From NCBI RefSeq assembly GCF_014279995.1, contig NZ_CP047935.1, forward strand, positions 2,191,494 to 2,255,493: a stretch of DNA of 64,000 nt. Direction: 5' to 3'. Under the pieces are notes generated by a model. That model did not search any database. It had not been told where the DNA came from and worked only from the letters and a program-made list of their open reading frames with translations. The stretch is from Synechococcus sp. BIOS-E4-1. Its GTDB lineage: Bacteria; Cyanobacteriota; Cyanobacteriia; PCC-6307; Cyanobiaceae. Positions 1 through 64,000 of this stretch are shown here, one piece after another. A program made the translations under genes and the position numbers. Position 1 is the first letter of the stretch, and each line of letters starts with the position of its first letter.

Positions 1-155
1 AGATCACCTCGAGTGAGCTCACAACCCCATTCCTGAAGGAAGGACGCTTTCCTTGGGATTCGCACCATGCAGCGAACGTCATGACCTTGATCAAGAGCCC
101 TGCGGGCGATCTGCCTGCCCAAGGTTCCTGTTCCACCGACCACAAGAACCTGCAT
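1..155 (-). CDS. ycf39: Ycf39-like NAD(P)-binding protein, 5' end only
   Basis: The first 51 codons of a minus-strand gene run off the left edge. The N-terminus is a Rossmann nucleotide-binding fold of the NmrA/atypical SDR type: a beta strand, then the glycine motif GGTGTLG at residues 7-13, then an R-rich second strand (VRCMVR) that suits NADP. In cyanobacteria the Ycf39 member of this family assists photosystem II assembly and pigment delivery. petM lies 55 bp upstream on the same strand, an arrangement I recall as common in marine picocyanobacteria and one that supports the Ycf39 call over other NmrA proteins. The C-terminus is outside the window. Confidence 0.75.
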
Positions 156-210
156 ATGGCTTTCAAAGTCCAGCGAGGAGCTTAGTTGGCGTTCTCTCGC
201 ACTGCGGAGA

Positions 211-309
211 TCAGTCCTTCTGAAGCTTCAGCAGCAAAGCTCCACCTGCCAGGCCCACTGGGATCAGCACCCAAAACACAGCTGCAATCCCGAAAATCTC
301 CGAAGCCAT
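211..309 (-). CDS. petM: PetM, cytochrome b6f complex subunit VII
   Basis: A 32-codon minus-strand ORF encodes a single-span membrane peptide beginning MASEIFGIA and ending LLKLQKD. Length, the ASEIF start and the transmembrane segment (about residues 5-27) match PetM, the small subunit of the cytochrome b6f complex in the thylakoid membrane. It lies just upstream of ycf39 and is probably cotranscribed with it. Too short for most ORF callers, but the family match is clear by eye. Confidence 0.9.
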
Positions 310-336
310 CGAACAGCGCTCTGAATCAGCTCCTAT

Positions 337-1572
337 TTAACGATCTCCAGTCATGTGTTGACCGCATTGTTGTAATAACTCAGCCATCGGCGCATCGGTG
401 CGCAACTGGCCGGTCATGACTGCGCTGGCGCATGCCTGGTGCCCTGCGCTCAGCAGCGACTGCACCAGCTCCTCCAGCGGCGGTGGTCCAGCAAGAGAGA
501 GGCGGCTTGCAAGCTCAGCGGTGGACCAGCAGCAGACTGGCAATCCGCAGTCCCTCTGCAGGCGTTGCAGCAGGCGCCGCCCAGCAGTTGACAGAGTGTC
601 CGGCTGTGAGTCGGCAAGCTCGAGCAACTGACCCAGAACAGCAGGCATCTGCAAAGGGCCGAGCCAGAGCGGCCCTGTCACCGCCCATCGGCCTTGACCA
701 TCCGTGCAGCGACAGGATCTCCAGCCCGAGAGCTTCAAAAGTGGTTGAACCGCTTGATCACCACAGCGCTCACAACGTGCCAGCAGGCCCAGCTGCGATT
801 CCTCATCATCGGCCAGGCGCTGGCGCAACCGCACCACAAGCCGGAATGTGCGTCCCTCACTGAAGCTGGCAACGGGTTCAAGCCCTCGTCCTAATTGCCA
901 GGCTTCTCTGGCCAGCACGGCCAGCTGAAGTCGCAGAGCCAGCTCCCAACTGGCGGGATGTACTCGCGCCGCCGCACCGAAATGACGCACCGCCGCAGGG
1001 CGGTCATGGCCGGTGGGCGAACGTCCGTCAGTGCTGGCGAGAACAAGTAGGCCGTCGAAGCGCAGCACCGCCAAGGCCGACTGAAGCAGGGCATTCGGAC
1101 AACCGAAGGCATCCAGATCAATCAGATCGAAGAAGATCTGATCGAGGTAGGCCTGGCGCAGCAGACGCTCCGCCGCCCAACTGCTGGTTGTCCAAGACAC
1201 ATCACGAGCACCCTGCAGACCCTGAAGGTTCGATGCCAGCAGCGAACTGCGATCTGGATCGGCATCATTCAACCAAAGCTCCAGATCAGGTCTGGATTCG
1301 GGACAGGCTTCGAGTCCCCAGCGCAGACCGCGGATGCCACAACCGGCCATCAGGTCAAGCCAGCGCAGTGGCCGTTGCGCCACTGACGCCTGGTGGGCCG
1401 CCAGCAGAACCGAAAGATCCCTCGAGGGTCGCGAATCCTTGCGAAAAAAACCTGATCCCGTCTGCAGACAGACAGCTCCTTCGCGATAGTGAGAAACCGG
1501 CGCTTCCAGGTGCGTGCACGCAACCGCTCTCCAGCCTGCCTCCACCGGTGCCGACTGGGGAGAAGCCAGCAC
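337..1572 (-). CDS. Trm1-like tRNA (guanine-N2-) dimethyltransferase
   Basis: A 411-residue SAM-dependent methyltransferase of the Trm1 family, expected to make m2G or m2,2G in tRNA. Visible motifs: an N-terminal YREGAV...FFRKDSRPSRDL block, the SAM-binding loop DLMAGCGIRGLR near residues 73-84, the active-site block FFDLIDLDAFG (family DPFG variant), and a C-terminal cysteine pattern (CERCG...CRC) typical of the Trm1 metal site. The 5' end overlaps the divergent hydrolase gene by up to 59 bp if both use their first starts, so one of the two probably starts further in. Bacterial Trm1 is uncommon outside cyanobacteria and a few other lineages. Confidence 0.8.
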   Translation of the reverse strand: MLASPQSAPVEAGWRAVACTHLEAPVSHYREGAVCLQTGSGFFRKDSRPSRDLSVLLAAHQASVAQRPLRWLDLMAGCGIRGLRWGLEACPESRPDLELWLNDADPDRSSLLASNLQGLQGARDVSWTTSSWAAERLLRQAYLDQIFFDLIDLDAFGCPNALLQSALAVLRFDGLLVLASTDGRSPTGHDRPAAVRHFGAAARVHPASWELALRLQLAVLAREAWQLGRGLEPVASFSEGRTFRLVVRLRQRLADDEESQLGLLARCERCGDQAVQPLLKLSGWRSCRCTDGQGRWAVTGPLWLGPLQMPAVLGQLLELADSQPDTLSTAGRRLLQRLQRDCGLPVCCWSTAELASRLSLAGPPPLEELVQSLLSAGHQACASAVMTGQLRTDAPMAELLQQCGQHMTGDR

Positions 1573-2494
1573 ATGGCACTGGATGGATCTGAGCTGTCAC
1601 TGGCGGGTTCTGGGGCAGCCCTCGGCTCCGCCCATCGTGCTGATTCACGGCTTCGGCGCCAGCAGCAGTCACTGGAGGCATAACGCCGGAGTCCTTGCCG
1701 CAGCGGGCTATCGGGTGTTCAGTCTCGACCTGATCGGATTCGGGCGCTCCCACCAGCCAGGACTGAATCGGCACTTCTCACTCGACAACAGATTGTGGTC
1801 CAGGCAACTGGCCGCCTTTCTCGAAGAGGTTGTGCAGCAACCGGCGGTGCTTGTGGGCAACTCACTAGGGGGCCTCACGGTTCTGACCACCGCTGCGCTG
1901 AGACCGGAACTGGTGAAAGCCGCCATTGCAGCACCTCTGCCTGACCCCACTCTGCTGCGCCCTCTGCCAAAACAGCAGTCCCGATGGCTCAAGCGGTTAC
2001 GACGCATCGCAGTGACAGCCATCTGCCGCCTGCTCCCCCTGGAATTGATCGTGCAGCTGATCGCGCGAACTCCTTTGCTGAGGGCTGGGCTGCAGGGTGC
2101 TTATCAACGATCCATCCGAAGCGACCGGGAGCTGCAGGCCCTGATCGCCCAACCTGCCCTCAGGGTGACAGCTGCCAGAAGCCTTCGTGCCATGAGCGTG
2201 GGCATGGCTCTCCGCCCCCGATACGCAACCGCTCCAGAGCTTTTGCAACAGCTGAAGACCATGCGCAACGCTCCTCCGGTGTTGTTGCTGTGGGGGCGCC
2301 AGGACCGATTCGTACCGTTGATGATCGGCGAATTAGTCCAATCTCAGCACCCATGGGTCGAGCTCAAGGTGATCGAAAACGCCGGCCATTGCCCCCATGA
2401 CGAAACACCCGAGCGCTTTCACCTGGAGTTGCTGCACTGGCTGGACCGTAATTTGGGAGGCACAAGCGCACCAGGGATCGGTCACCCCGCATGA
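1514..2494 (+). CDS. Alpha/beta hydrolase
   Basis: A 326-residue alpha/beta-hydrolase-fold protein. [10 protein letters not shown] near residues 50-59 is the oxyanion-hole block, GNSLGG near 116-121 is the nucleophile elbow (Ser in GxSxG), and [10 protein letters not shown] near the C-terminus carries the catalytic His. The substrate is unknown; this is the common cyanobacterial clade that begins with a WxW motif. The start at 1514 overlaps the divergent tRNA methyltransferase, and an ATG at 1583 is the alternative but would remove the conserved WHW. The stop overlaps the ilvH start by 4 bp (ATGA), so the two are probably translationally coupled. Confidence 0.8.
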
Positions 2495-3021
2495 AGCACA
2501 CTCTGTCGGTTCTGGTGGAGGACGAATCCGGCGCCCTCAGCCGTATCGCCGGCCTGTTCGCTCGCCGCGGCTTCAACATCGACAGCCTTGCGGTTGGTCC
2601 TGCTGAGGCTGTTGGTCGCTCACGACTGACCATGGTGGTCGAAGGCGACGAGCACACCCTTCAACAGATGAGCAAACAGCTCGACAAGCTTGTCAACGTG
2701 CTGCAGGTTCTCGACCTCTCCCAGCGTCCTGCCGTGGAACGGGAGTTGATGTTGATGAAAGTTTCCGCACCAGCGGCCCAACGCAGCGCAATCCTTGAAC
2801 TGGTTCAGGTCTTCAGAGCCAAGGTGGTCGACGTCGCAGACGATGCCCTGACCCTTGAGGTTGTCGGCGATCCAGGCAAGTTGGTAGCTCTGGAACGGCT
2901 GATGGCGCCCTACGGCATCGAGGAAATCGCCCGAACCGGCAAGGTCGCACTGGAAAGGGCTTCTGGAGTGAACACAGAAATGCTCAAGGCTTCAAACAAT
3001 GGCGGGCGCGTGCCCGCCTGA
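2491..3021 (+). CDS. ilvH: Acetolactate synthase small (regulatory) subunit
   Basis: A 176-residue IlvH. It opens with the ACT-domain hallmark [19 protein letters not shown] followed by [17 protein letters not shown], and the second half ([26 protein letters not shown]) matches the C-terminal regulatory domain. It activates the catalytic subunit of acetohydroxyacid synthase and confers valine feedback inhibition in branched-chain amino acid synthesis. The catalytic subunit ilvB is not in this window. It starts inside the stop of the upstream hydrolase gene and converges on the cyclophilin gene, whose stop is only 12 bp away. Confidence 0.97.
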
Positions 3022-3033
3022 GCGTCTCGTTGA

Positions 3034-3729
3034 TCAGAGACCTGGTGTCAACACCGTGGCCTTTTCGATGGTGTCGTCCTGACGGATGGCATCCACAACA
3101 TCGAGACCTTCGGTCACACGACCGAAGACGGCGTAGCGACCATCCAGCTCTGGAAGTGGCTTGAGTGCAATGTAAAACTGGGCACTGGCTGAATCTGGGG
3201 CCTGGGAGCGAGCCATTGCCAGGGCGCCGCGTGCATGGCTGAGTTTGAGCTGCAGAAGCTCAGTGGGGTTACTCACAACGCGGCCATAACGGGGCTGGTC
3301 TTCGCCGTCAAAGGACAGCTCAAGAGGCACAAAACGTGCCTGGCCAGTGCTCGGATCCACGAAGCTGCCTTTTCCGTACTGCGCCTTCGGAGTCGCGGGA
3401 TCACTGGAGGAGGGATCGCCGCCCTGTACCACGAATGGAACAGGGTCTCGCACCACTCGATGAAAAACGGTGCCGTTGTAAGCACCTCTCTTAACCAGAT
3501 CCAGGAAATTTCCAGCCGTCACAGGGGCGGCGTCTCCATCGAGTTCCAGGGTGATCGAACCCTTGCTGGTGGTGAGCTCAACGCTGGCCTTGCCCTGAAG
3601 GCAAGGGCTGCTGGCCTGCTCGCAACCAACCGGTATTGAGGCCGTCGTGCTGGACGCACAGCTGACCAGTAGAGGCAGACATAAGGCAATTGTCAGAAGC
3701 GATTGAAGCGATTGACGAATCATGTTCAT
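3034..3729 (-). CDS. Cyclophilin-type peptidyl-prolyl isomerase, lipoprotein
   Basis: 231 residues. A signal peptide with lipobox LVSC (Cys about residue 24) predicts an exported lipoprotein in the periplasm or thylakoid lumen. The cyclophilin domain follows, with VTAGNFLDLVKRGAYNGTVFHRV, FVVQGGDP and SAQFYIAL, the core of the family's active site. It catalyses cis-trans isomerisation of proline bonds during folding of exported proteins. The start codon abuts the ycf4 stop at 3730, so ycf4 and this gene are likely one transcript. Confidence 0.93.
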   Translation of the reverse strand: MNMIRQSLQSLLTIALCLPLLVSCASSTTASIPVGCEQASSPCLQGKASVELTTSKGSITLELDGDAAPVTAGNFLDLVKRGAYNGTVFHRVVRDPVPFVVQGGDPSSSDPATPKAQYGKGSFVDPSTGQARFVPLELSFDGEDQPRYGRVVSNPTELLQLKLSHARGALAMARSQAPDSASAQFYIALKPLPELDGRYAVFGRVTEGLDVVDAIRQDDTIEKATVLTPGL

Positions 3730-4266
3730 TCAGAGGCCTTCGAGATTCACATTCAGAAAGCGTGCAAGCTCAGCCCCGTCCTGCTCGAGCTGAGCAAGAG
3801 GAAGAGGCTCACCCACTCTGGTAAGTGGCATGTCACGTCGACCCTGAACACGCAGAGAGACACGACGTCGGGTGTTGAAGCCATCACGAACCTCAACCTT
3901 GACAGCTTTGATGTCCTTGATCGGAATCTCGACACTGATGGGCTTGCGAAAGCCTCTCCGGGAAATGGTGACGACCCCTGATGATTTGTCAAAACGATTA
4001 ATGCCGGCACCCACATCAATGGCGATAACCGTCCAGAGATAGGTGGCCAGAAGCGCCGCAGCAATGCTGTAGAGCCCCATCACCAGTCCCTGAGGGATGA
4101 AAACAAGTCCTGCCGGGTGACCGAGAGGGAGCAGATCACGCCCGAGGTAACTAGAGAGTGAAGCGAACAGAAAGCCGACACCGCCGATGGTGACCATGCC
4201 GGCGACCAGGACATTGGACAGCCGCCGTGAACCGACGACAGGTTGTTCAAGCAGATCAGCGCCCAT
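3730..4266 (-). CDS. ycf4: Ycf4, photosystem I assembly protein
   Basis: 178 residues from the ATG at 4266. The frame stays open upstream to 4497, but the start [18 protein letters not shown] is the conserved N-terminus of the family and the upstream codons look non-coding. Two transmembrane segments (about residues 20-42 and 60-85) precede a soluble domain ending in a conserved [12 protein letters not shown]. Ycf4 acts as a thylakoid scaffold in photosystem I assembly. It is divergent from psbD across a 243-bp intergenic region, so their promoters share this space, which includes a perfect 22-bp tandem duplication. Confidence 0.95.
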
Positions 4267-4302
4267 CACAGCCCGGAAGCAGCGCCCATTGTGACCTCTG
4301 AA

Positions 4303-4346
4303 GCGGCACGGGTGGCGACGTTCTGCGGCACGGGTGGCGACGTTCT
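4303..4346. repeat. Perfect 22-bp tandem duplication upstream of psbD
   Basis: The 22-base unit beginning GCGGCACGGGTGGCGACG occurs twice back to back (4303-4324 and 4325-4346), and a third copy begins (GCGGCAC, 4347-4353) before diverging. It lies 37 bp from the ycf4 start and about 160 bp upstream of psbD, in the shared promoter region. Two complete helical turns per unit means it would place any bound protein twice on the same face. Confidence 0.95.
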
Positions 4347-4509
4347 GCGGCACTGCCACAAAGGCTGCGATCAAAGCGGAAGAAACCCCGAAGAAATGTT
4401 CCGATACAAGGGGTTTCAGGTGAATGGATTTACCCCCGCAACCTTCGCCGAAATTGTTAAGGTCGCCGGGTATCCCACAGCCTGCGGATATCCGCACCCG
4501 TTCTCACTC

Positions 4510-5565
4510 ATGACGATCGCTGTAGGACGCGCGCCACAGCGGGGATGGTTTGACGTCCTCGATGACTGGCTCAAGCGCGACCGCTTCGTTTTTGTCGGCT
4601 GGTCCGGCATTCTTCTCTTCCCAACGGCCTATCTGGCCATCGGTGGCTGGCTCACAGGCACCACCTTTGTCACCTCCTGGTACACCCACGGCATCGCCTC
4701 CTCGTACCTGGAAGGTTGCAACTTCCTCACAGCTGCTGTGTCCACCCCCGCTGATGCGATGGGTCACAGCCTGCTGCTGCTCTGGGGCCCTGAAGCCCAG
4801 GGCGACTTTGTTCGCTGGTGTCAGCTCGGCGGCCTCTGGGCCTTCGTGGCCCTGCACGGTGCCTTCTCCCTGATCGGCTTCATGCTGCGTCAGTTTGAGA
4901 TCGCCCGTCTGGTCGGCATCCGTCCTTACAACGCCATCGCCTTCTCCGGTCCGATCGCGGTGTTCGTCAGTGTCTTCCTGATGTACCCCCTCGGCCAGAG
5001 CAGCTGGTTCTTCGCGCCCTCCTTTGGTGTGGCAGCGATCTTCCGTTTCCTGCTCTTCCTGCAGGGCTTCCATAACTGGACTCTCAATCCCTTCCACATG
5101 ATGGGCGTCGCCGGCATCCTCGGCGGTGCACTGCTCTGCGCCATCCACGGCGCCACCGTGGAAAACACCTTGTTTGAGGATGGTGAACAGGCCAACACCT
5201 TCAAGGCGTTCGAACCAACCCAGGAAGAAGAGACCTATTCCATGGTCACCGCCAACCGCTTCTGGAGTCAGATCTTCGGTATCGCCTTCTCCAACAAGCG
5301 CTGGCTGCACTTCTTCATGTTGTTCGTGCCTGTGATGGGCCTTTGGACCAGCTCCATCGGCATCATCGGCCTGGCCCTCAACCTGCGCGCCTATGACTTC
5401 GTGTCACAGGAAATCCGCGCTGCAGAAGATCCCGAATTCGAGACCTTCTACACCAAGAACATCCTTCTGAATGAAGGTCTGCGTGCCTGGATGGCACCGG
5501 CTGACCAGCCACACGAAAACTTCGTCTTCCCTGAAGAGGTTCTGCCCCGTGGAAACGCCCTTTAA
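4510..5565 (+). CDS. psbD: Photosystem II D2 protein
   Basis: 351 residues from the ATG at 4510, the standard D2 length. The N-terminus [20 protein letters not shown] is canonical. Five transmembrane helices are evident, and the reaction-centre region includes [20 protein letters not shown], the [16 protein letters not shown] block with ligands for chlorophyll and non-haem iron, and the C-terminus [13 protein letters not shown]2 pairs with D1 in the photosystem II core. The frame is open upstream to 4243, but that segment is promoter and leader. It overlaps psbC by 17 bp. Confidence 0.98.
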
Positions 5566-6937
5566 TTCCGGTCTTATCGCCACTGGCGGTAAAGACCTTG
5601 ACTCCACCGGCTACGCCTGGTGGGCTGGCAATGCTCGTCTGATCAATCTCTCAGGCCGTCTGTTGGGTGCCCACGTGGCTCACGCAGGTCTGATGGTGTT
5701 CTGGGCAGGCGCCATGATGCTGTTCGAGGTGAGTCATTTCACCTTTGACAAGCCCATGTACGAGCAGGGCTTGATCCTGTTCCCCCACGTGGCCACCCTT
5801 GGCTATGGCGTGGGTCCCGGTGGTGAAGTCACCGATCTGTATCCCTTCTTTGTGGTTGGTGTTCTGCACCTGATCAGTTCCGCTGTGCTCGGCCTCGGCG
5901 GTCTGTATCACGCCCTGCGCGGCCCTGAAATTCTGGAGAACTATTCCACGTTCTTCTCTCAGGATTGGCGCGACAAGAATCAGATGACCAACATCATTGG
6001 TTATCACCTGATTCTTCTTGGGGTCGGCTGTCTGCTCCTGGTCTTCAAGGCCATGTTCTTCGGCGGCGTTTACGACACCTGGGCTCCGGGTGGCGGAGAC
6101 GTTCGTCTGATCACCAACCCGACTCTCGACCCGGGAGTGATCTTTGGTTATCTGTTCCGCGCTCCCTTCGGTGGAGAAGGCTGGATCATCGGTGTGAACT
6201 CGATGGAGGACATCATCGGCGGCCACATCTGGCTTGGCCTGACCTGCATTTTCGGTGGCATCTGGCACGTCACAACCAAGCCATTCGGCTGGGTGCGTCG
6301 CGCCTTCATCTGGAACGGTGAGGCTTACCTCAGCTACAGCCTTGGCGCTCTGAGCTTCATGAGCTTCATCGCATCGGCCTACATCTGGTTCAACAACACC
6401 GCCTATCCCTCGGAGTTCTACGGCCCCACCAACGCCGAATCCTCCCAGGCGCAGAGCTTCACCTTCCTGGTGAGAGACCAGCGTCTCGGCGCCAATATCG
6501 GCTCCGCCATGGGTCCTACCGGTCTTGGTAAGTACCTGATGCGTTCACCCACCGGTGAAATCATCTTCGGTGGTGAAACGATGCGTTTCTGGGATTTCCG
6601 TGGTCCCTGGCTTGAGCCTCTGCGAGGTCCCAATGGTCTGAGTCTCGACAAGCTTCAGAACGACATCCAGCCATGGCAGGTTCGTCGTGCTGCCGAGTAC
6701 ATGACCCACGCTCCCAACGCTTCACTGAATTCCGTTGGCGGCATCATCACTGAGCCCAACTCAGTGAACTTCGTGAACATTCGCCAGTGGTTGTCTGCGA
6801 CACAGTTCGTGCTCGCCTTCTTCTTCCTGGTGGGTCACCTCTGGCATGCAGGCCGCGCCCGCGCTGCCGCTGCCGGTTTCGAAAAGGGAATCGACCGTTC
6901 GGCAGAGCCTTCACTGGCCATGCCCGACCTCGACTGA
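5549..6937 (+). CDS. psbC: Photosystem II CP43 chlorophyll protein
   Basis: 462 residues. The start is the GTG at 5549 inside the end of psbD, giving [20 protein letters not shown], the conserved CP43 N-terminus; the 17-bp overlap is the usual psbD-psbC coupling. Six transmembrane helices with many histidine chlorophyll ligands are visible, and the large lumenal loop contains [20 protein letters not shown], which includes the Glu and Arg that contact the Mn4CaO5 cluster. The C-terminus ends SLAMPDLD. It is followed by a strong terminator at 6986. Confidence 0.98.
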
Positions 6938-6985
6938 TCTCTGCGATCAGACGCACTCGAGTTCAAAAGTTCCGATCGTCATTCA

Positions 6986-7009
6986 GCCCCACTGCAGAGT
7001 GGGGCTTTT
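6986..7009 (+). terminator. Rho-independent terminator after psbDC
   Basis: An 8-bp GC-rich stem (GCCCCACT / AGTGGGGC, loop GCAG) is followed directly by TTTT, 48 bp past the psbC stop. Confidence 0.9.
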
Positions 7010-7065
7010 CTATGGGATGACTTCAGTGATTGATCACAACATTCGCGTCCAACATGACAACGAGG

Positions 7066-7326
7066 TCAGAAGTCCAGATCGAGCAAGGTATGGCCTTTGG
7101 GTGGTTGATGCCTTTCTTGGCCTGCTTCTGGAAGCTGAACCCCTCGAACCGAACGACTCCAGTCATCCGTGGATTGCGTGAAATAAGCCTGCTCTGCCTG
7201 GAGGCTTAATGAGGAATTGCCTTGATCGGTGGCACTCACCGACAAAGGCTCCATGGCCGATGCGCTGAGAGCAAGAGTTGCTGAAAACAGAGCGGTGCCG
7301 ATTCCAGGGAGGAGAAAACGAAGCAT
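7066..7326 (-). CDS. Small exported protein, unknown function
   Basis: 86 residues with a plausible signal peptide (MLRFLLPGIGTALFSATLALSASA) and predicted cleavage near residue 24. The mature part of about 62 residues has no recognised motif and no cysteine. It stands alone between the psbDC terminator and maf. It is judged real because it has a clean start, an export signal and a place in an otherwise coding-dense strand. Confidence 0.6.
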   Translation of the reverse strand: MLRFLLPGIGTALFSATLALSASAMEPLSVSATDQGNSSLSLQAEQAYFTQSTDDWSRSVRGVQLPEAGQERHQPPKGHTLLDLDF

Positions 7327-7404
7327 GGCCAGAGGTGTGAAGAGGGCCTGACTTTGGATTAGCTACGGCAAACGAAAAATGGCAACGTCATGGCTTGCGA
7401 TGTA

Positions 7405-8016
7405 TCAAACCTGCGGTAACCAACGGCGCAGCAACGGCAAGCTGAGCCCGATCACGTTTGAATAACAACCGTCGAGACGCTCGACAAATGAGCCTCCAAG
7501 GCCTTCCAGGGCAAAGCCTCCCGCACAGCGAAGAGGTTCGCCACTGGCGACATAGGCTTCAATCTCGTGATTGCTGAGATCAGCAAACAACACCCGTGTG
7601 GTTACGCACGCAAGCAGCGGCTGCTGCGACGTCGCACCAGGGCCTGTCATCAGGCAGTGGCCCGTATGCAGATCACCCCAGGATCCACGCATTTGTTGCC
7701 AGCGTTCCAACGCTTGAGCCGAATCAGCAGGCTTTCCGTACACCTGACCAGCAAAAACAAACAACGAATCACAGCCGAGCACAGCTGTGATTCCAGCGTT
7801 ATTGAGCTGGCTGCGGACGGCGCTCGCCTTGGCCTGCGCCAGACGCCTCACTAATTCGGTCGGATCGGAATCCTGGATGGCCTCTTCGTCGACTCCGCTG
7901 ATCTGAACGCGGTGGGGAATGGCCGCCTGTTCCAGAAGACGACGTCTAGCCGGGGACGCTGAAGCCAGCAACAACATTGGTTTCTCGGTTTGCGGCATTG
8001 AGAACGAGAATGGCAC
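7405..8016 (-). CDS. maf: Maf-like nucleoside triphosphate pyrophosphatase
   Basis: 203 residues. [16 protein letters not shown] is the family N-terminal motif, followed by VDEEAI, AKASAV and GCDSLFVF, with [12 protein letters not shown] later. Maf proteins hydrolyse non-canonical or modified nucleoside triphosphates and are linked to septation control. The start may be at the first Met or at the Met 14 codons in, directly before LLLASASP. It is divergent from the Npun_F0494-type gene with about 16 bp between starts. Confidence 0.92.
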
Positions 8017-8032
8017 TGACAGCAGGTCAGGC

Positions 8033-8413
8033 GTGACTCTTCAGGACCCAAGAGAACTCACAAGGCATGCTCTGGGGAGGGCGCGCCAAGCCGTGCGTTG
8101 CCTTCCTTTCCAACGCAGCTTTTACCGCAACGTTGAAGAGGCAGCTCTGAGCAGCAGTGAACTGGTCGCTCAATCTGACTGGTCGTCACAGACAAGAAGG
8201 CGGCTGAATGCAAGGGAGACGGAGGATCTGCTGATCTGGCTGATTCAACTGGGAGTTCTGCGTCGGGAGGTTGACGGTCAGGGGCTGACGGAACGGGTGC
8301 GTTTAACCCCTCTTGGCAGGGAGGTACTGATCCCCTGGCAGGAAACGATCCCTTCAGCCGGCCTTGGAAGCCGTTTGATGCATTGGTGTCGTCGCAATCG
8401 CCCCCGCTGGTAA
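8033..8413 (+). CDS. Npun_F0494 family protein
   Basis: 126 residues from a GTG at 8033, chosen because it clears the divergent maf start and the conserved part begins just after it. [17 protein letters not shown] and [34 protein letters not shown] resemble the cyanobacterial Npun_F0494 family of unknown function, which has a winged-helix-like appearance. Its last 65 bp are nearly duplicated at 11490-11554. I recall cobQ following this gene in related genomes; here the lanthipeptide island separates them. Confidence 0.7.
8346..8410 (+). repeat. 65-bp direct repeat, copy A (end of Npun_F0494 gene)
   Basis: It matches 11490-11554 at 61 of 65 positions by direct alignment. This copy is the 3' end of the intact gene and encodes [17 protein letters not shown]. 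Confidence 0.9.
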
Positions 8414-8547
8414 GCGATATCCCAATGACAGCAAGACGTTTATCAAAAAACTTTGTTGTAGCCAACAGGTGAAAAACGCATCACTGACAAGTCACCAGAG
8501 TCCAGACGAAGTCGCCGGCTGGGTCGTGCAATGCTGATGCAGAAACT

Positions 8548-8692
8548 TACGTGAAAGGCAAGTAACAGAACACCCTGACTGACTTTGCTGATGCTGCTGG
8601 GGACCAGCAATGGCGGAGGACAGTTGCCAATGACTTCAGTGCTCTAAAGAGCGCTGAAACGCAATCTGAAACAACACTGCGCTGGAGAAGAT
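8548..8692 (+). pseudogene. Decayed 5' fragment of cobQ
   Basis: From 8589 about 100 bp align to the start of the intact cobQ (22408 onward) with roughly three quarters of bases identical. Translated, LMLLGTSNGGGQLPMTSVL-stop-RALKR matches the intact [25 protein letters not shown], with the P-loop destroyed and an in-frame TAA. It lies 135 bp right of the intact Npun_F0494 gene, where cobQ itself would be expected without the island. The remainder of 8414-9026 shows nothing else recognisable. Confidence 0.85.
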
Positions 8693-9026
8693 CTCTCAGG
8701 CTTCGATGGAACAATAATTGAGCAACTCTGAGATCAATCAAAGACAATATGCCTGGAAATCAAAATGAACCAAGCCTTTGAATAAAGATTTTACTGCGGA
8801 AGACAATCAACAAAAGAAGCCGATAACGACAACAATCGATGACCAAAACGAACTTAAGACGAAGCTACACACAACAACTAAAGAGGATTAGCCATCTGAT
8901 TGAAATGCATAGCTATGATCCTTTGCGACATAGAGACATATTCGAACCACAGAAAGATGTTGCCTTGACAAGCTGAATCATCTATGTTTCAGCAACACTA
9001 AATGATGGCTGACGGCCACCAAGCGA

Positions 9027-10082
9027 GTGCACGATCAGGCAGGAAATCTAGCTAAGGCACTGAAATGGCTGGAAGGCCAACAATACAAGTTTCTGCCTTC
9101 AAAGCTCATCAGAGACAATGATCTGCCACTCATCAAAGCTCCACAGAAACCGCGAAATCATTCAAACCAGAGACAAACAGGAGTGATCCTTGAGTGTCCG
9201 CTCAATCAATTATGCGCGGACAAAGTTGATTTGTCATTTTATGGTAATAGAGAGATCCTGGACATCAAAGACTCCGGCATTCCCGGTTTTGCTCAATCCC
9301 TAGGTGCACTCCTAGACAACGAATCACTCAGAAACTTCCTTGTTGATCAGTATTTTACTGAGTTTGACCATCATTCAAACAAACTCCGACTAGCGGGAAT
9401 CTTCCAAGCTCTGGACAAAATATCAATGGTCATCAATGCCTATGAAATCATCACTGAATTGCTGATCAAGAGCAGAGCCTATCCCGATTTTAAATACCAG
9501 GAGCACCAACCTTTGCGAGATTTTCTGAGTGTCACAGGATTACCAAGTCAGATTGGAATCATGTGGGCAAGGGGGCATACGATCAAAGTGATTGGACAAA
9601 CGACTCAAGCGAAAGCCAAAAAGGATTTCCTGGAAAAATATTTCAGCAAGGTGGTCGAACACTCATCAGGAGTGATAACACGTCTTGCGAATCAGAATAT
9701 ACACCCCGAAGGAATTCAGCCTCTGAGTTACAGCCTTGATTACGACATTGAACAACAGGCTTTCCTGCCTCGGTTGTCCATTGAAATCTTTCCATCTGTA
9801 TGGCCTAGAGGTGGCCAGTGCAATGCATTACCAATGCTTGATTGGCTATGCAAGCTGAGTCCAGATCAACGCGTAATTATCGAGCAGTTCTGTGCCGGTC
9901 TGCCCATCGGAGCGTGCGAATCGCATCCTAGCTGGATGGTTGAGGCTGGGATTTTCGCACAAGAAGAGATCACCTATCTGGCCCTGCCATCCCACTTGAA
10001 GCTGTCATTCCAACATGGCCACACGAGTGTAAAAGGCTATTTCTATGCCATCAGTGACCTGACACCTAATCAGCATCAATAA
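9027..10082 (+). CDS. Unrecognised 351-residue protein in the lanthipeptide island
   Basis: It starts at a GTG and is 351 residues, soluble, without signal peptide or membrane span. I recognise no family. The N-terminal third is basic (IKAPQKPRNHSNQRQ). The second half contains LSYSLDYDIEQQAFLPRLSIEIFPS and a final LPSHLKLSFQHGHTSVKGYFYA, which look like paired strands. Five cysteines fall mainly in the C-terminal half (GGQCNALPMLDWLCKL, EQFCAGLPIGACE). It lies between the cobQ fragment and the lanthipeptide precursor, so it arrived with the island; a role in the peptide system (tailoring, immunity, regulation) is possible but not shown by the sequence. Confidence 0.75.
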   Translation: MHDQAGNLAKALKWLEGQQYKFLPSKLIRDNDLPLIKAPQKPRNHSNQRQTGVILECPLNQLCADKVDLSFYGNREILDIKDSGIPGFAQSLGALLDNESLRNFLVDQYFTEFDHHSNKLRLAGIFQALDKISMVINAYEIITELLIKSRAYPDFKYQEHQPLRDFLSVTGLPSQIGIMWARGHTIKVIGQTTQAKAKKDFLEKYFSKVVEHSSGVITRLANQNIHPEGIQPLSYSLDYDIEQQAFLPRLSIEIFPSVWPRGGQCNALPMLDWLCKLSPDQRVIIEQFCAGLPIGACESHPSWMVEAGIFAQEEITYLALPSHLKLSFQHGHTSVKGYFYAISDLTPNQHQ

Positions 10083-10252
10083 AGCCTGCAAACACAGCAT
10101 CTAAAAATGACAAAAAGCAAAAGGTGAATAAACTCATCTACATGCTTTAAAAGAAATCAATTCACTGGAGTGTACATAGTGACCTGATTAAGCCAGTTAC
10201 AAAATTCGCTGATTCCCGAACAAGAGATGATCCATAAGCCTTTCAATAAGAA

Positions 10253-10278
10253 CACCCCCCTGTATGAGAAGGGGGGTG
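10253..10278 (-). terminator. Hairpin terminator downstream of the lanthipeptide precursor
   Basis: An 8-bp stem CACCCCCC / GGGGGGTG with a 10-base loop, 32 bp past the precursor stop; on the minus strand it is followed by TTCTTATT. It could also serve the convergent 9027-10082 gene. Confidence 0.7.
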
Positions 10279-10309
10279 GGTGAAGGAAGAACTTCAGCAG
10301 CGTGATGAT

Positions 10310-10531
10310 TCAGCAGCCAGTTCCAGCGCCATTGGTCGCTTTCCAGTTTGTGCAAAGGTTTCCGCACCACCCCACGGCAACCTCTTCAAGCTCCTCGCTG
10401 CTGAGAGGGCTCAGCTTCGCACTGGCATCGATTTCATGACCATGCTCCTTGGCGATGCCACTAACGTCATCCAGTGAATTTGAATCCTTTAACTTGGCTT
10501 GAAGATCTGCATTGGTCTTGACCTTAGCCAT
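10310..10531 (-). CDS. lanA: Lanthipeptide precursor, Nif11-type leader (prochlorosin-like)
   Basis: From the ATG at 10531 the product is 73 residues. In frame, eight more codons read SKEQLDAF, exactly the start expected of a Nif11 leader, and are preceded by ATT at 10558 in the position of the usual Met; an in-frame TAA at 10579-10577 rules out an ATG further up. The leader ends LSSEELEEVAVG, matching prochlorosin leaders (LSDDELEGVAGG) except Val for the first Gly of the cleavage pair. The predicted core is WCGNLCTNWKATNGAGTGC: 19 residues, Cys at 2, 6 and 19, Thr at 7, 12 and 17, no Ser, so up to three methyllanthionine rings. It is the only precursor seen. lanM lies upstream on the same strand, almost 1 kb away. 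Confidence 0.88.
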   Translation of the reverse strand: MAKVKTNADLQAKLKDSNSLDDVSGIAKEHGHEIDASAKLSPLSSEELEEVAVGWCGNLCTNWKATNGAGTGC

Positions 10532-10558
10532 GAAGGCATCGAGCTGCTCTTTAGAAAT

Positions 10559-11394
10559 TGATTTAAAAAACCTAATTTAAAGTGGCAAATCTGATCAAAA
10601 ACGTCATGTACAAACATTCACGATATTAATCTTGACAGGTCGCATTGGGCCAAACAGAAATGATCACAACGACTGAACGATCAAACAAAGCGATTGTGAG
10701 CTCTCTGTTTGGAAAGCGGTCGGTCAGCACCCTTCGATATCCAGCTGGTCCGTTACGCATGTCCTCGCTGATCTGACCAATAGCCAGCACCCAGTTCACC
10801 CCTGCCTTTCCGCCATCTCTGATCAATCAGAGGCTGAATGGTTAACATGCAGGCGTGGCCTTCAACCACCCGAACATCCCTTATTTCGACTGTTTGCGAT
10901 TTTATCGAAGACAACATCTCAAACTGCGTAACAATAACGGGTGACTCTTTTACTGAAAGAAGGTTTGCCTCAGCAAGCCAAGCCGGGGCTCCTGGAAAAA
11001 CCAGCAGCATGCGGGCAAGACATTAGCTGGACTATTCAGACAGAAAAATTTTCAGACAGAGAACTTTTCACATATCGGAAAGAACCGCAGCATTCCAATC
11101 TCATTGAAAACAAAAAAATGACCAGTAACTCCGAAGCAACTCACTACGGAGTGACTGCTCTCTGCTAATTGCTTTCAACAAACATGCGTGAGCATTGCCA
11201 TGATCTGTTTCCAAGTCATCGAAATATGTACGGTAGTAAAAATTTCGAACCTCCTGGTTGACATTTCAAGTTAAACGGAACTTTTTCGCTTGTTCAATTT
11301 CATCGCTGAAAACATGCCAGCTGATGGGATCAATCATCACTTCTGTGCATTGTCAATAGCGGCATCAAAGATTGGGTTGGTCGCCGAATGACGC
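10559..11394. other. 836 bp with no clear gene
   Basis: Apart from a possible broken exported ORF (10626-11010, minus), nothing convincing is seen here. The region between the precursor and the Npun fragment is AT-richer than its surroundings and has no long ORF. Confidence 0.6.
10626..11010 (-). pseudogene. Possible frameshifted small exported protein
   Basis: Two overlapping minus-strand ORFs (10753-11010 and 10626-10826) look like halves of one protein. The first begins with a signal-like MLLVFPGAPAWLAEA and reads to HACMLTIQPLI; shifting frame near 10820 continues RDGGKAGVNWVLAIG to a stop at 10626. Joined, they give about 125 residues. No family is recognised; it may be a relic carried by the island. 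Confidence 0.3.
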
Positions 11395-11554
11395 GAAGTC
11401 GATGAAAGTGTTAGGCGTTCACAGAGCGTGTTCGCTTGATCCCGCTGGCCAGAGATGTGCTCATCTCATCACCTGGCCGGCCGGAATCGCGATCCCTTCA
11501 GCAGGCCTTGGAAGCCGTCTGATGCATTGGTGTCGTCGCAATCTCCCCCGCGGG
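11395..11554 (+). pseudogene. Decayed 3' fragment of an Npun_F0494-type gene
   Basis: Frames here read REVDESV, then after a shift FTERVRLIPLARDVLIS, matching REVDGQG and [17 protein letters not shown] of the intact gene at 8033-8413. About 53 bp before the repeat align at roughly 64 percent, with indels and a stop, whereas the last 65 bp align at 94 percent. The fragment lies antisense to the last codons of lanM, so its 3' end also encodes the lanM C-terminus. Confidence 0.75.
11490..11554 (+). repeat. 65-bp direct repeat, copy B (overlaps lanM 3' end)
   Basis: The partner of 8346-8410, with four mismatches. On the minus strand it encodes the last residues of LanM (MHQTASKAC) plus the stop. 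Confidence 0.9.
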
Positions 11555-14500
11555 TGAAAGCAAGCCAATGGTCAGAAGCGTGCCGAGCCGATCATCGCGA
11601 TTCAGCTGATCACGCAAAGCCAGACCCATCCCGGAGATTCCTGTAAAACAACCCGGCAGCAGCAGGTTGCCGTCGGCCGTGCCGAAACCGCGGAAAGCTC
11701 CGCCATTTTTATTGGCAATGGAGACCGCCTGAGCAACAAGTTCAGACGATCTTTCGATCGCAGTCGCACGGACGGACTCTGCAACGGATTTCGCCCATGG
11801 CCCCTCAGCCACAACGCGAAGAATTCCGGCATTTCCGAAGGTGCCGCAGCAGAGATGGTCACACCAGGGCATCTTCAGCGCAGTAAGTGTCTGCAGAGCA
11901 TTAGACATTTCATCAACGCAATGCTCATCCCAGAGCGGAGAGCCAAACAGACAAGCCCGGCTCAAGGCGATTCCGGGTGCACCATGGCACCAAGAGGTCA
12001 TGAACTTGTTCGGCTGATCGGGTTGGTACTCCCGGTAATCGGGCCAGTTGAGGTGTTCCGCATCAAAACGCTCACGTTCATAGCTGAGAGCCTTGGCCGC
12101 CGCATCGAGGAAACGCTGCTCACCCAGCTGCTGCCCCAGCTTGACAAGCGCAGCCAGATATCCAGCGGTTCCATGCGAAAAGCCGAGCAAGGGCTCCTTG
12201 CCACGACTAGTCCAAGCTCCCTGTTCGTTTTGGAGACCCAGAAGATGATCTCCGGCAACGAGAGCCAAGTCCAGAGCTCGTATCGAACCATCCCTGAGCA
12301 GAGGCCCAATCAGACCGGTCACACCAGCGATCACGTCGAGACCGAGGTCGGCGCGAATATGTTCCGGAAGCAATGCCTCGATGAGTCTGGTCTGCAGCTC
12401 CCGGAGCATTGGCTGTTGTGATTCCGGTCCCCAGGTCGACAATTCCTGAATCGAGAGCAATGAACCGCCGCAACCACTCAAGCCAAGTGCCTGGTCACGC
12501 CACCAGCGCAGGCGCAGACCATCGCGGTCCTTTTCACCCATCTGGAGCATAGGTTTCAAACAAGTCTCGACCAGTTCGGCTGGACCAGGCTCATCGGCGA
12601 AATGGGCTGCCAGTAGAGCAACACCGATGGATCCACCGTAAAGCGAGGTACCAACAGGGCCGAAGCAGAAACTCTCACCATCACTGCCAAGATCCATTCC
12701 TAACCAGTCGATGAGGCCATCTGTATCGCGAATGGCAATCTCTTCGAGCAACTTGAGCTGAAGACGGCTCTGCTCGTGGAGCTGCTCAGGCGTGAGCGTC
12801 ACGACGTCAACATCGGGCGCGACACCATTTCGGGAACTTCGGCCATCTTCAGTGGAGATGCGCGCACGGCTGGTACCGCGGATTAATTGCTCCTGGAAAG
12901 CAACGGCTGCTGAATCCAATTCAGCAATACGCTGACGACTCGACTCCAGACCACTGGTTTCCATAAACCCTTCAACGGGCTTCATGCCGTCAACTAAGGG
13001 AAGATCCTGCCCATCGATGGAATGCACGAAAAATGGAATATCCAGACGCTCCATCTGACGCAGTTCAGCTTCAAACACAGGCCAGTGCAGCGGTTGTTCG
13101 CTGGCCATCAGAAAACTGCGGGTGAGCTGCTCGAGCACCAGTCCCTGGCGGAGGGACGAACGCAGAGCCGCTGGCTCAAGTTGCTGACGCTGCAATGCGA
13201 AATAAACACGGGTGGCCCGCAGCACAATGCGACGCGGAAGCCCACGGAATTGATCGAGGACCCCACCAGGTTTGATCCAATCCTCACGCGTCTTCTCAAA
13301 TTCAGCGCACTGCTCACGGAATCCCTGGCAGAAGGTCTCAAGATGGGCATTGAGACCATTGGTTGCACCAACCCCCACTGGAAGACTGGTGGGCAACAGT
13401 GATGGACGACTGATCTGGGCGGCCATCATGCCGTCACTGTTCAGCCCCAGCCAACCCGGCCCCTTCGTCTGGGGACTGGAGGGGGGGGCAATGCCTAGAG
13501 CGCTGATATCGACAGCGATCTTGGCCTGACCGACAAACAGCCAGTTCGGCATCAGACCTGATCGAAGCACTGAATTCTGAAAACTCTTCTGAAGATCCGA
13601 CTGAGACAGAGTTGTCTGTTGATCAGAGGCATCAGAAACATGATCAGGCAAATCAGCTTCAAGCAGAGTTTCGGTATCGATTAACAGCAGCTGATCCCCG
13701 CAGGCGATTAAGTTCTCGTAGTGGCAATCAGTGCAGCCGAAGAGATGAAGCACGGCTGTCAATCGTCCGGCATTGCGATAGAAGCGCTCCAGTTCATCAT
13801 CTCCTGCACAGAGACGATGCTCGACATGCTCCATGTATCCGTAGTCGTTACCGCAGTAAATCCGCAAATTGCGCAGCGGCGTCAGTGTGCTGACGCTGTT
13901 GAGATGTTCAAGTGCCTGCTGGTAAGCAAAGTCCACACCCATGTCTTTGGGCTTGTAGACCACTTGCACGGAAGAACTTCTATCAGCTTGAGCAAACTTC
14001 AGAATGCTCACAACCTGACCATGGTTGTGGGGATCACTCAGGCCCTGATGGACTCCGGACAGCTCCATCTCAGGCGCGACGCCAAAGAGCTGCTGCAGGG
14101 GAATCGTGTCAGCATCAACCCGCCGAAGCAGCATTTCATTGGAATGGTGCCAATCACCACAGACCTGCCCCAGATATCGTCCCAGCACTGGGAACGTCTC
14201 CAGAAACGATGCCAATCCATCGCATCGGTGCTCCCTGATGAACCGCTCGTAATACTCCCTGACAGGAGGACCCTGGCCATCACCACCTGAACCGAGATGG
14301 GCCAGCAACATCGCTCCGGGAGGCCGCTGCAAATTGAATTGCTCGAACAGGGCCTGTTCAGAAATATTGCTCAACCTGGTGAGCAGTGACTGACCTAAGG
14401 AGCGGTAAACCTGTTCGTTGATGCTGCGATCTTGGAGATCGTCCAAGCTGCTGCGCAGGCGCGCGACGAAAGCATCAACCGCGGGAATCCACAGGTCGCG

Positions 14501-14881
14501 GAAAGGGAGCTGATCAGGATTCGCCTCCGAGACTTCCGCGACATAAGGCTCAAGCTCACGTTCAGCATCACTGCGCAGTGCTGACTGCAGAAAAGTCAAT
14601 TCCTGAAACCAGGTCTCCGTGCTCGAGGATTCGTTGGGCTGCTCAAGCTGATCGAGCACTCTGTACAGAGCAGGACGATCAAGTCCAGCCCATGCAAAGC
14701 GACGCTCAAGCTTTTCACGTTCCTGAGGCGCGATCGCTTCCAGCCATGCTTCGCCCAGCCCAGGCTGCCGGTCTTCGAGATCGTCGCGAGTAATGGATGG
14801 ACCAGTCGATGATTCAGAAGGGGAAACCTTTTCGGCGTCCATCAGCTGATGCAAGGAAGAGAGTTTCTTGGGCGCAGGCAT
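11498..14881 (-). CDS. lanM: Class II lanthipeptide synthetase LanM (ProcM-like)
   Basis: 1127 residues. The N-terminal two thirds are the dehydratase, which phosphorylates and eliminates Ser/Thr; its kinase-like core shows VVYKPKDMGVDFAY, CTDCHYENLI and LLIDTETLLEAD. The C-terminal LanC-like cyclase has SWCHGAPGIAL (Cys965) and DHLCCGTFGN (Cys1011, Cys1012), the three-cysteine zinc site of the cyanobacterial CCG group, with the same 46-residue spacing as ProcM Cys924/970/971. In ProcM this site goes with broad substrate tolerance. LanM acts on the Nif11-leader precursor in the cytoplasm. Its start is 6 bp after the ABC transporter stop. The last codons run through a copy of an Npun_F0494 gene end and look like an acquired tail. 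Confidence 0.95.
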   Translation of the reverse strand: MPAPKKLSSLHQLMDAEKVSPSESSTGPSITRDDLEDRQPGLGEAWLEAIAPQEREKLERRFAWAGLDRPALYRVLDQLEQPNESSSTETWFQELTFLQSALRSDAERELEPYVAEVSEANPDQLPFRDLWIPAVDAFVARLRSSLDDLQDRSINEQVYRSLGQSLLTRLSNISEQALFEQFNLQRPPGAMLLAHLGSGGDGQGPPVREYYERFIREHRCDGLASFLETFPVLGRYLGQVCGDWHHSNEMLLRRVDADTIPLQQLFGVAPEMELSGVHQGLSDPHNHGQVVSILKFAQADRSSSVQVVYKPKDMGVDFAYQQALEHLNSVSTLTPLRNLRIYCGNDYGYMEHVEHRLCAGDDELERFYRNAGRLTAVLHLFGCTDCHYENLIACGDQLLLIDTETLLEADLPDHVSDASDQQTTLSQSDLQKSFQNSVLRSGLMPNWLFVGQAKIAVDISALGIAPPSSPQTKGPGWLGLNSDGMMAAQISRPSLLPTSLPVGVGATNGLNAHLETFCQGFREQCAEFEKTREDWIKPGGVLDQFRGLPRRIVLRATRVYFALQRQQLEPAALRSSLRQGLVLEQLTRSFLMASEQPLHWPVFEAELRQMERLDIPFFVHSIDGQDLPLVDGMKPVEGFMETSGLESSRQRIAELDSAAVAFQEQLIRGTSRARISTEDGRSSRNGVAPDVDVVTLTPEQLHEQSRLQLKLLEEIAIRDTDGLIDWLGMDLGSDGESFCFGPVGTSLYGGSIGVALLAAHFADEPGPAELVETCLKPMLQMGEKDRDGLRLRWWRDQALGLSGCGGSLLSIQELSTWGPESQQPMLRELQTRLIEALLPEHIRADLGLDVIAGVTGLIGPLLRDGSIRALDLALVAGDHLLGLQNEQGAWTSRGKEPLLGFSHGTAGYLAALVKLGQQLGEQRFLDAAAKALSYERERFDAEHLNWPDYREYQPDQPNKFMTSWCHGAPGIALSRACLFGSPLWDEHCVDEMSNALQTLTALKMPWCDHLCCGTFGNAGILRVVAEGPWAKSVAESVRATAIERSSELVAQAVSIANKNGGAFRGFGTADGNLLLPGCFTGISGMGLALRDQLNRDDRLGTLLTIGLLSPAGEIATTPMHQTASKAC

Positions 14882-14887
14882 CGTCCT

Positions 14888-17032
14888 TCAGTGTCCCTTC
14901 GACAGAATTTCTGCAAGGTAGCCGTGATGCTTGAGTTCGTCCCAAGTTCCATTTTCAGCAGTAACACCATCGCGAATCACAACGATCTTGTCCGCATCTC
15001 GGATGGTGGCAAGACGGTGCGCAACGCTGATTCTTGTAATCCCCAGAGACTGCACCGTCTCATTGATGCGCTGTTGTGACGGTGGATCCAGAGCACTGGT
15101 GGCTTCATCCATCAGCAGCACTCGAGGTTGATGGATCAAAGCTCTGGCGATAGCGATTCGCTGTGCCTGGCCACCAGACATGTTGCCGGCCCCTTCCATC
15201 ACAATCGTCTCCAGCTTCATCGGCATGGCTGCCACCTCATCAGCAACAGAAGCAGATTCAAGCGCTGCCCAGATTCGATCTTCTTCGGTTACAAGGCCTC
15301 CTGAAACAATGTCGTAAATCGAGCCGGCGTTGAGATGGGCAGTTTGAAGAACAACACCAAGCTGACGGCGGTAATGGCGGATGGCGAGCTGAGGCAGGGC
15401 AAGCCCGTCGATCAATAAATCACCCCCCTGAGGTTCAATAAAACCCAGGAACATATTCATAATTGTGGATTTTCCACAGCCGCTTGGTCCTGTGATCACC
15501 GTGTGCTGACCAGGTTTAATTTCGAAATTGAGGTTGCGATAAAGCGGTTCACTAGCGTCAGGAAACTGGTAAACAACATCTCTGAACAGGAAATGTCCTT
15601 CCAGGTCATGATGCACCGCATCAGGTTCATAACCCTTCTCAACTTCGGCATAAATCACCGGTTCGGCACGCTGCCAGAGAACGCTGGCTCGACCTAAGGT
15701 ATTGGCCGCAAGATTGGCGGCCTGAGAGAGGGATGAGTTGAATCCTGTGAATGCGGCATTGAAGGAGATGAAGCTCACCAGAATCAGCTCAAACTCCGCT
15801 GAGGTGCTGGCACTGGACAGCAGTTTGTGAGTCACCACCGCGAACATCATTAAGGAAGCCAATGGACTCACCAGCGTTCCGAACATTTCGATCGCATCGT
15901 TATAAAAGTTGCTGCGCAATTGCAGCAACGCATATCGATTGATCTCGCGCAGCCAGCGAAGCATCACAAAGGGTTCTGTTGCGGAACTGCGAATCTGCGC
16001 CAGTCCCATGACCGATTGCAGTGAGAAGTTTGTAATCTCTGCGCCAGTCTCCAACAAAGGTTTTTGTAGTTGAATATCACGAATCGTGAGATAAACCAGA
16101 GATGCAAGAGAAACAATTGTGAACAAAGCAGCCCAGATAGCTAGCGAGCGGTCATAGATCACCATCAGAATGAAGTATCCAAGACTGAAGACTGAAGAGA
16201 GCAATGTCGATAGGACACCACTTCCTAGCAACTGACGCAATTGATTGATCGATTCAATACGTGACGCAAGATCACCTGTGGTGTACTTGGAAATGAAGCG
16301 CATTGGAAGACGCATTACGCGATCAAAAACTGCGGTCTGTAATCGCAGGTCCGTAACACTTTCAATCCGCAGCATCATTATGGTCTGCAGATACTGGGCA
16401 GCAGCAACACCCACCACCACTACGATCACAATCGCCAGACCCTCAATCAGTAGTGCACTATCGTTTTCAGGCAGAATCCGATTCACCAGAACATTGGTGA
16501 AGATCGGTATGGAAAGATGAAACGTCATCACTACTGCAGAAGCAATAACCAGAGCCCAGATCGCATTTAACTCTGTATTGAATGCAAAATTGATCACCGC
16601 TAATGGACCAACAATCTTGGCCGGTAATGAGGGGTAGATCTCGTACCCATCACTGTCCAGGCGGACATCCTCCGGCACGAGCCAGTGTCGTCCCTGAGCT
16701 GCGGAATAGAACCAGTTCCGGCCGCGATCGCGGTACAACGCCAAAGGTTCACCAGTCGCCTGATCTTTGACGATCAGCATGGGAAATTCAGATTTCCATG
16801 GCTCACGCGGGGCGTCCACGCGGCGGTGATGAATATCGTTGTGATCGAGCTGAAGACTGATATCAGCATCGGGCATGGCAATCAACGATCGCGCTGGTGC
16901 TTTCAGACGCCGAAGACAGAAGCCGATCAATCGAAGATCACGCTGAGGATCGGTCTCTTCCACAACCTCAAAGATGAGGTTTTTCTCTAGTTGATCAACC
17001 TGCTGAAGAGCGCGTTTGCGAGAGTCAGTCAT
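14888..17032 (-). CDS. NHLM-type ABC transporter, permease/ATPase without peptidase
   Basis: 714 residues: a long N-terminal cytoplasmic region (about 1-150, no C39 catalytic Cys), a six-helix ABC membrane domain (about 150-450), and an ATPase with Walker A GPSGCGKS, signature MSGGQAQR, Walker B VLLMDEATSALD and H-loop SVAHRLATI. This matches the NHLM bacteriocin ABC ATP-binding protein that accompanies a peptidase-containing partner. It probably forms a heterodimer or a parallel transporter for lanthipeptide export. It is the fourth gene of the minus-strand operon, 4 bp after the PCAT gene and 6 bp before lanM. Confidence 0.93.
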   Translation of the reverse strand: MTDSRKRALQQVDQLEKNLIFEVVEETDPQRDLRLIGFCLRRLKAPARSLIAMPDADISLQLDHNDIHHRRVDAPREPWKSEFPMLIVKDQATGEPLALYRDRGRNWFYSAAQGRHWLVPEDVRLDSDGYEIYPSLPAKIVGPLAVINFAFNTELNAIWALVIASAVVMTFHLSIPIFTNVLVNRILPENDSALLIEGLAIVIVVVVGVAAAQYLQTIMMLRIESVTDLRLQTAVFDRVMRLPMRFISKYTTGDLASRIESINQLRQLLGSGVLSTLLSSVFSLGYFILMVIYDRSLAIWAALFTIVSLASLVYLTIRDIQLQKPLLETGAEITNFSLQSVMGLAQIRSSATEPFVMLRWLREINRYALLQLRSNFYNDAIEMFGTLVSPLASLMMFAVVTHKLLSSASTSAEFELILVSFISFNAAFTGFNSSLSQAANLAANTLGRASVLWQRAEPVIYAEVEKGYEPDAVHHDLEGHFLFRDVVYQFPDASEPLYRNLNFEIKPGQHTVITGPSGCGKSTIMNMFLGFIEPQGGDLLIDGLALPQLAIRHYRRQLGVVLQTAHLNAGSIYDIVSGGLVTEEDRIWAALESASVADEVAAMPMKLETIVMEGAGNMSGGQAQRIAIARALIHQPRVLLMDEATSALDPPSQQRINETVQSLGITRISVAHRLATIRDADKIVVIRDGVTAENGTWDELKHHGYLAEILSKGH

Positions 17033-17036
17033 GCCA

Positions 17037-19229
17037 TCAAACCTCTACCTGATCGCGCCGTTCAGCGGCCACGAGTTTCGTGAACGCTCCATCCGGATTA
17101 GCTAGCAAGTCATCAGGATGCCCACGCTCAACAACCTTGCCCTGAGCGAGAACAAGCACCTGTTGACTGCTCAGCGCTGCATCCAGGCGATGAGCACTAC
17201 TGACGACAGTAATGCCACGCTTTTGGACGGCATCAATCACACGACGCTGAGTCAGGTTATCGAGGTTGCTTGTTGCTTCGTCGAGAAGCAGAATCGAAGG
17301 CCGACGAATCAAAGCACGGCAGATTTCAAGACGCTGGCGTTCTCCCCCACTGAGATCACTACCGTTATCTCGCAGTTGTCTATGAAAAGCTTCTGGTTGC
17401 GAGTTGATCATTTCCAGCAACTGAGCATCAGCCGCTGCAGCCTGTAGGTCTTCTTCAGTGAAATCAGGATTCCAGAGAGTGATGTTGTCTCGAATGCTGG
17501 CGTTGAAAACAAACACCTGCTGCGGCACATAAGCGATACTCCCGCGCACGACCTGATCATCCAGTTGATCCCAGTTCTTACCGTCGAACAGAATCTGACC
17601 TTGAAGTGGGTCCACCAGACCTGCAAGAATCCGGATCAAAGTGGTCTTGCCAGATCCACTCGCACCCACCAGCGCCAGCCTTGACCCAGCAGGAACATCC
17701 AGATCAATGGCCGGGATGAAGGGAGGATCAACGGCGTTGAATCCATAGGCAACACCTTCGAATGTGATCCGTCCCTGGAGACGATCTTCCGTATCGATTC
17801 CATCCCTGGCATCCTGAAAACTGCGCACATGGGGATCATCCGCCGTGGTCGTGAGGTCCATCAATCGGCCCAGATTGCCGATCAGACGCTGAAGGGTGGA
17901 ACTCAACTGAGGAAGCGTGGAAATTGGGGCCACCAACTGGGCTTGAAGGAACTGAAACGAAACAAGCAGACCCAGAGAGATCCTTCCATCAATGATCAAC
18001 AGACCACCGACAGTGATCACCAGAGCTTGAAGCAACAAGGTTGCACTGCTGGCACTGATGCTGGACCAGGCGAGCTGGGCGCCAAGCAACTGGTTCTGTT
18101 CAACGACGGATCCGAAATTTCCCTGCCACTGACTCAGAAAATCAAACTCAAGTCCGGAGGCTTTAAGTGTTTCGATGGAGTTGATACCTTGAAGGGCACG
18201 GCCCTGCGCCTTTCCCTGCTCAATGGCAAGTTTACGGTTGGCGTCATAACGGCGAGCCGTGAGCCACCAATTGAACAAAAGATTGAAGACAAGCAGAGCT
18301 GCGACAAGTGCGGTCAGCCAGAACGAAATCAGGCAGGTCACGACCATCAATAGAAGCGCCGCCCAGATGGTCACGACAAAACGCAGCAACTGTGCAACAA
18401 CCACCTGAGTGATTCTCATCCCCAGCAACATCCTGGACGCCAGTTCTCCTGCCATGCGAACCTGAAAAAACGCCCATGGCACCGAGAAGAGCTTTTCGAA
18501 CAAATCAACGGTCAGCTTCTTGGAAAGCAACAGTTCAAGCCGACGCAACAAGACAAACTGAACGACCAAAAGAATGAGCCAAAGCACGCAGCTGAATCCC
18601 AACAACCAGACGATGGGAATACCGAAATAAAGCCTTTCTTCCTGTAAGAAATCAGAGATGAAAGAGGAGGTCAGTCCTGCAACTAAAATATTCGGAATGA
18701 GCAGAATCGAGGCTACGAGGAGCAGACTCAGCACCTGCCTCCGATAAGGCATCAGCAATCCAGGCAGCATCCAGAGCGGAGATTCGTCATGGCCTCCACG
18801 TTTAAATTCCGGGCCTGGTGAGAACTCCATCACGACACCGGTGAACTGATCGAAGAACTCCTCTTTCAACATGCGACCCCGACCTTCAGCGGGGTCGCTC
18901 ACATAGGCGTATTTCTGATCAAATCCCTCAAGTACAAGGAAATGATTGAATCCCCAGAAAACGACACAGGGGAACTGTCCCTGCACAACAAGCTGCTCGC
19001 CGGAACAGCGAAAGGCCTTGGTCTCAAGGCCGAAACTTCGAGCAGCCAAAAGCACGCGCTGGGCGTTGGAACCATCGCGATTGACACCACATTCACGACG
19101 TAATTGAGGCAGAGGCACGATCCGACCGTAATAACGGAGGATTGTGGCCAGTGATGCTGCACCACACTCGGTCGCTTCGTACTGCAAAACCGTCATGGCC
19201 TTGACCCGACGTGAAGCGGAGGAAGCCAT
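17037..19229 (-). CDS. lanT: Peptidase-containing ABC transporter (C39, NHLM type)
   Basis: 730 residues. The N-terminal C39 peptidase has LQYEATECGAASLA (oxyanion Gln16, catalytic Cys22), FWGFNHFLVLEGF (catalytic His) and SDPAEG (Asp). It is followed by six membrane helices and an ATPase with Walker A GASGSGKT, signature LSGGERQR and Walker B ILLLDEATSNLD. Such proteins cleave the leader after a double-glycine motif and export the core peptide. Here the likely substrate ends VG instead of GG. The start overlaps the stop of the HlyD gene by one base (TGATG). Confidence 0.95.
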   Translation of the reverse strand: MASSASRRVKAMTVLQYEATECGAASLATILRYYGRIVPLPQLRRECGVNRDGSNAQRVLLAARSFGLETKAFRCSGEQLVVQGQFPCVVFWGFNHFLVLEGFDQKYAYVSDPAEGRGRMLKEEFFDQFTGVVMEFSPGPEFKRGGHDESPLWMLPGLLMPYRRQVLSLLLVASILLIPNILVAGLTSSFISDFLQEERLYFGIPIVWLLGFSCVLWLILLVVQFVLLRRLELLLSKKLTVDLFEKLFSVPWAFFQVRMAGELASRMLLGMRITQVVVAQLLRFVVTIWAALLLMVVTCLISFWLTALVAALLVFNLLFNWWLTARRYDANRKLAIEQGKAQGRALQGINSIETLKASGLEFDFLSQWQGNFGSVVEQNQLLGAQLAWSSISASSATLLLQALVITVGGLLIIDGRISLGLLVSFQFLQAQLVAPISTLPQLSSTLQRLIGNLGRLMDLTTTADDPHVRSFQDARDGIDTEDRLQGRITFEGVAYGFNAVDPPFIPAIDLDVPAGSRLALVGASGSGKTTLIRILAGLVDPLQGQILFDGKNWDQLDDQVVRGSIAYVPQQVFVFNASIRDNITLWNPDFTEEDLQAAAADAQLLEMINSQPEAFHRQLRDNGSDLSGGERQRLEICRALIRRPSILLLDEATSNLDNLTQRRVIDAVQKRGITVVSSAHRLDAALSSQQVLVLAQGKVVERGHPDDLLANPDGAFTKLVAAERRDQVEV

Positions 19230-20626
19230 CAGCCAAACACCTTTGGACTGCCGCTTGGCAAGGACGATGATTGATCCGATTGACGATCTTGCTTTTGTTT
19301 AGGTTCAGGTGGAGTCAGCCCCAGCAATAGTCTCAGTCGTGGAATCACCAAGGAAATGGGCGCTACACGACGGGTTGTGATCGAGACATTGAGCTGATCA
19401 GCGGTTTTAGGCGGGAAGGGCAAATTACTCTTGGAATTCCAGACATAACCGCCACGGTTGCCTCCCCGATCTTGCGCGGAGCGTTGCAGTTCAACAATCG
19501 CAAGCGTGGGACTGGGTTCCCGCTGTTGAATCACCTTCGCCAGGCTACTGGAACCAATACGTGCCTCCAGATCCTTATCGCCGCTGGGCAATTCAGACAT
19601 CTGTACAACGCGTCCAAGAATTCCACCCACCTCAGAACGACGCATTCCGACAGGGGTAACAAGCACCGACATGCCAACATTGACCTGAGCAGATTCACGC
19701 TCGGAAAGAAAAACAGGCACCTGCACTGGATTGCTTAACGATTCACGACTAAGCAGCAAGAGAAGATCACCCTGAGAAACGCCCTCGCCATTATTGGGAA
19801 TAACCTGACGGATATAAAGGTCGTAATCGGCAAAAACAAAGCCTTTCGAAATCATCTGAGCCAGTGACTTGCGCAGCTTGATGAATGACTGCTGCAATTC
19901 TGTTTGCAGATGGACCAAAGAGTCACGGTTAGAAAAAACTTTGGATTTAAGATTGTCAACTTCAGCTTGATTTTGAAGAATTGTTGGCTTACTAACGAAG
20001 CCCTTTTTCGTCAGTTCGAGCATCGAATTGAGAAAAGTCTGCCGACTCTTAAGCTCTTGTTCAAGAATTGATTGTTTTTGAATCAGCGTTTTTTGCTGAA
20101 TACGATTAAGACGACCAATCGAGGCAAGCGTGTCAACCTGGGCCTGCAACGATTCCTGCTCCTGAAGCGACTGCAACCAGATCAGTAGAGTCCCCTCGGG
20201 GTAGATCCTTTTATCTTTAAGTACACCATTGGATTGAGAAGGTGCAGAAAACTCTGACGTTGAGTACGTACGAAGGATGCGACGGGAGAGATCCAGTACA
20301 GCTGCATCTGATAGCTGATCGGGCTGACGCTGGAATTTCTGAACATCAGCAACCCAGTTATTTTGCTTTTCAGCAAACATCCAACGGGCAATACCATCCA
20401 CTTGAGCACGTTTTCTGTTGATCTCGCCTACAGGCAACAGAACCCCGGTGCCTTTGACCTCAATGGGTATTTTTGCCAGAAACGCCCATAAAACACCAAC
20501 AGCAGCCAATGCAACCCCAAGACCCAGAGTAATGCGCAGAGGCGGGGAGAGAACAACAATTGGAGAACTTTTATCTCCGGCCTGATGACGCTTGCGCAGG
20601 GCACGTTTTTCGAAGATTTCTCTCAT
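19229..20626 (-). CDS. HlyD-like membrane fusion protein (NHLM type)
   Basis: 465 residues: a basic cytoplasmic start, one membrane helix (about residues 30-52), VKGTGVLLPVGEI (first half of the lipoyl-like domain), a long coiled-coil region with EQELKSRQTFLNSMLELTKKGFVSKPTILQNQ, then the beta-rich part and a low-complexity Gln/Ser tail. It bridges the inner-membrane ABC transporter and the outer-membrane channel in one-step secretion. It overlaps the TolC-like gene by 4 bp upstream and the PCAT start by one base downstream. Confidence 0.92.
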   Translation of the reverse strand: MREIFEKRALRKRHQAGDKSSPIVVLSPPLRITLGLGVALAAVGVLWAFLAKIPIEVKGTGVLLPVGEINRKRAQVDGIARWMFAEKQNNWVADVQKFQRQPDQLSDAAVLDLSRRILRTYSTSEFSAPSQSNGVLKDKRIYPEGTLLIWLQSLQEQESLQAQVDTLASIGRLNRIQQKTLIQKQSILEQELKSRQTFLNSMLELTKKGFVSKPTILQNQAEVDNLKSKVFSNRDSLVHLQTELQQSFIKLRKSLAQMISKGFVFADYDLYIRQVIPNNGEGVSQGDLLLLLSRESLSNPVQVPVFLSERESAQVNVGMSVLVTPVGMRRSEVGGILGRVVQMSELPSGDKDLEARIGSSSLAKVIQQREPSPTLAIVELQRSAQDRGGNRGGYVWNSKSNLPFPPKTADQLNVSITTRRVAPISLVIPRLRLLLGLTPPEPKQKQDRQSDQSSSLPSGSPKVFG

Positions 20627-22230
20627 CTCAGACTTTTCTCCTGCTGGCGCACTAATTGATCACTTTCACCCGGCCAGGTTGCCGAGTAGCGGTAAAGCTG
20701 AGCCACCGATCTATTGTAATTAAGAATGGAGTCAGACAGTGAGATGGAAGCAGTCCCCAGCTGCTCAATGGTCTGCACAATGGACGTGATGTCTCCAAGG
20801 CCAATTTCGTAACGAGCTCTGGCTGCTTCCTGGGCCACTTGAGCTGACTGATACGCCAAACGCGCACTGTCGACGGCAACTCGCGAGGTTTCATATTGCC
20901 CAAAGCTGGAGCGAACCTGCTGAACCGCCTGGAGACGATTCATCTCGGCCTTGGAACGCTCCATCTCTTCCTGGGCGTAATCAGAGCGAGCAGCTGCTGC
21001 ATCAACTCCTCCATCCCAAGTCCATTCAAATCCGAGACCGACGGCGGCATTCCACTGGGTTTGAAGCTGTTCACTTCTAGCATTATCAAGACCTGGGGAG
21101 CCATTAATCACGCCGCTTGCCATCGAAAGACCACCCTCTCCATACAACAAAACAATGGGCAAATAACTGTTTATCTTGCTGATCCCATCCCAACGCGCTT
21201 CTTCTGCGGCAGCAAGACTGGCAAGAATCTCCTCTCGTGATTCGACAGCTCGATCAATTGTTTGAGGCAACGTCTTGGACCAGTCACGATAAAGGTTGGC
21301 CTTCTCGTCAGGCAAGACAAGCTTGTCAACTGGCAAGCCAAGACGCATCGCAAGAGTTGCTGATTCCTCAATAAATTGCTTGGTGTATCCCAGCAACTGG
21401 TTCAGCTGATTATACAGCTGAGTTTGTGTCTGCGCCAGAGCCAGCATGGATACCAAGCGAATTTCGTAACGCGCTCTATTGACTTCAAGGAGCTGACGAT
21501 TAATGTCATAAATATTGTAAAACTCTTCAATCAGCTGTCGAGTACTTTGCAGAGCAAAATACGACGTCTGGATATTGAGAATTAAATCGCGAGCACTGAC
21601 CTCGAAAAGCAACTTTTGTTGGCGAAGGGCTTCGGACGCTGCATTGATATCAGGCTGACGAGTAGGATCAATAAAATTCCATGAAATGGAAGCATTTGGC
21701 TGAAAGTTCAAAGTGTTTGTATACTGAGATATTGAGGTAGGCTCAGTACCTATGGCACTACCTGGAGTTGTACTGACGGACGTTCTAAAGGGATCATTGT
21801 AAAACTTAGTTATGTAAGTACCAACATCTAAGCCGAGAGTAGGCGATCCGTTACTGATTGCAAAAGTGGGATACCATTGACGCTGAGCGGCAATCAATTG
21901 CCATTCATAATCTTGAATGGATCGAAAAGCTGAAACCAGCTCGGGGTTATTGCGAATACCCAGCGCAATCGCTTCATCAAGAGATATTTTACGCGCAGAC
22001 TTATCAATTTTGTCTCGCATGGCATTCAGTCTTGCCAGAAGCTGATCAGCCTGCTGCTCAGCGGAGAGAGAATGTTGCCCGGACACTTGACCGACTGATG
22101 TCCCAGGATTGGCTTGAACAGTAGGCACAAGCTCTGCGGCTTGCGCATCTACCGATGAAAATGGGTAACCGATTGAGAACACACCGACAGCGACTCCGAA
22201 TAAGCTCTTGTATTGCCTGGTTCGGAGCAA
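20623..22230 (-). CDS. TolC-like outer membrane efflux protein
   Basis: 535 residues. A signal peptide (about 1-32, ending VDAQAAE) precedes two related helical halves typical of TolC: ISLDEAIALGIRNNPELVSAFRSI opens the first, and the second ends ARARYEIGLGDITSIVQTIEQLGTA followed by SDSILNYNRSVAQLYR. It is predicted to be the outer-membrane exit duct of the lanthipeptide exporter. It is the first gene of the operon; the 150 bp between it and the divergent cobQ hold an inverted repeat at 22256-22277 that could mark its promoter. Confidence 0.92.
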   Translation of the reverse strand: MLRTRQYKSLFGVAVGVFSIGYPFSSVDAQAAELVPTVQANPGTSVGQVSGQHSLSAEQQADQLLARLNAMRDKIDKSARKISLDEAIALGIRNNPELVSAFRSIQDYEWQLIAAQRQWYPTFAISNGSPTLGLDVGTYITKFYNDPFRTSVSTTPGSAIGTEPTSISQYTNTLNFQPNASISWNFIDPTRQPDINAASEALRQQKLLFEVSARDLILNIQTSYFALQSTRQLIEEFYNIYDINRQLLEVNRARYEIRLVSMLALAQTQTQLYNQLNQLLGYTKQFIEESATLAMRLGLPVDKLVLPDEKANLYRDWSKTLPQTIDRAVESREEILASLAAAEEARWDGISKINSYLPIVLLYGEGGLSMASGVINGSPGLDNARSEQLQTQWNAAVGLGFEWTWDGGVDAAAARSDYAQEEMERSKAEMNRLQAVQQVRSSFGQYETSRVAVDSARLAYQSAQVAQEAARARYEIGLGDITSIVQTIEQLGTASISLSDSILNYNRSVAQLYRYSATWPGESDQLVRQQEKSLR

Positions 22231-22255
22231 CGATCACCTCATAAAGCACCGTTAT

Positions 22256-22277
22256 CAAATCACAAATTTTTGATTTG
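22256..22277. promoter_or_regulatory. Inverted repeat between tolC-like gene and cobQ
   Basis: CAAATCA, 8 bases, then TGATTTG: a perfect 7-bp inverted repeat 26 bp upstream of the TolC-like start and about 100 bp upstream of cobQ, in an AT-rich stretch. It may be an operator or part of the operon promoter; no known regulator motif is recognised. Confidence 0.35.
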
Positions 22278-22380
22278 TCCACCAAGATCTGAAGCAGAAG
22301 CGTCACAGGCCTACAGAATTTCCCTGACGTTATGAACGCCACATTGCAATGGTGCATCTTCTGGACCAGGTCGAAGCGCA

Positions 22381-23892
22381 GTGAGCAGCACGTCCCGCCC
22401 AACTCCGCTGATGGTGCTAGGCACCAGCAGTGGCGCAGGTAAGTCGCTGATGACTGCCGCGCTCTGCAGAGTGCTGAAACGACGAGGGGAAACGCCACTG
22501 CCTTTCAAGGGCCAAAACATGAGCAACAACGCCTGGGTTGATCAGGGCGGAGGCGAAATGGCTTACTCCCAGGCATTGCAGGCCTGGGCAGCCGGTCTCG
22601 AACCAGTGCATGCCATGAACCCTGTATTGCTCAAACCCCAGGGCGACTCAACCAGCGAGGTCATTCACCTCGGGGACTCCGCAGGGACTTGCAAGGCAGA
22701 GCATTACTACAGAGATTGGTTCGACTCCGGCTGGGCTGCAATCCGCAGGGGGCTTGAAGATCTGCAGGCCAGCCATCCCGGCGGAAGACTGGTGCTTGAG
22801 GGAGCAGGCAGCCCGGTGGAGGTGAACCTGCAATCGCGCGATCTCACCAACCTGCGTTTAGCCAAATATTTGCGAGCCAATTGCCTGTTGGTTGCCGATA
22901 TTGAACGGGGAGGCGTCTTTGCCCAGATCGTGGGCACTCTCCAATTGATGAAACCCGACGAACGGCGACTCATCCATGGGCTGCTGATCAACCGGTTCCG
23001 AGGCAGAAGAGAACTTTTCGACGAAGGTCGACGCTGGCTCGACACCAACACAGGGATTCCGGTTCTGGGAGTAATGCCATGGCTTGACGAACTCTTCCCT
23101 CCTGAAGACTCACTGGACCTGCTGGAAAGGCGTGGACGCAAGCGCAGTGCCGAGCTGGAGATCGCCGTGTTGAAACTACCCTCATTAAGCAACTTCTCCG
23201 ATCTTGACCCCCTGGAGGCGGAGCCCACGGTTGAGCTGCGCTGGATCGCACCGGGTGAACGACTCGGGATTCCCGATGCCGTGGTGATCCCAGGAAGCAA
23301 ACAAACCCTTCGGGATCTTGCCTCACTGCGCAGCACCGGCCTGGCTGCTGATCTGATCAGCTACGCCAAAAACGGCGGTGAGCTGTTCGGCATCTGTGGC
23401 GGCATGCAGATGCTCGGGGTGGAACTGCATGACCCGCAAGGACTAGAGGGCAACGATCCTCCAGGGCAATCTGATGATTACGTTGCCGGCCTTGGTCTTC
23501 TCCCACTGCGAACGGTGTTCAGCGGTGCAAAAGCTCTGCATCAGAGGCAAGCCCTCGTGCTGTGGCCGGATCAACAACCGAGACTGGAGGTGGAGGGGTT
23601 TGAACTGCATCGGGGAATCAGCGAAGCCATCGAGGACTGCAATCCATTCAGTGCGGATCAAGACCTGGGTTGGGTGCGTGGGACCACTTCAGGAACCTAT
23701 CTCCATGGAATCTTCGAGAACGGACCCTGGCGACGACGGTGGCTGAATCGCCTTCGACACAGACGGGGCCTACCGGAGCTCAGTGAGCAACAACCCCACC
23801 ACAGTCGGCAGAGGGACGCGCTGCTCGACCGCTTGGCCGATGCCTTTGAGCAACATGTGAATCTGGAACCACTGCTGGAAACATCCACGTGA
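22381..23892 (+). CDS. cobQ: Cobyric acid synthase
   Basis: 503 residues from a GTG. The N-terminal dethiobiotin-synthetase-like domain has [12 protein letters not shown] (P-loop, residues 14-21) and [12 protein letters not shown]; the C-terminal class I glutamine amidotransferase-like domain has IPGSKQT and [12 protein letters not shown] (nucleophile Cys339), ending with a His-containing YLHGIFEN. It amidates four carboxyl groups of adenosylcobyrinate a,c-diamide in B12 (pseudocobalamin) synthesis. It heads a tightly packed run: the ferredoxin gene starts inside its stop (GTGA). A decayed copy of its 5' end lies at 8548-8692. Confidence 0.97.
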
Positions 23893-24140
23893 CCTCTGGG
23901 CACAAAAGGGTGGAAATCTTGTGGCCGGATGGCCAGCGAAGCTTCAGCCACAACGGAGAAGACTGGTTGTCTGCGGCGCGGCAGGCTGGCGTGCATGTGC
24001 CCACTGGCTGCATGGGAGGCAGCTGCGGTGCCTGCGAGATCGACGTTGATGGGACCACCGTGAGGGCCTGTATCAGCACCGTGCCCACCTCAGCGTCAGG
24101 GAGGCTCAAGGTGGAATTGGCCACTGACCCCTACTGGTGA
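23889..24140 (+). CDS. 2Fe-2S ferredoxin-like protein
   Basis: 83 residues from a GTG overlapping the cobQ stop. Cysteines in [13 protein letters not shown] (41, 46, 49) and VRACIS (61) form the plant-type [2Fe-2S] pattern. The protein is shorter and less acidic than photosynthetic PetF, so probably a specialised electron carrier. Coupling to cobQ is conserved-looking but its partner is unknown. Confidence 0.9.
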
Positions 24141-25339
24141 TCAATCCGCCACCAACCATGCCAAAGAGTCTTCTGCAGGGCACTGCTCGCGCCCTGCTGG
24201 CTGGAGCAGCAGGTGGAGGGCTCGCAGCGTTGGTGGTGAGCAGCACACTCATGCTGCAGAGATGGGTCTGGGGTGCATCGGTGGAGCGAGGGTTGCCCAG
24301 CGATCGTTCATTGCTGTGGTGTCTGGCCTGGTCGGGAACGATCGGCGTGGCTCTCAGCCTGCTGCAGCGGCGACGTTCAGGCAGTGCGCTGCCTGAAATG
24401 TCGGAGACGCTCGCTGAACTGAGAAAACCGGAAGGATTGAACACGCGTCACGGCCTCAGGCAAATCATCGGAGGAATACTGGCCCTCGCCGGCGGAGGAA
24501 CACTGGGACCGGAGGCGTTGATGACACGCCTCGTCGCGGTCGCGAGCCACACGGTCTGGAAAGGCGCGGATCGTGACCTTGTGGCTGCTGCGATGGCTGG
24601 ATCCCTGGGATTGTTCCGTTCACCTCTGGTGGGCAGCGCAGCCTTGGCTGGACGTCAGTGGCAGCTGATCTGGCGATGGCTGCCAGGAACCATCGGGGGA
24701 TTGGCCGGTTTCGTGGCCTTCAACGGTTTGAGTGACCTGGGCGCTGGGATGCGTGGCGTGTCCTACGCCTGGCCCTCTGATCCCTCACAACGATTGAGCG
24801 CCTTGCTGGCATCCCTACTCGCCGGGCTCGCGGGTTGGTTGGCGGGCCAGTTGATCAAACGCTGGCGGCAGTGGCTTCAACAGTTAGAGCTTCTGGAACG
24901 CTTCTGGTGGATACCGATCGGCACAGGTCTGCTGATCGGACTCTGCCTGTGGGGTTTACCACTGGCGGGCTTTTCCGGGGAAAACCAGTTGAGACCCCTC
25001 GTGATGAACGAATGGAGGCTGGATACAAACGTGCTGATGTTGTCGGCCCTGGCCAAGTTACTGATGGTCGGCCTTTGTCTGGAGACCGGATGGAGAGGCG
25101 GCCAGTTTTTTCCGGTGATCCTGGCCAGCAGCGCGCTGGGGATGGGGCTACACCAATGGATGCCATGGATCGGCAGCATCGACAGCTGGAGTGCTGGTGT
25201 TGTCGGGGGGTGCCTTGCGGTGCTGCTCCCCTCGCCACTGCTCGGACTGTTGCTCGGCCTCACTCTGTTGCAGGGCCATGGAGCAGGAGCGCTGGTGATC
25301 GGCCTGCTGGTGGGGCTGAGCCTGCAGCGGAGGCACTGA
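24137..25339 (+). CDS. ClC-type chloride channel/transporter family protein
   Basis: 400 residues, about ten membrane helices. GGGTLGPEALMTRL corresponds to the G(K/R)EGP selectivity region of ClC proteins and GWRGGQFFPVILASSALG to the GxFxP region; the external gating Glu of GREGP appears replaced in the TLGPE arrangement. The start at GTG 24137 overlaps the ferredoxin stop; an ATG at 24158 (MPKSLLQG) is equally plausible. Transport of an anion is inferred from family only. Confidence 0.8.
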   Translation: MINPPPTMPKSLLQGTARALLAGAAGGGLAALVVSSTLMLQRWVWGASVERGLPSDRSLLWCLAWSGTIGVALSLLQRRRSGSALPEMSETLAELRKPEGLNTRHGLRQIIGGILALAGGGTLGPEALMTRLVAVASHTVWKGADRDLVAAAMAGSLGLFRSPLVGSAALAGRQWQLIWRWLPGTIGGLAGFVAFNGLSDLGAGMRGVSYAWPSDPSQRLSALLASLLAGLAGWLAGQLIKRWRQWLQQLELLERFWWIPIGTGLLIGLCLWGLPLAGFSGENQLRPLVMNEWRLDTNVLMLSALAKLLMVGLCLETGWRGGQFFPVILASSALGMGLHQWMPWIGSIDSWSAGVVGGCLAVLLPSPLLGLLLGLTLLQGHGAGALVIGLLVGLSLQRRH

Positions 25340-26212
25340 GTGGGAATCCTGGCCGGATTGGTTGCAGCACTGGCCTGGACTCTGGCGAGCAGTCTTTGGC
25401 GAGGTCTATCCACCTCCCTCAGCGCGATTCAACTCAACGGGCTGAAGAATCTGATCGCCTGCGCAGCATTGCTGCCGGTGCTGGTCACACTCCCCTGGAA
25501 CGGAGAGGTGAAGAGCCTGATGCTGCTGCTGATCAGTGGTGGATTGGGAATCTCACTGGGAGACAGCTTTTATCTCGCTGCACTGCGGCGTCTAGGCACC
25601 CGCAGAACACTCACCCTGGAGTCGCTCGCCCCCGTCGCAGCAGCTGCGGGAGGTTGGTTCGCCATGGGAGAGCAGCTCTCTGTTCAGGGCTGGGCTGGTG
25701 CATTGCTGGTCACGATCTCCGTGGTGTTGGTTGCCCTGCAGCAACCTCCTGACGCCACACGACTGCTCGACCGAAGCCGCCGTGTTCAGGCGCAGGGCTT
25801 GGTGCTTGGCTTGCTGGCCGTGGTCTGCGGTGTGGCAGGCGCCGCCGTCTCGCGCACTGTCCTGATCAACAGTGAGCTAACACCTCTGCAAAGTGCTGCC
25901 TGCCGTCTGCTGGGAGGACTGCTGCTGCTGCTTCCCTGGCTGCGGCTGGCAGCCAGATTTCCGCGGCCACGACCGCGCAGTGTGCGCTGGCCGCGGGTGC
26001 TGGCTGCAACAGTGCTGGGAACCGTTCTGGGGATCCTGCTGCAACAGGTGGTGCTGCAGAGGTTGCCTCTTGGCATTGGCATCACAGTGCTGAGCACGGC
26101 ACCGGTGATGGCCCTGCTGGTGGCCCGTGCCGAGGGGGATCAGCTGAAACCGTCGGTGCTCTTGGCCTCGACCCTCGCCGTGACAGGCGTTGGTCTTGCA
26201 GTGCTGAGCTGA
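25340..26212 (+). CDS. EamA/DMT family transporter
   Basis: 290 residues with about ten hydrophobic helices in two repeats, each resembling an EamA domain (first repeat ending TLESLAPVAAAAGGWFAMGE, second ending LSVL ASTLAVTGVGLAVLS). Drug/metabolite exporters of this type move amino acids or other small metabolites across the inner membrane; the substrate is unknown. The GTG start directly follows the stop of the ClC-like gene, so the two are coupled. Confidence 0.88.
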   Translation: MGILAGLVAALAWTLASSLWRGLSTSLSAIQLNGLKNLIACAALLPVLVTLPWNGEVKSLMLLLISGGLGISLGDSFYLAALRRLGTRRTLTLESLAPVAAAAGGWFAMGEQLSVQGWAGALLVTISVVLVALQQPPDATRLLDRSRRVQAQGLVLGLLAVVCGVAGAAVSRTVLINSELTPLQSAACRLLGGLLLLLPWLRLAARFPRPRPRSVRWPRVLAATVLGTVLGILLQQVVLQRLPLGIGITVLSTAPVMALLVARAEGDQLKPSVLLASTLAVTGVGLAVLS

Positions 26213-26275
26213 GTGGTCAAGCGCTCGGCTGAACCAGCACATTGACTAGCGTCACTCCGCTTGGAGCGTTCGAAG

Positions 26276-27019
26276 ATGACAGACGCAGCCACTTATCTCG
26301 GGGCCAATGGTTGGCTGCTGGAGATCGCTGGACTAAGGGTGCTGCTGGACCCATGGCTCAGTGGTGCGCTGGTGTTTCCACCGGGTGCCTGGTTGCTGAA
26401 AGGTGAGATGCCGAAACTGATGCCAATACCGGATCAACTGGATCTGCTTTTGCTCACGCAAGGGCTTCCGGATCATGCCCATCCGGAAACGCTTCAGGCG
26501 CTGTCGAAGCGGATCCCCGTGGTGGCATCAGCAGCTGCCGCTCGTGTGGTCAAGCGTTTGGGATTTGAGGCCATCACCGAGCTGCAACCCGGTGAAACCT
26601 CCACCATCGCTGGTCTGAAGATCCGCGCCACCGCAGGTGCAGCAGTCCCGGCGGTGGAAAATGGCTACCTGCTCGATTGGCCCGAGGGGTCCCTGTATCT
26701 CGAACCACATGGTGTTTTGGATCCTGCGATCGATCAGCGCAGCGTCGACACCCTGATCACCCCGGTGGTGGATCTTGGCTTGCCGATGCTGGGAGCATTC
26801 ATCACAGGCGCAAGCGTGATGCCTGATCTGATCAGCCGCTTCCAACCCAAGACCGTGCTGGCCAGCACCACAGGTGGCGATGTGAAGTTCAGCGGGATGA
26901 TCAGCAGCCTTCTGAACGCTGCTGACGCTTCGGCAGATTGTGGCGATCTCCCCGAAGACTGCACACTGATCACACCCACAGTGGGGCGGGCGATCCCATT
27001 GCCGTCAGAGTCGCGCTAA
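26276..27019 (+). CDS. MBL-fold metal-dependent hydrolase-like protein
   Basis: 247 residues from the ATG at 26276 (a TTG at 26261 is possible). The beta-lactamase-superfamily pattern is visible (YLGANGWLLEIAGLRVLLDPWLSG, LLLTQGLPDHAHPETL) and it resembles the COG2220 group found in cyanobacteria and plants. The usual HxHxDH is reduced to QGLPDHAH, keeping only the last D-H, so metal binding may be altered. Function unknown. Confidence 0.75.
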   Translation: MTDAATYLGANGWLLEIAGLRVLLDPWLSGALVFPPGAWLLKGEMPKLMPIPDQLDLLLLTQGLPDHAHPETLQALSKRIPVVASAAAARVVKRLGFEAITELQPGETSTIAGLKIRATAGAAVPAVENGYLLDWPEGSLYLEPHGVLDPAIDQRSVDTLITPVVDLGLPMLGAFITGASVMPDLISRFQPKTVLASTTGGDVKFSGMISSLLNAADASADCGDLPEDCTLITPTVGRAIPLPSESR

Positions 27020-27043
27020 AGAGAAAGCAGCGAAGGCCATGGC

Positions 27044-27706
27044 ATGGCGTTGGATCAACGGCTGACGCACCTGGAGATCAACACACACGGAACGGGCTTC
27101 ACTCCCCTGAACCAACAACTGAATCAATGCGTGAGCCAATCCGGACTGATCAACGGCGTGATGCATCTCACCTGCCTGCACACCAGTTGCAGCCTCACCA
27201 TCAATGAAAACGCGGACCCACGGGTTCTCGAAGATCTGGCGGCCTGGATGAATGCAATGGTGCCTCAGGACGGAGCTGGGCCTTGCGGACCTGATGGCAG
27301 ACGTCGCCGTTACTTGCACGACGACGAAGGTGATGACGACATGCCAGCCCATATCCGCACAGCGCTCACCACCCAGACCATGAGCCTCAGCATTGAGAAC
27401 GGGCGACTGCTGTTGGGAACCTGGCAGGCGGTCTATCTCTGGGAACATCGCTCATCCCCGCATCACAGACGACTGGCCTGTCATCTGATCGGAAACATGG
27501 CAGACCCATCAAGCACTCGAAGTCAGCTCTCAGCATCAGGCAGAAACGCCACGGCGACCCTGCTGGCTCGCCGCAACGGCCAAAGACTGAATGATGTCGT
27601 TCAAGCGCGCCACGTTCCCGGGGCATGGGCTGAGGACGGTGGGATTGAGACAGATGTGGATCTGCTGATTGACCGGTTGCATGAGATCTCCGATCAAGCG
27701 CAATGA
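27044..27706 (+). CDS. YjbQ/UPF0047 family protein with C-terminal extension
   Basis: 220 residues. About 1-150 is a UPF0047 domain: HLTCLHTSCSLTINENADPRV, DDMPAHIRTALT and LGTWQAVYLWEHR are the family signatures (conserved His residues). Some members have thiamine-phosphate-synthase-like activity. Residues from about 155 on (LARRNGQRLNDVVQARHVPG to the end) form a roughly 65-residue extension I do not recognise. The stop overlaps the MFS start by 4 bp (ATGA). Confidence 0.8.
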   Translation: MALDQRLTHLEINTHGTGFTPLNQQLNQCVSQSGLINGVMHLTCLHTSCSLTINENADPRVLEDLAAWMNAMVPQDGAGPCGPDGRRRRYLHDDEGDDDMPAHIRTALTTQTMSLSIENGRLLLGTWQAVYLWEHRSSPHHRRLACHLIGNMADPSSTRSQLSASGRNATATLLARRNGQRLNDVVQARHVPGAWAEDGGIETDVDLLIDRLHEISDQAQ

Positions 27707-28977
27707 TCGCTCAACCCAGCGCCAGGAGCACCAGCAGAGTGCTTCTGGCGGGCCTGATCGGCAACGTGATGGAGTGGTACGACTTCGCCCTCTACGGCTA
27801 CTTCGCGACCACCATCGGCAGGGAATTCTTCCCCTCCAGTGATCCAGCCGCCTCACTGATCGGCGCCTTCGGGGCCTTTGCTGCCGGATTTCTGGTGCGA
27901 CCGCTTGGGGGGATGGTGTTCGGTCGAATCGGCGATCTGGCTGGAAGGCAGCGTGCTCTGCAACTGTCGGTGATGGTGATGGCCATACCCACCGTGCTGC
28001 TGGGTCTGCTGCCGACGCATCAGCAGATCGGCATCGCTGCTCCGATTGCGGTTGTCCTGCTTCGCATTGTTCAGGGGTTGTCGGTGGGGGGCGAGTACAC
28101 CAGCTCCGTTGTTTTTCTCAGCGAAAACGCCCCATCCCGTCAACGTGGTTTCTATGCGATCTGGGGGCTCTGGGGATCCGTGCTGGGAATGTTGCTCGGC
28201 TCCGGCTTCGGTGATCTGCTGTCCCACACACTCAACCCAGCCCAGCTGGCAAACTGGGGATGGCGGCTGCCTTTCCTGCTTGGAGCACTGGTGGCCACAA
28301 GCGGGGTTGTGATCCGCAAAGGCATTGGTGCTGAGTTGGACGCACCGCGAACCAACTCGCCGATTCGGGAAACCTTTGGTCGCTACCGCCTGCAGGTGCT
28401 GCGCGTCATGGCTCTGAACATCGCTAGCAGCGTCGGGTATTACGCCGTGTTCGTCTACTCGGTGAGCTACATGGAAGAGGTCGATCACCTCAGCACCGCA
28501 ACATCCCTGAGCCTGAACACCGGCGTCCTGGCTGTACTGCTGATGCTGTATCCGGTTTCAGCGTGGCTCTCCGACCGCATCGGACGCAAACCCATGCTGA
28601 TCAGCGGAGCATCACTGCTCTGTTTTGGAGCCCTGCCATTGTTCAGGCTCATGCACAGCGGTGATCCTCAGCGAGTGCTTTGGGGAGAACTGGGGCTGAC
28701 GTTGGCTGTGGCTCTGCTTGCAGGTGGCAAAAATCCCGCCAACGTGGAACTCATGCCTGCCGCGGTTCGCTGCACCGGCCTGGCCGTGGCATTCAATGTT
28801 GCAGAAGGTTATTTCGGCGGAACCACCCCACTGATTGCAACCTGGTTGATTGCTCAAACCGGGAATCCTCTGTTACCGGGGGCATGGGTCGCCTTCAGCG
28901 GACTGTGCACGCTCATCACGGCATGCGCATTCACACGCGAAACCGCATTTCGTCCGCTGTCGACTGAGACAGCCTGA
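27703..28977 (+). CDS. MHS-family MFS transporter
   Basis: 424 residues, 12 membrane helices. GNVMEWYDFALYGYF in helix 1 is the signature of the metabolite:H+ symporter family (ProP, KgtP and relatives), with FGRIGDLAGRQRAL (MFS motif A) and LRIVQGLSVGGEY following. Substrates in this family are osmolytes or organic acids; the one here cannot be assigned. Coupled to the YjbQ gene. Confidence 0.9.
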   Translation: MIAQPSARSTSRVLLAGLIGNVMEWYDFALYGYFATTIGREFFPSSDPAASLIGAFGAFAAGFLVRPLGGMVFGRIGDLAGRQRALQLSVMVMAIPTVLLGLLPTHQQIGIAAPIAVVLLRIVQGLSVGGEYTSSVVFLSENAPSRQRGFYAIWGLWGSVLGMLLGSGFGDLLSHTLNPAQLANWGWRLPFLLGALVATSGVVIRKGIGAELDAPRTNSPIRETFGRYRLQVLRVMALNIASSVGYYAVFVYSVSYMEEVDHLSTATSLSLNTGVLAVLLMLYPVSAWLSDRIGRKPMLISGASLLCFGALPLFRLMHSGDPQRVLWGELGLTLAVALLAGGKNPANVELMPAAVRCTGLAVAFNVAEGYFGGTTPLIATWLIAQTGNPLLPGAWVAFSGLCTLITACAFTRETAFRPLSTETA

Positions 28978-29017
28978 TAGGAGCTTGCTACAAGAGGGCA
29001 GAAGCCGTTCAGCTGCC

Positions 29018-29134
29018 ATGAATCCAGAAGGGGAAATCTGGCCTGTCGTGCTGATTGCAGCGAGTGTTGTGATGCTCTGGTTGATCCTCTCTGTCACCAG
29101 CTCGGGAAGCTTCGAAGTTGTGGGTGCAGGTTGA
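29018..29134 (+). CDS. 38-residue membrane peptide
   Basis: A short ORF (MNPEGEIWPVVLIAASVVML...) with one membrane helix. Its TGA overlaps the ATG of the next membrane-protein gene by one base, which argues for real translation and coupling. Function unknown. Confidence 0.55.
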   Translation: MNPEGEIWPVVLIAASVVMLWLILSVTSSGSFEVVGAG

Positions 29135-29421
29135 TGTGTCTTCTTGCGGGGCTTGGACTGATTGCGCCACGCCTGATCCTGATTCTGCTTTGGCTGTTCA
29201 GTCCTGAAGTTGTGCTTGGGCCCTTTGCTGACCTGGCGATACCCAATCCAATCATTCCGATTCTGGGCCTTCTGTTTCTGCCCACAACGACTCTGGGCAT
29301 CTGCTGGGCAACCGTTTCATTCGGAGGAGTGCAATCGTTCAGTGGATTGCTGATTGTTCTGATCAGCCTTGTGATCGATGCGGGGCTGATCGGCAATGGC
29401 AGAGGCATCGCCAGACGTTGA
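29134..29421 (+). CDS. Small membrane protein, three or so helices
   Basis: 95 residues from the ATG at 29134. It is very hydrophobic (LLAGLGLIAPRLILILLWLF, NPIIPILGLLFLPTTTLG, FSGLLIVLISLVIDAG). It resembles the small integral membrane proteins of unknown function that are common in marine Synechococcus. It follows the 38-residue peptide in a one-base overlap. Confidence 0.65.
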   Translation: MCLLAGLGLIAPRLILILLWLFSPEVVLGPFADLAIPNPIIPILGLLFLPTTTLGICWATVSFGGVQSFSGLLIVLISLVIDAGLIGNGRGIARR

Positions 29422-29424
29422 CGG

Positions 29425-29520
29425 TCAGCGGTCCTGCCCACCGTCCATCGTGCGACGAACAAGATATTGAGTGATCGCAAGAAAAGCCAGAAAGCCACCA
29501 GCGACAAGCAGGAGCAGCAC
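29425..29520 (-). CDS. 31-residue membrane peptide
   Basis: GTG start at 29520; one helix (LLLLVAGGFLAFLAITQYLV) then a charged tail RRTMDGGQDR. It lies 10 bp downstream of the 55-residue protein on the same strand. Only its position and amphipathic layout support it. Confidence 0.4.
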   Translation of the reverse strand: MLLLLVAGGFLAFLAITQYLVRRTMDGGQDR

Positions 29521-29530
29521 GCGATGTCGA

Positions 29531-29698
29531 TCAGAAACGTTGCTGCAAAAGCCTATTGAGCCTGCCCCTCATCCGATTGAGCTGTGCACGTTCCTTCTCA
29601 TTGCGGTCAATCTGGCGAAATGACACGACAAACACGGTCGTTGTGAAAGCCACTCCAACCGCGAACATGCTGAGCAGCAGGGGATCTAACGTTTCCAT
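29531..29698 (-). CDS. 55-residue single-span membrane protein
   Basis: The start is taken at METLDPLLLSMF (29698); the frame is open further upstream but that part lacks coding character. An N-terminal helix of about 25 residues is followed by a highly charged tail (RQIDRNEKERAQLNRMRGRLNRLL) likely to form a helix on the cytoplasmic side. Function unknown. Confidence 0.6.
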   Translation of the reverse strand: METLDPLLLSMFAVGVAFTTTVFVVSFRQIDRNEKERAQLNRMRGRLNRLLQQRF

Positions 29699-29804
29699 GG
29701 GAGGGCAAAGGAACGTTGGAAGCAAGATTAAATGAAGCCAGCACACCGATGCCTGGCTCAAATCCATGCTCTGTCGAACACAATGGATGCCATTGGATTG
29801 AACA

Positions 29805-30047
29805 ATGCCATCTGAAGGTTTCCTGGACGGCAAGACACTGCATCTGAAGGCGGCGAGCGATGCCAGAGTCGCCGAAAGAGTGGCGGGCCACCTTCGCAGA
29901 CGCATCGCGGAAGATGACTGGCGCCCCTACAAATCAAAAGAGGAAGCGCTGCAGGCCTGGAGTCGACTCGGCGGCATTCGCCTGCAGGTCATGCAGGCCC
30001 TAGGCCTGCTGAACACTCCAGACAGTGGGTCACGAGGTGAGCGCTGA
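29805..30047 (+). CDS. Small soluble protein, unknown function
   Basis: 80 residues, charged and helix-rich (ARVAERVAGHLRRRIAEDDW, EEALQAWSRLGGIRLQVMQALGL). It has no signal peptide or known motif and looks like a conserved picocyanobacterial hypothetical. Confidence 0.55.
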   Translation: MPSEGFLDGKTLHLKAASDARVAERVAGHLRRRIAEDDWRPYKSKEEALQAWSRLGGIRLQVMQALGLLNTPDSGSRGER

Positions 30048-30110
30048 CATACAAGAAGTGACAACAGCACCCAAGTGATGCCATGACATGTACAGCTGGC
30101 GAGCCATGGA

Positions 30111-30329
30111 TTGAACTCAACACAGGTGCTGATCCAACAACCCGAGGAAGACACCTTGATCGATGCCCTGCGGGGGTGCAAAAGCGTTGCTAAACTAAAG
30201 ACGCTCGAACAACGACAGGCCAGCACTGATTCAGTCCCACTGTTCGACTGGATCTGCGATCTGCTGGTGCAACGGCGGATCTCCAGGGGACTAGCTGCAA
30301 GGCTTCTTGGCCAACTGCACAACCGGTGA
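30111..30329 (+). CDS. Small soluble protein, unknown function
   Basis: 72 residues from TTG 30111, or 67 from GTG 30126; no ATG is available in frame. Helical and charged with a leucine-rich end (FDWICDLLVQRRISRGLAARLLGQL). Not recognised. Confidence 0.45.
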   Translation: MNSTQVLIQQPEEDTLIDALRGCKSVAKLKTLEQRQASTDSVPLFDWICDLLVQRRISRGLAARLLGQLHNR

Positions 30330-30487
30330 TCTGAGCCGAAAAGCTGATCTCAGAGGCGAACGCCGCGGACAGAAACACCTGAAACACAAAGACACGCTGC
30401 GGCTGCCAGACGAAGCATGCCCTTGTGCTTTTTGCCGCAACCTCACGCGAACATGTTTGCAAAAATAGATGAAGTTACGTAAAGACC

Positions 30488-30655
30488 ATGACAGATCAGC
30501 AGGCTGAACCCAAAAGCGCTATGGAAGAAACCTTCGGGATGGAAACCTGGGTAGACGGCGAAACCTGGAATGGCCGACTAGCGATGCTCGGCTTTGTGGT
30601 GGCGATTGCCATTGAGGTGGCTGCAGGACAGTCACTGCTGCCAAAAGTCTGGTGA
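30488..30655 (+). CDS. hli: High-light-inducible protein (HLIP/SCP)
   Basis: 55 residues. ETWNGRLAMLGFVVAIAIEVA is the single chlorophyll-binding helix of the HLIP family (the ExxNGRxAMxGF core at about residues 25-36), preceded by a polar tail. HLIPs bind chlorophyll and carotenoid and protect photosystem assembly intermediates under excess light. Free-standing, with its own terminator at 30736. Confidence 0.95.
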   Translation: MTDQQAEPKSAMEETFGMETWVDGETWNGRLAMLGFVVAIAIEVAAGQSLLPKVW

Positions 30656-30735
30656 CGACAAACGTTGACCAGATCCAGGCGTCCTGACCCTTTAAGCGCA
30701 ACGCCGACTCAGGACGAAACAAGAAACTCAACTGA

Positions 30736-30771
30736 CAAAACCCTGGCTCACAACCAGGGGTTTTGTTTTTT
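30736..30771 (+). terminator. Rho-independent terminator after hli
   Basis: The stem CAAAACCC-TGG pairs with CCAGGGGTTTTG around a short loop and is followed by TTTTT, 81 bp after the HLIP stop. Confidence 0.85.
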
Positions 30772-30994
30772 GTATTGCAGAAGCCTGGTTTACCTACACT
30801 GAGCGGTCGTCAAGCAATCAAATCATTGACGCAAGTGAGCTGAAATCAAGTTTCTGAATAAGGAGTTGTAAAAACAGCTTGATCGTCCTCGAAAGGTCAA
30901 ACACCAATCAGTCCAGACCATCGTAAACGAATGTAACCATTCAAGAGCCAGTTCCACGCGAAGACAACAAGATGGTCTAACTCTTACAACAAAA

Positions 30995-31195
30995 ATGGAA
31001 AACAGTTTAAGCAATCATCTTGCAAAACTATTACACTCTACTCAGGAGTATTCCAGCGAAGAATGCAATGGAGGTGCCGTTATAGAACTTCTTTTTGATC
31101 TGCAAGCCATGAAGATCAATAACCTTGAAGACTTCAAAAAAAGACAATCAGAAGAAAGCGTACAAGAGTTAATTCAGGAATATCAAAATAGATAG
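30995..31195 (+). CDS. Small soluble protein, unknown function
   Basis: 66 residues, acidic and helical (YSSEECNGGAVIELLFDLQAM, EDFKKRQSEESVQELIQEY). No motif recognised; the region is AT-rich relative to the core. Confidence 0.5.
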   Translation: MENSLSNHLAKLLHSTQEYSSEECNGGAVIELLFDLQAMKINNLEDFKKRQSEESVQELIQEYQNR

Positions 31196-31308
31196 CGTGA
31201 TCTAACAACCATCAAAGGCTTCACAACGTTGGCCAACTGAAAACGGATCTCCAATCGATGGTCAAAATGAATCGCTACAGCTAAAGTCGTGAAACTCAAG
31301 ATCAATAC

Positions 31309-32151
31309 TTGAACAGAAAAAGCACCATCCACAAAATCTCAAAGGACAGACCTGGTCTGACCACAGTCAATGGCGACGATCAAAGTTACTTTTATACAAG
31401 TCGAAGACTTAGAAAAGACCTGGGGCCCATACAAGGCAATCACTACATTTTTCTGACTTACCACCAGATGGCTAAGGCGCTCATGCTGCCTAAAAAATGG
31501 AATAGACTGGAGGTTCAAAGTTCAATGGCTTTTTTACTCGGTTCAATTTTATTTGTCACTGGCTCGATCACTCAGTTACAAAACCAGTGGATATTTAAAA
31601 CATTATTTATGCTTGGTTCAGTCCTGTTCTTAACAGGAAGCCTAACTCAGCTTTGGCAAACCTTTAGAGCATGGCGACGCCAAAAAAAGTATATTCTGAT
31701 TTCGCTCAGCTTGGCCCTGGTCGGAGTGATTGGAGCCAAAGCTGGAACACTCTTTTTTAATGCAGACAGCATCAGCGATTGGCTGAATCTGAATCTGGCC
31801 ACAAGGACGCGAAAACTTTTGGGTCCAGATGCATACATGGCAGGATCATTTATGTTTCTGATTTCGGGAATTGCACACTACGCAGAAATTGGCCATGGAA
31901 GATTAGTATTTGTCGAAAAAAATCACTTAGGTTGGTGGGTATGCTTCAGCTTTTTGGTTGGGTCAGCGCTGTACTGCCTGTCAGCACTGCATGGTTATGA
32001 CACTGCGATCAACCTACCATTCGGGTTGTCATCGGAAAAAAATTCCATATTGCTCTGCCTCATAGCGTCAGCTATCTTTATTTTCATGTCACTGTGTTCA
32101 CTAGCGGAATGCAGTGAAAATGAAACAAACGATTTGGGATGCAACCAATGA
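31309..32151 (+). CDS. Multi-span membrane protein, possibly YrhK-like
   Basis: 280 residues, about six helices, with a polar N-terminus (about 60 residues). The motif GSxLFxxGSxxQL appears twice in succession (FLLGSILFVTGSITQLQ and MLGSVLFLTGSLTQLW) and a third related copy (AGSFMFLISGIAH) follows, reminiscent of YrhK-type membrane repeats. The start is a TTG at 31309; no better start precedes the conserved part. Function unknown. Confidence 0.6.
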   Translation: MNRKSTIHKISKDRPGLTTVNGDDQSYFYTSRRLRKDLGPIQGNHYIFLTYHQMAKALMLPKKWNRLEVQSSMAFLLGSILFVTGSITQLQNQWIFKTLFMLGSVLFLTGSLTQLWQTFRAWRRQKKYILISLSLALVGVIGAKAGTLFFNADSISDWLNLNLATRTRKLLGPDAYMAGSFMFLISGIAHYAEIGHGRLVFVEKNHLGWWVCFSFLVGSALYCLSALHGYDTAINLPFGLSSEKNSILLCLIASAIFIFMSLCSLAECSENETNDLGCNQ

Positions 32152-32245
32152 AAAAAGCCAAAAACAGCATGCATTCATTTAAATAAATTCATTAACGCCA
32201 TCTGAGAGCACAAAACAGAAAAACCGAACCACAGGTATCGCACCA

Positions 32246-32644
32246 ATGAAAGATTCAACTCTTCACTACTTCTGGCGAGTTTGGGTGAATGAAGAGGGTG
32301 AAAGTTGTCAAACCAGGAATTTATTCAAAAACCACGAGAAAACTATCTTTGCTATGGGAACAAGTCCAATATGGAGTGCGGTGCACTACAGCGGCGCTGC
32401 CACAATCATCACGCTCCTGTTAATGCCGAAAGAGGTCAAGAATTGGCACGAAAATCCCAAGCCTCAATGGATCATTCCCTTGAAGGGTAGGTGGGGCGTG
32501 GAAACAATGGATGGAATGGTTGTTGAAATGGGACCAGGAGACATCAGTTTCGGTGGAGATCAAGGAACACGAGGACGTCAAGGTCACCGCTCATGGGCCA
32601 TCGGGGACACACCGGTAGAGTTGTTATTAATTCCAGGTCTCTGA
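32246..32644 (+). CDS. Cupin-domain protein
   Basis: 132 residues. The second half (PQWIIPLKGRWGVETMDG, VVEMGPGDISFGGDQG, GHRSWAIGDTPVELLLIPG) is a single cupin barrel. The canonical metal histidines are mostly absent from motif 1 and only GHRS remains in motif 2, so an enzymatic role is uncertain. Confidence 0.7.
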   Translation: MKDSTLHYFWRVWVNEEGESCQTRNLFKNHEKTIFAMGTSPIWSAVHYSGAATIITLLLMPKEVKNWHENPKPQWIIPLKGRWGVETMDGMVVEMGPGDISFGGDQGTRGRQGHRSWAIGDTPVELLLIPGL

Positions 32645-32798
32645 GCCACCCCCTTGGAATCCTTGTATCTGATAGCGTTAACGGCCTGATAAGGCAACAG
32701 CGCAAACAAATCGGTGGCTGATGAGGACATCCGATGCATGCAACGCATCTAAATGCAAAGACCCTGAATCATTCAAAACTCTGTAGGCACAAAGAGTA

Positions 32799-32984
32799 AT
32801 GAGTCAATACCCCACAGAATGGCATCTCGATGAGGCTGCTCTCGATTGGCTGGATCAGCTTCTCGACCAAAAATATCGCAATGGTGTGAGCACAAATGAT
32901 CTGTCTGCACACGCACGTGCAAGAGAAATGGTTGATTTATGGAGAGCTCAGATGGGATCACGACGCCATCAGGTAGATCCTTAA
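32799..32984 (+). CDS. Small soluble protein, unknown function
   Basis: 61 residues (MSQYPTEWHLDEAALDWLDQ...), helical and charged, ATG start. Its stop lies 24 bp from the stop of the convergent metal ATPase. Not recognised. Confidence 0.5.
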   Translation: MSQYPTEWHLDEAALDWLDQLLDQKYRNGVSTNDLSAHARAREMVDLWRAQMGSRRHQVDP

Positions 32985-33008
32985 ACGATTAGCAGAATGA
33001 GTGAACTG

Positions 33009-35171
33009 TCAGGAAAAAGAAGGGGAAATAGCAGAAGACGAAGTAGCAAGAAGACGCAAACTATTAAACACTACAATCAAGCTGGTGCCCATATCGGCGA
33101 AAACGGCTTGCCACATTGTTGCGTAGCCAAGCAGAGCCAACAAAAGAAACGAACCTTTGATAAGCACAATTATCGCGATATTTTGCCAAAGAACATGCAA
33201 AGTCTGACGAGAAATCTGAATGACATCCACGAGCCGCCTTGGGTCGTCATCCATGATCACAACATCAGCAGCCTCCATCGCCGCATCGCTACCCGCTGCA
33301 CCCATCGCAAAGCCAATCTGTGCTCCTGCCAAAGCAGGAGCGTCGTTGATGCCGTCTCCTACCATTCCCGTTGGAGATTCAGCCTGCAAATCTTTTAAGG
33401 CGAGCAATTTCTGTTCAGGGAGAAGATCGCTTAGAACTTGATCAATGCCAATCTGAGTTGCAATTAAATTGGCACTAATTTTATTGTCCCCGCTAAGCAT
33501 AACTGTTCTGATCTTCATTCGATGGAGGAGATCAATTGCTCGTGCTGATGTTGGGCGAGGCTGATCAGCAACAGCCAACAAAGCCAGAATATGCTCACTG
33601 TCGGCAAGTAGAGACACACTTCGACCTGCGCTCTCGTGACTCATAATCAACGATTGAATATGCGCATCCATGGGAACGATCTCGTTAAGCCAGCGACGAT
33701 TACCAAGGTAGATCCGTTGGTTATTGATCAGAGCTGTTAAACCCTTACCAATCAGAGCCTCAAATTCTTCCACCTGGAGTTGCTCCGCATCGATACCTGC
33801 AGCGATTGCACGCGATACAGGATGTTTTGATTGCAGAGCCAGTGATACACAACACTGCTTGAGCCAAACTAATTGATCATCGTCAATCAATGATTGCAAC
33901 TCAACCAATACAGGATATCCAATAGTAAGGGTTCCAGTCTTGTCGAATGCAATAGTTTTAAGTCTTGGAACTTGTTCAAGGAAAAGTCCACCTTTGATTA
34001 CAATTCCTCTTCTCGCTGCAGCCGTCAAACCACTGACAAGCGTGACAGGTGTGGCGATAACAAGTGCACATGGACATGCAATCACAAGCAAAACCAATGA
34101 CCTGTAGATAGCATTGAGAACAGTAATATCGAAAAAAACAGGAGACAAAACAGCAACAGCAATGGCCAAACAAAAAACAGCAGGTGTATATTTGGCCGCA
34201 AATCGATCAACAAGACGTTGCATCGGAGCCCGAGAAGCCTGTGCTTCCTCAACTCCACGAATGATTCGAGCAATGGTACTTTCAGACTCAAGCGATGAAA
34301 CACGGAAAATAAAAGAGCCGGTTGTATTAAGAGTTCCAGCAAATACTTGATCACCAACAAGCTTTTCTACAGGCAAGCTTTCTCCGGTAACGGATGACTG
34401 ATCAACGGAACTTTGACCTGCTTGTATAACACCATCAAGTGGAATCCTGTCACCAGCATCGACTCTGACCAGATTGGCAACCCTGATGTTCTTCACAGCA
34501 ACACTCTTCCAACTGCGGTCACTCATTTGCACATGAGCAAAATCAGGAGCTAGTTCGCCAAGCCTGGAGATAGCATTTCTTGCTCGATTAGAGGCCTGAG
34601 ATTCCAACTCCTCAGCAATTGAGAATAAGGACATGACCATTGCCGCCTCAGGCCAATACCCAATAAGACATGCACCAGTCACTGCAACTGACATCAAAGC
34701 GTTCATATTCAGTTTGATCCTTCGCAAAGCTGAAATGCCCTGAAGGTATACAGGCAAACCAGCCAAAAAAATGGCGATTAAAGAGCTTAAAACGACCAGC
34801 GCTCGCTGAACTGTTGCTCCAGAGGATAAAAGTTCTAGGATTTCAGCAAGAACAGCAAAAAAGAGTGAAAATAACAAACGATTCCAAGAAATCTTTTGAA
34901 CACTTCTAGCCTGATCAACATCAGCAATCACCTCAACCCTATAGCCTATTTTTTGAATCAAAACTCGTGCTGTTGTCAGAGCTTGAGGCTTACCCGATAG
35001 AACCAAGGTGCGCTTGGAAAGGTTGAAGAGTGGGTTGCTGATGCCTTCCATCCCATCAAGAGCAGCCTCAATTTCAAGCTGCTCATTGGTACAATCCATT
35101 CCAGGGATAGACAAAATCATTTCTGAACCAGGATCTGAACGAGCCGTAGAGCCAGAATTCATATCAACCAT
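33009..35171 (-). CDS. P1B-type heavy-metal ATPase (Zn/Cd/Pb-like)
   Basis: 720 residues. It has an HMA domain (about 18-82), TGES (262-265), the membrane metal motif ACPCAL (CPC at 366-368), the phosphorylation site DKTGT (Asp410), HP in SKHPVSRAI, GDGIND near 620, and MWQAVFADMGTSLIVVFNSLRLL at the end, where the Asp is typical of Zn/Cd/Pb exporters. The HMA motif is GMDCTNE instead of GMDCxxC, so only Cys27 remains. It is predicted to export divalent soft metals. A YnfA-like gene lies 92 bp upstream on the same strand. Codon use is more AT-rich than the photosynthesis core. Confidence 0.93.
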   Translation of the reverse strand: MVDMNSGSTARSDPGSEMILSIPGMDCTNEQLEIEAALDGMEGISNPLFNLSKRTLVLSGKPQALTTARVLIQKIGYRVEVIADVDQARSVQKISWNRLLFSLFFAVLAEILELLSSGATVQRALVVLSSLIAIFLAGLPVYLQGISALRRIKLNMNALMSVAVTGACLIGYWPEAAMVMSLFSIAEELESQASNRARNAISRLGELAPDFAHVQMSDRSWKSVAVKNIRVANLVRVDAGDRIPLDGVIQAGQSSVDQSSVTGESLPVEKLVGDQVFAGTLNTTGSFIFRVSSLESESTIARIIRGVEEAQASRAPMQRLVDRFAAKYTPAVFCLAIAVAVLSPVFFDITVLNAIYRSLVLLVIACPCALVIATPVTLVSGLTAAARRGIVIKGGLFLEQVPRLKTIAFDKTGTLTIGYPVLVELQSLIDDDQLVWLKQCCVSLALQSKHPVSRAIAAGIDAEQLQVEEFEALIGKGLTALINNQRIYLGNRRWLNEIVPMDAHIQSLIMSHESAGRSVSLLADSEHILALLAVADQPRPTSARAIDLLHRMKIRTVMLSGDNKISANLIATQIGIDQVLSDLLPEQKLLALKDLQAESPTGMVGDGINDAPALAGAQIGFAMGAAGSDAAMEAADVVIMDDDPRRLVDVIQISRQTLHVLWQNIAIIVLIKGSFLLLALLGYATMWQAVFADMGTSLIVVFNSLRLLATSSSAISPSFS

Positions 35172-35263
35172 AAAAATTACACTTACAAATAATTCAAATA
35201 AAGAAAATTATCAGGACAATTGTCCAATTAAAAGGTTGTTCAATAAGCAGAATATTGACGCGA

Positions 35264-35686
35264 TCAACGTGGCCAAAGCATAATAACAAGAACTCCACAG
35301 AGAGCAATACCAGCTCCTATCAAATCACCCAGATCAGGCAAGTATCCATCAAATTGTTTAGCCCAGGCAAAGGCTAAAACAATGAAAAAACCACCATAAA
35401 TAGCATAAACTCTGCCGAAATCCGAAGTAGGCTGTAAGCAAGGTACGAATCCATAGCCAATCAGTGCAATGACTCCGGCAGCGGCATAAGTCCAATTTTT
35501 GTCTTCTCTGACTGTTTGCCAAACGAGCCAACCGCCTCCGACTTCAAGAAGCCCAGCAGCAATGAACAGGAGGATCGATAAAGCAATCGTCTGAGGCGTC
35601 CAGACTAATGAAGTCTCCACGGACTGTTGACTGACTGCATCACCGACAGATTGATTTTCAAGACCATCGAGTTCGTCACTTGTCAC
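35264..35686 (-). CDS. YnfA/UPF0060 family membrane protein
   Basis: 140 residues, longer than the usual ~108 because of a polar N-terminal tail of about 30. The four-helix small-exporter-like core is clear: LLEVGGGWLVWQTVRE, GFVPCLQPTSDFGRVYAIYGGFFIVLAFAW, DLIGAGIALCGVLVIMLWPR. Function of the family is unproven. Upstream of and in the same orientation as the metal ATPase. Confidence 0.88.
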   Translation of the reverse strand: MTSDELDGLENQSVGDAVSQQSVETSLVWTPQTIALSILLFIAAGLLEVGGGWLVWQTVREDKNWTYAAAGVIALIGYGFVPCLQPTSDFGRVYAIYGGFFIVLAFAWAKQFDGYLPDLGDLIGAGIALCGVLVIMLWPR

Positions 35687-35971
35687 TGGTCAGCTAAATC
35701 TCTATATTCTATGTAGCCATCAATTTCAAAACTGTCAGCACCAAATGACACATTGAATGAAAATTATGAAAGTATTCGAGCATGGGCAAACAAATCAAAT
35801 CGATGGTTAAATCAAAAGCTTAAGAAGTTGAATGAGGTTTAAACTCAGTGGAAAAAGCAAGAAGAGAACTCATTTACGCTGTGATCTGCTGCATCACAAC
35901 CGAAAATAATTAAGTGATTCATGGCTGTCGCGCTATAACCCAGCAAACTTTAGGTGGAGATCTGAAGTACC

Positions 35972-37276
35972 GTGCTTCGAAACTCAGCTCTAGCGACAAC
36001 AACGCTACTGGCCGCTGGCTTACTGCTGCAGGGTTGCATTCAAGAAAAATCAACAACAACTCCCAACATTTCCGCCTATGGAAGCCAGGTCAGGGGAGGG
36101 CCATGGCTTGAATTGGTCTCCAGAGGAAAGAACAATCAAAAGCCTCCGGCAGGCACAATCTTGATCTGGACTCCGGACTATGAGGGGATGAACCCAATGG
36201 TCCAGACAAGAATAGATCAGACCCTAAAAAATCTAATTCAACGATTTCAAGAAAGATACAACATGGTCAATGTGATCTGGAGAAAATATTCAGACTCAAA
36301 TATCTACAAGAAGTATTCAGAAAAAGTCAAAGAAGGATTAGGTCCAGACTTATTATTAGCTCATAATTTCATGATCCCAGCGCTCCGCAAAAAGAATGAA
36401 ATTGAGGCCATACCAGCCAACAGCGTAAGGTTTGGAGAATTACGTCCAAAACTTTTAAAAACCGCGGGGGCTAATGGCACACTCTATGCCATACCATTCA
36501 TCATTAATCTTCAATTACTTTGCATCAACAAGCAAAAAGCAAGAAGTACACCTAAAACATTTAATGAGCTGCTTGAACTTTCCAGATCAGGGATTTCGAT
36601 CGCAATAGGGGGAAATTTCCTTGAAACAATATGGGGACTGCCAGGATTTAACGCGAAATTATTTGGAGCCAACAAGAGCTCTGCTCAGGACCTCAAAGAG
36701 GGTCTGAATAATTGGATCAAGACACTCAGAAAAAGTGACGAGGAGCCCAATGTAGCCCTATTCAAAAACTCGTCATTAATGACAAAATATTTTGCAGAAG
36801 GAAAAATTAGTATCATTAATTGTGAATCAATTGACCTGCCATTCCTAAGGAATAAGCTTGGTAGCGAAAATCTTGGAATCAGTGAACTGCCAAGTATTAA
36901 TGGTAAAAACTCCGAGCCAAGACTGACTGGAGCATCCTTTGTATTGAATCCATTCGCAAGCAAGAGCCAAACAAAACTTGCCTTGCGATTCAGCAATTAC
37001 GCAATCAGCGTTGACCAGCAACAACAAATTGCAATCAATTGGAACTCACTTTTACCAGTCAACAAAAATAGTGACTTTAATCAAGAGCTTCTTCCTGTTC
37101 GAACTATATCAGAAAAGGCTTTCGCTAAATCATCGGAGTTGACAGACAGAGAACTAGAAACAATGATCTTGAACTACAACGCCATTCAGGAGATCTATCA
37201 AGATGCAACAGCGGGATTAATCGACCCAGTTAAGGCCAGTAATGAAATCATTGAACTATTTGAGAGTCCGCAATGA
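35972..37276 (+). CDS. Solute-binding lipoprotein (ABC family 1 type)
   Basis: 434 residues from a GTG. Signal peptide with lipobox LLQGC (Cys22). The fold resembles type-1 extracellular solute-binding proteins: ILIWTPDYEGMNP near the start, GPDLLLAHNFMIPAL, YAIPFIINLQLLCINKQ, and a late LTGASFVLNPFASKSQTKLALRFSNY. Such proteins bind sugars, polyols or similar. No permease or ATPase gene is nearby; instead its stop overlaps the start of an MscS-type channel gene by 4 bp, so the two are cotranslated. A partnership between binding protein and channel is inferred from this, not shown. Confidence 0.82.
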   Translation: MLRNSALATTTLLAAGLLLQGCIQEKSTTTPNISAYGSQVRGGPWLELVSRGKNNQKPPAGTILIWTPDYEGMNPMVQTRIDQTLKNLIQRFQERYNMVNVIWRKYSDSNIYKKYSEKVKEGLGPDLLLAHNFMIPALRKKNEIEAIPANSVRFGELRPKLLKTAGANGTLYAIPFIINLQLLCINKQKARSTPKTFNELLELSRSGISIAIGGNFLETIWGLPGFNAKLFGANKSSAQDLKEGLNNWIKTLRKSDEEPNVALFKNSSLMTKYFAEGKISIINCESIDLPFLRNKLGSENLGISELPSINGKNSEPRLTGASFVLNPFASKSQTKLALRFSNYAISVDQQQQIAINWNSLLPVNKNSDFNQELLPVRTISEKAFAKSSELTDRELETMILNYNAIQEIYQDATAGLIDPVKASNEIIELFESPQ

Positions 37277-38613
37277 CCACAGCAAGTCAAATCAATTTAG
37301 AACCCATTACTCAATTCAGTAACGAGCTTTGGCATGCTGTGAGTCGGCCAGCTGTAAGCATCCAGATTCTAATTATTATCATCAGCATATCAATTGGTTT
37401 CATTGTTGCATCAAAAGTGAGAATCAATATTAAACGCCTAAAAGCCCCGATCAAGCCGAGGGCCACAGCAGCCTCAATAGCACTTATTGTATTAACAATA
37501 ATCTACGCAATAATGGAAATAACACGACGGCCTAATGGACTCATTCAACATGCATGGGCAATATTACTGGCTTATACAATACTCAATATTTTATTTCAAT
37601 CGCTAACTCATTCGGTCAGTAAAGATAAAGCCGAAAAATTAAATCAGTACAAAACGAGGCTTTTCATGCCTGCTTTGATTGGATATCTTCTCTTTATCGT
37701 AATTCAAACATTTGGAGATCCATCATCATTGCTTGGCGCGCCGATCATCCAACTCTTTGGTACCCCTTTTAATATTGGCGATGGATTATCAATAACAATT
37801 GGTCTATATTTATGGGTTAACCTATCGTCATTCATGACGCAAATACTTGAATGGTTTTTGGGGTCGAATAAAACAGAAAACAGGGAGGTATCGAAAGCCA
37901 TTTTCATCTTAATTCGTTATGGCCTAGTTGGCTTCGGTATATTTGTCATCATTGGGACAATTGGCATTAGTCCAACAGTATTTGGCTTAATTACTGGCGG
38001 TCTCTCTGTGGGTATTGGTCTTGGACTCAAGGAGATTATTAGTAACTTCGTTAGTGGCATTTGGTTACTCATGGAAGGTTCGACCAAACCAGGGGATGTG
38101 ATTAATCTGAACCTTCTGGATAGCTCAGGGGAAGCGTTTCAAATCGCTGAAGTCACAGATTGCGGCTTAAGGGCAGTCACTGTGACAAATCAAAGTGATC
38201 ATTGCGAGAGAATCATTCCTAACAACCTATTTTTCACAAATCAAATCACTACGTATACCAAAAACCACAACATTATTGCCAGAAAATCTTATTTTGGTGT
38301 GAGCTATGGGAGTGACCCAAATCAAGTGATCGAGTTGATTACAGAGGTTGTGACATCACACCCAGAAGTTCTTGCAAATCCAGCACCATCAACGGTGTTT
38401 GTTGCCTATGGCGATTCAAGCCTGGATTTTTATGTAAAATTCTTTATTCAGGATGTGAAGGGAGGCATTCGCGTTACAAGCGAGATCAATTTAAGGATTT
38501 GGAAAAAACTGAAAGAAAACTCGATCGAAATACCATTTCCCCAGCGCACCCTTCATATCCCAGACCCGCTTGATATAAGATACAAAGATTCTGAGCAAGA
38601 CTCATCACCATAA
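37273..38613 (+). CDS. MscS-family mechanosensitive channel
   Basis: 446 residues. About five N-terminal helices are followed by the MscS pore-lining helix GLITGGLSVGIGLGLKEIISNFVSG (Gly/Ala-rich, about residues 239-263), the beta domain (LLMEGSTKPGDVINL, GLRAVTVTNQSDHCERIIPN) and a C-terminal domain ending IPFPQRTLHIPD, as in MscS. It releases osmolytes or ions on membrane tension. Translationally coupled to the upstream solute-binding lipoprotein. Confidence 0.93.
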   Translation: MTTASQINLEPITQFSNELWHAVSRPAVSIQILIIIISISIGFIVASKVRINIKRLKAPIKPRATAASIALIVLTIIYAIMEITRRPNGLIQHAWAILLAYTILNILFQSLTHSVSKDKAEKLNQYKTRLFMPALIGYLLFIVIQTFGDPSSLLGAPIIQLFGTPFNIGDGLSITIGLYLWVNLSSFMTQILEWFLGSNKTENREVSKAIFILIRYGLVGFGIFVIIGTIGISPTVFGLITGGLSVGIGLGLKEIISNFVSGIWLLMEGSTKPGDVINLNLLDSSGEAFQIAEVTDCGLRAVTVTNQSDHCERIIPNNLFFTNQITTYTKNHNIIARKSYFGVSYGSDPNQVIELITEVVTSHPEVLANPAPSTVFVAYGDSSLDFYVKFFIQDVKGGIRVTSEINLRIWKKLKENSIEIPFPQRTLHIPDPLDIRYKDSEQDSSP

Positions 38614-38751
38614 TCTTTATGCGATTCAACAACTTTCGTTCAGTCAACAAATTAAATCATTGACGGCTTCTTGTTATTTGATCAGATCCTACAAGTCGAG
38701 CTTAAAGCAGCAAACAGATCTTCCTTAACCCACTGATCCTCACCGCATCGG

Positions 38752-38970
38752 TCACCTGAGCTCAGGCTGACGCTGATCCAACAGGTCATCGGCAGCCTGA
38801 TTCCCACCACCAGTCCACATGTTGACCTCTGGACCACCGGTCCACGCGGATGCACTCGGACTGGGGTCTTCAGCTGGTTTTCCATTCTGGATGTCTTGAC
38901 TGAGTTCTGAAGGAGTAACAGGCCCATCAACAGCAACCATCAAAAGGGTAATCAGCAGAAGGGTTTCCAT
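38752..38970 (-). CDS. Small protein with hydrophobic start
   Basis: 72 residues from the ATG at 38970 (the frame is open to 39045). METLLLITLLMVAVDGPVTP is a short hydrophobic segment, then a polar Gly/Pro/Asn-rich tail with WTGGPEVNMWTGGGN, an internal near-repeat of WTGG. It may be exported. Unknown. Confidence 0.45.
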   Translation of the reverse strand: METLLLITLLMVAVDGPVTPSELSQDIQNGKPAEDPSPSASAWTGGPEVNMWTGGGNQAADDLLDQRQPELR

Positions 38971-39134
38971 CTCTTCATGGCAATTACACACTTGATAGCT
39001 GGAAATAGCAGCTGATCCGATCGATGAAACAGAAGCACAAGCCAAGATCGTCGGTTACGACCAATGGTCCCACGCGTGCTGACCTGATGACATACAACAA
39101 CTGCTGAGAAGCAGTCGAGGGCATACTCTGCTTC

Positions 39135-39407
39135 ATGTTGAATTGCAGCTCAGGCCCCGTTGAACCACACGAGATGCCTCGTGGAGAAGTCTGGCTTGTG
39201 AATGGCGACCAACTACTGATTGTTCACTTCAAACCTGACTCTTCGATGACCCATGGGCATTGGGTGGAGTTGAGAACATACGTTTGGAGCCGTCCCCAAC
39301 CGCCTGTGCCTCAGTCCAGACGAAAGCTGTCAAACCAGAACGCCAGTGAAATCTGGAAGCACATGATTAAAGTTGGATGGCGTCTATGCGCTGCACCAGT
39401 ATGCTAA
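39135..39407 (+). CDS. DUF1651 domain protein, copy 1
   Basis: 90 residues. GEVWLVNGDQLLIVHF, THGHWVELRTYVW and the final KVGWRLC are the core of DUF1651, a family found mainly in marine Synechococcus and Prochlorococcus. It is a paralogue of the gene at 52564 (same length, same RPxPPVPQSxR block). Function unknown. Confidence 0.8.
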   Translation: MLNCSSGPVEPHEMPRGEVWLVNGDQLLIVHFKPDSSMTHGHWVELRTYVWSRPQPPVPQSRRKLSNQNASEIWKHMIKVGWRLCAAPVC

Positions 39408-39425
39408 AAAAATTCAGGCGATGAA

Positions 39426-39692
39426 TCATCGCGGAATGTAGTCCATAGGATCATCAACATTACCGAAACTGCAAGGTGTTTCGGCACGGCCTCCTGGCAA
39501 CATGTTGGCGGGGATCAAGCCGTCTCTGTAAATTTCACAGAGCTCCTCAGGTGTACGGCTGTCAACCCAAGCTTGAAAAGTTGAATCATCCGAGGCAATC
39601 AGCTGAGCAATCAGCAAAACTTCGTACACGACTTGTGGGAGTTGTTGATCGACCAACTCTGCAGCAGATCGGCTCAACCAGCAGACTTTCAT
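39426..39692 (-). CDS. Small soluble protein, unknown function
   Basis: 88 residues (VVYEVLLIAQLIASDD, DGLIPANMLPGGRAETPC). It converges on the DUF1651 gene with 18 bp between stops. Helical, acidic; not recognised. Confidence 0.5.
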   Translation of the reverse strand: MKVCWLSRSAAELVDQQLPQVVYEVLLIAQLIASDDSTFQAWVDSRTPEELCEIYRDGLIPANMLPGGRAETPCSFGNVDDPMDYIPR

Positions 39693-39928
39693 TCAATAGC
39701 TCAACACGCTGACACGCGTTGAACTGAGTGATCTGCATTGCAGCGCGGAAGCTCTCCTGGATTGGGAATAAACCTTGCAAGGATTGCCCTTATGAGCGAT
39801 CAAGGCAGTGTTGACAAGGACATGATCACCCCAGAGCTTCACAACACCGACGACAGGTCACCCTGAGCAATGGGCCGACTCACAGCAACGTCCATGCAGG
39901 CTTGGAGATCAGAGAAGACAACTAGTGG
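39693..39928. other. 236 bp without a clear gene
   Basis: It contains a 24-codon ORF from 39792 (MSDQGSVDKDM...) that is too short and plain to support. Confidence 0.5.
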
Positions 39929-40039
39929 TCAGGCGCTAGTGAGCATCTGAACAACGCCGAACACAAACAGAGCCAAAACGATCGAAGCAAGAAATGACTT
40001 GCCTCGATTGGCGATACCATTTTGAATCCTCTCAATCAT
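39929..40039 (-). CDS. 36-residue membrane peptide
   Basis: ATG at 40039; MIERIQNGIANRGKSFLASI then a helix (VLALFVFGVVQML). The positively charged N-terminus before a single span is typical of small inner-membrane peptides. Short, so only moderately supported. Confidence 0.45.
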   Translation of the reverse strand: MIERIQNGIANRGKSFLASIVLALFVFGVVQMLTSA

Positions 40040-40474
40040 GTGTTCCCTATCACTTAATACAACATCAATAAATATCAGCAGGCTTTTCGTGATTACGCCA
40101 CGCATTCGAGTTACTCATCAAGCACAAAAGATACCCAGGCTTTTACTATTGGAGCCGAACATGTAGCGACTGAACCCCTGCCAAGCGGAAATGATTCAGC
40201 AGGAGAGGAACCATGAGCATCTTTACCCATAACCGAAGCGAAAGCCCGTACAACCCCCCAGGGCTCTGACCATCTGCTCCAAGCGGGCAGCACAGGCCCG
40301 ACTGACGGGCTGAAACATCGATGAACGCACTCTGACGACCCTTCTTTGCGGAGATGAACAGTCGAATCCGGAATTCACTGCAGCAGCAGCTGACGCTGAT
40401 GCAGAAGGTGGTGAACCGACTCGGTCTCAAGCGATTGAGCGCCGCGGGGCGTTGGTCCATCAAGCATGCACAAA
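40040..40474. other. 435 bp without a clear gene
   Basis: Only an 18-codon ORF with a good ribosome binding site near 40213 and a 74-codon frame from 40354 that runs through the Fur-like boxes are seen; neither looks conserved. Confidence 0.5.
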
Positions 40475-40556
40475 CGAAACTGATTCTCAGCAGCAGATTT
40501 GCACTGCTGAATGTGATTCTCAAAAGCATATTTGGGGCTCTTGAATGTGATTCTCA
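40475..40556 (+). promoter_or_regulatory. Three phased Fur-box-like sites upstream of ferritin
   Basis: Three 15-mers: CGAAACTGATTCTCA (40475-40489), then TGAATGTGATTCTCA twice (40508-40522, 40542-40556). Reverse complements TGAGAATCACATTCA (and TGAGAATCAGTTTCG) match the 7-1-7 Fur consensus TGATAATNATTATCA at 11 of 14 defined positions, the first site at 10 of 14. Spacings are 33 and 34 bp, about three helical turns, so bound dimers would lie on one face. The two downstream sites sit in near-identical 34-bp units. The ferritin start is 96 bp downstream. Confidence 0.6.
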
Positions 40557-40651
40557 AAAGCATATTTTGATCGCTTAATGTTCGGTTTTCACGCATATCT
40601 TTCGCTGTTTTGTGATGTAGAACTGATGCATCCCTTCCAGAGGACAACGCA

Positions 40652-41233
40652 ATGACAAATTCCGCCACCCAGGCCACCATCACCATTCCCGTCGGCCCTG
40701 CAGGCCGTGCCATGGCCGAACCCATGTCCAGCGAACTGCTCGACCTGATGGAAGCCCATCTCAACCTTGAGCGTCAGTCAGCTGCTGATTACTTGGCTGC
40801 TGCGATCTGGTTTGCTGAACGTGAACTGACCGGCTTTGCCGAGCATCTCCGCGATGAGGCCAAGCAGGAGCAGGAGCACGCCGCCAAGTTTGCTGACTAT
40901 CTGATCTCCAGAGGTCAGCGCCCTGTGCTCGACACGATCGAACCACCCCGCCAGCAATGGCCTGATGTGGAGCAGGTGATCGCCAATGTCTTCCGCATGG
41001 AAGCTGATGTCACCGCCTCGGTGCTGCAGCTTTACGGCACTGCTGAAAAGGACATTGACCGCCGCACCACTGTGTTCCTCGACGCAATCGTTGATGCTCA
41101 GCGTCTTTCTGAGCACGAAGCCGCTTACCTGCTGGGTCGCGTCAAGTTCGCTGCCGGCAACCCTGCTGCCGTGATGATCATCGACGCAGAACTGAGGGAA
41201 GGCGAAGCCGAGCCCGCCAAACTCGAAGGCTGA
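40652..41233 (+). CDS. ftn: Ferritin
   Basis: 193 residues, four-helix ferritin. Ferroxidase-site residues fall as in the marine Synechococcus ferritin SynFtn: LNLERQSAADYLAAAIW (Glu40, Tyr47), EQEHAAKF (Glu73, His76), MEADVTASV, and a late YLLGRVKFAAGNPAAVMIIDAELR. It oxidises Fe(II) and stores it as a mineral, useful where iron is scarce and pulsed. Preceded by three Fur-box-like sites and followed by a strong terminator, so probably a single-gene, iron-responsive unit. Confidence 0.95.
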   Translation: MTNSATQATITIPVGPAGRAMAEPMSSELLDLMEAHLNLERQSAADYLAAAIWFAERELTGFAEHLRDEAKQEQEHAAKFADYLISRGQRPVLDTIEPPRQQWPDVEQVIANVFRMEADVTASVLQLYGTAEKDIDRRTTVFLDAIVDAQRLSEHEAAYLLGRVKFAAGNPAAVMIIDAELREGEAEPAKLEG

Positions 41234-41292
41234 TCAACAACAGCCTCATCAACATCAAGCCCAACCTGGCAATCCAATTCACCATCCCTGCA

Positions 41293-41320
41293 GCCCCGCC
41301 AAGTGCGGGGCTTTTGTTTT
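41293..41320 (+). terminator. Rho-independent terminator after ferritin
   Basis: Stem GCCCCGC / GCGGGGC with a 5-base loop, then TTTTGTTTT, 60 bp past the ferritin stop. Confidence 0.9.
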
Positions 41321-41418
41321 GCACTGGCAAGATGTTTCAACAACCCTGAAATGAACAACAGGCTGCTGTTACCGAACAGCAATCATGCCCATGATGAAAC
41401 TTCTTCCAGTCGACGCCG

Positions 41419-41952
41419 ATGACCTGGACCTATCTCTTTTGCCTTATCGCAGGCGGAGTGTTGATCACACTTTCGATCGCTGGTGAATCGGACAGCATCA
41501 TGGATGGCGATGCTGCGACCGGAATCGCTGAAGGTGGCAATCCTGCTGTTGTTTTCAGCACATCGTTCTGGTCTTTTTCACTGGCCGGGTTTGGGCTCTG
41601 TGGGTTATTGCTGCAGTTGTTCGAAGAAACAACAGCTTCCCGCTTCAATCTGCCCATCGCACTGCTGCTTGGAGTCAGCCTGGGGTTGTGTGCTTCGCTT
41701 ACGCTGCGCGTTCTGGCTCGGCGTGATGCCAATACGGTCGTGCTTTCCGGAGACCTGATCGGACTGGAAGCCAAAGTGACCCTGCCGCTGAATGAACGTC
41801 AGCGTGGGTTTGTGGAGACATCGGTGCGTGGCAGTCTGGTGCGACGAGCAGCTCGCAGTGCCTGTGGTCCTTTGGAGCGAGGCCAGAACGTTGTGATTTT
41901 GCGTTGTGAGGGCAACACATTGATTGTGGATGCCATGGACATGGTCAGCTGA
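41419..41952 (+). CDS. NfeD-like membrane protein
   Basis: 177 residues: helices near 5-22, 50-68 and 78-98, then a soluble OB-fold-like domain from about 108 (LIGLEAKVTLPLNERQRGFV, LERGQNVVILRCEGNTLIVDAMD). NfeD proteins are encoded beside flotillins and act with them in membrane microdomains; here two flotillin genes follow directly on the same strand. Confidence 0.82.
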   Translation: MTWTYLFCLIAGGVLITLSIAGESDSIMDGDAATGIAEGGNPAVVFSTSFWSFSLAGFGLCGLLLQLFEETTASRFNLPIALLLGVSLGLCASLTLRVLARRDANTVVLSGDLIGLEAKVTLPLNERQRGFVETSVRGSLVRRAARSACGPLERGQNVVILRCEGNTLIVDAMDMVS

Positions 41953-41991
41953 TTGGAGCCTGGCTAGGGAAGGTCAGTCGCCTTCCCAGGC

Positions 41992-43314
41992 ATGCACAAC
42001 AGCCTGGCAATCGAACCGGTGCCGGTTCTTGCCCAACGACAACCCAGCAGTAACCCTGCCGCGGCAGTGGTAACGATCGGTTCCAGCGTTTTTGTGGTGA
42101 TCGTCGCACTCACCCTGATCAGCCGCTGGATGATCCGCATCTGCAGGCCCAATGAAATGCTGGTAGTGACCGGCTCCAAATCCAATCAGGGCAATCAGGG
42201 GGTCAAGGGCTACCGCGTCGTAGCCAATGGCGGCTGCACCTTTGTGAAACCGATTCTTGAAACAGCACGTCGCATGGACGTCACCTTGCTGCCAGTACTG
42301 GTGGAGGTGAATAACGCCTATTCCAAGGGCGGTACTCCTCTCAATATTCAGGCGATCGCCAATGTCAAAGTCAGCACTGACCCGGAGGTCCGCAACAACG
42401 CGATCGAACGGTTTCTGGGCCGTGATAACAAGGAGATCGTGCAGGTCGCCAAGGAAAACCTGGAGGGCAACCTTCGCAGTGTTCTGGCGCAGCTGACCCC
42501 TGAGCAGGTCAATGAAGACCGCCTGCGTTTTGCTGAGCAGATCGCCGATGAAGTCGGCGAGGATCTGCGCAGGCTGGGGCTGCAGCTCGACACCCTGAAG
42601 ATTCAGAGTGTCTACGACGATGTCGACTATCTCAATTCGATCAGCCGAAGGCGAGTAGCCCAGATCGTGCGAGACGCTGAAATCGCTGAAGCAGAAGCCA
42701 TCGGTCAAGCCGAACGGATTGAAGCCGAGATGGAGGAGGTGGCTGAGGTGGTCCGTACAGAAGCTGACACTGTGGTGCTTGAAAAAGACAACGACGTTCG
42801 CACCAAAGTCGCCAAGATGGAGAAACAGGCCCGCTCGGAGGAGGAGCGGACTGAAGCCGCCGAATTGGAGGCCAGAGCTCGTGCTGAGCAACAACTACAG
42901 AAGGTGCGCGCTGAGCTGGAGCGTCTGCGTCTGAAAGCTGAAGCAGTTCTTCCATCGAAGGCTCAGCAAAAAGCACAGGAGCTGCGGGCTCGTGGTCAGG
43001 CGGCTGCCACTGCAGAGGATGTCAAAGCCAGCGCCCTGGTCAACGACATGCTCACTCAGGTCTGGGAAGACGCCGGCAACACAGCTGAGCTTGTCTTCCT
43101 GCTGCAACAGATTGAGATGGTGCTTCAGCAAGCAACACGACTGCCCGCCCAGTTGCAGCTCAAACGCATCACGGCGCTCGATGGCAATGACGCGTCGAGC
43201 CTGGCCAGCCTGGTGGCCTTGAACCACAAAGTGGTTCGTCAATTCTTCGAGCAGGTCAAGGAGATCCTTGGCGTTGATCTGATTGGAACCTTGTCCTCAA
43301 CTGGAGTGAAGTGA
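41992..43314 (+). CDS. Flotillin-like SPFH protein, copy 1
   Basis: 440 residues. One N-terminal helix (about 22-45), the SPFH domain (CRPNEMLVVTGSK to KIQSVYDDVDYLNSI) and a long heptad-rich C-terminal region with EAEAIGQAERIEAEMEEVAEVV and a run of Glu/Ala/Arg. It scaffolds functional membrane microdomains. It ends as the second flotillin begins (GTGATG, shared bases). Confidence 0.88.
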   Translation: MHNSLAIEPVPVLAQRQPSSNPAAAVVTIGSSVFVVIVALTLISRWMIRICRPNEMLVVTGSKSNQGNQGVKGYRVVANGGCTFVKPILETARRMDVTLLPVLVEVNNAYSKGGTPLNIQAIANVKVSTDPEVRNNAIERFLGRDNKEIVQVAKENLEGNLRSVLAQLTPEQVNEDRLRFAEQIADEVGEDLRRLGLQLDTLKIQSVYDDVDYLNSISRRRVAQIVRDAEIAEAEAIGQAERIEAEMEEVAEVVRTEADTVVLEKDNDVRTKVAKMEKQARSEEERTEAAELEARARAEQQLQKVRAELERLRLKAEAVLPSKAQQKAQELRARGQAAATAEDVKASALVNDMLTQVWEDAGNTAELVFLLQQIEMVLQQATRLPAQLQLKRITALDGNDASSLASLVALNHKVVRQFFEQVKEILGVDLIGTLSSTGVK

Positions 43315-44573
43315 TGTTTTTTGCAGTTGGTCTCACTGGAGCCGCAGGAGTTTGGGCGTTTGTCGTGCTTTTGCGTCAGCTCTATTACATCTGTCAGCCC
43401 AGCGAAGTACTGATTTTTGCTGGCTTGGGCAAAACAACCGGAGATGGGCGCAAAGTGGGCTATCGCACCGTGAGGGGAGGCAGTGCTCTACGCATCCCCG
43501 TTCTGGAAGAGGTGATGCGACTCGACCTCAGCAACATGATCATCGAGTTGCGCGTGGAGAACGCCTACTCCAAAGGAGGCATCCCATTAAATGTCGCCGG
43601 AGTCGCCAACATCAAGATTTCGGGTGATGAACCTGGAATCCACAACGCGATCGAACGCCTGATTGGCAAAACTCAGGATGAAATTCGTCACATTGCCAAA
43701 GAAACACTGGAAGGGAATCTGCGAGGTGTGATGGCAAGCCTGACTCCGGAACAACTCAATGAAGACAAGATCACATTTGCCAGAACCTTATTGGAGGAGG
43801 CGGAGGATGATCTCCAGAAGCTAGGACTGGTCCTCGACACTCTCCAGATCCAGAACATCTCAGATGATGTGCGCTACCTGGATTCAATCGGTCGCAAACA
43901 ACTGGTCGAGCTGAAGCGGGACTCTCGGATCGCAGAAGCGGAAGCCACCTCTCAATCAGCGGTGAAGCAAGCTGAGAATGAACGCATCACTTCGCTGCGT
44001 CGCCTCGACAAAGAGCTCGCTGTAGCGACTGCTAATGCTCAGAAGCGCATCAAGGATGCACTCACTCGCCGAGATGCTCTGGTAGCCGAGGTCGATGCAA
44101 AGGTGGGCGCTGAACTAGCTCGCGCTGAAGCTGAATTACCCGTCCAAGAAGAACGGATCAAGCAGGTGATGCAGCAGCTCGAAGCCGATGTGATTGCACC
44201 AGCAGAATCCGAATGCGAAACAATGATGGCGGATGCAAAGGGTTCAGCAGCTTCCATTATTGAGCAGGGGAGATCGCAAGCAGAGGGCCTTCAGGAACTC
44301 GTGACCTCACTCAAACGGTCCGGCTCTGATGCCAAACGTCTGTTCCTGTTGCAGAAGCTGGAGCCACTACTCACGATGCTGAGCGATACGGTCCAGCCCA
44401 TCGAAGTGGAAGAGGTTTCCTTGATAGGAGAGCGTGATGGACAAATGAACCTCTCGATCGCCACCTTACTGCGCCAACTTCAAGACAGCACGGGCTTACA
44501 CCTAACCGACACCAGAGACAAAACATCAATGAATCAGGCTTCAAACACTGGATCCGATCCTGCTTCCAGCTGA
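43314..44573 (+). CDS. Flotillin-like SPFH protein, copy 2
   Basis: 419 residues from the ATG at 43314 (GTG at 43311 also possible). Same layout as copy 1: short membrane segment, SPFH domain with NAYSKGGIPLNVAGVANIKI and EGNLRGVMASLTPEQLNEDKI (close parallels in copy 1), then a coiled-coil rich in EAEATSQSAVKQAENE. Tandem duplication followed by divergence is evident. Probably forms hetero-oligomers with copy 1. Confidence 0.88.
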   Translation: MFFAVGLTGAAGVWAFVVLLRQLYYICQPSEVLIFAGLGKTTGDGRKVGYRTVRGGSALRIPVLEEVMRLDLSNMIIELRVENAYSKGGIPLNVAGVANIKISGDEPGIHNAIERLIGKTQDEIRHIAKETLEGNLRGVMASLTPEQLNEDKITFARTLLEEAEDDLQKLGLVLDTLQIQNISDDVRYLDSIGRKQLVELKRDSRIAEAEATSQSAVKQAENERITSLRRLDKELAVATANAQKRIKDALTRRDALVAEVDAKVGAELARAEAELPVQEERIKQVMQQLEADVIAPAESECETMMADAKGSAASIIEQGRSQAEGLQELVTSLKRSGSDAKRLFLLQKLEPLLTMLSDTVQPIEVEEVSLIGERDGQMNLSIATLLRQLQDSTGLHLTDTRDKTSMNQASNTGSDPASS

Positions 44574-44753
44574 TGACACACCACATCAATCAGTCTCATG
44601 AGGCGAAGGTGGACAAAGCGAATCGAACATGAACCTCTTTGCTGCACAAAATCAAAAATTGCTGCACAAAGAGTCGCCAATACAGCAGCTGCTGTTGACA
44701 TTCACAAACCAAGTCAAACAAATCAGGCTTGGGATTCTGATCAGCAGCAATGA

Positions 44754-46001
44754 ATGATTCAGGATTCACATCAGTGCAACTACGAGCATCAACAAATGAA
44801 ACTCAATTGGGAGCATTGGTGGTTTGATCTGCTTGGAGGATGCTTCGGAATTGCAATCGCGCTTGGTCTGGTTCGATTTGACTTTGGCATCATTGGAAGT
44901 CTGATGGCAGACGCAAAATGGATCACTGTCGAAGACATCGGCAAGCTTGCAGCCATCAATATGTTCGGCTATCTGGCAGGATGCATTCAACAGTCGTATG
45001 TAAAAAGTCGGGAAGCATCAATCAGATATGTATTAACAGCGATAATTACAATTATCGCTTCAATTATTCTGGAAGGAAGATTGATTAATTTCACCAGTCA
45101 ATCTATCCTCAGACTGACTTGCGGCTGGGGCGCTGCCCATGTTGTCTCTGGTCTTCCAACGCTGGCATTGGAGCGTGTCCCAGATCAGTGGAGAAGAAAG
45201 TCGACGGGCCTGATCATGTGTGGAGGTGGTGTCGGATCATTACTAGGAGCTATTGCAATCGGCTTATTTTCTCCAACATCTGCGCCCTCATCCTGGAATG
45301 TTCTTGCCATATTAACGATTATTCTCAGTCTGCCAACATTTAAGCTGGTTACAAGAAACAGAAGACAGCCAGCATCTGTTAGTGCAACCAGTTCAGAATT
45401 AAGCCAAAACGAGCAAAAAAAGATCAGCAAAATGGGATCAAAACCACTCATTCTGGTGATCATCCTGGGCTTTGCAATGATGCAGGTTGGCCAGGTACCT
45501 GCAATTCTTTATGAGCCATTGGTGGCGATCAAGCAAGTCGGCCTGACACCCATGATGTCAAGCAGTGTAGACAGTCTATTCGGAATCGGCTTAATCATTG
45601 GCGGATTAATTCCGTCAATAGCCCCCTCAAAATTAACAACAAGACTATTCCTGGCTTTGATCTCAATTATTGGGCTGCTGGGAGTCATCCTTTTCGGAGC
45701 TTCAGAGAATGTCTTCATACTCTCCGCCTCCATTTTCCTGATCGGAGTCTGGGACATGATGACAGGTACACTCACATTTGATCGACTTGGACAACTCTGC
45801 AACGAAGACGATCAACGTCGATCGTGGTCGACTGCCACATCAATAGGTGCATTAGGCTTCATCATTTTCTCGTCTGCGACAGCAAGCCTTGCAAAACAAA
45901 ATATTGACATCATTTTGATCCTGGGAATAGCAGCCGTAGCTATTCAGTTTACACTTGAATGGATCCAATACTCAATATCCAGAAAGCAAGAATGGCAATA
46001 A
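44754..46001 (+). CDS. MFS transporter, YbfB/YjiJ type
   Basis: 415 residues, 12 predicted helices (the start could be 44796, MKLNWEHWW). GGCFGIAIALGLVRFDFGIIGSLM resembles the helix-1 signature of YbfB/YjiJ major facilitators (GxAxALGxxRFAYxxLLP), and NMFGYLAGC follows. The substrate is unknown. AT-richer than the core; not obviously linked to neighbours. Confidence 0.82.
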   Translation: MIQDSHQCNYEHQQMKLNWEHWWFDLLGGCFGIAIALGLVRFDFGIIGSLMADAKWITVEDIGKLAAINMFGYLAGCIQQSYVKSREASIRYVLTAIITIIASIILEGRLINFTSQSILRLTCGWGAAHVVSGLPTLALERVPDQWRRKSTGLIMCGGGVGSLLGAIAIGLFSPTSAPSSWNVLAILTIILSLPTFKLVTRNRRQPASVSATSSELSQNEQKKISKMGSKPLILVIILGFAMMQVGQVPAILYEPLVAIKQVGLTPMMSSSVDSLFGIGLIIGGLIPSIAPSKLTTRLFLALISIIGLLGVILFGASENVFILSASIFLIGVWDMMTGTLTFDRLGQLCNEDDQRRSWSTATSIGALGFIIFSSATASLAKQNIDIILILGIAAVAIQFTLEWIQYSISRKQEWQ

Positions 46002-46251
46002 AACAACAATGCAAGCGTTTAATTTTTCACCGACCCATCCAAAGAGCAATCACCGTGTCAAGATAAACATTTAACAATCAATGATCTCATGCCAAGCAGA
46101 TTAAGTCAATAGATGAGATTTAAAGTGTTAAACCTGACCTTGAGGGTTGCGCGAATGTCAATAGCCTGATGCGGATCACACAAGAATGAATCAACCGCAA
46201 CTCTGTATGATGATGGTTTCTGCTACGAAGGACTGCCTTTAACAGAACCTC

Positions 46252-46569
46252 GTGCAGCACTATCTGATTGTCTGGAACTTCCCGACCGTTGCAGGCTCCT
46301 GGGAAGCTTGCCCTCCTTTTGCCGAATACATCAATGCAGGTGGTCCAGGCGACAAATTTGAAGGCTTTGAACTGAAGTATCGCGTATGTGATCCCATTGC
46401 TGGCAGAGGAATGGCCATTGCTGTGGCAAGCGATATTGGCAAAGTCTGGGCTCATCTCTCCCCTTGGATCAAAGGCTTCGGTATCAAATTTGAGATAACA
46501 CCGGTTGTCTCTGACTCTGAGTTTGCAGCAATGTGGCCAGGGGTCCAAGCGGCGGCCAATGCTGAATAA
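46252..46569 (+). CDS. DUF3303 domain protein
   Basis: 105 residues from a GTG. QHYLIVWNFPTVAGSWEA and AVASDIGKVWAHLSPWIKGFGIKFEITPVV fit the ferredoxin-like DUF3303 fold. Standalone, function unknown. Confidence 0.75.
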   Translation: MQHYLIVWNFPTVAGSWEACPPFAEYINAGGPGDKFEGFELKYRVCDPIAGRGMAIAVASDIGKVWAHLSPWIKGFGIKFEITPVVSDSEFAAMWPGVQAAANAE

Positions 46570-46772
46570 GCAAACGCTCTCCATCATGGACAAAGCAGAA
46601 TTTCTACGTATTCAAAGATCTTCCTGTTGCGTTTCAAAGGTTGAGACCAGCTCCTATCAATACCTCTAACGAGCCAACAACAAGAACCAGCTTGTCCGAT
46701 GGCTGAGCACTAACCCATCGACCTGATCCAAGACAGAGGTCAACGAGAGTCGTTCTTGTCAATAGAGTGATG

Positions 46773-46802
46773 AAGGCCGGAGAAATCCGGCCTTTTGCTT
46801 TG
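46773..46802 (+). terminator. Hairpin terminator in a gene-poor stretch
   Basis: Stem AAGGCCGG / CCGGCCTT, loop of 6, then TTGCTTTG. It lies about 200 bp past the DUF3303 gene; the rest of 46570-46892 shows no gene. Confidence 0.7.
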
Positions 46803-46892
46803 CTTTCATTCTGGATCATGTGTAAAAAGTCTCATCGGTGACGGATTAAAAATCAATGCGGCTGCACCATAAACAAGTTCAGACAAAGCTCT

Positions 46893-46958
46893 ATGGAACC
46901 TCTTGTCCTGCTTGCGATCCTATTCGCTGCATTCTACCTATCAACAAAAGATTATTAA
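46893..46958 (+). CDS. Possible 21-residue membrane peptide
   Basis: MEPLVLLAILFAAFYLSTKDY: a single hydrophobic span with a charged end. Similar tiny peptides exist in picocyanobacteria, but size alone makes this tentative. Confidence 0.3.
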   Translation: MEPLVLLAILFAAFYLSTKDY

Positions 46959-47548
46959 TTGAATTGCACTGAGAAGCAGATCAATTGATGACTTATGTTC
47001 GATCATGACAAGACTGTTTAATCGCAGATTTTAGATTAATTGACAGCGTGCCAGCAAGCCCGCTGAGAGCGTGGAATTCGTGTGATGGCGGACATTGCAA
47101 CAGGCTTATCAATGAACTGCTAGCTAAGCCACGACAACAAGGATATGAAAGCAAATGATTTATACAAGCTTTGGATTAATCAATACACCACATAACGACT
47201 ACCTGTCCCCTAAGGAAGGTGATCGCCGCGAGTCAGCGACAGCTTTTGTTTGTCTTATTTTAAGTTGGAAGAATGGCAATCGGACGAATCTTGAATCAGC
47301 AACAGCTTACTGGAATCGAGAGATTTTATAGCGAATCTCACCTACCACGCTGTATTACCTGATGATATCGGCCCAGGAGAAAAAGGGAGAGCCTGGTCTT
47401 TCAACAGCGGCTGTTCGGGAATGCACCAGAACTCAATTGACCAGGAGGTCTTTGTTTTTTACCAAAATGAGAGCCGCCAGAAACTCAGATCCTGGCGAAC
47501 CCTCGCCTTGACATAGCCCAAATCACTGGGTCAACCAGTTTGCTGCTC
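46959..47548. other. 590 bp without a convincing gene
   Basis: An interrupted frame near 47158-47330 reads IYTSFGLINTPHNDYLSPKE, faintly like the C-terminal end of IS3-type transposases; nothing else is seen. Confidence 0.35.
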
Positions 47549-47746
47549 TTAATGCATGATCTCATGAAAACCCGAAGAATATGGATAATCAAATCCATCA
47601 TCTAATTCACGAACCAACTCTTCAGCCCTGTATAAATCAACACAAAAATTGCATTGCCCGTCAGGATCACAAACCAAAAAACCATCATTGTATTTGTGCA
47701 GTGCAGTTCCCCTGGCAGTTCTTGCAAGAAGGGTTTGGGAGTCCAT
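47549..47746 (-). CDS. Small soluble protein, unknown function
   Basis: 65 residues (TALHKYNDGFLVCDPDGQCNF, LYRAEELVRELDDGFDYPY). It has three Cys/Asp-rich turns but no known motif. Likely a conserved picocyanobacterial hypothetical. Confidence 0.55.
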   Translation of the reverse strand: MDSQTLLARTARGTALHKYNDGFLVCDPDGQCNFCVDLYRAEELVRELDDGFDYPYSSGFHEIMH

Positions 47747-47922
47747 TGAGATCTAGCGATGACATTTTTGTCATGGCACTGGCGAAGCTGGCCATGTCGT
47801 AACGATTCCTACCGTTTTAGGGATTCATCAGCAGCTTATTGCTCATACGATTGTTGAACGAGAGGAGTCCGCTCATAGCACTTAAAATCATCACAAAAAA
47901 AAATGATCGCATTGTCAAGACG

Positions 47923-49169
47923 TCAAGGTGAGCTTAAGTTCCAGGAATTCGGATCGCGACCCAAGCGTTCCCCTAGATCAGACAATCGCTGCATCTCCTT
48001 ATTGTCAAATATTTTCGGGAAAACACCATCTTTAAGGGGTTCATTGATCGCTATCCAACGCACCTCGACTTGACCAAGACCACAAAGTTGGGTGAGATCT
48101 GCAATTGAGTAAAGTTGTCTCAGCGCTACAACCTGGTCTGAGCCAACAGAAACTTCAAGACTTCGCGAAGCAATACTTGCCCATCCAGTTTCACTGGTTT
48201 TAGGCGACTCCCTAAGGTTACCGTTGATGATCACCCAGTAACGGGTCTTAGGAATTGGAATATCAGGATGCTTTCGTTTCCAAATACCGCCAAAAGTATT
48301 CACAGGTTTTGAGGGATGACCTCCATAATAAAAATTACCTTCCACTCCTCCATCCACATATAGAAAGCCGTTCATTTCGCGAGGGGGAAACATCCCTGGG
48401 ATGGCGGCTGAAGCCAGAACAATATCAGTCATTGACTCCATGTTGTTTTCAGCCAAAGACTTCTTAGCCGCTGTTACAAAATTAAAAACAGCTGGAAATG
48501 CCAAGTCTAAGTTTGTTGACTGAATGAGCAGGAGCCGACCTGGGCTGGTTTTGTCGACAATTTGCTGAGCGGTTGATTGGTCAAATGCTTCGCTGACCGC
48601 CCTTTCCAAGCCTGGAACTCGCGCCAAACTCATGTTGCTTGGCAATAAGTAAATCGGCTTTCTTAAGACAACAAAGTCCTCCGTAGTGTTCCGAAAAAAT
48701 GATTAATATTTTCAAGACTTTCTTTTGTACCAATATAAGCAAAGGGTGCAATAAGAGAACCAGCACTAACTCCGGTCACACCATCAAATCCCGGCATTAA
48801 TCCAGGTTTATCCGTAACTTTTGACCAGCCAACAAGGAACCCTGATCCGAAGGCTCCGTTTTCTCCCCCTCCAGATATCACCAAAAAATCCATCGTTGCA
48901 TTTGGATTATCTAAATATCTGTTGTACATTCGATCAACCAAGTTCTCTGCCGATCTTCGCTTACGTTCCAGAAGTTCGGTCATCTCCTGCTGCCGCCGCT
49001 GAATAAGTTCAGCCTGAGCGATGTTGACTCGCTTTGCCAACCGATTCTCGGTATTAAATGCGCCTGCACCGAAGTAAGCCAACACAGCAAAAACAAGTAT
49101 CGAGATGGCGCCAAGACCAAAGGAGGCTGAGATCCACAACCAGAAGTGCCAGGAATGTCTGTTTTTCAT
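47923..49169 (-). pseudogene. Patatin-like phospholipase, broken by a -1 frameshift
   Basis: The N-terminal ORF (48663-49169, 168 residues) has one membrane helix (about 12-35), a coiled coil, the oxyanion loop GGGENGAFGSG (100-110) and nucleophile GVSAGS (Ser135). The C-terminal ORF (47923-48645, 240 residues from its first Met) has the catalytic Asp in YVDGGV. Adding one base at the run of six A on the plus strand (48694-48699) joins them as NTTEDFVVLRKPIYLLPSNM without a stop. All catalytic parts are present, so it is a recent mutation, a sequencing error in the homopolymer, or slippage. A membrane-anchored lipid acyl hydrolase if functional. Confidence 0.85.
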
Positions 49170-49796
49170 CAGTTTCCATTAAGCAACTTTATTCTATACA
49201 AGACAATCAGTTGTCACACAAAAGAAGCTATACATAGTTTCGCGTAAGCAATAGTTCTTTTTGCCAGGTCGTCTCATCTCATCATTCAGGATAGATGAGA
49301 GTTCCTTATAAGATATCATTTATCTAGATGATCATTTCGGTTTTCATCCTGGGATTTCTAAGCATTACTGAGCACTGACTTACGCAGCGAGAATTTAAAA
49401 ATCCCCTGCGCTTAGACTGAGAACCCTCAGCTTTATTAACGTTGAAGCCACACTTCATCTCCACTCGCTGAAACAGCGAAACATTCATTGACATCCATCG
49501 ATCCCGCTACTTTGGTCGTATAACTGAACATCAGCTGGTGTGCAGGAGCTCAACATCTGGTCGCAGAAGTGAGGAGAAAATCAGGTCCGTTAGTCTTGGC
49601 TATCAGGTCTGACGGAGCCAGCCGCTGAGGGCCAAAGGCTTGCGAACTGATCGATATAACTGACTACTATCTACTCAAGACAACAATGACTACAAGCATG
49701 GCCTGATTGATCCAGAAACTGATCTTTGCTGTTCAAGCCGGAGCCTCAATACCAGACGTCATGGACAACACTCCACAAATGAGACTGCATTGACGT
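49170..49796. other. 627 bp without a clear gene
   Basis: No ORF of coding character on either strand; no terminator or repeat stands out. Confidence 0.55.
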
Positions 49797-49979
49797 TTAA
49801 CTGAGGCCGATTTCCCGCCAAGTACTGCTTACTGACGACCGCATCTCGTACATCAAGAGATCCTTAGCAAGAATCGTGAGCGCAATTCCCATAAGAGCGA
49901 GACCAATGCCACTATCTTTGTCTGCAGCATTCGATACAACCCTGGAAAGTTCAAGATGTTTCTGCCAGGAATAATGCAT
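49797..49979 (-). CDS. Small protein, possible membrane segment
   Basis: 60 residues: a charged start, then SGIGLALMGIALTILAKDLLMYEM, a probable helix. It starts 5 bp after the stop of the next small minus-strand gene, so likely cotranscribed. Confidence 0.5.
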   Translation of the reverse strand: MHYSWQKHLELSRVVSNAADKDSGIGLALMGIALTILAKDLLMYEMRSSVSSTWREIGLS

Positions 49980-49984
49980 CGAAG

Positions 49985-50170
49985 TCAGATGGGGTAATCC
50001 TTTTTAAGCGAGTCAGCAGATCGAATGGCAATGATTAGCTCATTCAGGCAACGCTTTGTAATCAACACAATGTATTCACTCGAGCATCGATCTGCTGAAA
50101 TGGTTGCAACGACTACGTTTGAGATTTGCTCCCCAGGAACATCTGGGTTAACTTCTGTGCGCCAAGCCAA
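49985..50170 (-). CDS. Small soluble protein, unknown function
   Basis: 61 residues (VNPDVPGEQISNVVVATISAD, EYIVLITKRCLNELIIAIRSAD), alternating strand and helix. Upstream partner of the 49797 gene; unknown. Confidence 0.45.
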   Translation of the reverse strand: MAWRTEVNPDVPGEQISNVVVATISADRCSSEYIVLITKRCLNELIIAIRSADSLKKDYPI

Positions 50171-50178
50171 AAGCTGTT

Positions 50179-50355
50179 ATGGAACCAATTGCTTTGACTC
50201 TGGGCCAAAAGTTTGAAATTGAAAAATTCTCCAGGGAGATCGACAGCTCAAAAGATGTACAGCAACTTCGTTCGATTGCCAAAGATCTATTGATGGCATG
50301 GCAGCAACAGCAAGCTGCAAGTGCATGGGCAATCCGCCAATCACAAGGCTTGTAG
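50179..50355 (+). CDS. 58-residue protein with an ALTLxQxFE start, picocyanobacterial family
   Basis: MEPIALTLGQKFEIEKFSRE, then helix-rich DVQQLRSIAKDLLMAWQQQQAA and WAIRQSQGL. It resembles small picocyanobacterial proteins whose start (LxLxQxF) recalls NblA/Ycf18, but it is not the canonical NblA length or sequence. A hairpin (50373-50391, stem GCCGTCT) follows the stop; it lacks a T run. Confidence 0.7.
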   Translation: MEPIALTLGQKFEIEKFSREIDSSKDVQQLRSIAKDLLMAWQQQQAASAWAIRQSQGL

Positions 50356-50683
50356 TCAATGCAGATGGGTAGGCCGTCTCAAGAAGACGGCGCCAACTGA
50401 AATCTCAGGGGAAGCACTCATCTCCAGTCGAACAAGCAAACAGTGCTCCGCACAAACTCACCAGAGTGAATGGCTCGACCAAACCGCAAGCACCTGCCAT
50501 GAAATGCCCATGACATGTGCTTGCGGCTCATGATCCTCGACACGCCGTACACCACAGCCGTCCAGGATCGCTTCACGACAACAGCTAGACAGGGTGATCA
50601 AGCTGCACTTGATCACGACTGGCTCTCTACCAAGCTGGCGGTGACACGAAGCATGTATTCAGACCAGATCAATAAGGATTCCA
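50356..50683. other. 328 bp holding a hairpin but no clear gene
   Basis: Besides the hairpin at 50373-50391 only a 66-codon frame of non-coding appearance (50515-50715) is present. Confidence 0.5.
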
Positions 50684-50782
50684 ATGCCAGCAGCAGCTCA
50701 TCAAACTTTTGCTGACATCTTTCCCGGAGCTAGCCCGCACTGCATGGCCTATCAAATCGATGATCCCAACAAGAAGCTGTGA
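50684..50782 (+). CDS. Possible 32-residue peptide
   Basis: MPAAAHQTFADIFPGASPHC..., preceded by AAGGA at a good distance (50674-50678). The ribosome binding site is the main support. Confidence 0.35.
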   Translation: MPAAAHQTFADIFPGASPHCMAYQIDDPNKKL

Positions 50783-50836
50783 ATTTCACCCATTTGCTTC
50801 GTTCATTGTAAAAATGAATGATCTAGCGATAATTTC

Positions 50837-51046
50837 ATGTATACCATCGAGCGATTGAAGGATGCATCTTCCGAGCAAGAAGTATGGATTCCAGAGATCC
50901 AATATAAAACGGAATTCAAAGCATTTGTTAGTGCTCGCACAAAATGCATGGCCACAGGAAAAACCTATCGGATCTTTGACACGCATTCAAAAAATGTACA
51001 GTGCGTCATCACTTTACGAGACTGTAGGAAAATATTTAATCTTTAG
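50837..51046 (+). CDS. Small soluble protein, unknown function
   Basis: 69 residues (EQEVWIPEIQYKTEFKAFVS, YRIFDTHSKNVQCVITLRD). Mixed alpha/beta look. No family recognised. Confidence 0.5.
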   Translation: MYTIERLKDASSEQEVWIPEIQYKTEFKAFVSARTKCMATGKTYRIFDTHSKNVQCVITLRDCRKIFNL

Positions 51047-51346
51047 AGCAATGAGCGATCAGGGCTACAAAGAAGAAAATCAATGCAAACAAGCGCGGAT
51101 TAATATTTATCAGAAACCTAGCAGCTCAATGCGCCTAAACTCTCGGAGCCATCATTGTCCAGCCTGGCTACTCCTATTCGCATCAACCTTAGATGGGAAT
51201 TGAGGGATGATTTATACCCAATCATAACAATGCTGAAAGCCATTGGAAGATGTTAGGAAAAAGAGAAGTCCTTGGTATCAGCGACGACAACCCGGCTGCT
51301 CTTGATATCTATCAATGCTAGAAAGATGAGCAGCTGCTTAAAGGCA
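51047..51346. other. 300 bp without a clear gene
   Basis: Nothing supported here; the upstream extension of the TM2-like frame (from 51272) lacks coding character. Confidence 0.5.
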
Positions 51347-51610
51347 ATGGAAAAATCAGAGAAAAGTGCACTGGTTAAAATTGCACTACTAGCTTTTGGC
51401 TGGCCTCTGGCTCTCAATCATTTCTATGAGGGAAACCCTGGAATGGGCTTTACCGCCCTCCTAGGAACCTGGCTCGCCTGGGGGACAGTTTTTGGAATCG
51501 TGGTCTGGATTTTCCCCTACTTCAATGCACTTTTCAAAGCCTTACGACAGTTTGAAGGTGAGCCTCCCCAGCTTGAGGAAAGGCCCTCCTTAGACCCCAA
51601 ACGCCAATGA
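51347..51610 (+). CDS. TM2-like small membrane protein
   Basis: 87 residues from the ATG at 51347. IALLAFGWPLALNHFYEGNPGMGFTALLG resembles a TM2 domain (two helices with the GxHxFYxG turn, here ALNHFYEG); a second helix (GTVFGIVVWIFPYF) follows, then a polar tail. Function unknown. Confidence 0.6.
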   Translation: MEKSEKSALVKIALLAFGWPLALNHFYEGNPGMGFTALLGTWLAWGTVFGIVVWIFPYFNALFKALRQFEGEPPQLEERPSLDPKRQ

Positions 51611-52395
51611 AGTTGGTCATGCAGTGCATATCAACAAGGTATCGAGTCCTGATCCAGTTGAGAAAGTCTGTCAATTGACGCACTCCGAACAAGTGCAGAC
51701 ATCTTGTTGTTGATCAAAACGCAATGACATACTGCGCTTTGCCCAAAAGGAAACCCTTAGAATGCATCTATTTTTTTCATATTTAAACCCATAACTTGGA
51801 TCATGCCAAAACACTGGGTTGAAGCATCAAACAAAGACACCACAGGCCACCAATCAAGGAAATAAAGCTAATGAAGATCCATAGCCAACTCCTTCCTGAA
51901 TCACGAAGCCTACGAATACAGAAAGAAATCTACGGGAAGATCTCAGCGATCGAATAGATGATTGAAAAAATATCAAAAACATTTGTATTCAGGAGATTCA
52001 GTTCGAGAATCCCAATCCCCCATAACACGATCGAGACAATCGTTGTTAGAAATGTGAACCATCAAAACTCAGATCTCGTCGCTCCACCGCCATTGGTCAA
52101 AGACTTAAACCAGACAGTGTTATAGCCTCAATCGGGGCAATGGTCTTTAGTGCAGTGAGCGTTGACACAGTTTTATCCAACACGCCGAATTGATCTGTCA
52201 AGGCAATGAGAACAGCCCATCGGGAGCGATTCAGTCCGAAATACTGATCATTTGCTCGGGTGCATCAAGCCAGCGACTCTGTCCTTGTAGGCCACTTCAG
52301 GAAAGGTCCTGAAACCGAACGACAGAGGACGGTTGGCCCCCTTCCAGAGGTGATTGAACGGGCATAGACCGAGTGAGGTTCACTCGGAAACACCA
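51611..52395. other. 785 bp without a clear gene
   Basis: Only a 28-codon ORF at 51871 (MKIHSQLLPESR...) behind a good AAGGAA ribosome site is visible; otherwise empty. Confidence 0.5.
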
Positions 52396-52515
52396 ATGGC
52401 ATCCACCAAGTCCCGGCCAAGACCAGAGATTGACTACGCGCAGCTGCTCAAAGAGATGAGCAGACTCGATCTGGCCGACCGTTTGCTGATTAACCGCAAG
52501 GGCGACCTCCCCTGA
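52396..52515 (+). CDS. 39-residue protein, unknown function
   Basis: MASTKSRPRPEIDYAQLLKE then MSRLDLADRLLINRKGDLP: a helical, basic peptide with plausible codon use, 48 bp before the DUF1651 gene on the same strand. Confidence 0.45.
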   Translation: MASTKSRPRPEIDYAQLLKEMSRLDLADRLLINRKGDLP

Positions 52516-52563
52516 GGACTTTCTCTGTCCCGGATCAATCCTCATGACCGTCAGACTGCAGAC

Positions 52564-52836
52564 ATGCCGAATCGTTATCGCGCCACTCACGAATCCCCAC
52601 CAAAGCCCGAAGGGGAAGGTTGGCTGGTAAATGGTGATGAACAGCTACTGGTGAGGTTCAGCAATGACAACCCAACTGCTCATGGCCAGTGGGTCATCCT
52701 GAGTACTTACAGCTGGGTGAGACCCCATCCACCGGTCCCGCAGAGCCAGAGGCGCATGCTCCGGCATAACGCCGTGGAAGCCTGGAAAAACATGCAAATG
52801 GTCGGCTGGCGTCGATGCCATCCACCGGTGCGCTGA
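52564..52836 (+). CDS. DUF1651 domain protein, copy 2
   Basis: 90 residues. EGWLVNGDEQLLVRF, AHGQWVILSTYSWVRPHPPVPQ and MVGWRRCHPP align along the whole length with the 39135 gene. The shared region is the family's core; no function known. Confidence 0.8.
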   Translation: MPNRYRATHESPPKPEGEGWLVNGDEQLLVRFSNDNPTAHGQWVILSTYSWVRPHPPVPQSQRRMLRHNAVEAWKNMQMVGWRRCHPPVR

Positions 52837-52840
52837 GTTG

Positions 52841-53110
52841 ATGGCTCCGGGTGATGGCATGAGCCTGAATGAACGGGAGATCTGCCAGCTCATGGGCAAC
52901 AATCGCATGACCGATGTGCCGCATCACGTTAACGATGCAGGCCAACCTGAACTGATCGCTGCCGCTGACCGAGTATTGATTGGCCGCAATCGCCAATTTA
53001 AAACGCGCCTGAATTTCAATATGGTTTTTATCTATCTCTGCTTTAGTGCGCTCACTGCTGAATGGACCCTATACCTGTTAGACATGCCTGAAAATTTTAA
53101 AACCATGTGA
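52841..53110 (+). CDS. Hypothetical protein coupled to DUF1651 gene
   Basis: 89 residues from the ATG at 52841 (or 83 from 52859, MSLNEREICQLMGNN). It begins 4 bp after the DUF1651 stop. A hydrophobic stretch lies near the C-terminus (NMVFIYLCFSALTAEWTLYLL). Weakly supported. Confidence 0.4.
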   Translation: MAPGDGMSLNEREICQLMGNNRMTDVPHHVNDAGQPELIAAADRVLIGRNRQFKTRLNFNMVFIYLCFSALTAEWTLYLLDMPENFKTM

Positions 53111-53185
53111 AAGATGCAAACGCCGTGCGTGCCAAGTGATTAATAAACTTATTTGCGTAATCAATGATTTCAATGCACAGAACAG

Positions 53186-54217
53186 TTAATCGCCACACTG
53201 CTCATCTTCTGCACGACTTGGATTTGCTTCAGAGCAGTTAACTCTCACATATCGATAATCAGGAGAAGAATTGACAAACTCTGCGAGGCTATTGCCCTTT
53301 CTTTGATCGCCCTCTGTGCCAAACCTAACAATAAATCCTGCTGAATACCTTGTCTTAAAATTCAAGTCGCGTGTCATTCTTGCATAAATACTAGAATTAT
53401 CGTTGACGTCTCCAGTAAGCTGTGCCTTGAACCCAAAACCCGAGACGGGGTCAACATAGAGTGGCGGCTCTGATTCATTTGATTGATAGTAAAAGCCTGT
53501 TAAAACCTTGATTGAGGGGAACACCTCATATTCGACATCAATCCCAGTCGTCATGAGCGGTGATGCTCCGTAAAAGCCGTAAATAGCTGCGACCTTATTA
53601 GATCCAATTCCATATTCACCAATTGGAAATAAACCATACGCTGAAACTTTCGATTTCTCCCCTGCTGTTACTGCACTTAGTGCAAGCTGTTGAAAAAACT
53701 GTGTCTGCGGTCCTCCTCGGAAAGCAGTTGCTTCTTTGATGAATTCATCCATGGGAAAACCAGCGATCAAAGGTCTGCTGTCGTATCCAGCCGAAACACC
53801 AAAGCCACGATTCAAATGACGATCAATCCATCTATATCCGAGCCGAGTTGATGTTGATATTGAAACCCCCTGAACCTGCACGTCATTAATACTGGAACTA
53901 AGATATTCAGGGTTAATATTATAATCGCCTAAATTCAGATCAAATCTACTGTCTAAAAACCAGACTTTATTGGGTTTGACATAGAAAGGATAGAAAAAAC
54001 CAGCACCTATTCGATTTGTCACTCCAGCATCCTGCAATGCACCTTGGAAACCCCAGTTGAACCTGACGACATCCTTGAAGTTGATGCTGATCGCATCGCC
54101 TCGATCCTCAGGCATGCCGTCCTGTGATTTCAAAGGGAGCGGAGCGATGGCAACCGCAGAAACCAGCAGTCCAATGGAGAGGCGACGGAGCATTGGACTG
54201 GCATGAAGTCCGCGCAT
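53186..54217 (-). CDS. Predicted outer-membrane beta-barrel protein
   Basis: 343 residues with a signal peptide (start at 54217 or at the Met at 54193). The mature part alternates aromatic/Gly-rich strands (NWGFQGALQDAGV, IGAGFFYPFYV, VSAGYDSRPLIAGFP, AAIYGFYGASPLM, YSAGFIVRFGTEGD) and short turns, as in an outer-membrane barrel resembling inverse autotransporter or porin barrels. Two Cys near the C-terminus (VNCSEAN, EQCGD) form a small extension. No transport substrate can be named. Confidence 0.6.
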   Translation of the reverse strand: MRGLHASPMLRRLSIGLLVSAVAIAPLPLKSQDGMPEDRGDAISINFKDVVRFNWGFQGALQDAGVTNRIGAGFFYPFYVKPNKVWFLDSRFDLNLGDYNINPEYLSSSINDVQVQGVSISTSTRLGYRWIDRHLNRGFGVSAGYDSRPLIAGFPMDEFIKEATAFRGGPQTQFFQQLALSAVTAGEKSKVSAYGLFPIGEYGIGSNKVAAIYGFYGASPLMTTGIDVEYEVFPSIKVLTGFYYQSNESEPPLYVDPVSGFGFKAQLTGDVNDNSSIYARMTRDLNFKTRYSAGFIVRFGTEGDQRKGNSLAEFVNSSPDYRYVRVNCSEANPSRAEDEQCGD

Positions 54218-54689
54218 AATGCCTCACCCTGGTCCAGGCAGCTTCCATCTGGCACGGTTCTGCCAGGAAGGGGCTCCAGTGGCGGCAGCGGGCGCTTCAG
54301 GTGATCACCCTGCTGGCGCTGCTGCTGACGGAAGTTGCCGGCCGCCTTTGTTCCCCAGTACTGGCAAGTCAGACAGATCCGGCTCCTTTCAAGTTCCGAG
54401 GCTCCCACCCAGTCCATCAAATCCCACTCCTTCGTCACTCCTCTCTGCTGTAGTTCATCCGCACTACGACAGATGGGGGCTAATCAAGTCAGGTCGGCAA
54501 AGCTTCCTCCTGGCAAGAAGTCACCAGAGGATCAGAGAGAACGCCAATTGCTTGCAGACAAGACACCTCGATGGATCATGCCCGACCAGTGCTTACCTGG
54601 ATGTTCAGAGATCTGTTGCGACAGGCAGAGTCGTGTCGAGGGCCTCCTCCAAGACTTGAGAGCGAGGTCCAATCACGAGGGAGGTGACC
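54218..54689. other. 472 bp without a certain gene
   Basis: A minus-strand frame (54130-54438) begins MDWVGASELERSRICLTCQY, which has some protein character but overlaps the start of the barrel gene by 60-90 bp; left as undecided. Confidence 0.35.
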
Positions 54690-54857
54690 ATGGAGTGGAC
54701 AGATGAATTCATCGCCAGCGGGCAGCATGAGCTGACCGCAATGGTGAACGACTGGAAATACGACTACGGAGCCGATGACAGAGCCTGTATAGCGATGTTG
54801 CTGTGGATGGTTCTCAAACTGAATCCTGAAGCTGAGATTGATCCTGCCCTTTTCTGA
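54690..54857 (+). CDS. 55-residue acidic protein, unknown function
   Basis: MEWTDEFIASGQHELTAMVN then DDRACIAMLLWMVLKLNPEAE. ATG preceded by GAGG at good spacing. Helical; not recognised but coding-like. Confidence 0.55.
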   Translation: MEWTDEFIASGQHELTAMVNDWKYDYGADDRACIAMLLWMVLKLNPEAEIDPALF

Positions 54858-55038
54858 AATCAACAAGCTGCTGCCATCCACCATGGCTTCCTTACAGCCG
54901 TTGCTTCCTTAGAGCGATGGGGCTGACAACATGTCTGATGGGGGAAGATCTTCGCGGGTGCGGTACCGATCAGCATCGCCTTTAACCAGAACATCTCAAA
55001 CTCACTCCGTTTTGAACAAAACAACTTCAAGGATGTCA

Positions 55039-55653
55039 ATGCAATGGCTGAGCCTTTGTATGGGATCAGCCGCCTTGCTGATCACGACAGCGCAAACCGC
55101 GCAGAGCGATGTGATGAACTATCAATGCTTCGAGAGAGACACTCGACGCCCTGTGGCAGCAAGTTTGATCGATCTCAGTACGCCAGAGGTGAGTTGTGAA
55201 CGCATCACCCTGACAGAACCCACGATCACCTCGCCTGATCAAGCCCCTGAAGACGGCGCTGAACAGCCATTCACAGATCCGGAAATCAGCAGTGGACCAA
55301 GCCCGTACGCCGAAATGTCTCCCGATCCAGAAGTCGTGAATCGCTATGTGCGCAATGATCCATTTGCCGCACGGCGAGCAATGAATCTTGCCCGAGGTGC
55401 TGCGACCCGGAGAAATGGCGGCCTGAGAATTTATCGCCCTGGAATCTGCATGTATGAAAGTGCATCTAATAATCCCTGCCTGGTCCACGCGGGGCCTGAA
55501 GGATTTGAATTCAAGATTCCTGGCGGTGCTCCTGGCTGGGAACAGTCCGCAGGCTCTCCTTCAGTGATGACAAGGATTCTTGTGGGTGCAGACGGACGCT
55601 CGCTGCTGCAGATCGATCAGACACTGATCACCGCCCCTGAGACGTCCGACTGA
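55039..55653 (+). CDS. Exported protein, unknown function
   Basis: 204 residues from the ATG at 55039, which has AAGGA-like bases just upstream; the open frame reaches 54931 but the earlier part is not coding-like. Signal peptide MQWLSLCMGSAALLITTAQT. The mature part has paired cysteines (NYQCFERD, VSCERI, GICMYES, NPCLVHAG), an acidic Pro-rich linker and no known domain. Probably periplasmic. Confidence 0.6.
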   Translation: MQWLSLCMGSAALLITTAQTAQSDVMNYQCFERDTRRPVAASLIDLSTPEVSCERITLTEPTITSPDQAPEDGAEQPFTDPEISSGPSPYAEMSPDPEVVNRYVRNDPFAARRAMNLARGAATRRNGGLRIYRPGICMYESASNNPCLVHAGPEGFEFKIPGGAPGWEQSAGSPSVMTRILVGADGRSLLQIDQTLITAPETSD

Positions 55654-55758
55654 ATCATTCAGCGTGAACATGAGCCCTGTCATTCCACCCTTTGCAGAGT
55701 GTTCCTGCTGTGGAAAATCGTGACCTGGTCCTGAACGAGCAGCGAGCCTCCAGATCCG

Positions 55759-56019
55759 TCAGTCTTGATACAGCCTTCTTGTTCCGCTGATCGATTCGCA
55801 GTCACTGGGAGGCAATTCGCGCGCTGCACAAGCTTCTTGCACCACCTCAATGCGCTTTGCCCTGGTTGTGGCACCACGACGATTAAGAAGCTCATACATG
55901 GCCGGACTGATCAGACGCTCCTGCAGGAGGCGTTCGTTGGTTTGAGCAGATGCATGCAGCCCATACAACGTGAAGACGGCTAGCGAGCAGTACAGAACAG
56001 AGTGATGGATTCGGGTCAT
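55759..56019 (-). CDS. Small exported protein, unknown function
   Basis: 86 residues: signal peptide (MTRIHHSVLYCSLAVFTLYG, cleavage near ASAQ), then a charged helical mature part with two cysteines (EACAARELPPSDCESI). Unknown. Confidence 0.55.
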   Translation of the reverse strand: MTRIHHSVLYCSLAVFTLYGLHASAQTNERLLQERLISPAMYELLNRRGATTRAKRIEVVQEACAARELPPSDCESISGTRRLYQD

Positions 56020-56125
56020 TCCTACACGCTAGAGCTCAGTACCACCTAGGAAGACATCGCTTCCAGGCCATCCTCTGAATCGTTGGCCACATTGGCCTTC
56101 GCCGAACGCAACAGTTGCCTTTCAG

Positions 56126-56419
56126 CTATGCGAGAAGTTCTTCAGCCTCAGCCTGGATTTTGCAATCGCTTCTGGGGTAAGCAACACAAAGAAGGCTGAA
56201 GCCCGCCTCCATCTGCTCCTCATCAAGAAAGCTCTGATCACTTTGATCGAGTGTCCCCTCCGAGACCCTGCCTGCACAGGTTGAGCATGCGCCTGCTTTG
56301 CAGGAGTAAGGCAGATCAAGACCTGCTTCCTCCGCTGCATCGAGGATGTATTGATCGTCGTCACAAGCGAAAGCTTGCTCACCCACCTCCGTGACCATCG
56401 TGACAGTAAAAGTAGCCAT
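56126..56419 (-). CDS. petF: Plant-type [2Fe-2S] ferredoxin
   Basis: 97 residues from [15 protein letters not shown] (56419); the longer frame to 56473 is not conserved. Cysteines in [14 protein letters not shown] and LLCVAYP are the four cluster ligands; [20 protein letters not shown] and [15 protein letters not shown] are canonical. Strongly acidic, as in photosynthetic ferredoxin that takes electrons from photosystem I. One of probably several ferredoxins in the genome. Confidence 0.95.
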
Positions 56420-56699
56420 TTGATACCGATGCACTGCCTGCAGCATCAACCGACCAAGCCAATCAATCAACAAAGATTTGGATTTATTTTGGGATCAAAC
56501 GCATAAAAGCAAACATCAACCAACAACCAAACCCGATACATCGCTTCAGTCAACAAGCAATTTTAGTATCAAGTGCGACAAAAATCTCTGCACAAGATGT
56601 TCGGCAAAATACATAAAGGGCACACTTTTTAAATTGAGTTAAGCATGCCCTTACCACTGGAGTCTTTCAATTAGTTTTCATATAAACAAAGGCTTATCC

Positions 56700-56861
56700 A
56701 TGACTCGCCAATCCGCAGCCAACCTCCGCAAATTAAATGGACATCTCGTGCATCTTGCTCTAGAAGTCGAGGAGAAAGTTAATCATTCTCGCAGAAATCA
56801 CAAACTTGAGCTGATGCTGGATCAACACAATAAGGACTTCAAAACTCTTGAGACCACGTAA
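56700..56861 (+). CDS. 53-residue charged protein, unknown function
   Basis: MTRQSAANLRKLNGHLVHLA then a helix rich in Glu/Lys/His (EEKVNHSRRNHKLELMLDQH). Clean ATG and stop, helical; not recognised. Confidence 0.5.
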   Translation: MTRQSAANLRKLNGHLVHLALEVEEKVNHSRRNHKLELMLDQHNKDFKTLETT

Positions 56862-56961
56862 GCAGCTAGTGGAAACCTCGTTAAGCTAGTGAGGGAATCT
56901 ATTCGAGGGAAGGGGGCAAGCGAATGATCTAATCACCTACTTTTGGATGAAAAGCATGAGA

Positions 56962-57723
56962 TTAAGCCTGCCTTGATGCGTGACGCACATTTTCGACAAA
57001 CTGACGGGTTCTATCCATGCATTTCTGAAAGCGAATGGGTTTGTCATTGGCATCTCGAGCGTTTGTTTGCATGCAGCTGTCGACGCCAGCAGGCATGACT
57101 TCATGAATAGCGCGTTGGACATTCGAAGGAGATAGTCCGCCCGCCAGAATCACTGGTATTCGACTTTGCTGGACAACGCACCGGGCTGTCGTCCAATCAC
57201 TGGCAAGGCCTGTAATGCCAATAAAGCCTTCCCCAGATGGTTGATCACTCTGCGCCTCAGCGTTGTCGGCGACGATGCAAGTATCCAGCAGAAAATAATC
57301 GGAAATGGGTTCAAACAGCTTTGCGACCTCAAGGCTGGGCAAGAAGCGACCTCGACCTGCCTGAGCGACTGGGATAGCACGCATGACGGCAAGACCTGGA
57401 TACTTATCTCTAACTTTGGATTGCAGCTCCAGATGGTTTTCACACACAGGCAAAATCCCGGACGAGTCACACAAGCAGTCAGAAAAATGCAATATGTCTG
57501 GCCGATAGTAGTCAATAACATTACAAATCACCTCGAAATCGACAAACAAAGGAATGATTGACGATTTGGAGCTGCTGTCCCTAATCGCATTAACTGTATC
57601 CAAAAGCTCCGGCTGTCGACAGTCATCAGCACTCAATATCACACTGCCGATATGTTCAACGCCAAGCTCTATCATTGCCTCAGCTTCTTCAGGTGTTTGA
57701 ATTTCATATATTTGAGTGAGCAA
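56962..57723 (-). CDS. TrpF-like (phosphoribosylanthranilate isomerase-type) barrel
   Basis: 253 residues. TIM-barrel features of TrpF are visible: MLTQIYEIQTPEEAEAMIEL, IIPLFVD, DILHFSD, DYFLLDT, TGLASDWTTARCVV, PVILAGGLSPSNVQRAI, and a divergent end (PAGVDSCMQTNARDANDKP) where TrpF has GVDVNSGVE. The catalytic Cys of TrpF (KICG near the start) is replaced (QIYE), so the trp pathway reaction is doubtful; a related sugar-phosphate or phosphate-binding role is possible. Confidence 0.7.
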   Translation of the reverse strand: MLTQIYEIQTPEEAEAMIELGVEHIGSVILSADDCRQPELLDTVNAIRDSSSKSSIIPLFVDFEVICNVIDYYRPDILHFSDCLCDSSGILPVCENHLELQSKVRDKYPGLAVMRAIPVAQAGRGRFLPSLEVAKLFEPISDYFLLDTCIVADNAEAQSDQPSGEGFIGITGLASDWTTARCVVQQSRIPVILAGGLSPSNVQRAIHEVMPAGVDSCMQTNARDANDKPIRFQKCMDRTRQFVENVRHASRQA

Positions 57724-57878
57724 ATTGAACTCCTGTCGTTGCGAGGTCTATGCAGAAGTCATAGCAACGACCTTCAAATGCCATGAGTACCCGACCGACA
57801 GCTCATGTCCAGTCGCTGATCCGTAGCATCACTCCTGCCCTGCGTAGGCGTTATCAAAGACTGACAGGAGTCTCACCT

Positions 57879-58133
57879 TCAGGCCAAATGCTCAACGTTT
57901 GAGAAAAGCCAATCCCAACCGTCAAAGATCATCCAAGCACCAACCGGTTGTACAAGAACAATTTGGAATCGTAATTCCTTTCTCGAGGACCAAAAGCTTT
58001 GATCGCACTGGTCATCGCGCCATATTCGTTCACGTCCATTGATCAGGCGGGGGCGGGTGGCTTTCAGGAGCTTGTCAATCAATGAATGCTCGCTTTGCAC
58101 TGATCGGCTGTGACCCTGAGTTAGCCAACCCAT
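57879..58133 (-). CDS. Small protein, paralogue of the 61057 gene
   Basis: 84 residues. RDDQCDQSFWSSRKELRFQI and FDGWDWLFSNVEHLA align with the 61057-61347 protein. Basic, Trp-rich, no known domain. The two genes share DNA similarity before and around the start. Confidence 0.5.
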   Translation of the reverse strand: MGWLTQGHSRSVQSEHSLIDKLLKATRPRLINGRERIWRDDQCDQSFWSSRKELRFQIVLVQPVGAWMIFDGWDWLFSNVEHLA

Positions 58134-58476
58134 GCGTCAGCACTGCCTGGTGAGGCACAACGCCAGTGCGGCATGCCAGAGCATGAGAAAACAGAAGTGC
58201 AAGACCAATCCGAAAGCCAGGCAACAGCAGCATTGGCTCAGAAGTTGATCAGCCCTGAGCCGAACAATCGGAGTAGCCCGTTGAATGCTTCTTTTTCACT
58301 GGCTTGTCGGTCTCGTGGTGGTCAGCGTTTGGATGGTTGCAGCACATGGGGTTCTCCCGTTCGCCTTCCATCAGCCTCGGATTTGTGCTGGTTCGGGCCA
58401 TCCCCCGTCCGAGTGAATTCTCCAAACTGGCGAGGTGCCGATAGGGTCTTGCCGCAAGATGAACCCCGATTGCTGG
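58134..58476. other. 343 bp without a certain gene
   Basis: A 43-codon hydrophobic frame at 58285-58416 (MLLFHWLVGLVVVSVWMV...) might encode a small membrane peptide; support is weak. Confidence 0.3.
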
Positions 58477-58740
58477 TCAGGAGTCCAATCTCCTCATTTC
58501 ACTTTGGATCTCATCCTCTGTAATCGGCTTTGGTCGATAGTTATAGGAAATGGCTTGCCAGATCAACGCCAGACCCCAAAAAGCGATCGGCCAAATTGGC
58601 CAGAAATCACCACGACCCGACAGCGCCCAGATCACCACAAGCGTGATGTTGGTGATGGCATAAATCCTGAGCTGTCTCTCTAGTCCCCTCCGATGCTTGA
58701 GGCTTGCGAGGGCACCTTCTCTGCGTTCTTGGTCCGTCAT
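58477..58740 (-). CDS. 2TM domain protein
   Basis: 87 residues from MTDQERREG (58740). Two helices (IYAITNITLVVIWAL and FWPIWPIAFWGLALIWQAI) separated by GRGD, flanked by charged ends, match the 2TM domain family. Function unknown. Confidence 0.75.
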   Translation of the reverse strand: MTDQERREGALASLKHRRGLERQLRIYAITNITLVVIWALSGRGDFWPIWPIAFWGLALIWQAISYNYRPKPITEDEIQSEMRRLDS

Positions 58741-58953
58741 CAATTGAGTCAGACTTGTTTTCAGACCTATAGCAAGGGTCAGTTAACCCGTTCAATTGTT
58801 TGTGGACCAGAGTCCACCAGGGCCGAACAGGGACCTCACACCGGTCATCCGCCAGACTCCAAACAGCCAACAGGTCGGGAAGTTCGGATAACCGCTAGAG
58901 AAATGCTGCAGTGGATGTCGTAGACCGAATCAATCGTTTTCGAGAGTTTTGAG

Positions 58954-59157
58954 ATGACTAAAACTCTGCTTTTATGCGACTGCTCGCTGTGCAAGTGCAG
59001 CGTTGAAGAATCGCTATCGATCAGGATTGGTGGTCAGCACTTCTGCTCTGAGGCTTGCGCCAAAGGACATCCAAGCATGGAGCCCTGCCACGGTGAGCAG
59101 GAAGGTTGTCACTGTGGGACCGGAGAGTTGGCACTTCTGCTATCTGCTCCTAGCTAG
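58954..59157 (+). CDS. smtA: Bacterial metallothionein (SmtA/BmtA family)
   Basis: 67 residues with ten cysteines: LLCDCSLCKCSVEES, FCSEACAKGHP, EPCHGEQEGCHCG, the order seen in Synechococcus SmtA. It chelates Zn, Cd or Cu and buffers metal stress. The C-terminus after HCGTG is about ten residues longer than SmtA. No adjacent smtB repressor gene or SmtB-type operator is visible. Note the P1B metal ATPase elsewhere in the window. Confidence 0.9.
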   Translation: MTKTLLLCDCSLCKCSVEESLSIRIGGQHFCSEACAKGHPSMEPCHGEQEGCHCGTGELALLLSAPS

Positions 59158-59318
59158 CCCAGAACCAGCACATACTCTCGGCATCTCCTGCTCGTGGGTT
59201 GGAGAGCTCACGGCTGCAGCTCCAAAGCTTGGCGATGAAGGACCCTGATCGGCTAGCAACCCCGATGTCATCGATGTCAGTGCTGAACTGGATGACACCA
59301 TGAGCAACCGAGTGGACC

Positions 59319-59501
59319 TCATGCGAAAGATTGGGAGCGAATCGCCAGGAGCTCGGCGATCGCAGGCGGAAGCACTGCCAGCGCAGCAGCAGTTGGCATC
59401 ATCTCTTGTGAGTCGTGTTGATCGGACATCAACGGACCAATCCGGATATCAACCTCATACGGACTATCTCGATCGGCTCGTTTGCGGAAACGAAATGCCA
59501 T
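59319..59501 (-). CDS. Small protein downstream of exported protein
   Basis: 60 residues; start overlaps the stop of the 59501-59716 gene by one base, which suggests coupling. The C-terminal half (TAAALAVLPPAIAELLAIRS) is hydrophobic. Not recognised. Confidence 0.4.
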   Translation of the reverse strand: MAFRFRKRADRDSPYEVDIRIGPLMSDQHDSQEMMPTAAALAVLPPAIAELLAIRSQSFA

Positions 59502-59716
59502 CAGTAGTCAAATTTGCCGATGTACAGCCCTCTCTCGCAGTTACGGAGCAGGGTTGGACCGGCCATCAATCCGTGTGCCTCGGCCGCCTCAACACACCGA
59601 TCCATCTTTGCCTCATAAGCCAGACCCCCGAGGATGGGGCTGATCACCTCACCTACCCCTGCCGCGAACACGACAGAACACGCGAAGACCACAAAACGTT
59701 TGGTGCACTTGTCCAT
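59501..59716 (-). CDS. Small membrane-anchored or exported protein
   Basis: 71 residues. MDKCTKRFVVFACSVVFAAG is a signal-anchor; the remainder (PILGGLAYEAKMDRCVEAAEA, LLRNCERGLYIG) has two cysteines suited to a disulfide outside the cytoplasm. Unknown function. Confidence 0.55.
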   Translation of the reverse strand: MDKCTKRFVVFACSVVFAAGVGEVISPILGGLAYEAKMDRCVEAAEAHGLMAGPTLLRNCERGLYIGKFDY

Positions 59717-60269
59717 CAGCCATTCCTCCCATCACAACCTCTTTCGGAATGGCAGCGGCGCGCATCACCCGAAAGGGGGATTGCGTTAATCCAGGTTCTG
59801 CATTCAGAGCTACGCACGGTCCTAAACAAGCACCTTGCAGAGGGCTCGTTATACATGGTCAACAATCTGATCTAGCCAAATCCAAAGGCATCAGAACGAG
59901 CGCATCCAAGCGCCTATCTGCTAAGAAACATAGGGTTGACGCAAAATATTCGGCAAAGAGAGAAACACACGAACTGCTACACCTGAATGCCATCAAAAGA
60001 TCAAGCAGCCATCAATCTGATCCGGGTATGTGCCACAACGATTGGCCCGGAGGATGCCGGCAGACAGACACGTTGTCTCCCAGTCAACCGCCTACTGATG
60101 TCGCGACGAGATGTTGGCGGTCCACTTGAAACTGCTCGCTATTGCTGTGATCGCTGCTGAAGTTCAGGTGGCTCCAGCTCCGATCTGATCGCAGTGACGG
60201 TCATCACGACCTGGAGAGCTCGCAGCACCATCATCAAGTGTCCAGCATTGACTGGTATCTAAAACCTCC
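59717..60269. other. 553 bp without a clear gene
   Basis: Open frames here lack coding character; no repeats or hairpins stand out. Confidence 0.5.
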
Positions 60270-60428
60270 ATGGATCAAAACGAAATTACCAACTGGAAAG
60301 CTATCGCCCAGAAAATGGAGGCTGATGGAAACACCAACAGCTGGTTTTATCTACGTGCCAGAGCCATCGCTGATGGAAAGCCAGACCCGATGCCCAAGGT
60401 CGCTGAGTTAATGCCTAAGTCGATTTGA
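60270..60428 (+). CDS. 52-residue protein, unknown function
   Basis: MDQNEITNWKAIAQKMEADG then NTNSWFYLRARAIADGKPDP. Helical, compact, with clean ATG and TGA; coding-like. Not recognised. Confidence 0.55.
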   Translation: MDQNEITNWKAIAQKMEADGNTNSWFYLRARAIADGKPDPMPKVAELMPKSI

Positions 60429-61056
60429 TCAAAGGTCTTGCAGCTTCGAACGCTCTGGTGATAAGCAGCGCAAGCATGCTCATCTAGCAAGACGTCTGCT
60501 GAAATGGATATGGATCCCTTCATCTTCTTTCCCTAAGCTTCAAGACTACTCATGAATATTTGATTGATTCCTGGAGAAGACTTGCAGACTTAACAAGAGT
60601 CCTGGAAAGGCCAGAGGTAGCCAAGCTGATCTCAACAAATGTAGTTCTCGATAGTCCTTCTATTAGAACGGGTGGGAAATGGATACTGAATTTTCGTATC
60701 AGCCTATCTTCCAAGATGCAGCTGATTGGTGGCTAAACCTGTAAGGACTTCCTTAGATGCTGCTTCCTGAAAAGACCTGAGCATAGAAACCGTTATGCAT
60801 CAACTTCGTATCTGAACGTAGACATTAATTATCAGCTGGGCCGTAGAGCTTGGAGCCAACAGACATCAGCAGCAGAAAAGAGATGCTGATAGACAGAACA
60901 ACAAGGCTTTGGATGATGTTCAACCATAGATCAACAGCAATTATGACGGAGATTTCAGCTTCACTGGCCACTTTGAGATGGACGGTCATCCAAGGAGCAC
61001 AACGGTGGTCATAACCGTGTAAGACTCCAGATCAGGCGCTCCATAAGACGCGCCCA
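60429..61056. other. 628 bp without a clear gene
   Basis: Only very short frames (for example 21 codons at 60679) are present; nothing supported. Confidence 0.5.
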
Positions 61057-61347
61057 TCAATCGATCGCAACATAGCGAAGAATGCGAACGGCTGGAAGAT
61101 GAATTCCAAGGAACACCAGTTTTACGTCATAAACCATGACATACAGAGCTTGCAGAGTCGTCACTAAAGCTTGAAAGGCGCCTCTGCCTTGGGCCAGCGA
61201 CTCAATTTTTTGGAAAGACCAATCCCAACCATACAAGGAGCGATCAAAGCGGAAACCACGGCGTAGAAGATCAACTTGGTAGTTTGATGTTCTTCTGGAC
61301 GACCAAAGTCTTTGATCGCACTGGTCATTGCTTATCTTCGTACCCAC
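61057..61347 (-). CDS. Small protein, paralogue of the 57879 gene
   Basis: 96 residues from a GTG. NDQCDQRLWSSRRTSNYQVD and LYGWDWSFQKIESLA match the 57879 protein. In-frame codons upstream of the start (LIDLQDLRRHAHIQW) also resemble the other copy, but no start codon serves them, so the 5' end may be eroded. The C-terminal 35 residues (ALVTTLQALYVMVYDVKLVF) are hydrophobic and absent from the other copy. Confidence 0.45.
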   Translation of the reverse strand: MGTKISNDQCDQRLWSSRRTSNYQVDLLRRGFRFDRSLYGWDWSFQKIESLAQGRGAFQALVTTLQALYVMVYDVKLVFLGIHLPAVRILRYVAID

Positions 61348-61520
61348 CCATTGGATGTGGGCATGACGTCGAAGATCTTGTAAATCAATGAGAGGTCGCT
61401 GAGCACTTAGGGGTTATGGAGCCGCCTTGAGCAACACAAGCGTCAGCGATGCATGGATCGGTAAGGAACCCTAGAGGCAAGCCCGCCCCGGAGAGGGCAA
61501 GCAGCTGCCGTGGATAGGCC

Positions 61521-61769
61521 ATGGCGACGACTATCGCTGGCTTGAGCCCAGAAACATTTCAGCCCGGCAAAATGATGACGACTAACAAGTTTCAAATTCT
61601 GCAGAATGCTTCTGAGAATCAGGCCAGTGATGTGTGCAAATTAAGCGCGAAAACGCTTTACGATGCAAAAACCTCTACATCGATGAAGCAATATGATGTC
61701 AGAGAAATCGCACTAAATCAGGTTATTGATCGCATAAAGGCTACGCAATCGACGAACAGTCACCTCTAA
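61521..61769 (+). CDS. Small protein, unknown function
   Basis: 82 residues from 61521, or 65 from the Met at 61572 (MMTTNKFQILQ). Helical with many Ala/Ser/Thr; weak support. Confidence 0.35.
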   Translation: MATTIAGLSPETFQPGKMMTTNKFQILQNASENQASDVCKLSAKTLYDAKTSTSMKQYDVREIALNQVIDRIKATQSTNSHL

Positions 61770-61834
61770 CTCGCAACACAATCGCGCGTCAAAGAAAGCA
61801 CTGTCGAGAAACAAGCAACTCATTTGACATAACG

Positions 61835-63262
61835 TTAACCATCCGCTGGAATGAACTTGCGCCAGAACAAAGTATAATAAAAGTTGACAAGAAAATCATT
61901 ACTCTTGACCAATTCCATGTGGGGAAGATAGAAAAACATTGCACTATTCCAATCAATCAAAGAGCCTTCTCTTGGATACTCAGTGTTCTTCATGGCATAA
62001 GCACTTTCCCTGAGAACACTTCCGTCTCCATCATTACTCTTAAGCTTAAAGTATGTTCGATTGGATGTATTAAGCATAATTTTTGAAACAGTAGGAGTCC
62101 CTACACCTGCGAATAGCCAAAACTTCAAACCTTCTGGCGGGCTAGCCGTGGCATCAATCAAAGAATGAAATAAGAATGCATTTTGCAACAATTTCCTTTG
62201 AAGCTCTTTCGCCTCATTATATAAACAATAATCAGTATTATATTCAGAGGCAATCTGCTTTAACACATCCTTTTGCCTTGGATCAGCAAGACCCCATTGC
62301 ATCTGTTGCCACAAATTAGGGTCGAAAAGATTAACAGACAAACCATCCTGGTTGACAGCATTAACAATATCCGTTCGCGGAAGCAACTCATAAACTGAAG
62401 GCATCGTTCCGACGACAGCAGATGGATATTTGAAATATTTAAATGGAGCAACATGGAAACCATGAATAAGATAATTCAATGCATTGATAGAGCCTTTATT
62501 TGGTGGTGCAACCATCACTAGATTTTCTATCTTACTTGCACCTCTCCAATCAAGAACTGGTGGGTTATCAAAGGAGCCTAAATCCTGCCCGCCGTAACGA
62601 AGATAATACCTAGCCATCAGGCACCCCATCGAGTGGCAGACAATATCAACCTTTTGGCTTCCGCTTAAACTTCCTTTATTCACCAATTGTTTTGAGACAG
62701 TTGAAATATATGCATCCAAGCGCTTAGCATTGACAGCATTAGATTTTCTCCAGTCATAAGCAAACTGAAAAACGGGCTTACCCTTAAAAGATGGAATTTG
62801 CAGGTGATCATCACGTTCCTCTGCCGGCACGAAACCAGCCGTAGTGAGAGATTTAAAAATATTCAAATAAACTGAATATTCAATCGACACAAAAGGCGGA
62901 GGCAGAAACTCGAACTTAACTGTATCTAAAACAGATTGGGTAATAAGATTTTCATCGGCTAATCGTATATTTTTAGCTGATTGGTTCAGAGGAAGAGCGA
63001 GCAACTTGTTCTCCTGCTCTGTTGCTGGCCAATAGGAGTTGTACCCAAAAGCACCCCAAACAACTTTTCCATTTTTTGAATCAATAAACTTTGATCCCCC
63101 AATACCAGGTATAATAATAATTGGATTTGCAAAGGCGAGGTCCTGAGTAAGTGCCTTTCTCATTGGGCCAGCACTTGGGGAATAGATATTTTGACGACTC
63201 GAGCAAGACGCCAGTAAAAACAATACAATAAACAAGCCAATTTTTTTCACGGCAAGGCCCAT
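61835..63262 (-). CDS. LCAT-like alpha/beta hydrolase, lipoprotein
   Basis: 475 residues. Signal peptide with lipobox LLASC (Cys20). PIIIIPGIGGSKFID is the oxyanion block; VCHSMGCLMARYY gives nucleophile Ser211; FQFAYDWRKS and the late SNDGDGSVLRES and FFYLPHMELVKS supply candidate Asp and His. Lecithin:cholesterol acyltransferase-type enzymes act on phospholipids, so an envelope lipase or acyltransferase is likely. AT-richer than the core and alone in a gene-poor stretch; short repeats flank it (61836, 63419). Confidence 0.85.
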   Translation of the reverse strand: MGLAVKKIGLFIVLFLLASCSSRQNIYSPSAGPMRKALTQDLAFANPIIIIPGIGGSKFIDSKNGKVVWGAFGYNSYWPATEQENKLLALPLNQSAKNIRLADENLITQSVLDTVKFEFLPPPFVSIEYSVYLNIFKSLTTAGFVPAEERDDHLQIPSFKGKPVFQFAYDWRKSNAVNAKRLDAYISTVSKQLVNKGSLSGSQKVDIVCHSMGCLMARYYLRYGGQDLGSFDNPPVLDWRGASKIENLVMVAPPNKGSINALNYLIHGFHVAPFKYFKYPSAVVGTMPSVYELLPRTDIVNAVNQDGLSVNLFDPNLWQQMQWGLADPRQKDVLKQIASEYNTDYCLYNEAKELQRKLLQNAFLFHSLIDATASPPEGLKFWLFAGVGTPTVSKIMLNTSNRTYFKLKSNDGDGSVLRESAYAMKNTEYPREGSLIDWNSAMFFYLPHMELVKSNDFLVNFYYTLFWRKFIPADG

Positions 63263-63418
63263 AGACTAGTTATCGCACTAAAGCCGTTAATATGAGCAGA
63301 CTAGCAAAGACAAGTCTTGAAAACATTAGGAATAAAAGTCAAGCAGTCAGACGAATTGTCGGTATAAAATCATCATCGGCCTCGTATTTTAAAATCAAAT
63401 CAAGGAAAGCATCAGAGG

Positions 63419-63431
63419 TAACCATCCGCTG
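63419..63431. repeat. 13-bp direct repeat flanking the LCAT-like gene
   Basis: TAACCATCCGCTG here is identical to 61836-61848, which overlaps the LCAT stop; similarity continues a few bases. It may be a relic of a duplicated gene end. Confidence 0.5.
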
Positions 63432-63603
63432 AATGCAAAGCAATTTATGCAGCAGATGAACAAGCGCATCCGCACAGCAGCTTCGCTGATGAGCTGATCC
63501 CGCGAAGTCGGGTGATTGTGGATTCAGCGGTTATCGCACAGCTGGGCTTTGGCAAAGCAAGTGATCCCATGACGATGAGTGCTGAGTTCAAGATATACGC
63601 TTA
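63422..63603 (+). pseudogene. Possible gene fragment without a start
   Basis: A 60-codon open stretch (SSFADELIPRSRVIVDSAV, LGFGKASDPMTMSAEF) with protein-like composition begins after a stop and has no usable start before the internal Met. The family is not recognised. Confidence 0.3.
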
Positions 63604-64000
63604 GCAGCTGAAAGGCAGCACTGAGAGCTCACGGTCAGTGGGCTGGTCACTCATGAAACGTTTGTTGTGGCAGGCAAACAGTAGAAACATGGTTTATATG
63701 CGAACGATGCGAAAGCTGAAGGGCGACCTTGCCTGACTGCATCAGTGATGCTCGCAATCCAGAAGGAATGGTGGAGCTGCACCTGATCACAGTGCCGATG
63801 CCGTCAAATATGTATTGGCTGCTGCCAATCAAAACCAGCCCAGTAATCAGGCATCACAGAAGAATGGGCCGCATTCGCTGATGTAGGTGAAAGAAGAGAA
63901 GCCGCGTCGGCATGTGGGAGAAGTACCGACGTTCAAGACCATGACATTCGTTGAAAGGATCGGAGAGCCACCCAAACGGGGGAGGCAGGCGCCGGGAGAA
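63604..64000. other. 397 bp without a clear gene
   Basis: A frame open to the right edge from about 63914 (GEVPTFKTMTFVERIGEPPK) could be the start of a gene beyond the window. Confidence 0.35.

Follow-up and report, generated by a model that had tools for sequence, protein, structure and literature searches.

The closest described counterparts of the locus analysed here are the prochlorosin and synechococsin systems, in which a LanM (ProcM, SyncM) with CCG as its zinc motif occurs with a C39 exporter, HlyD and TolC, and in which Nif11-leader precursors are scattered over the genome (PMC10783134). That paper covers tailoring enzymes encoded in the neighbourhood of prochlorosin genes and gives the biological function of prochlorosins as unknown; the terms 'prenyl', 'Npun' and 'cobQ' are absent from its main text (PMC10783134). 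A native prochlorosin prenyltransferase is not reported in the titles and abstract openings listed in searches of the open literature. MppC of Moorena producens is described as a characterised ABBA prenyltransferase that geranylates Trp and works best on peptides that carry a Nif11-like leader and that LanM has already cyclised; together with MppM and MppE it makes up a set of ABBA prenyltransferase, class II synthetase and Nif11-like precursor (PMC12715784), to which our locus, with its predicted prenyltransferase, is similar.

The locus lies in a 64 kb stretch of DNA (the window, used here for the whole of it) from Synechococcus sp. BIOS-E4-1, whose genome we call G000. Its order is Npun_F0494 (Npun), a cobQ relic, the gene at 9027–10082, lanA, an Npun relic, the lanM operon and cobQ (Table 1), as the first-pass annotation had read it. 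The lanM product belongs with the ProcM-like class II synthetases, scoring 707.6 bits against a TIGR03897 cut-off of 304, with LCCGTFG present in the ORF. The described ProcM and SyncM systems have LanM, Nif11-leader precursors dispersed through the genome, C39 exporter, HlyD and TolC in common with the window, which differs from them in its Npun–cobQ site, its overlapping, antisense-derived LanM tail and its prenyltransferase-like neighbour. Elsewhere in the window, an exact 22-bp tandem duplication (4303–4346) lies near the start of the ORF at 4243–5565, which, on reading the sequence, looks like a photosystem gene.

Table 1. Features of the Npun–cobQ locus, in window coordinates.
Feature	Coordinates	Strand	Evidence
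Intact Npun_F0494 family gene, left copy	8000..8413	+	NF045586, E 7.6e-37, 125.6 bits, above the family cut-off of 65
Npun–cobQ spacer, like the empty-site spacer of G008 and G017	8468..8564	+	Shuffles, profile
cobQ 5′ relic, cobQ positions 5–122	8565..8681	+	nhmmer E 2.5e-13; BLASTN
ABBA-fold prenyltransferase-like gene, 351 aa (the 'unknown gene' of the first-pass annotation)	9027..10082	+	Predicted fold
Nif11-leader prochlorosin-type precursor, lanA/procA	10310..10531	-	PF07862, E 4.8e-7; TIGR03798, 37.5 bits, cut-off 32.3
Npun 3′ relic	11391..11557	+	nhmmer E 3.5e-26
lanM, ProcM-like class II lanthipeptide synthetase	11498..14881	-	TIGR03897, E 2e-212
ABC transporter of operon	14888..17032	-	PF00005/PF00664
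C39-peptidase ABC exporter of operon	17037..19229	-	PF03412
HlyD-like gene of operon	19229..20626	-	PF13437, 20.6 bits, below the Pfam cut-off of 22.2
TolC-like outer-membrane gene of operon	20623..22230	-	PF02321
Intact cobQ	22381..23892	+	

A DNA profile of Npun built from eight genomes, the window's included, gave two significant matches in the 64 kb, to the gene itself (8053–8413) and to 11391–11557, the latter aligning with model positions 212–362 of 362 (E 3.5e-26). The fragments REVDESV and FTERVRLIPLARDVLI, which had been noticed before, are indeed present in the sequence, and the block of about 65 bp reported at 94 percent is a 66-bp repeat (8346–8411 and 11490–11555) with four mismatches. 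The frameshifted part upstream (local match at about 11392–11480) reaches a score against seven of the eight Npun genes that none of 500 shuffles attained; against the eighth, from G023, 2/500 shuffles did so. Together, profile and shuffles show that the Npun 3′ relic beyond lanM is real and not a chance similarity. An extension of the relic upstream to 11257 appeared in a permissive alignment alone, without support from shuffles or profile, and was dropped. Across the 66 bp the relic differs at four positions from the strain's own left copy, at six from the copy in G028 and at nine or more from the remaining copies compared. It carries the letters of G000 and G028 at eight of the nine sites that separate these two genomes from G016 and G025, and therefore points to a source within the same clade, be it the strain itself or one closely related to it. 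The stop codon of the left copy is TAA, and TGA in all seven relatives compared.

The last 60 bp of the relic (11498–11557) are at the same time the 3′ coding end of lanM on the opposite strand, the lanM frame ending inside the 66-bp block at 11498. In all five relatives with this arrangement (G028, G016, G025, G023 and G012) lanM and Npun are adjacent and convergent, and their 3′ ends overlap by about 60 bp. The Npun-linked LanMs (6/6) extend 19 residues beyond a GLL motif, this tail being derived from antisense Npun, in contrast to LanMs encoded elsewhere, where each of the seven compared stops 2–5 residues past the same motif (GLL, GLF or GLW). Because the tails are antisense Npun and the reading frame ends there, the 94% block forms the final stretch of the lanM coding sequence and encodes the C-terminus of LanM. 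What had been described as a decayed copy is thus more than that, since its 94% block doubles as a working end of lanM. Bases 11544 and 11552, at which the left copy agrees with seven other genomes, are changed in the relic while the lanM frame stays open, as expected once Npun function is lost. The whole fragment combines ordinary genome decay with a functional lanM end, and an apparently dead gene fragment turns out to be the end of a working enzyme.

A search with the C-terminal 150 residues of LanM in 400 genomes of the family found matches in 26 genomes and no further tail of the Npun type; beyond the window and the five relatives, the sole match reaching position 146 is a weak one in G134 (34%, with an internal stop). 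Apparent internal stops in the LanM genes of G018, G015 and G005 proved to be natural gene ends. G000 encodes a second LanM (G000:C1:496481-499690, L013), 44% identical to that of the window and without the Npun-derived tail. Overlap of convergent genes with 3′ overprinting is a known phenomenon. As there, LanM gains residues from the antisense of its neighbour's 3′ end, but in the window the overlapped copy of the neighbour is a relic and the overlap persists as lanM coding alone.

We compared the Npun–cobQ site across 31 genomes of the genus, of which 26 have usable Npun and cobQ (neither gene is matched in G014, G020, G026 and G030, and G013 yields pieces alone). The lanM operon lies directly between the two genes, in the order Npun-lanM...tolC-cobQ, in five of the 26, the same five relatives as above. 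These are the strains for which a comparison of the locus had been proposed as a check, and an Npun–lanM junction is therefore present in intact form outside the window. In 20 genomes there is no operon at the site and the Npun and cobQ matches are 0–1716 bp apart; the split form is confined to the window's genome. The cobQ fragment is likewise real (E 2.5e-13), and its 8587–8680 portion is 75.8% identical by BLASTN to intact cobQ at 22407–22501.

The spacer between the left Npun and the cobQ relic resembles that of an empty site. Positions 8469–8579 match the direct Npun–cobQ spacer of G008 at 61% over 111 bp (0/500 shuffles); the direct spacer of G017 is less distinctive (4/500), as is, among operon-type regions upstream of cobQ, that of G016 (4/500), with the others at 17 to 352/500. 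A profile of empty-site spacers matches at 8475–8514 (E 0.0098), and a profile of operon-type cobQ-upstream regions finds nothing at the left spacer. These comparisons favour an empty-type left junction without being decisive, and the right junction reads plainly as operon type. The empty-site profile also matches upstream of the right cobQ (E 0.003), which counts against a joint of two alleles. Relics of maf, cobQ and Npun were also sought in the insert, in 70 comparisons (five stretches, seven targets, two strands) with loose gap costs and 200 shuffles each. Seven had scores reached by at most 6/200 shuffles, and two by none (8682–9026 with the region between tolC and cobQ, and 10532–10960 with cobQ on the minus strand); the cobQ and cobQ-upstream profiles did not match at these stretches, and we treat the gap-rich alignments as noise. 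No convincing maf relic adjoins the Npun relic.

On balance we favour a reading in which recombination at the locus joined an empty allele to an operon allele and the redundant copies then decayed, with the prenyltransferase–precursor pair between them. One site would have had two alleles, an empty one (Npun followed by cobQ) and one with lanM and its transport genes in between, in which the 3′ ends of the convergent genes Npun and lanM share about 60 bp. The two would have been joined by homologous recombination, in the simplest case through a single crossover at the 5′ end of cobQ, with the empty allele coming to lie on the left and the operon allele on the right. The redundant copies would then have decayed, the left cobQ to a 117-bp relic and the right Npun to one of 167 bp, of which the last 60 bp, seen to overlap lanM, were presumably kept since they encode the LanM C-terminus. 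Between the copies would lie the convergent pair of ABBA-fold prenyltransferase-like gene and Nif11-leader precursor. The first-pass annotation had proposed a single crossover of a circular or looped donor from another Synechococcus with the operon at the same site. Exchange between alleles of a shared site is retained here, with a single crossover as its simplest form, and such strains do exist; a circular or looped donor, or the operon as opposed to the empty allele as the incomer, would be an assumption beyond this.

In an alternative that we consider unlikely, the operon was resident and an empty-type fragment (Npun-cobQ′...prenyltransferase-precursor) came in, by homology at Npun and an illegitimate joint elsewhere. 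In G028, the closest genome by its flanks, the operon is already present at the site, and the third-position identity of lanM between G000 and G028 (80.6%; G000–G016 81.2%) is close to that of the flanks (81.0–83.9%), so that the lanM end is no more distant from G028 than the flanks are, which counts against a two-allele joint. There is no direct sign of an illegitimate joint, however, and the tolC side departs from the flanks. This departure also speaks for the favoured joint: third-position identity is 66.7% with G028 and 76.1% with G016 in tolC, and 83.9% and 68.4%, respectively, in cobQ. In sliding windows, identity between G000 and G028 is 86–93% in lanM, 78–85% in tolC and 93% from 22506 inside cobQ, a break at the cobQ 5′ end (within about 22207–22605) in the same stretch that the left cobQ relic represents. 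Since G028 has more private sites near tolC (52–54 per 500 bp, against 30 in G000), the break could belong to its history and not to that of G000. When G023 and G012 serve as outgroup, the flank tree, which pairs G000 with G028, is rejected by the concatenated operon (AU p 0.012); the best operon tree places G000 outside G028, G016 and G025, and a pairing of G000 with G016 and G025 stands unrejected (0.23). In the flanks the pairing of G000 and G028 is preferred, one alternative being rejected (p 0.0195) and the other not (0.092). Taken singly, none of the genes rejects one of the three trees at AU 0.05. Operon and flanks thus seem to differ in history, as if operon alleles had been exchanged within this group.

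We think it improbable that Npun, operon and cobQ were instead duplicated in tandem in place and the left operon deleted. Among the copies compared the relic is indeed closest to the strain's own left Npun, and the 54 bp after that gene bear a weak likeness to the lanM 3′ end (DNA p 0.0017–0.018 against the window background, protein about 0.007; 2/5000 in fixed register as the best of 24 tests), which would fit a duplicated operon allele. When aligned freely, the same likeness is reached by 39 to 430 of 500 shuffles, and a lanM 3′ profile finds nothing after the left Npun. The left spacer fits the empty type best, and the deletion would have to end near the normal Npun–cobQ spacing. A mobile prenyltransferase–precursor cassette that entered at the Npun end, with duplication of its target, is very hard to sustain: it would explain the direct repeat on both sides of the insert, but it leaves the cobQ relic unexplained, the repeat is about 167 bp with indels and not a short exact target duplication, and neither the prenyltransferase-like gene nor the precursor has an integrase or transposase match in Pfam or NCBIfam. 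Chance similarity or an assembly error is scarcely credible given the E values of the two relics, a lanM frame that runs through the block and is matched in five relatives, and a genome assembled as one contig.

The pair of prenyltransferase-like gene and precursor is what most deserves following at this locus. The ORF at 9027–10082 has no Pfam or NCBIfam match. When eight members of its family were scanned at E up to 1, NCBIfam returned no family and Pfam solely DUF2281, in one member (0.17); PDB sequences gave no match at E up to 10. An AlphaFold2 model from an eight-row alignment (pLDDT 76.7, pTM 0.79) has one Foldseek match under 0.001, the CL190 prenyltransferase (7fhf, E 1.8e-6), which we take to be NphB; VIA superposes the two with Z 16.1 and 3.6 Å over 262 residues. 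A second member, modelled from the same eight rows, matches AmbP1 by Foldseek (E 1.9e-7) and CdpNPT by VIA (Z 17.9, 3.8 Å over 296). All 50 VIA entries listed for each model are prenyltransferases, and the predicted fold is shared with NphB, AmbP1 (Z 14.8 over 259 residues), CdpNPT and PatF (14.0 over 258), at only 6–14% sequence identity in the alignments listed. By predicted fold, from two models that share the same eight rows and lack sequence-family support, 9027–10082 is ABBA prenyltransferase-like. R182, K187, K325, K336 and Y338 are invariant in its family.

Relatives of the gene occur in seven of the 400 genomes of the window's family, and a profile search of 388 genomes of the class found them in five, all within that family; the match in G076 covers solely the C-terminal half of the model. 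One match, in G118, reads in its frame as a different, ferredoxin-like protein and was dropped from the count, leaving ten loci in eight genomes, and among the genomes searched the prenyltransferase-like family is seen solely in one picocyanobacterial family. Two further loci are in G000 itself (G000:C1:434507-435640, L164 and L165; G000:C1:2019595-2020671, L137 and L158), both near Nif11-leader ORFs.

The window precursor carries a Nif11 leader by its TIGR03798 score. Its stop-free frame extends to 10576, its leader ends EELEEVAVG without the GG of a double-Gly cleavage motif, and its core has two Trp. Just past the gene, at 10253–10278 on the minus strand, lies a terminator-like hairpin of nine pairs; such hairpins are no more numerous in the region than in shuffles. 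A Nif11-leader precursor-like ORF lies within 1 kb of the prenyltransferase-like gene at nine of the ten loci and at 1.7 kb in the tenth. The leader profile used was built from ORFs beside seven of these genes, which leaves G074, G076 and the third G000 locus as the independent cases; of the precursors at the six other loci, five had already come up in a tblastn search with that of the window, and the one of G012 was found by motif. As background, 5.9% of gene positions in G000 are within 1 kb of a counted Nif11 ORF and 8.1% within 2 kb, a lower bound drawn from 152 Nif11 positions with 126 candidates outside the count.

In G208, which belongs to a different genus, the prenyltransferase-like gene (+), the precursor (-) and lanM (-) are ordered and oriented just as they are in the window, and at these two loci the gene is linked, as MppC is, to both lanM and a Nif11 precursor. 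Because of this linkage to a precursor and the predicted fold, 9027–10082 is a candidate prochlorosin prenyltransferase, likely acting on LanM-cyclised prochlorosin. An MppC-type enzyme is its best functional reading by analogy; MppC is biochemically characterised (PMC12715784), whereas the window family, outside Pfam and NCBIfam, is known from predicted fold and linkage. The orthologous prenyltransferase-like genes of G028 and of the 2.02 Mb locus of G000 are 70% identical, and their paired precursor cores differ at one residue; prochlorosin cores are described as little conserved (PMC10783134). These near-identical cores are rich in Trp (G028 L135, about 4667–5002; G000 L137, about 4641–4955). 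Cores were readable at 20 of 29 other loci, one of which is paired and was moved to the paired set. An aromatic enrichment of paired cores was considered and rejected: W or Y is present in 7/7 paired and 13/19 unpaired cores (Fisher p 0.15).

A joint reading, which we offer tentatively and which may well prove wrong, is that a sequence-distinct ABBA prenyltransferase family moves together with single prochlorosin precursors and adds prenyl groups to them once LanM has cyclised them, giving lipidated prochlorosins, and that the Npun–cobQ site is a recombination hot spot at which lanM operons are exchanged between species. On the favoured two-allele account the window keeps a scar from which allele exchange at one lanthipeptide locus can be read, and the prenyltransferase-like family supplies testable candidate enzymes for prochlorosin lipidation. 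Independently of this, G000 has at least 150 Nif11-leader matches over the TIGR03798 cut-off (150/150 scored among 276 candidates, a few with internal stops), which exceeds 83, the highest prochlorosin precursor count given in the published survey (PMC10783134), the two counts having been made by different methods.
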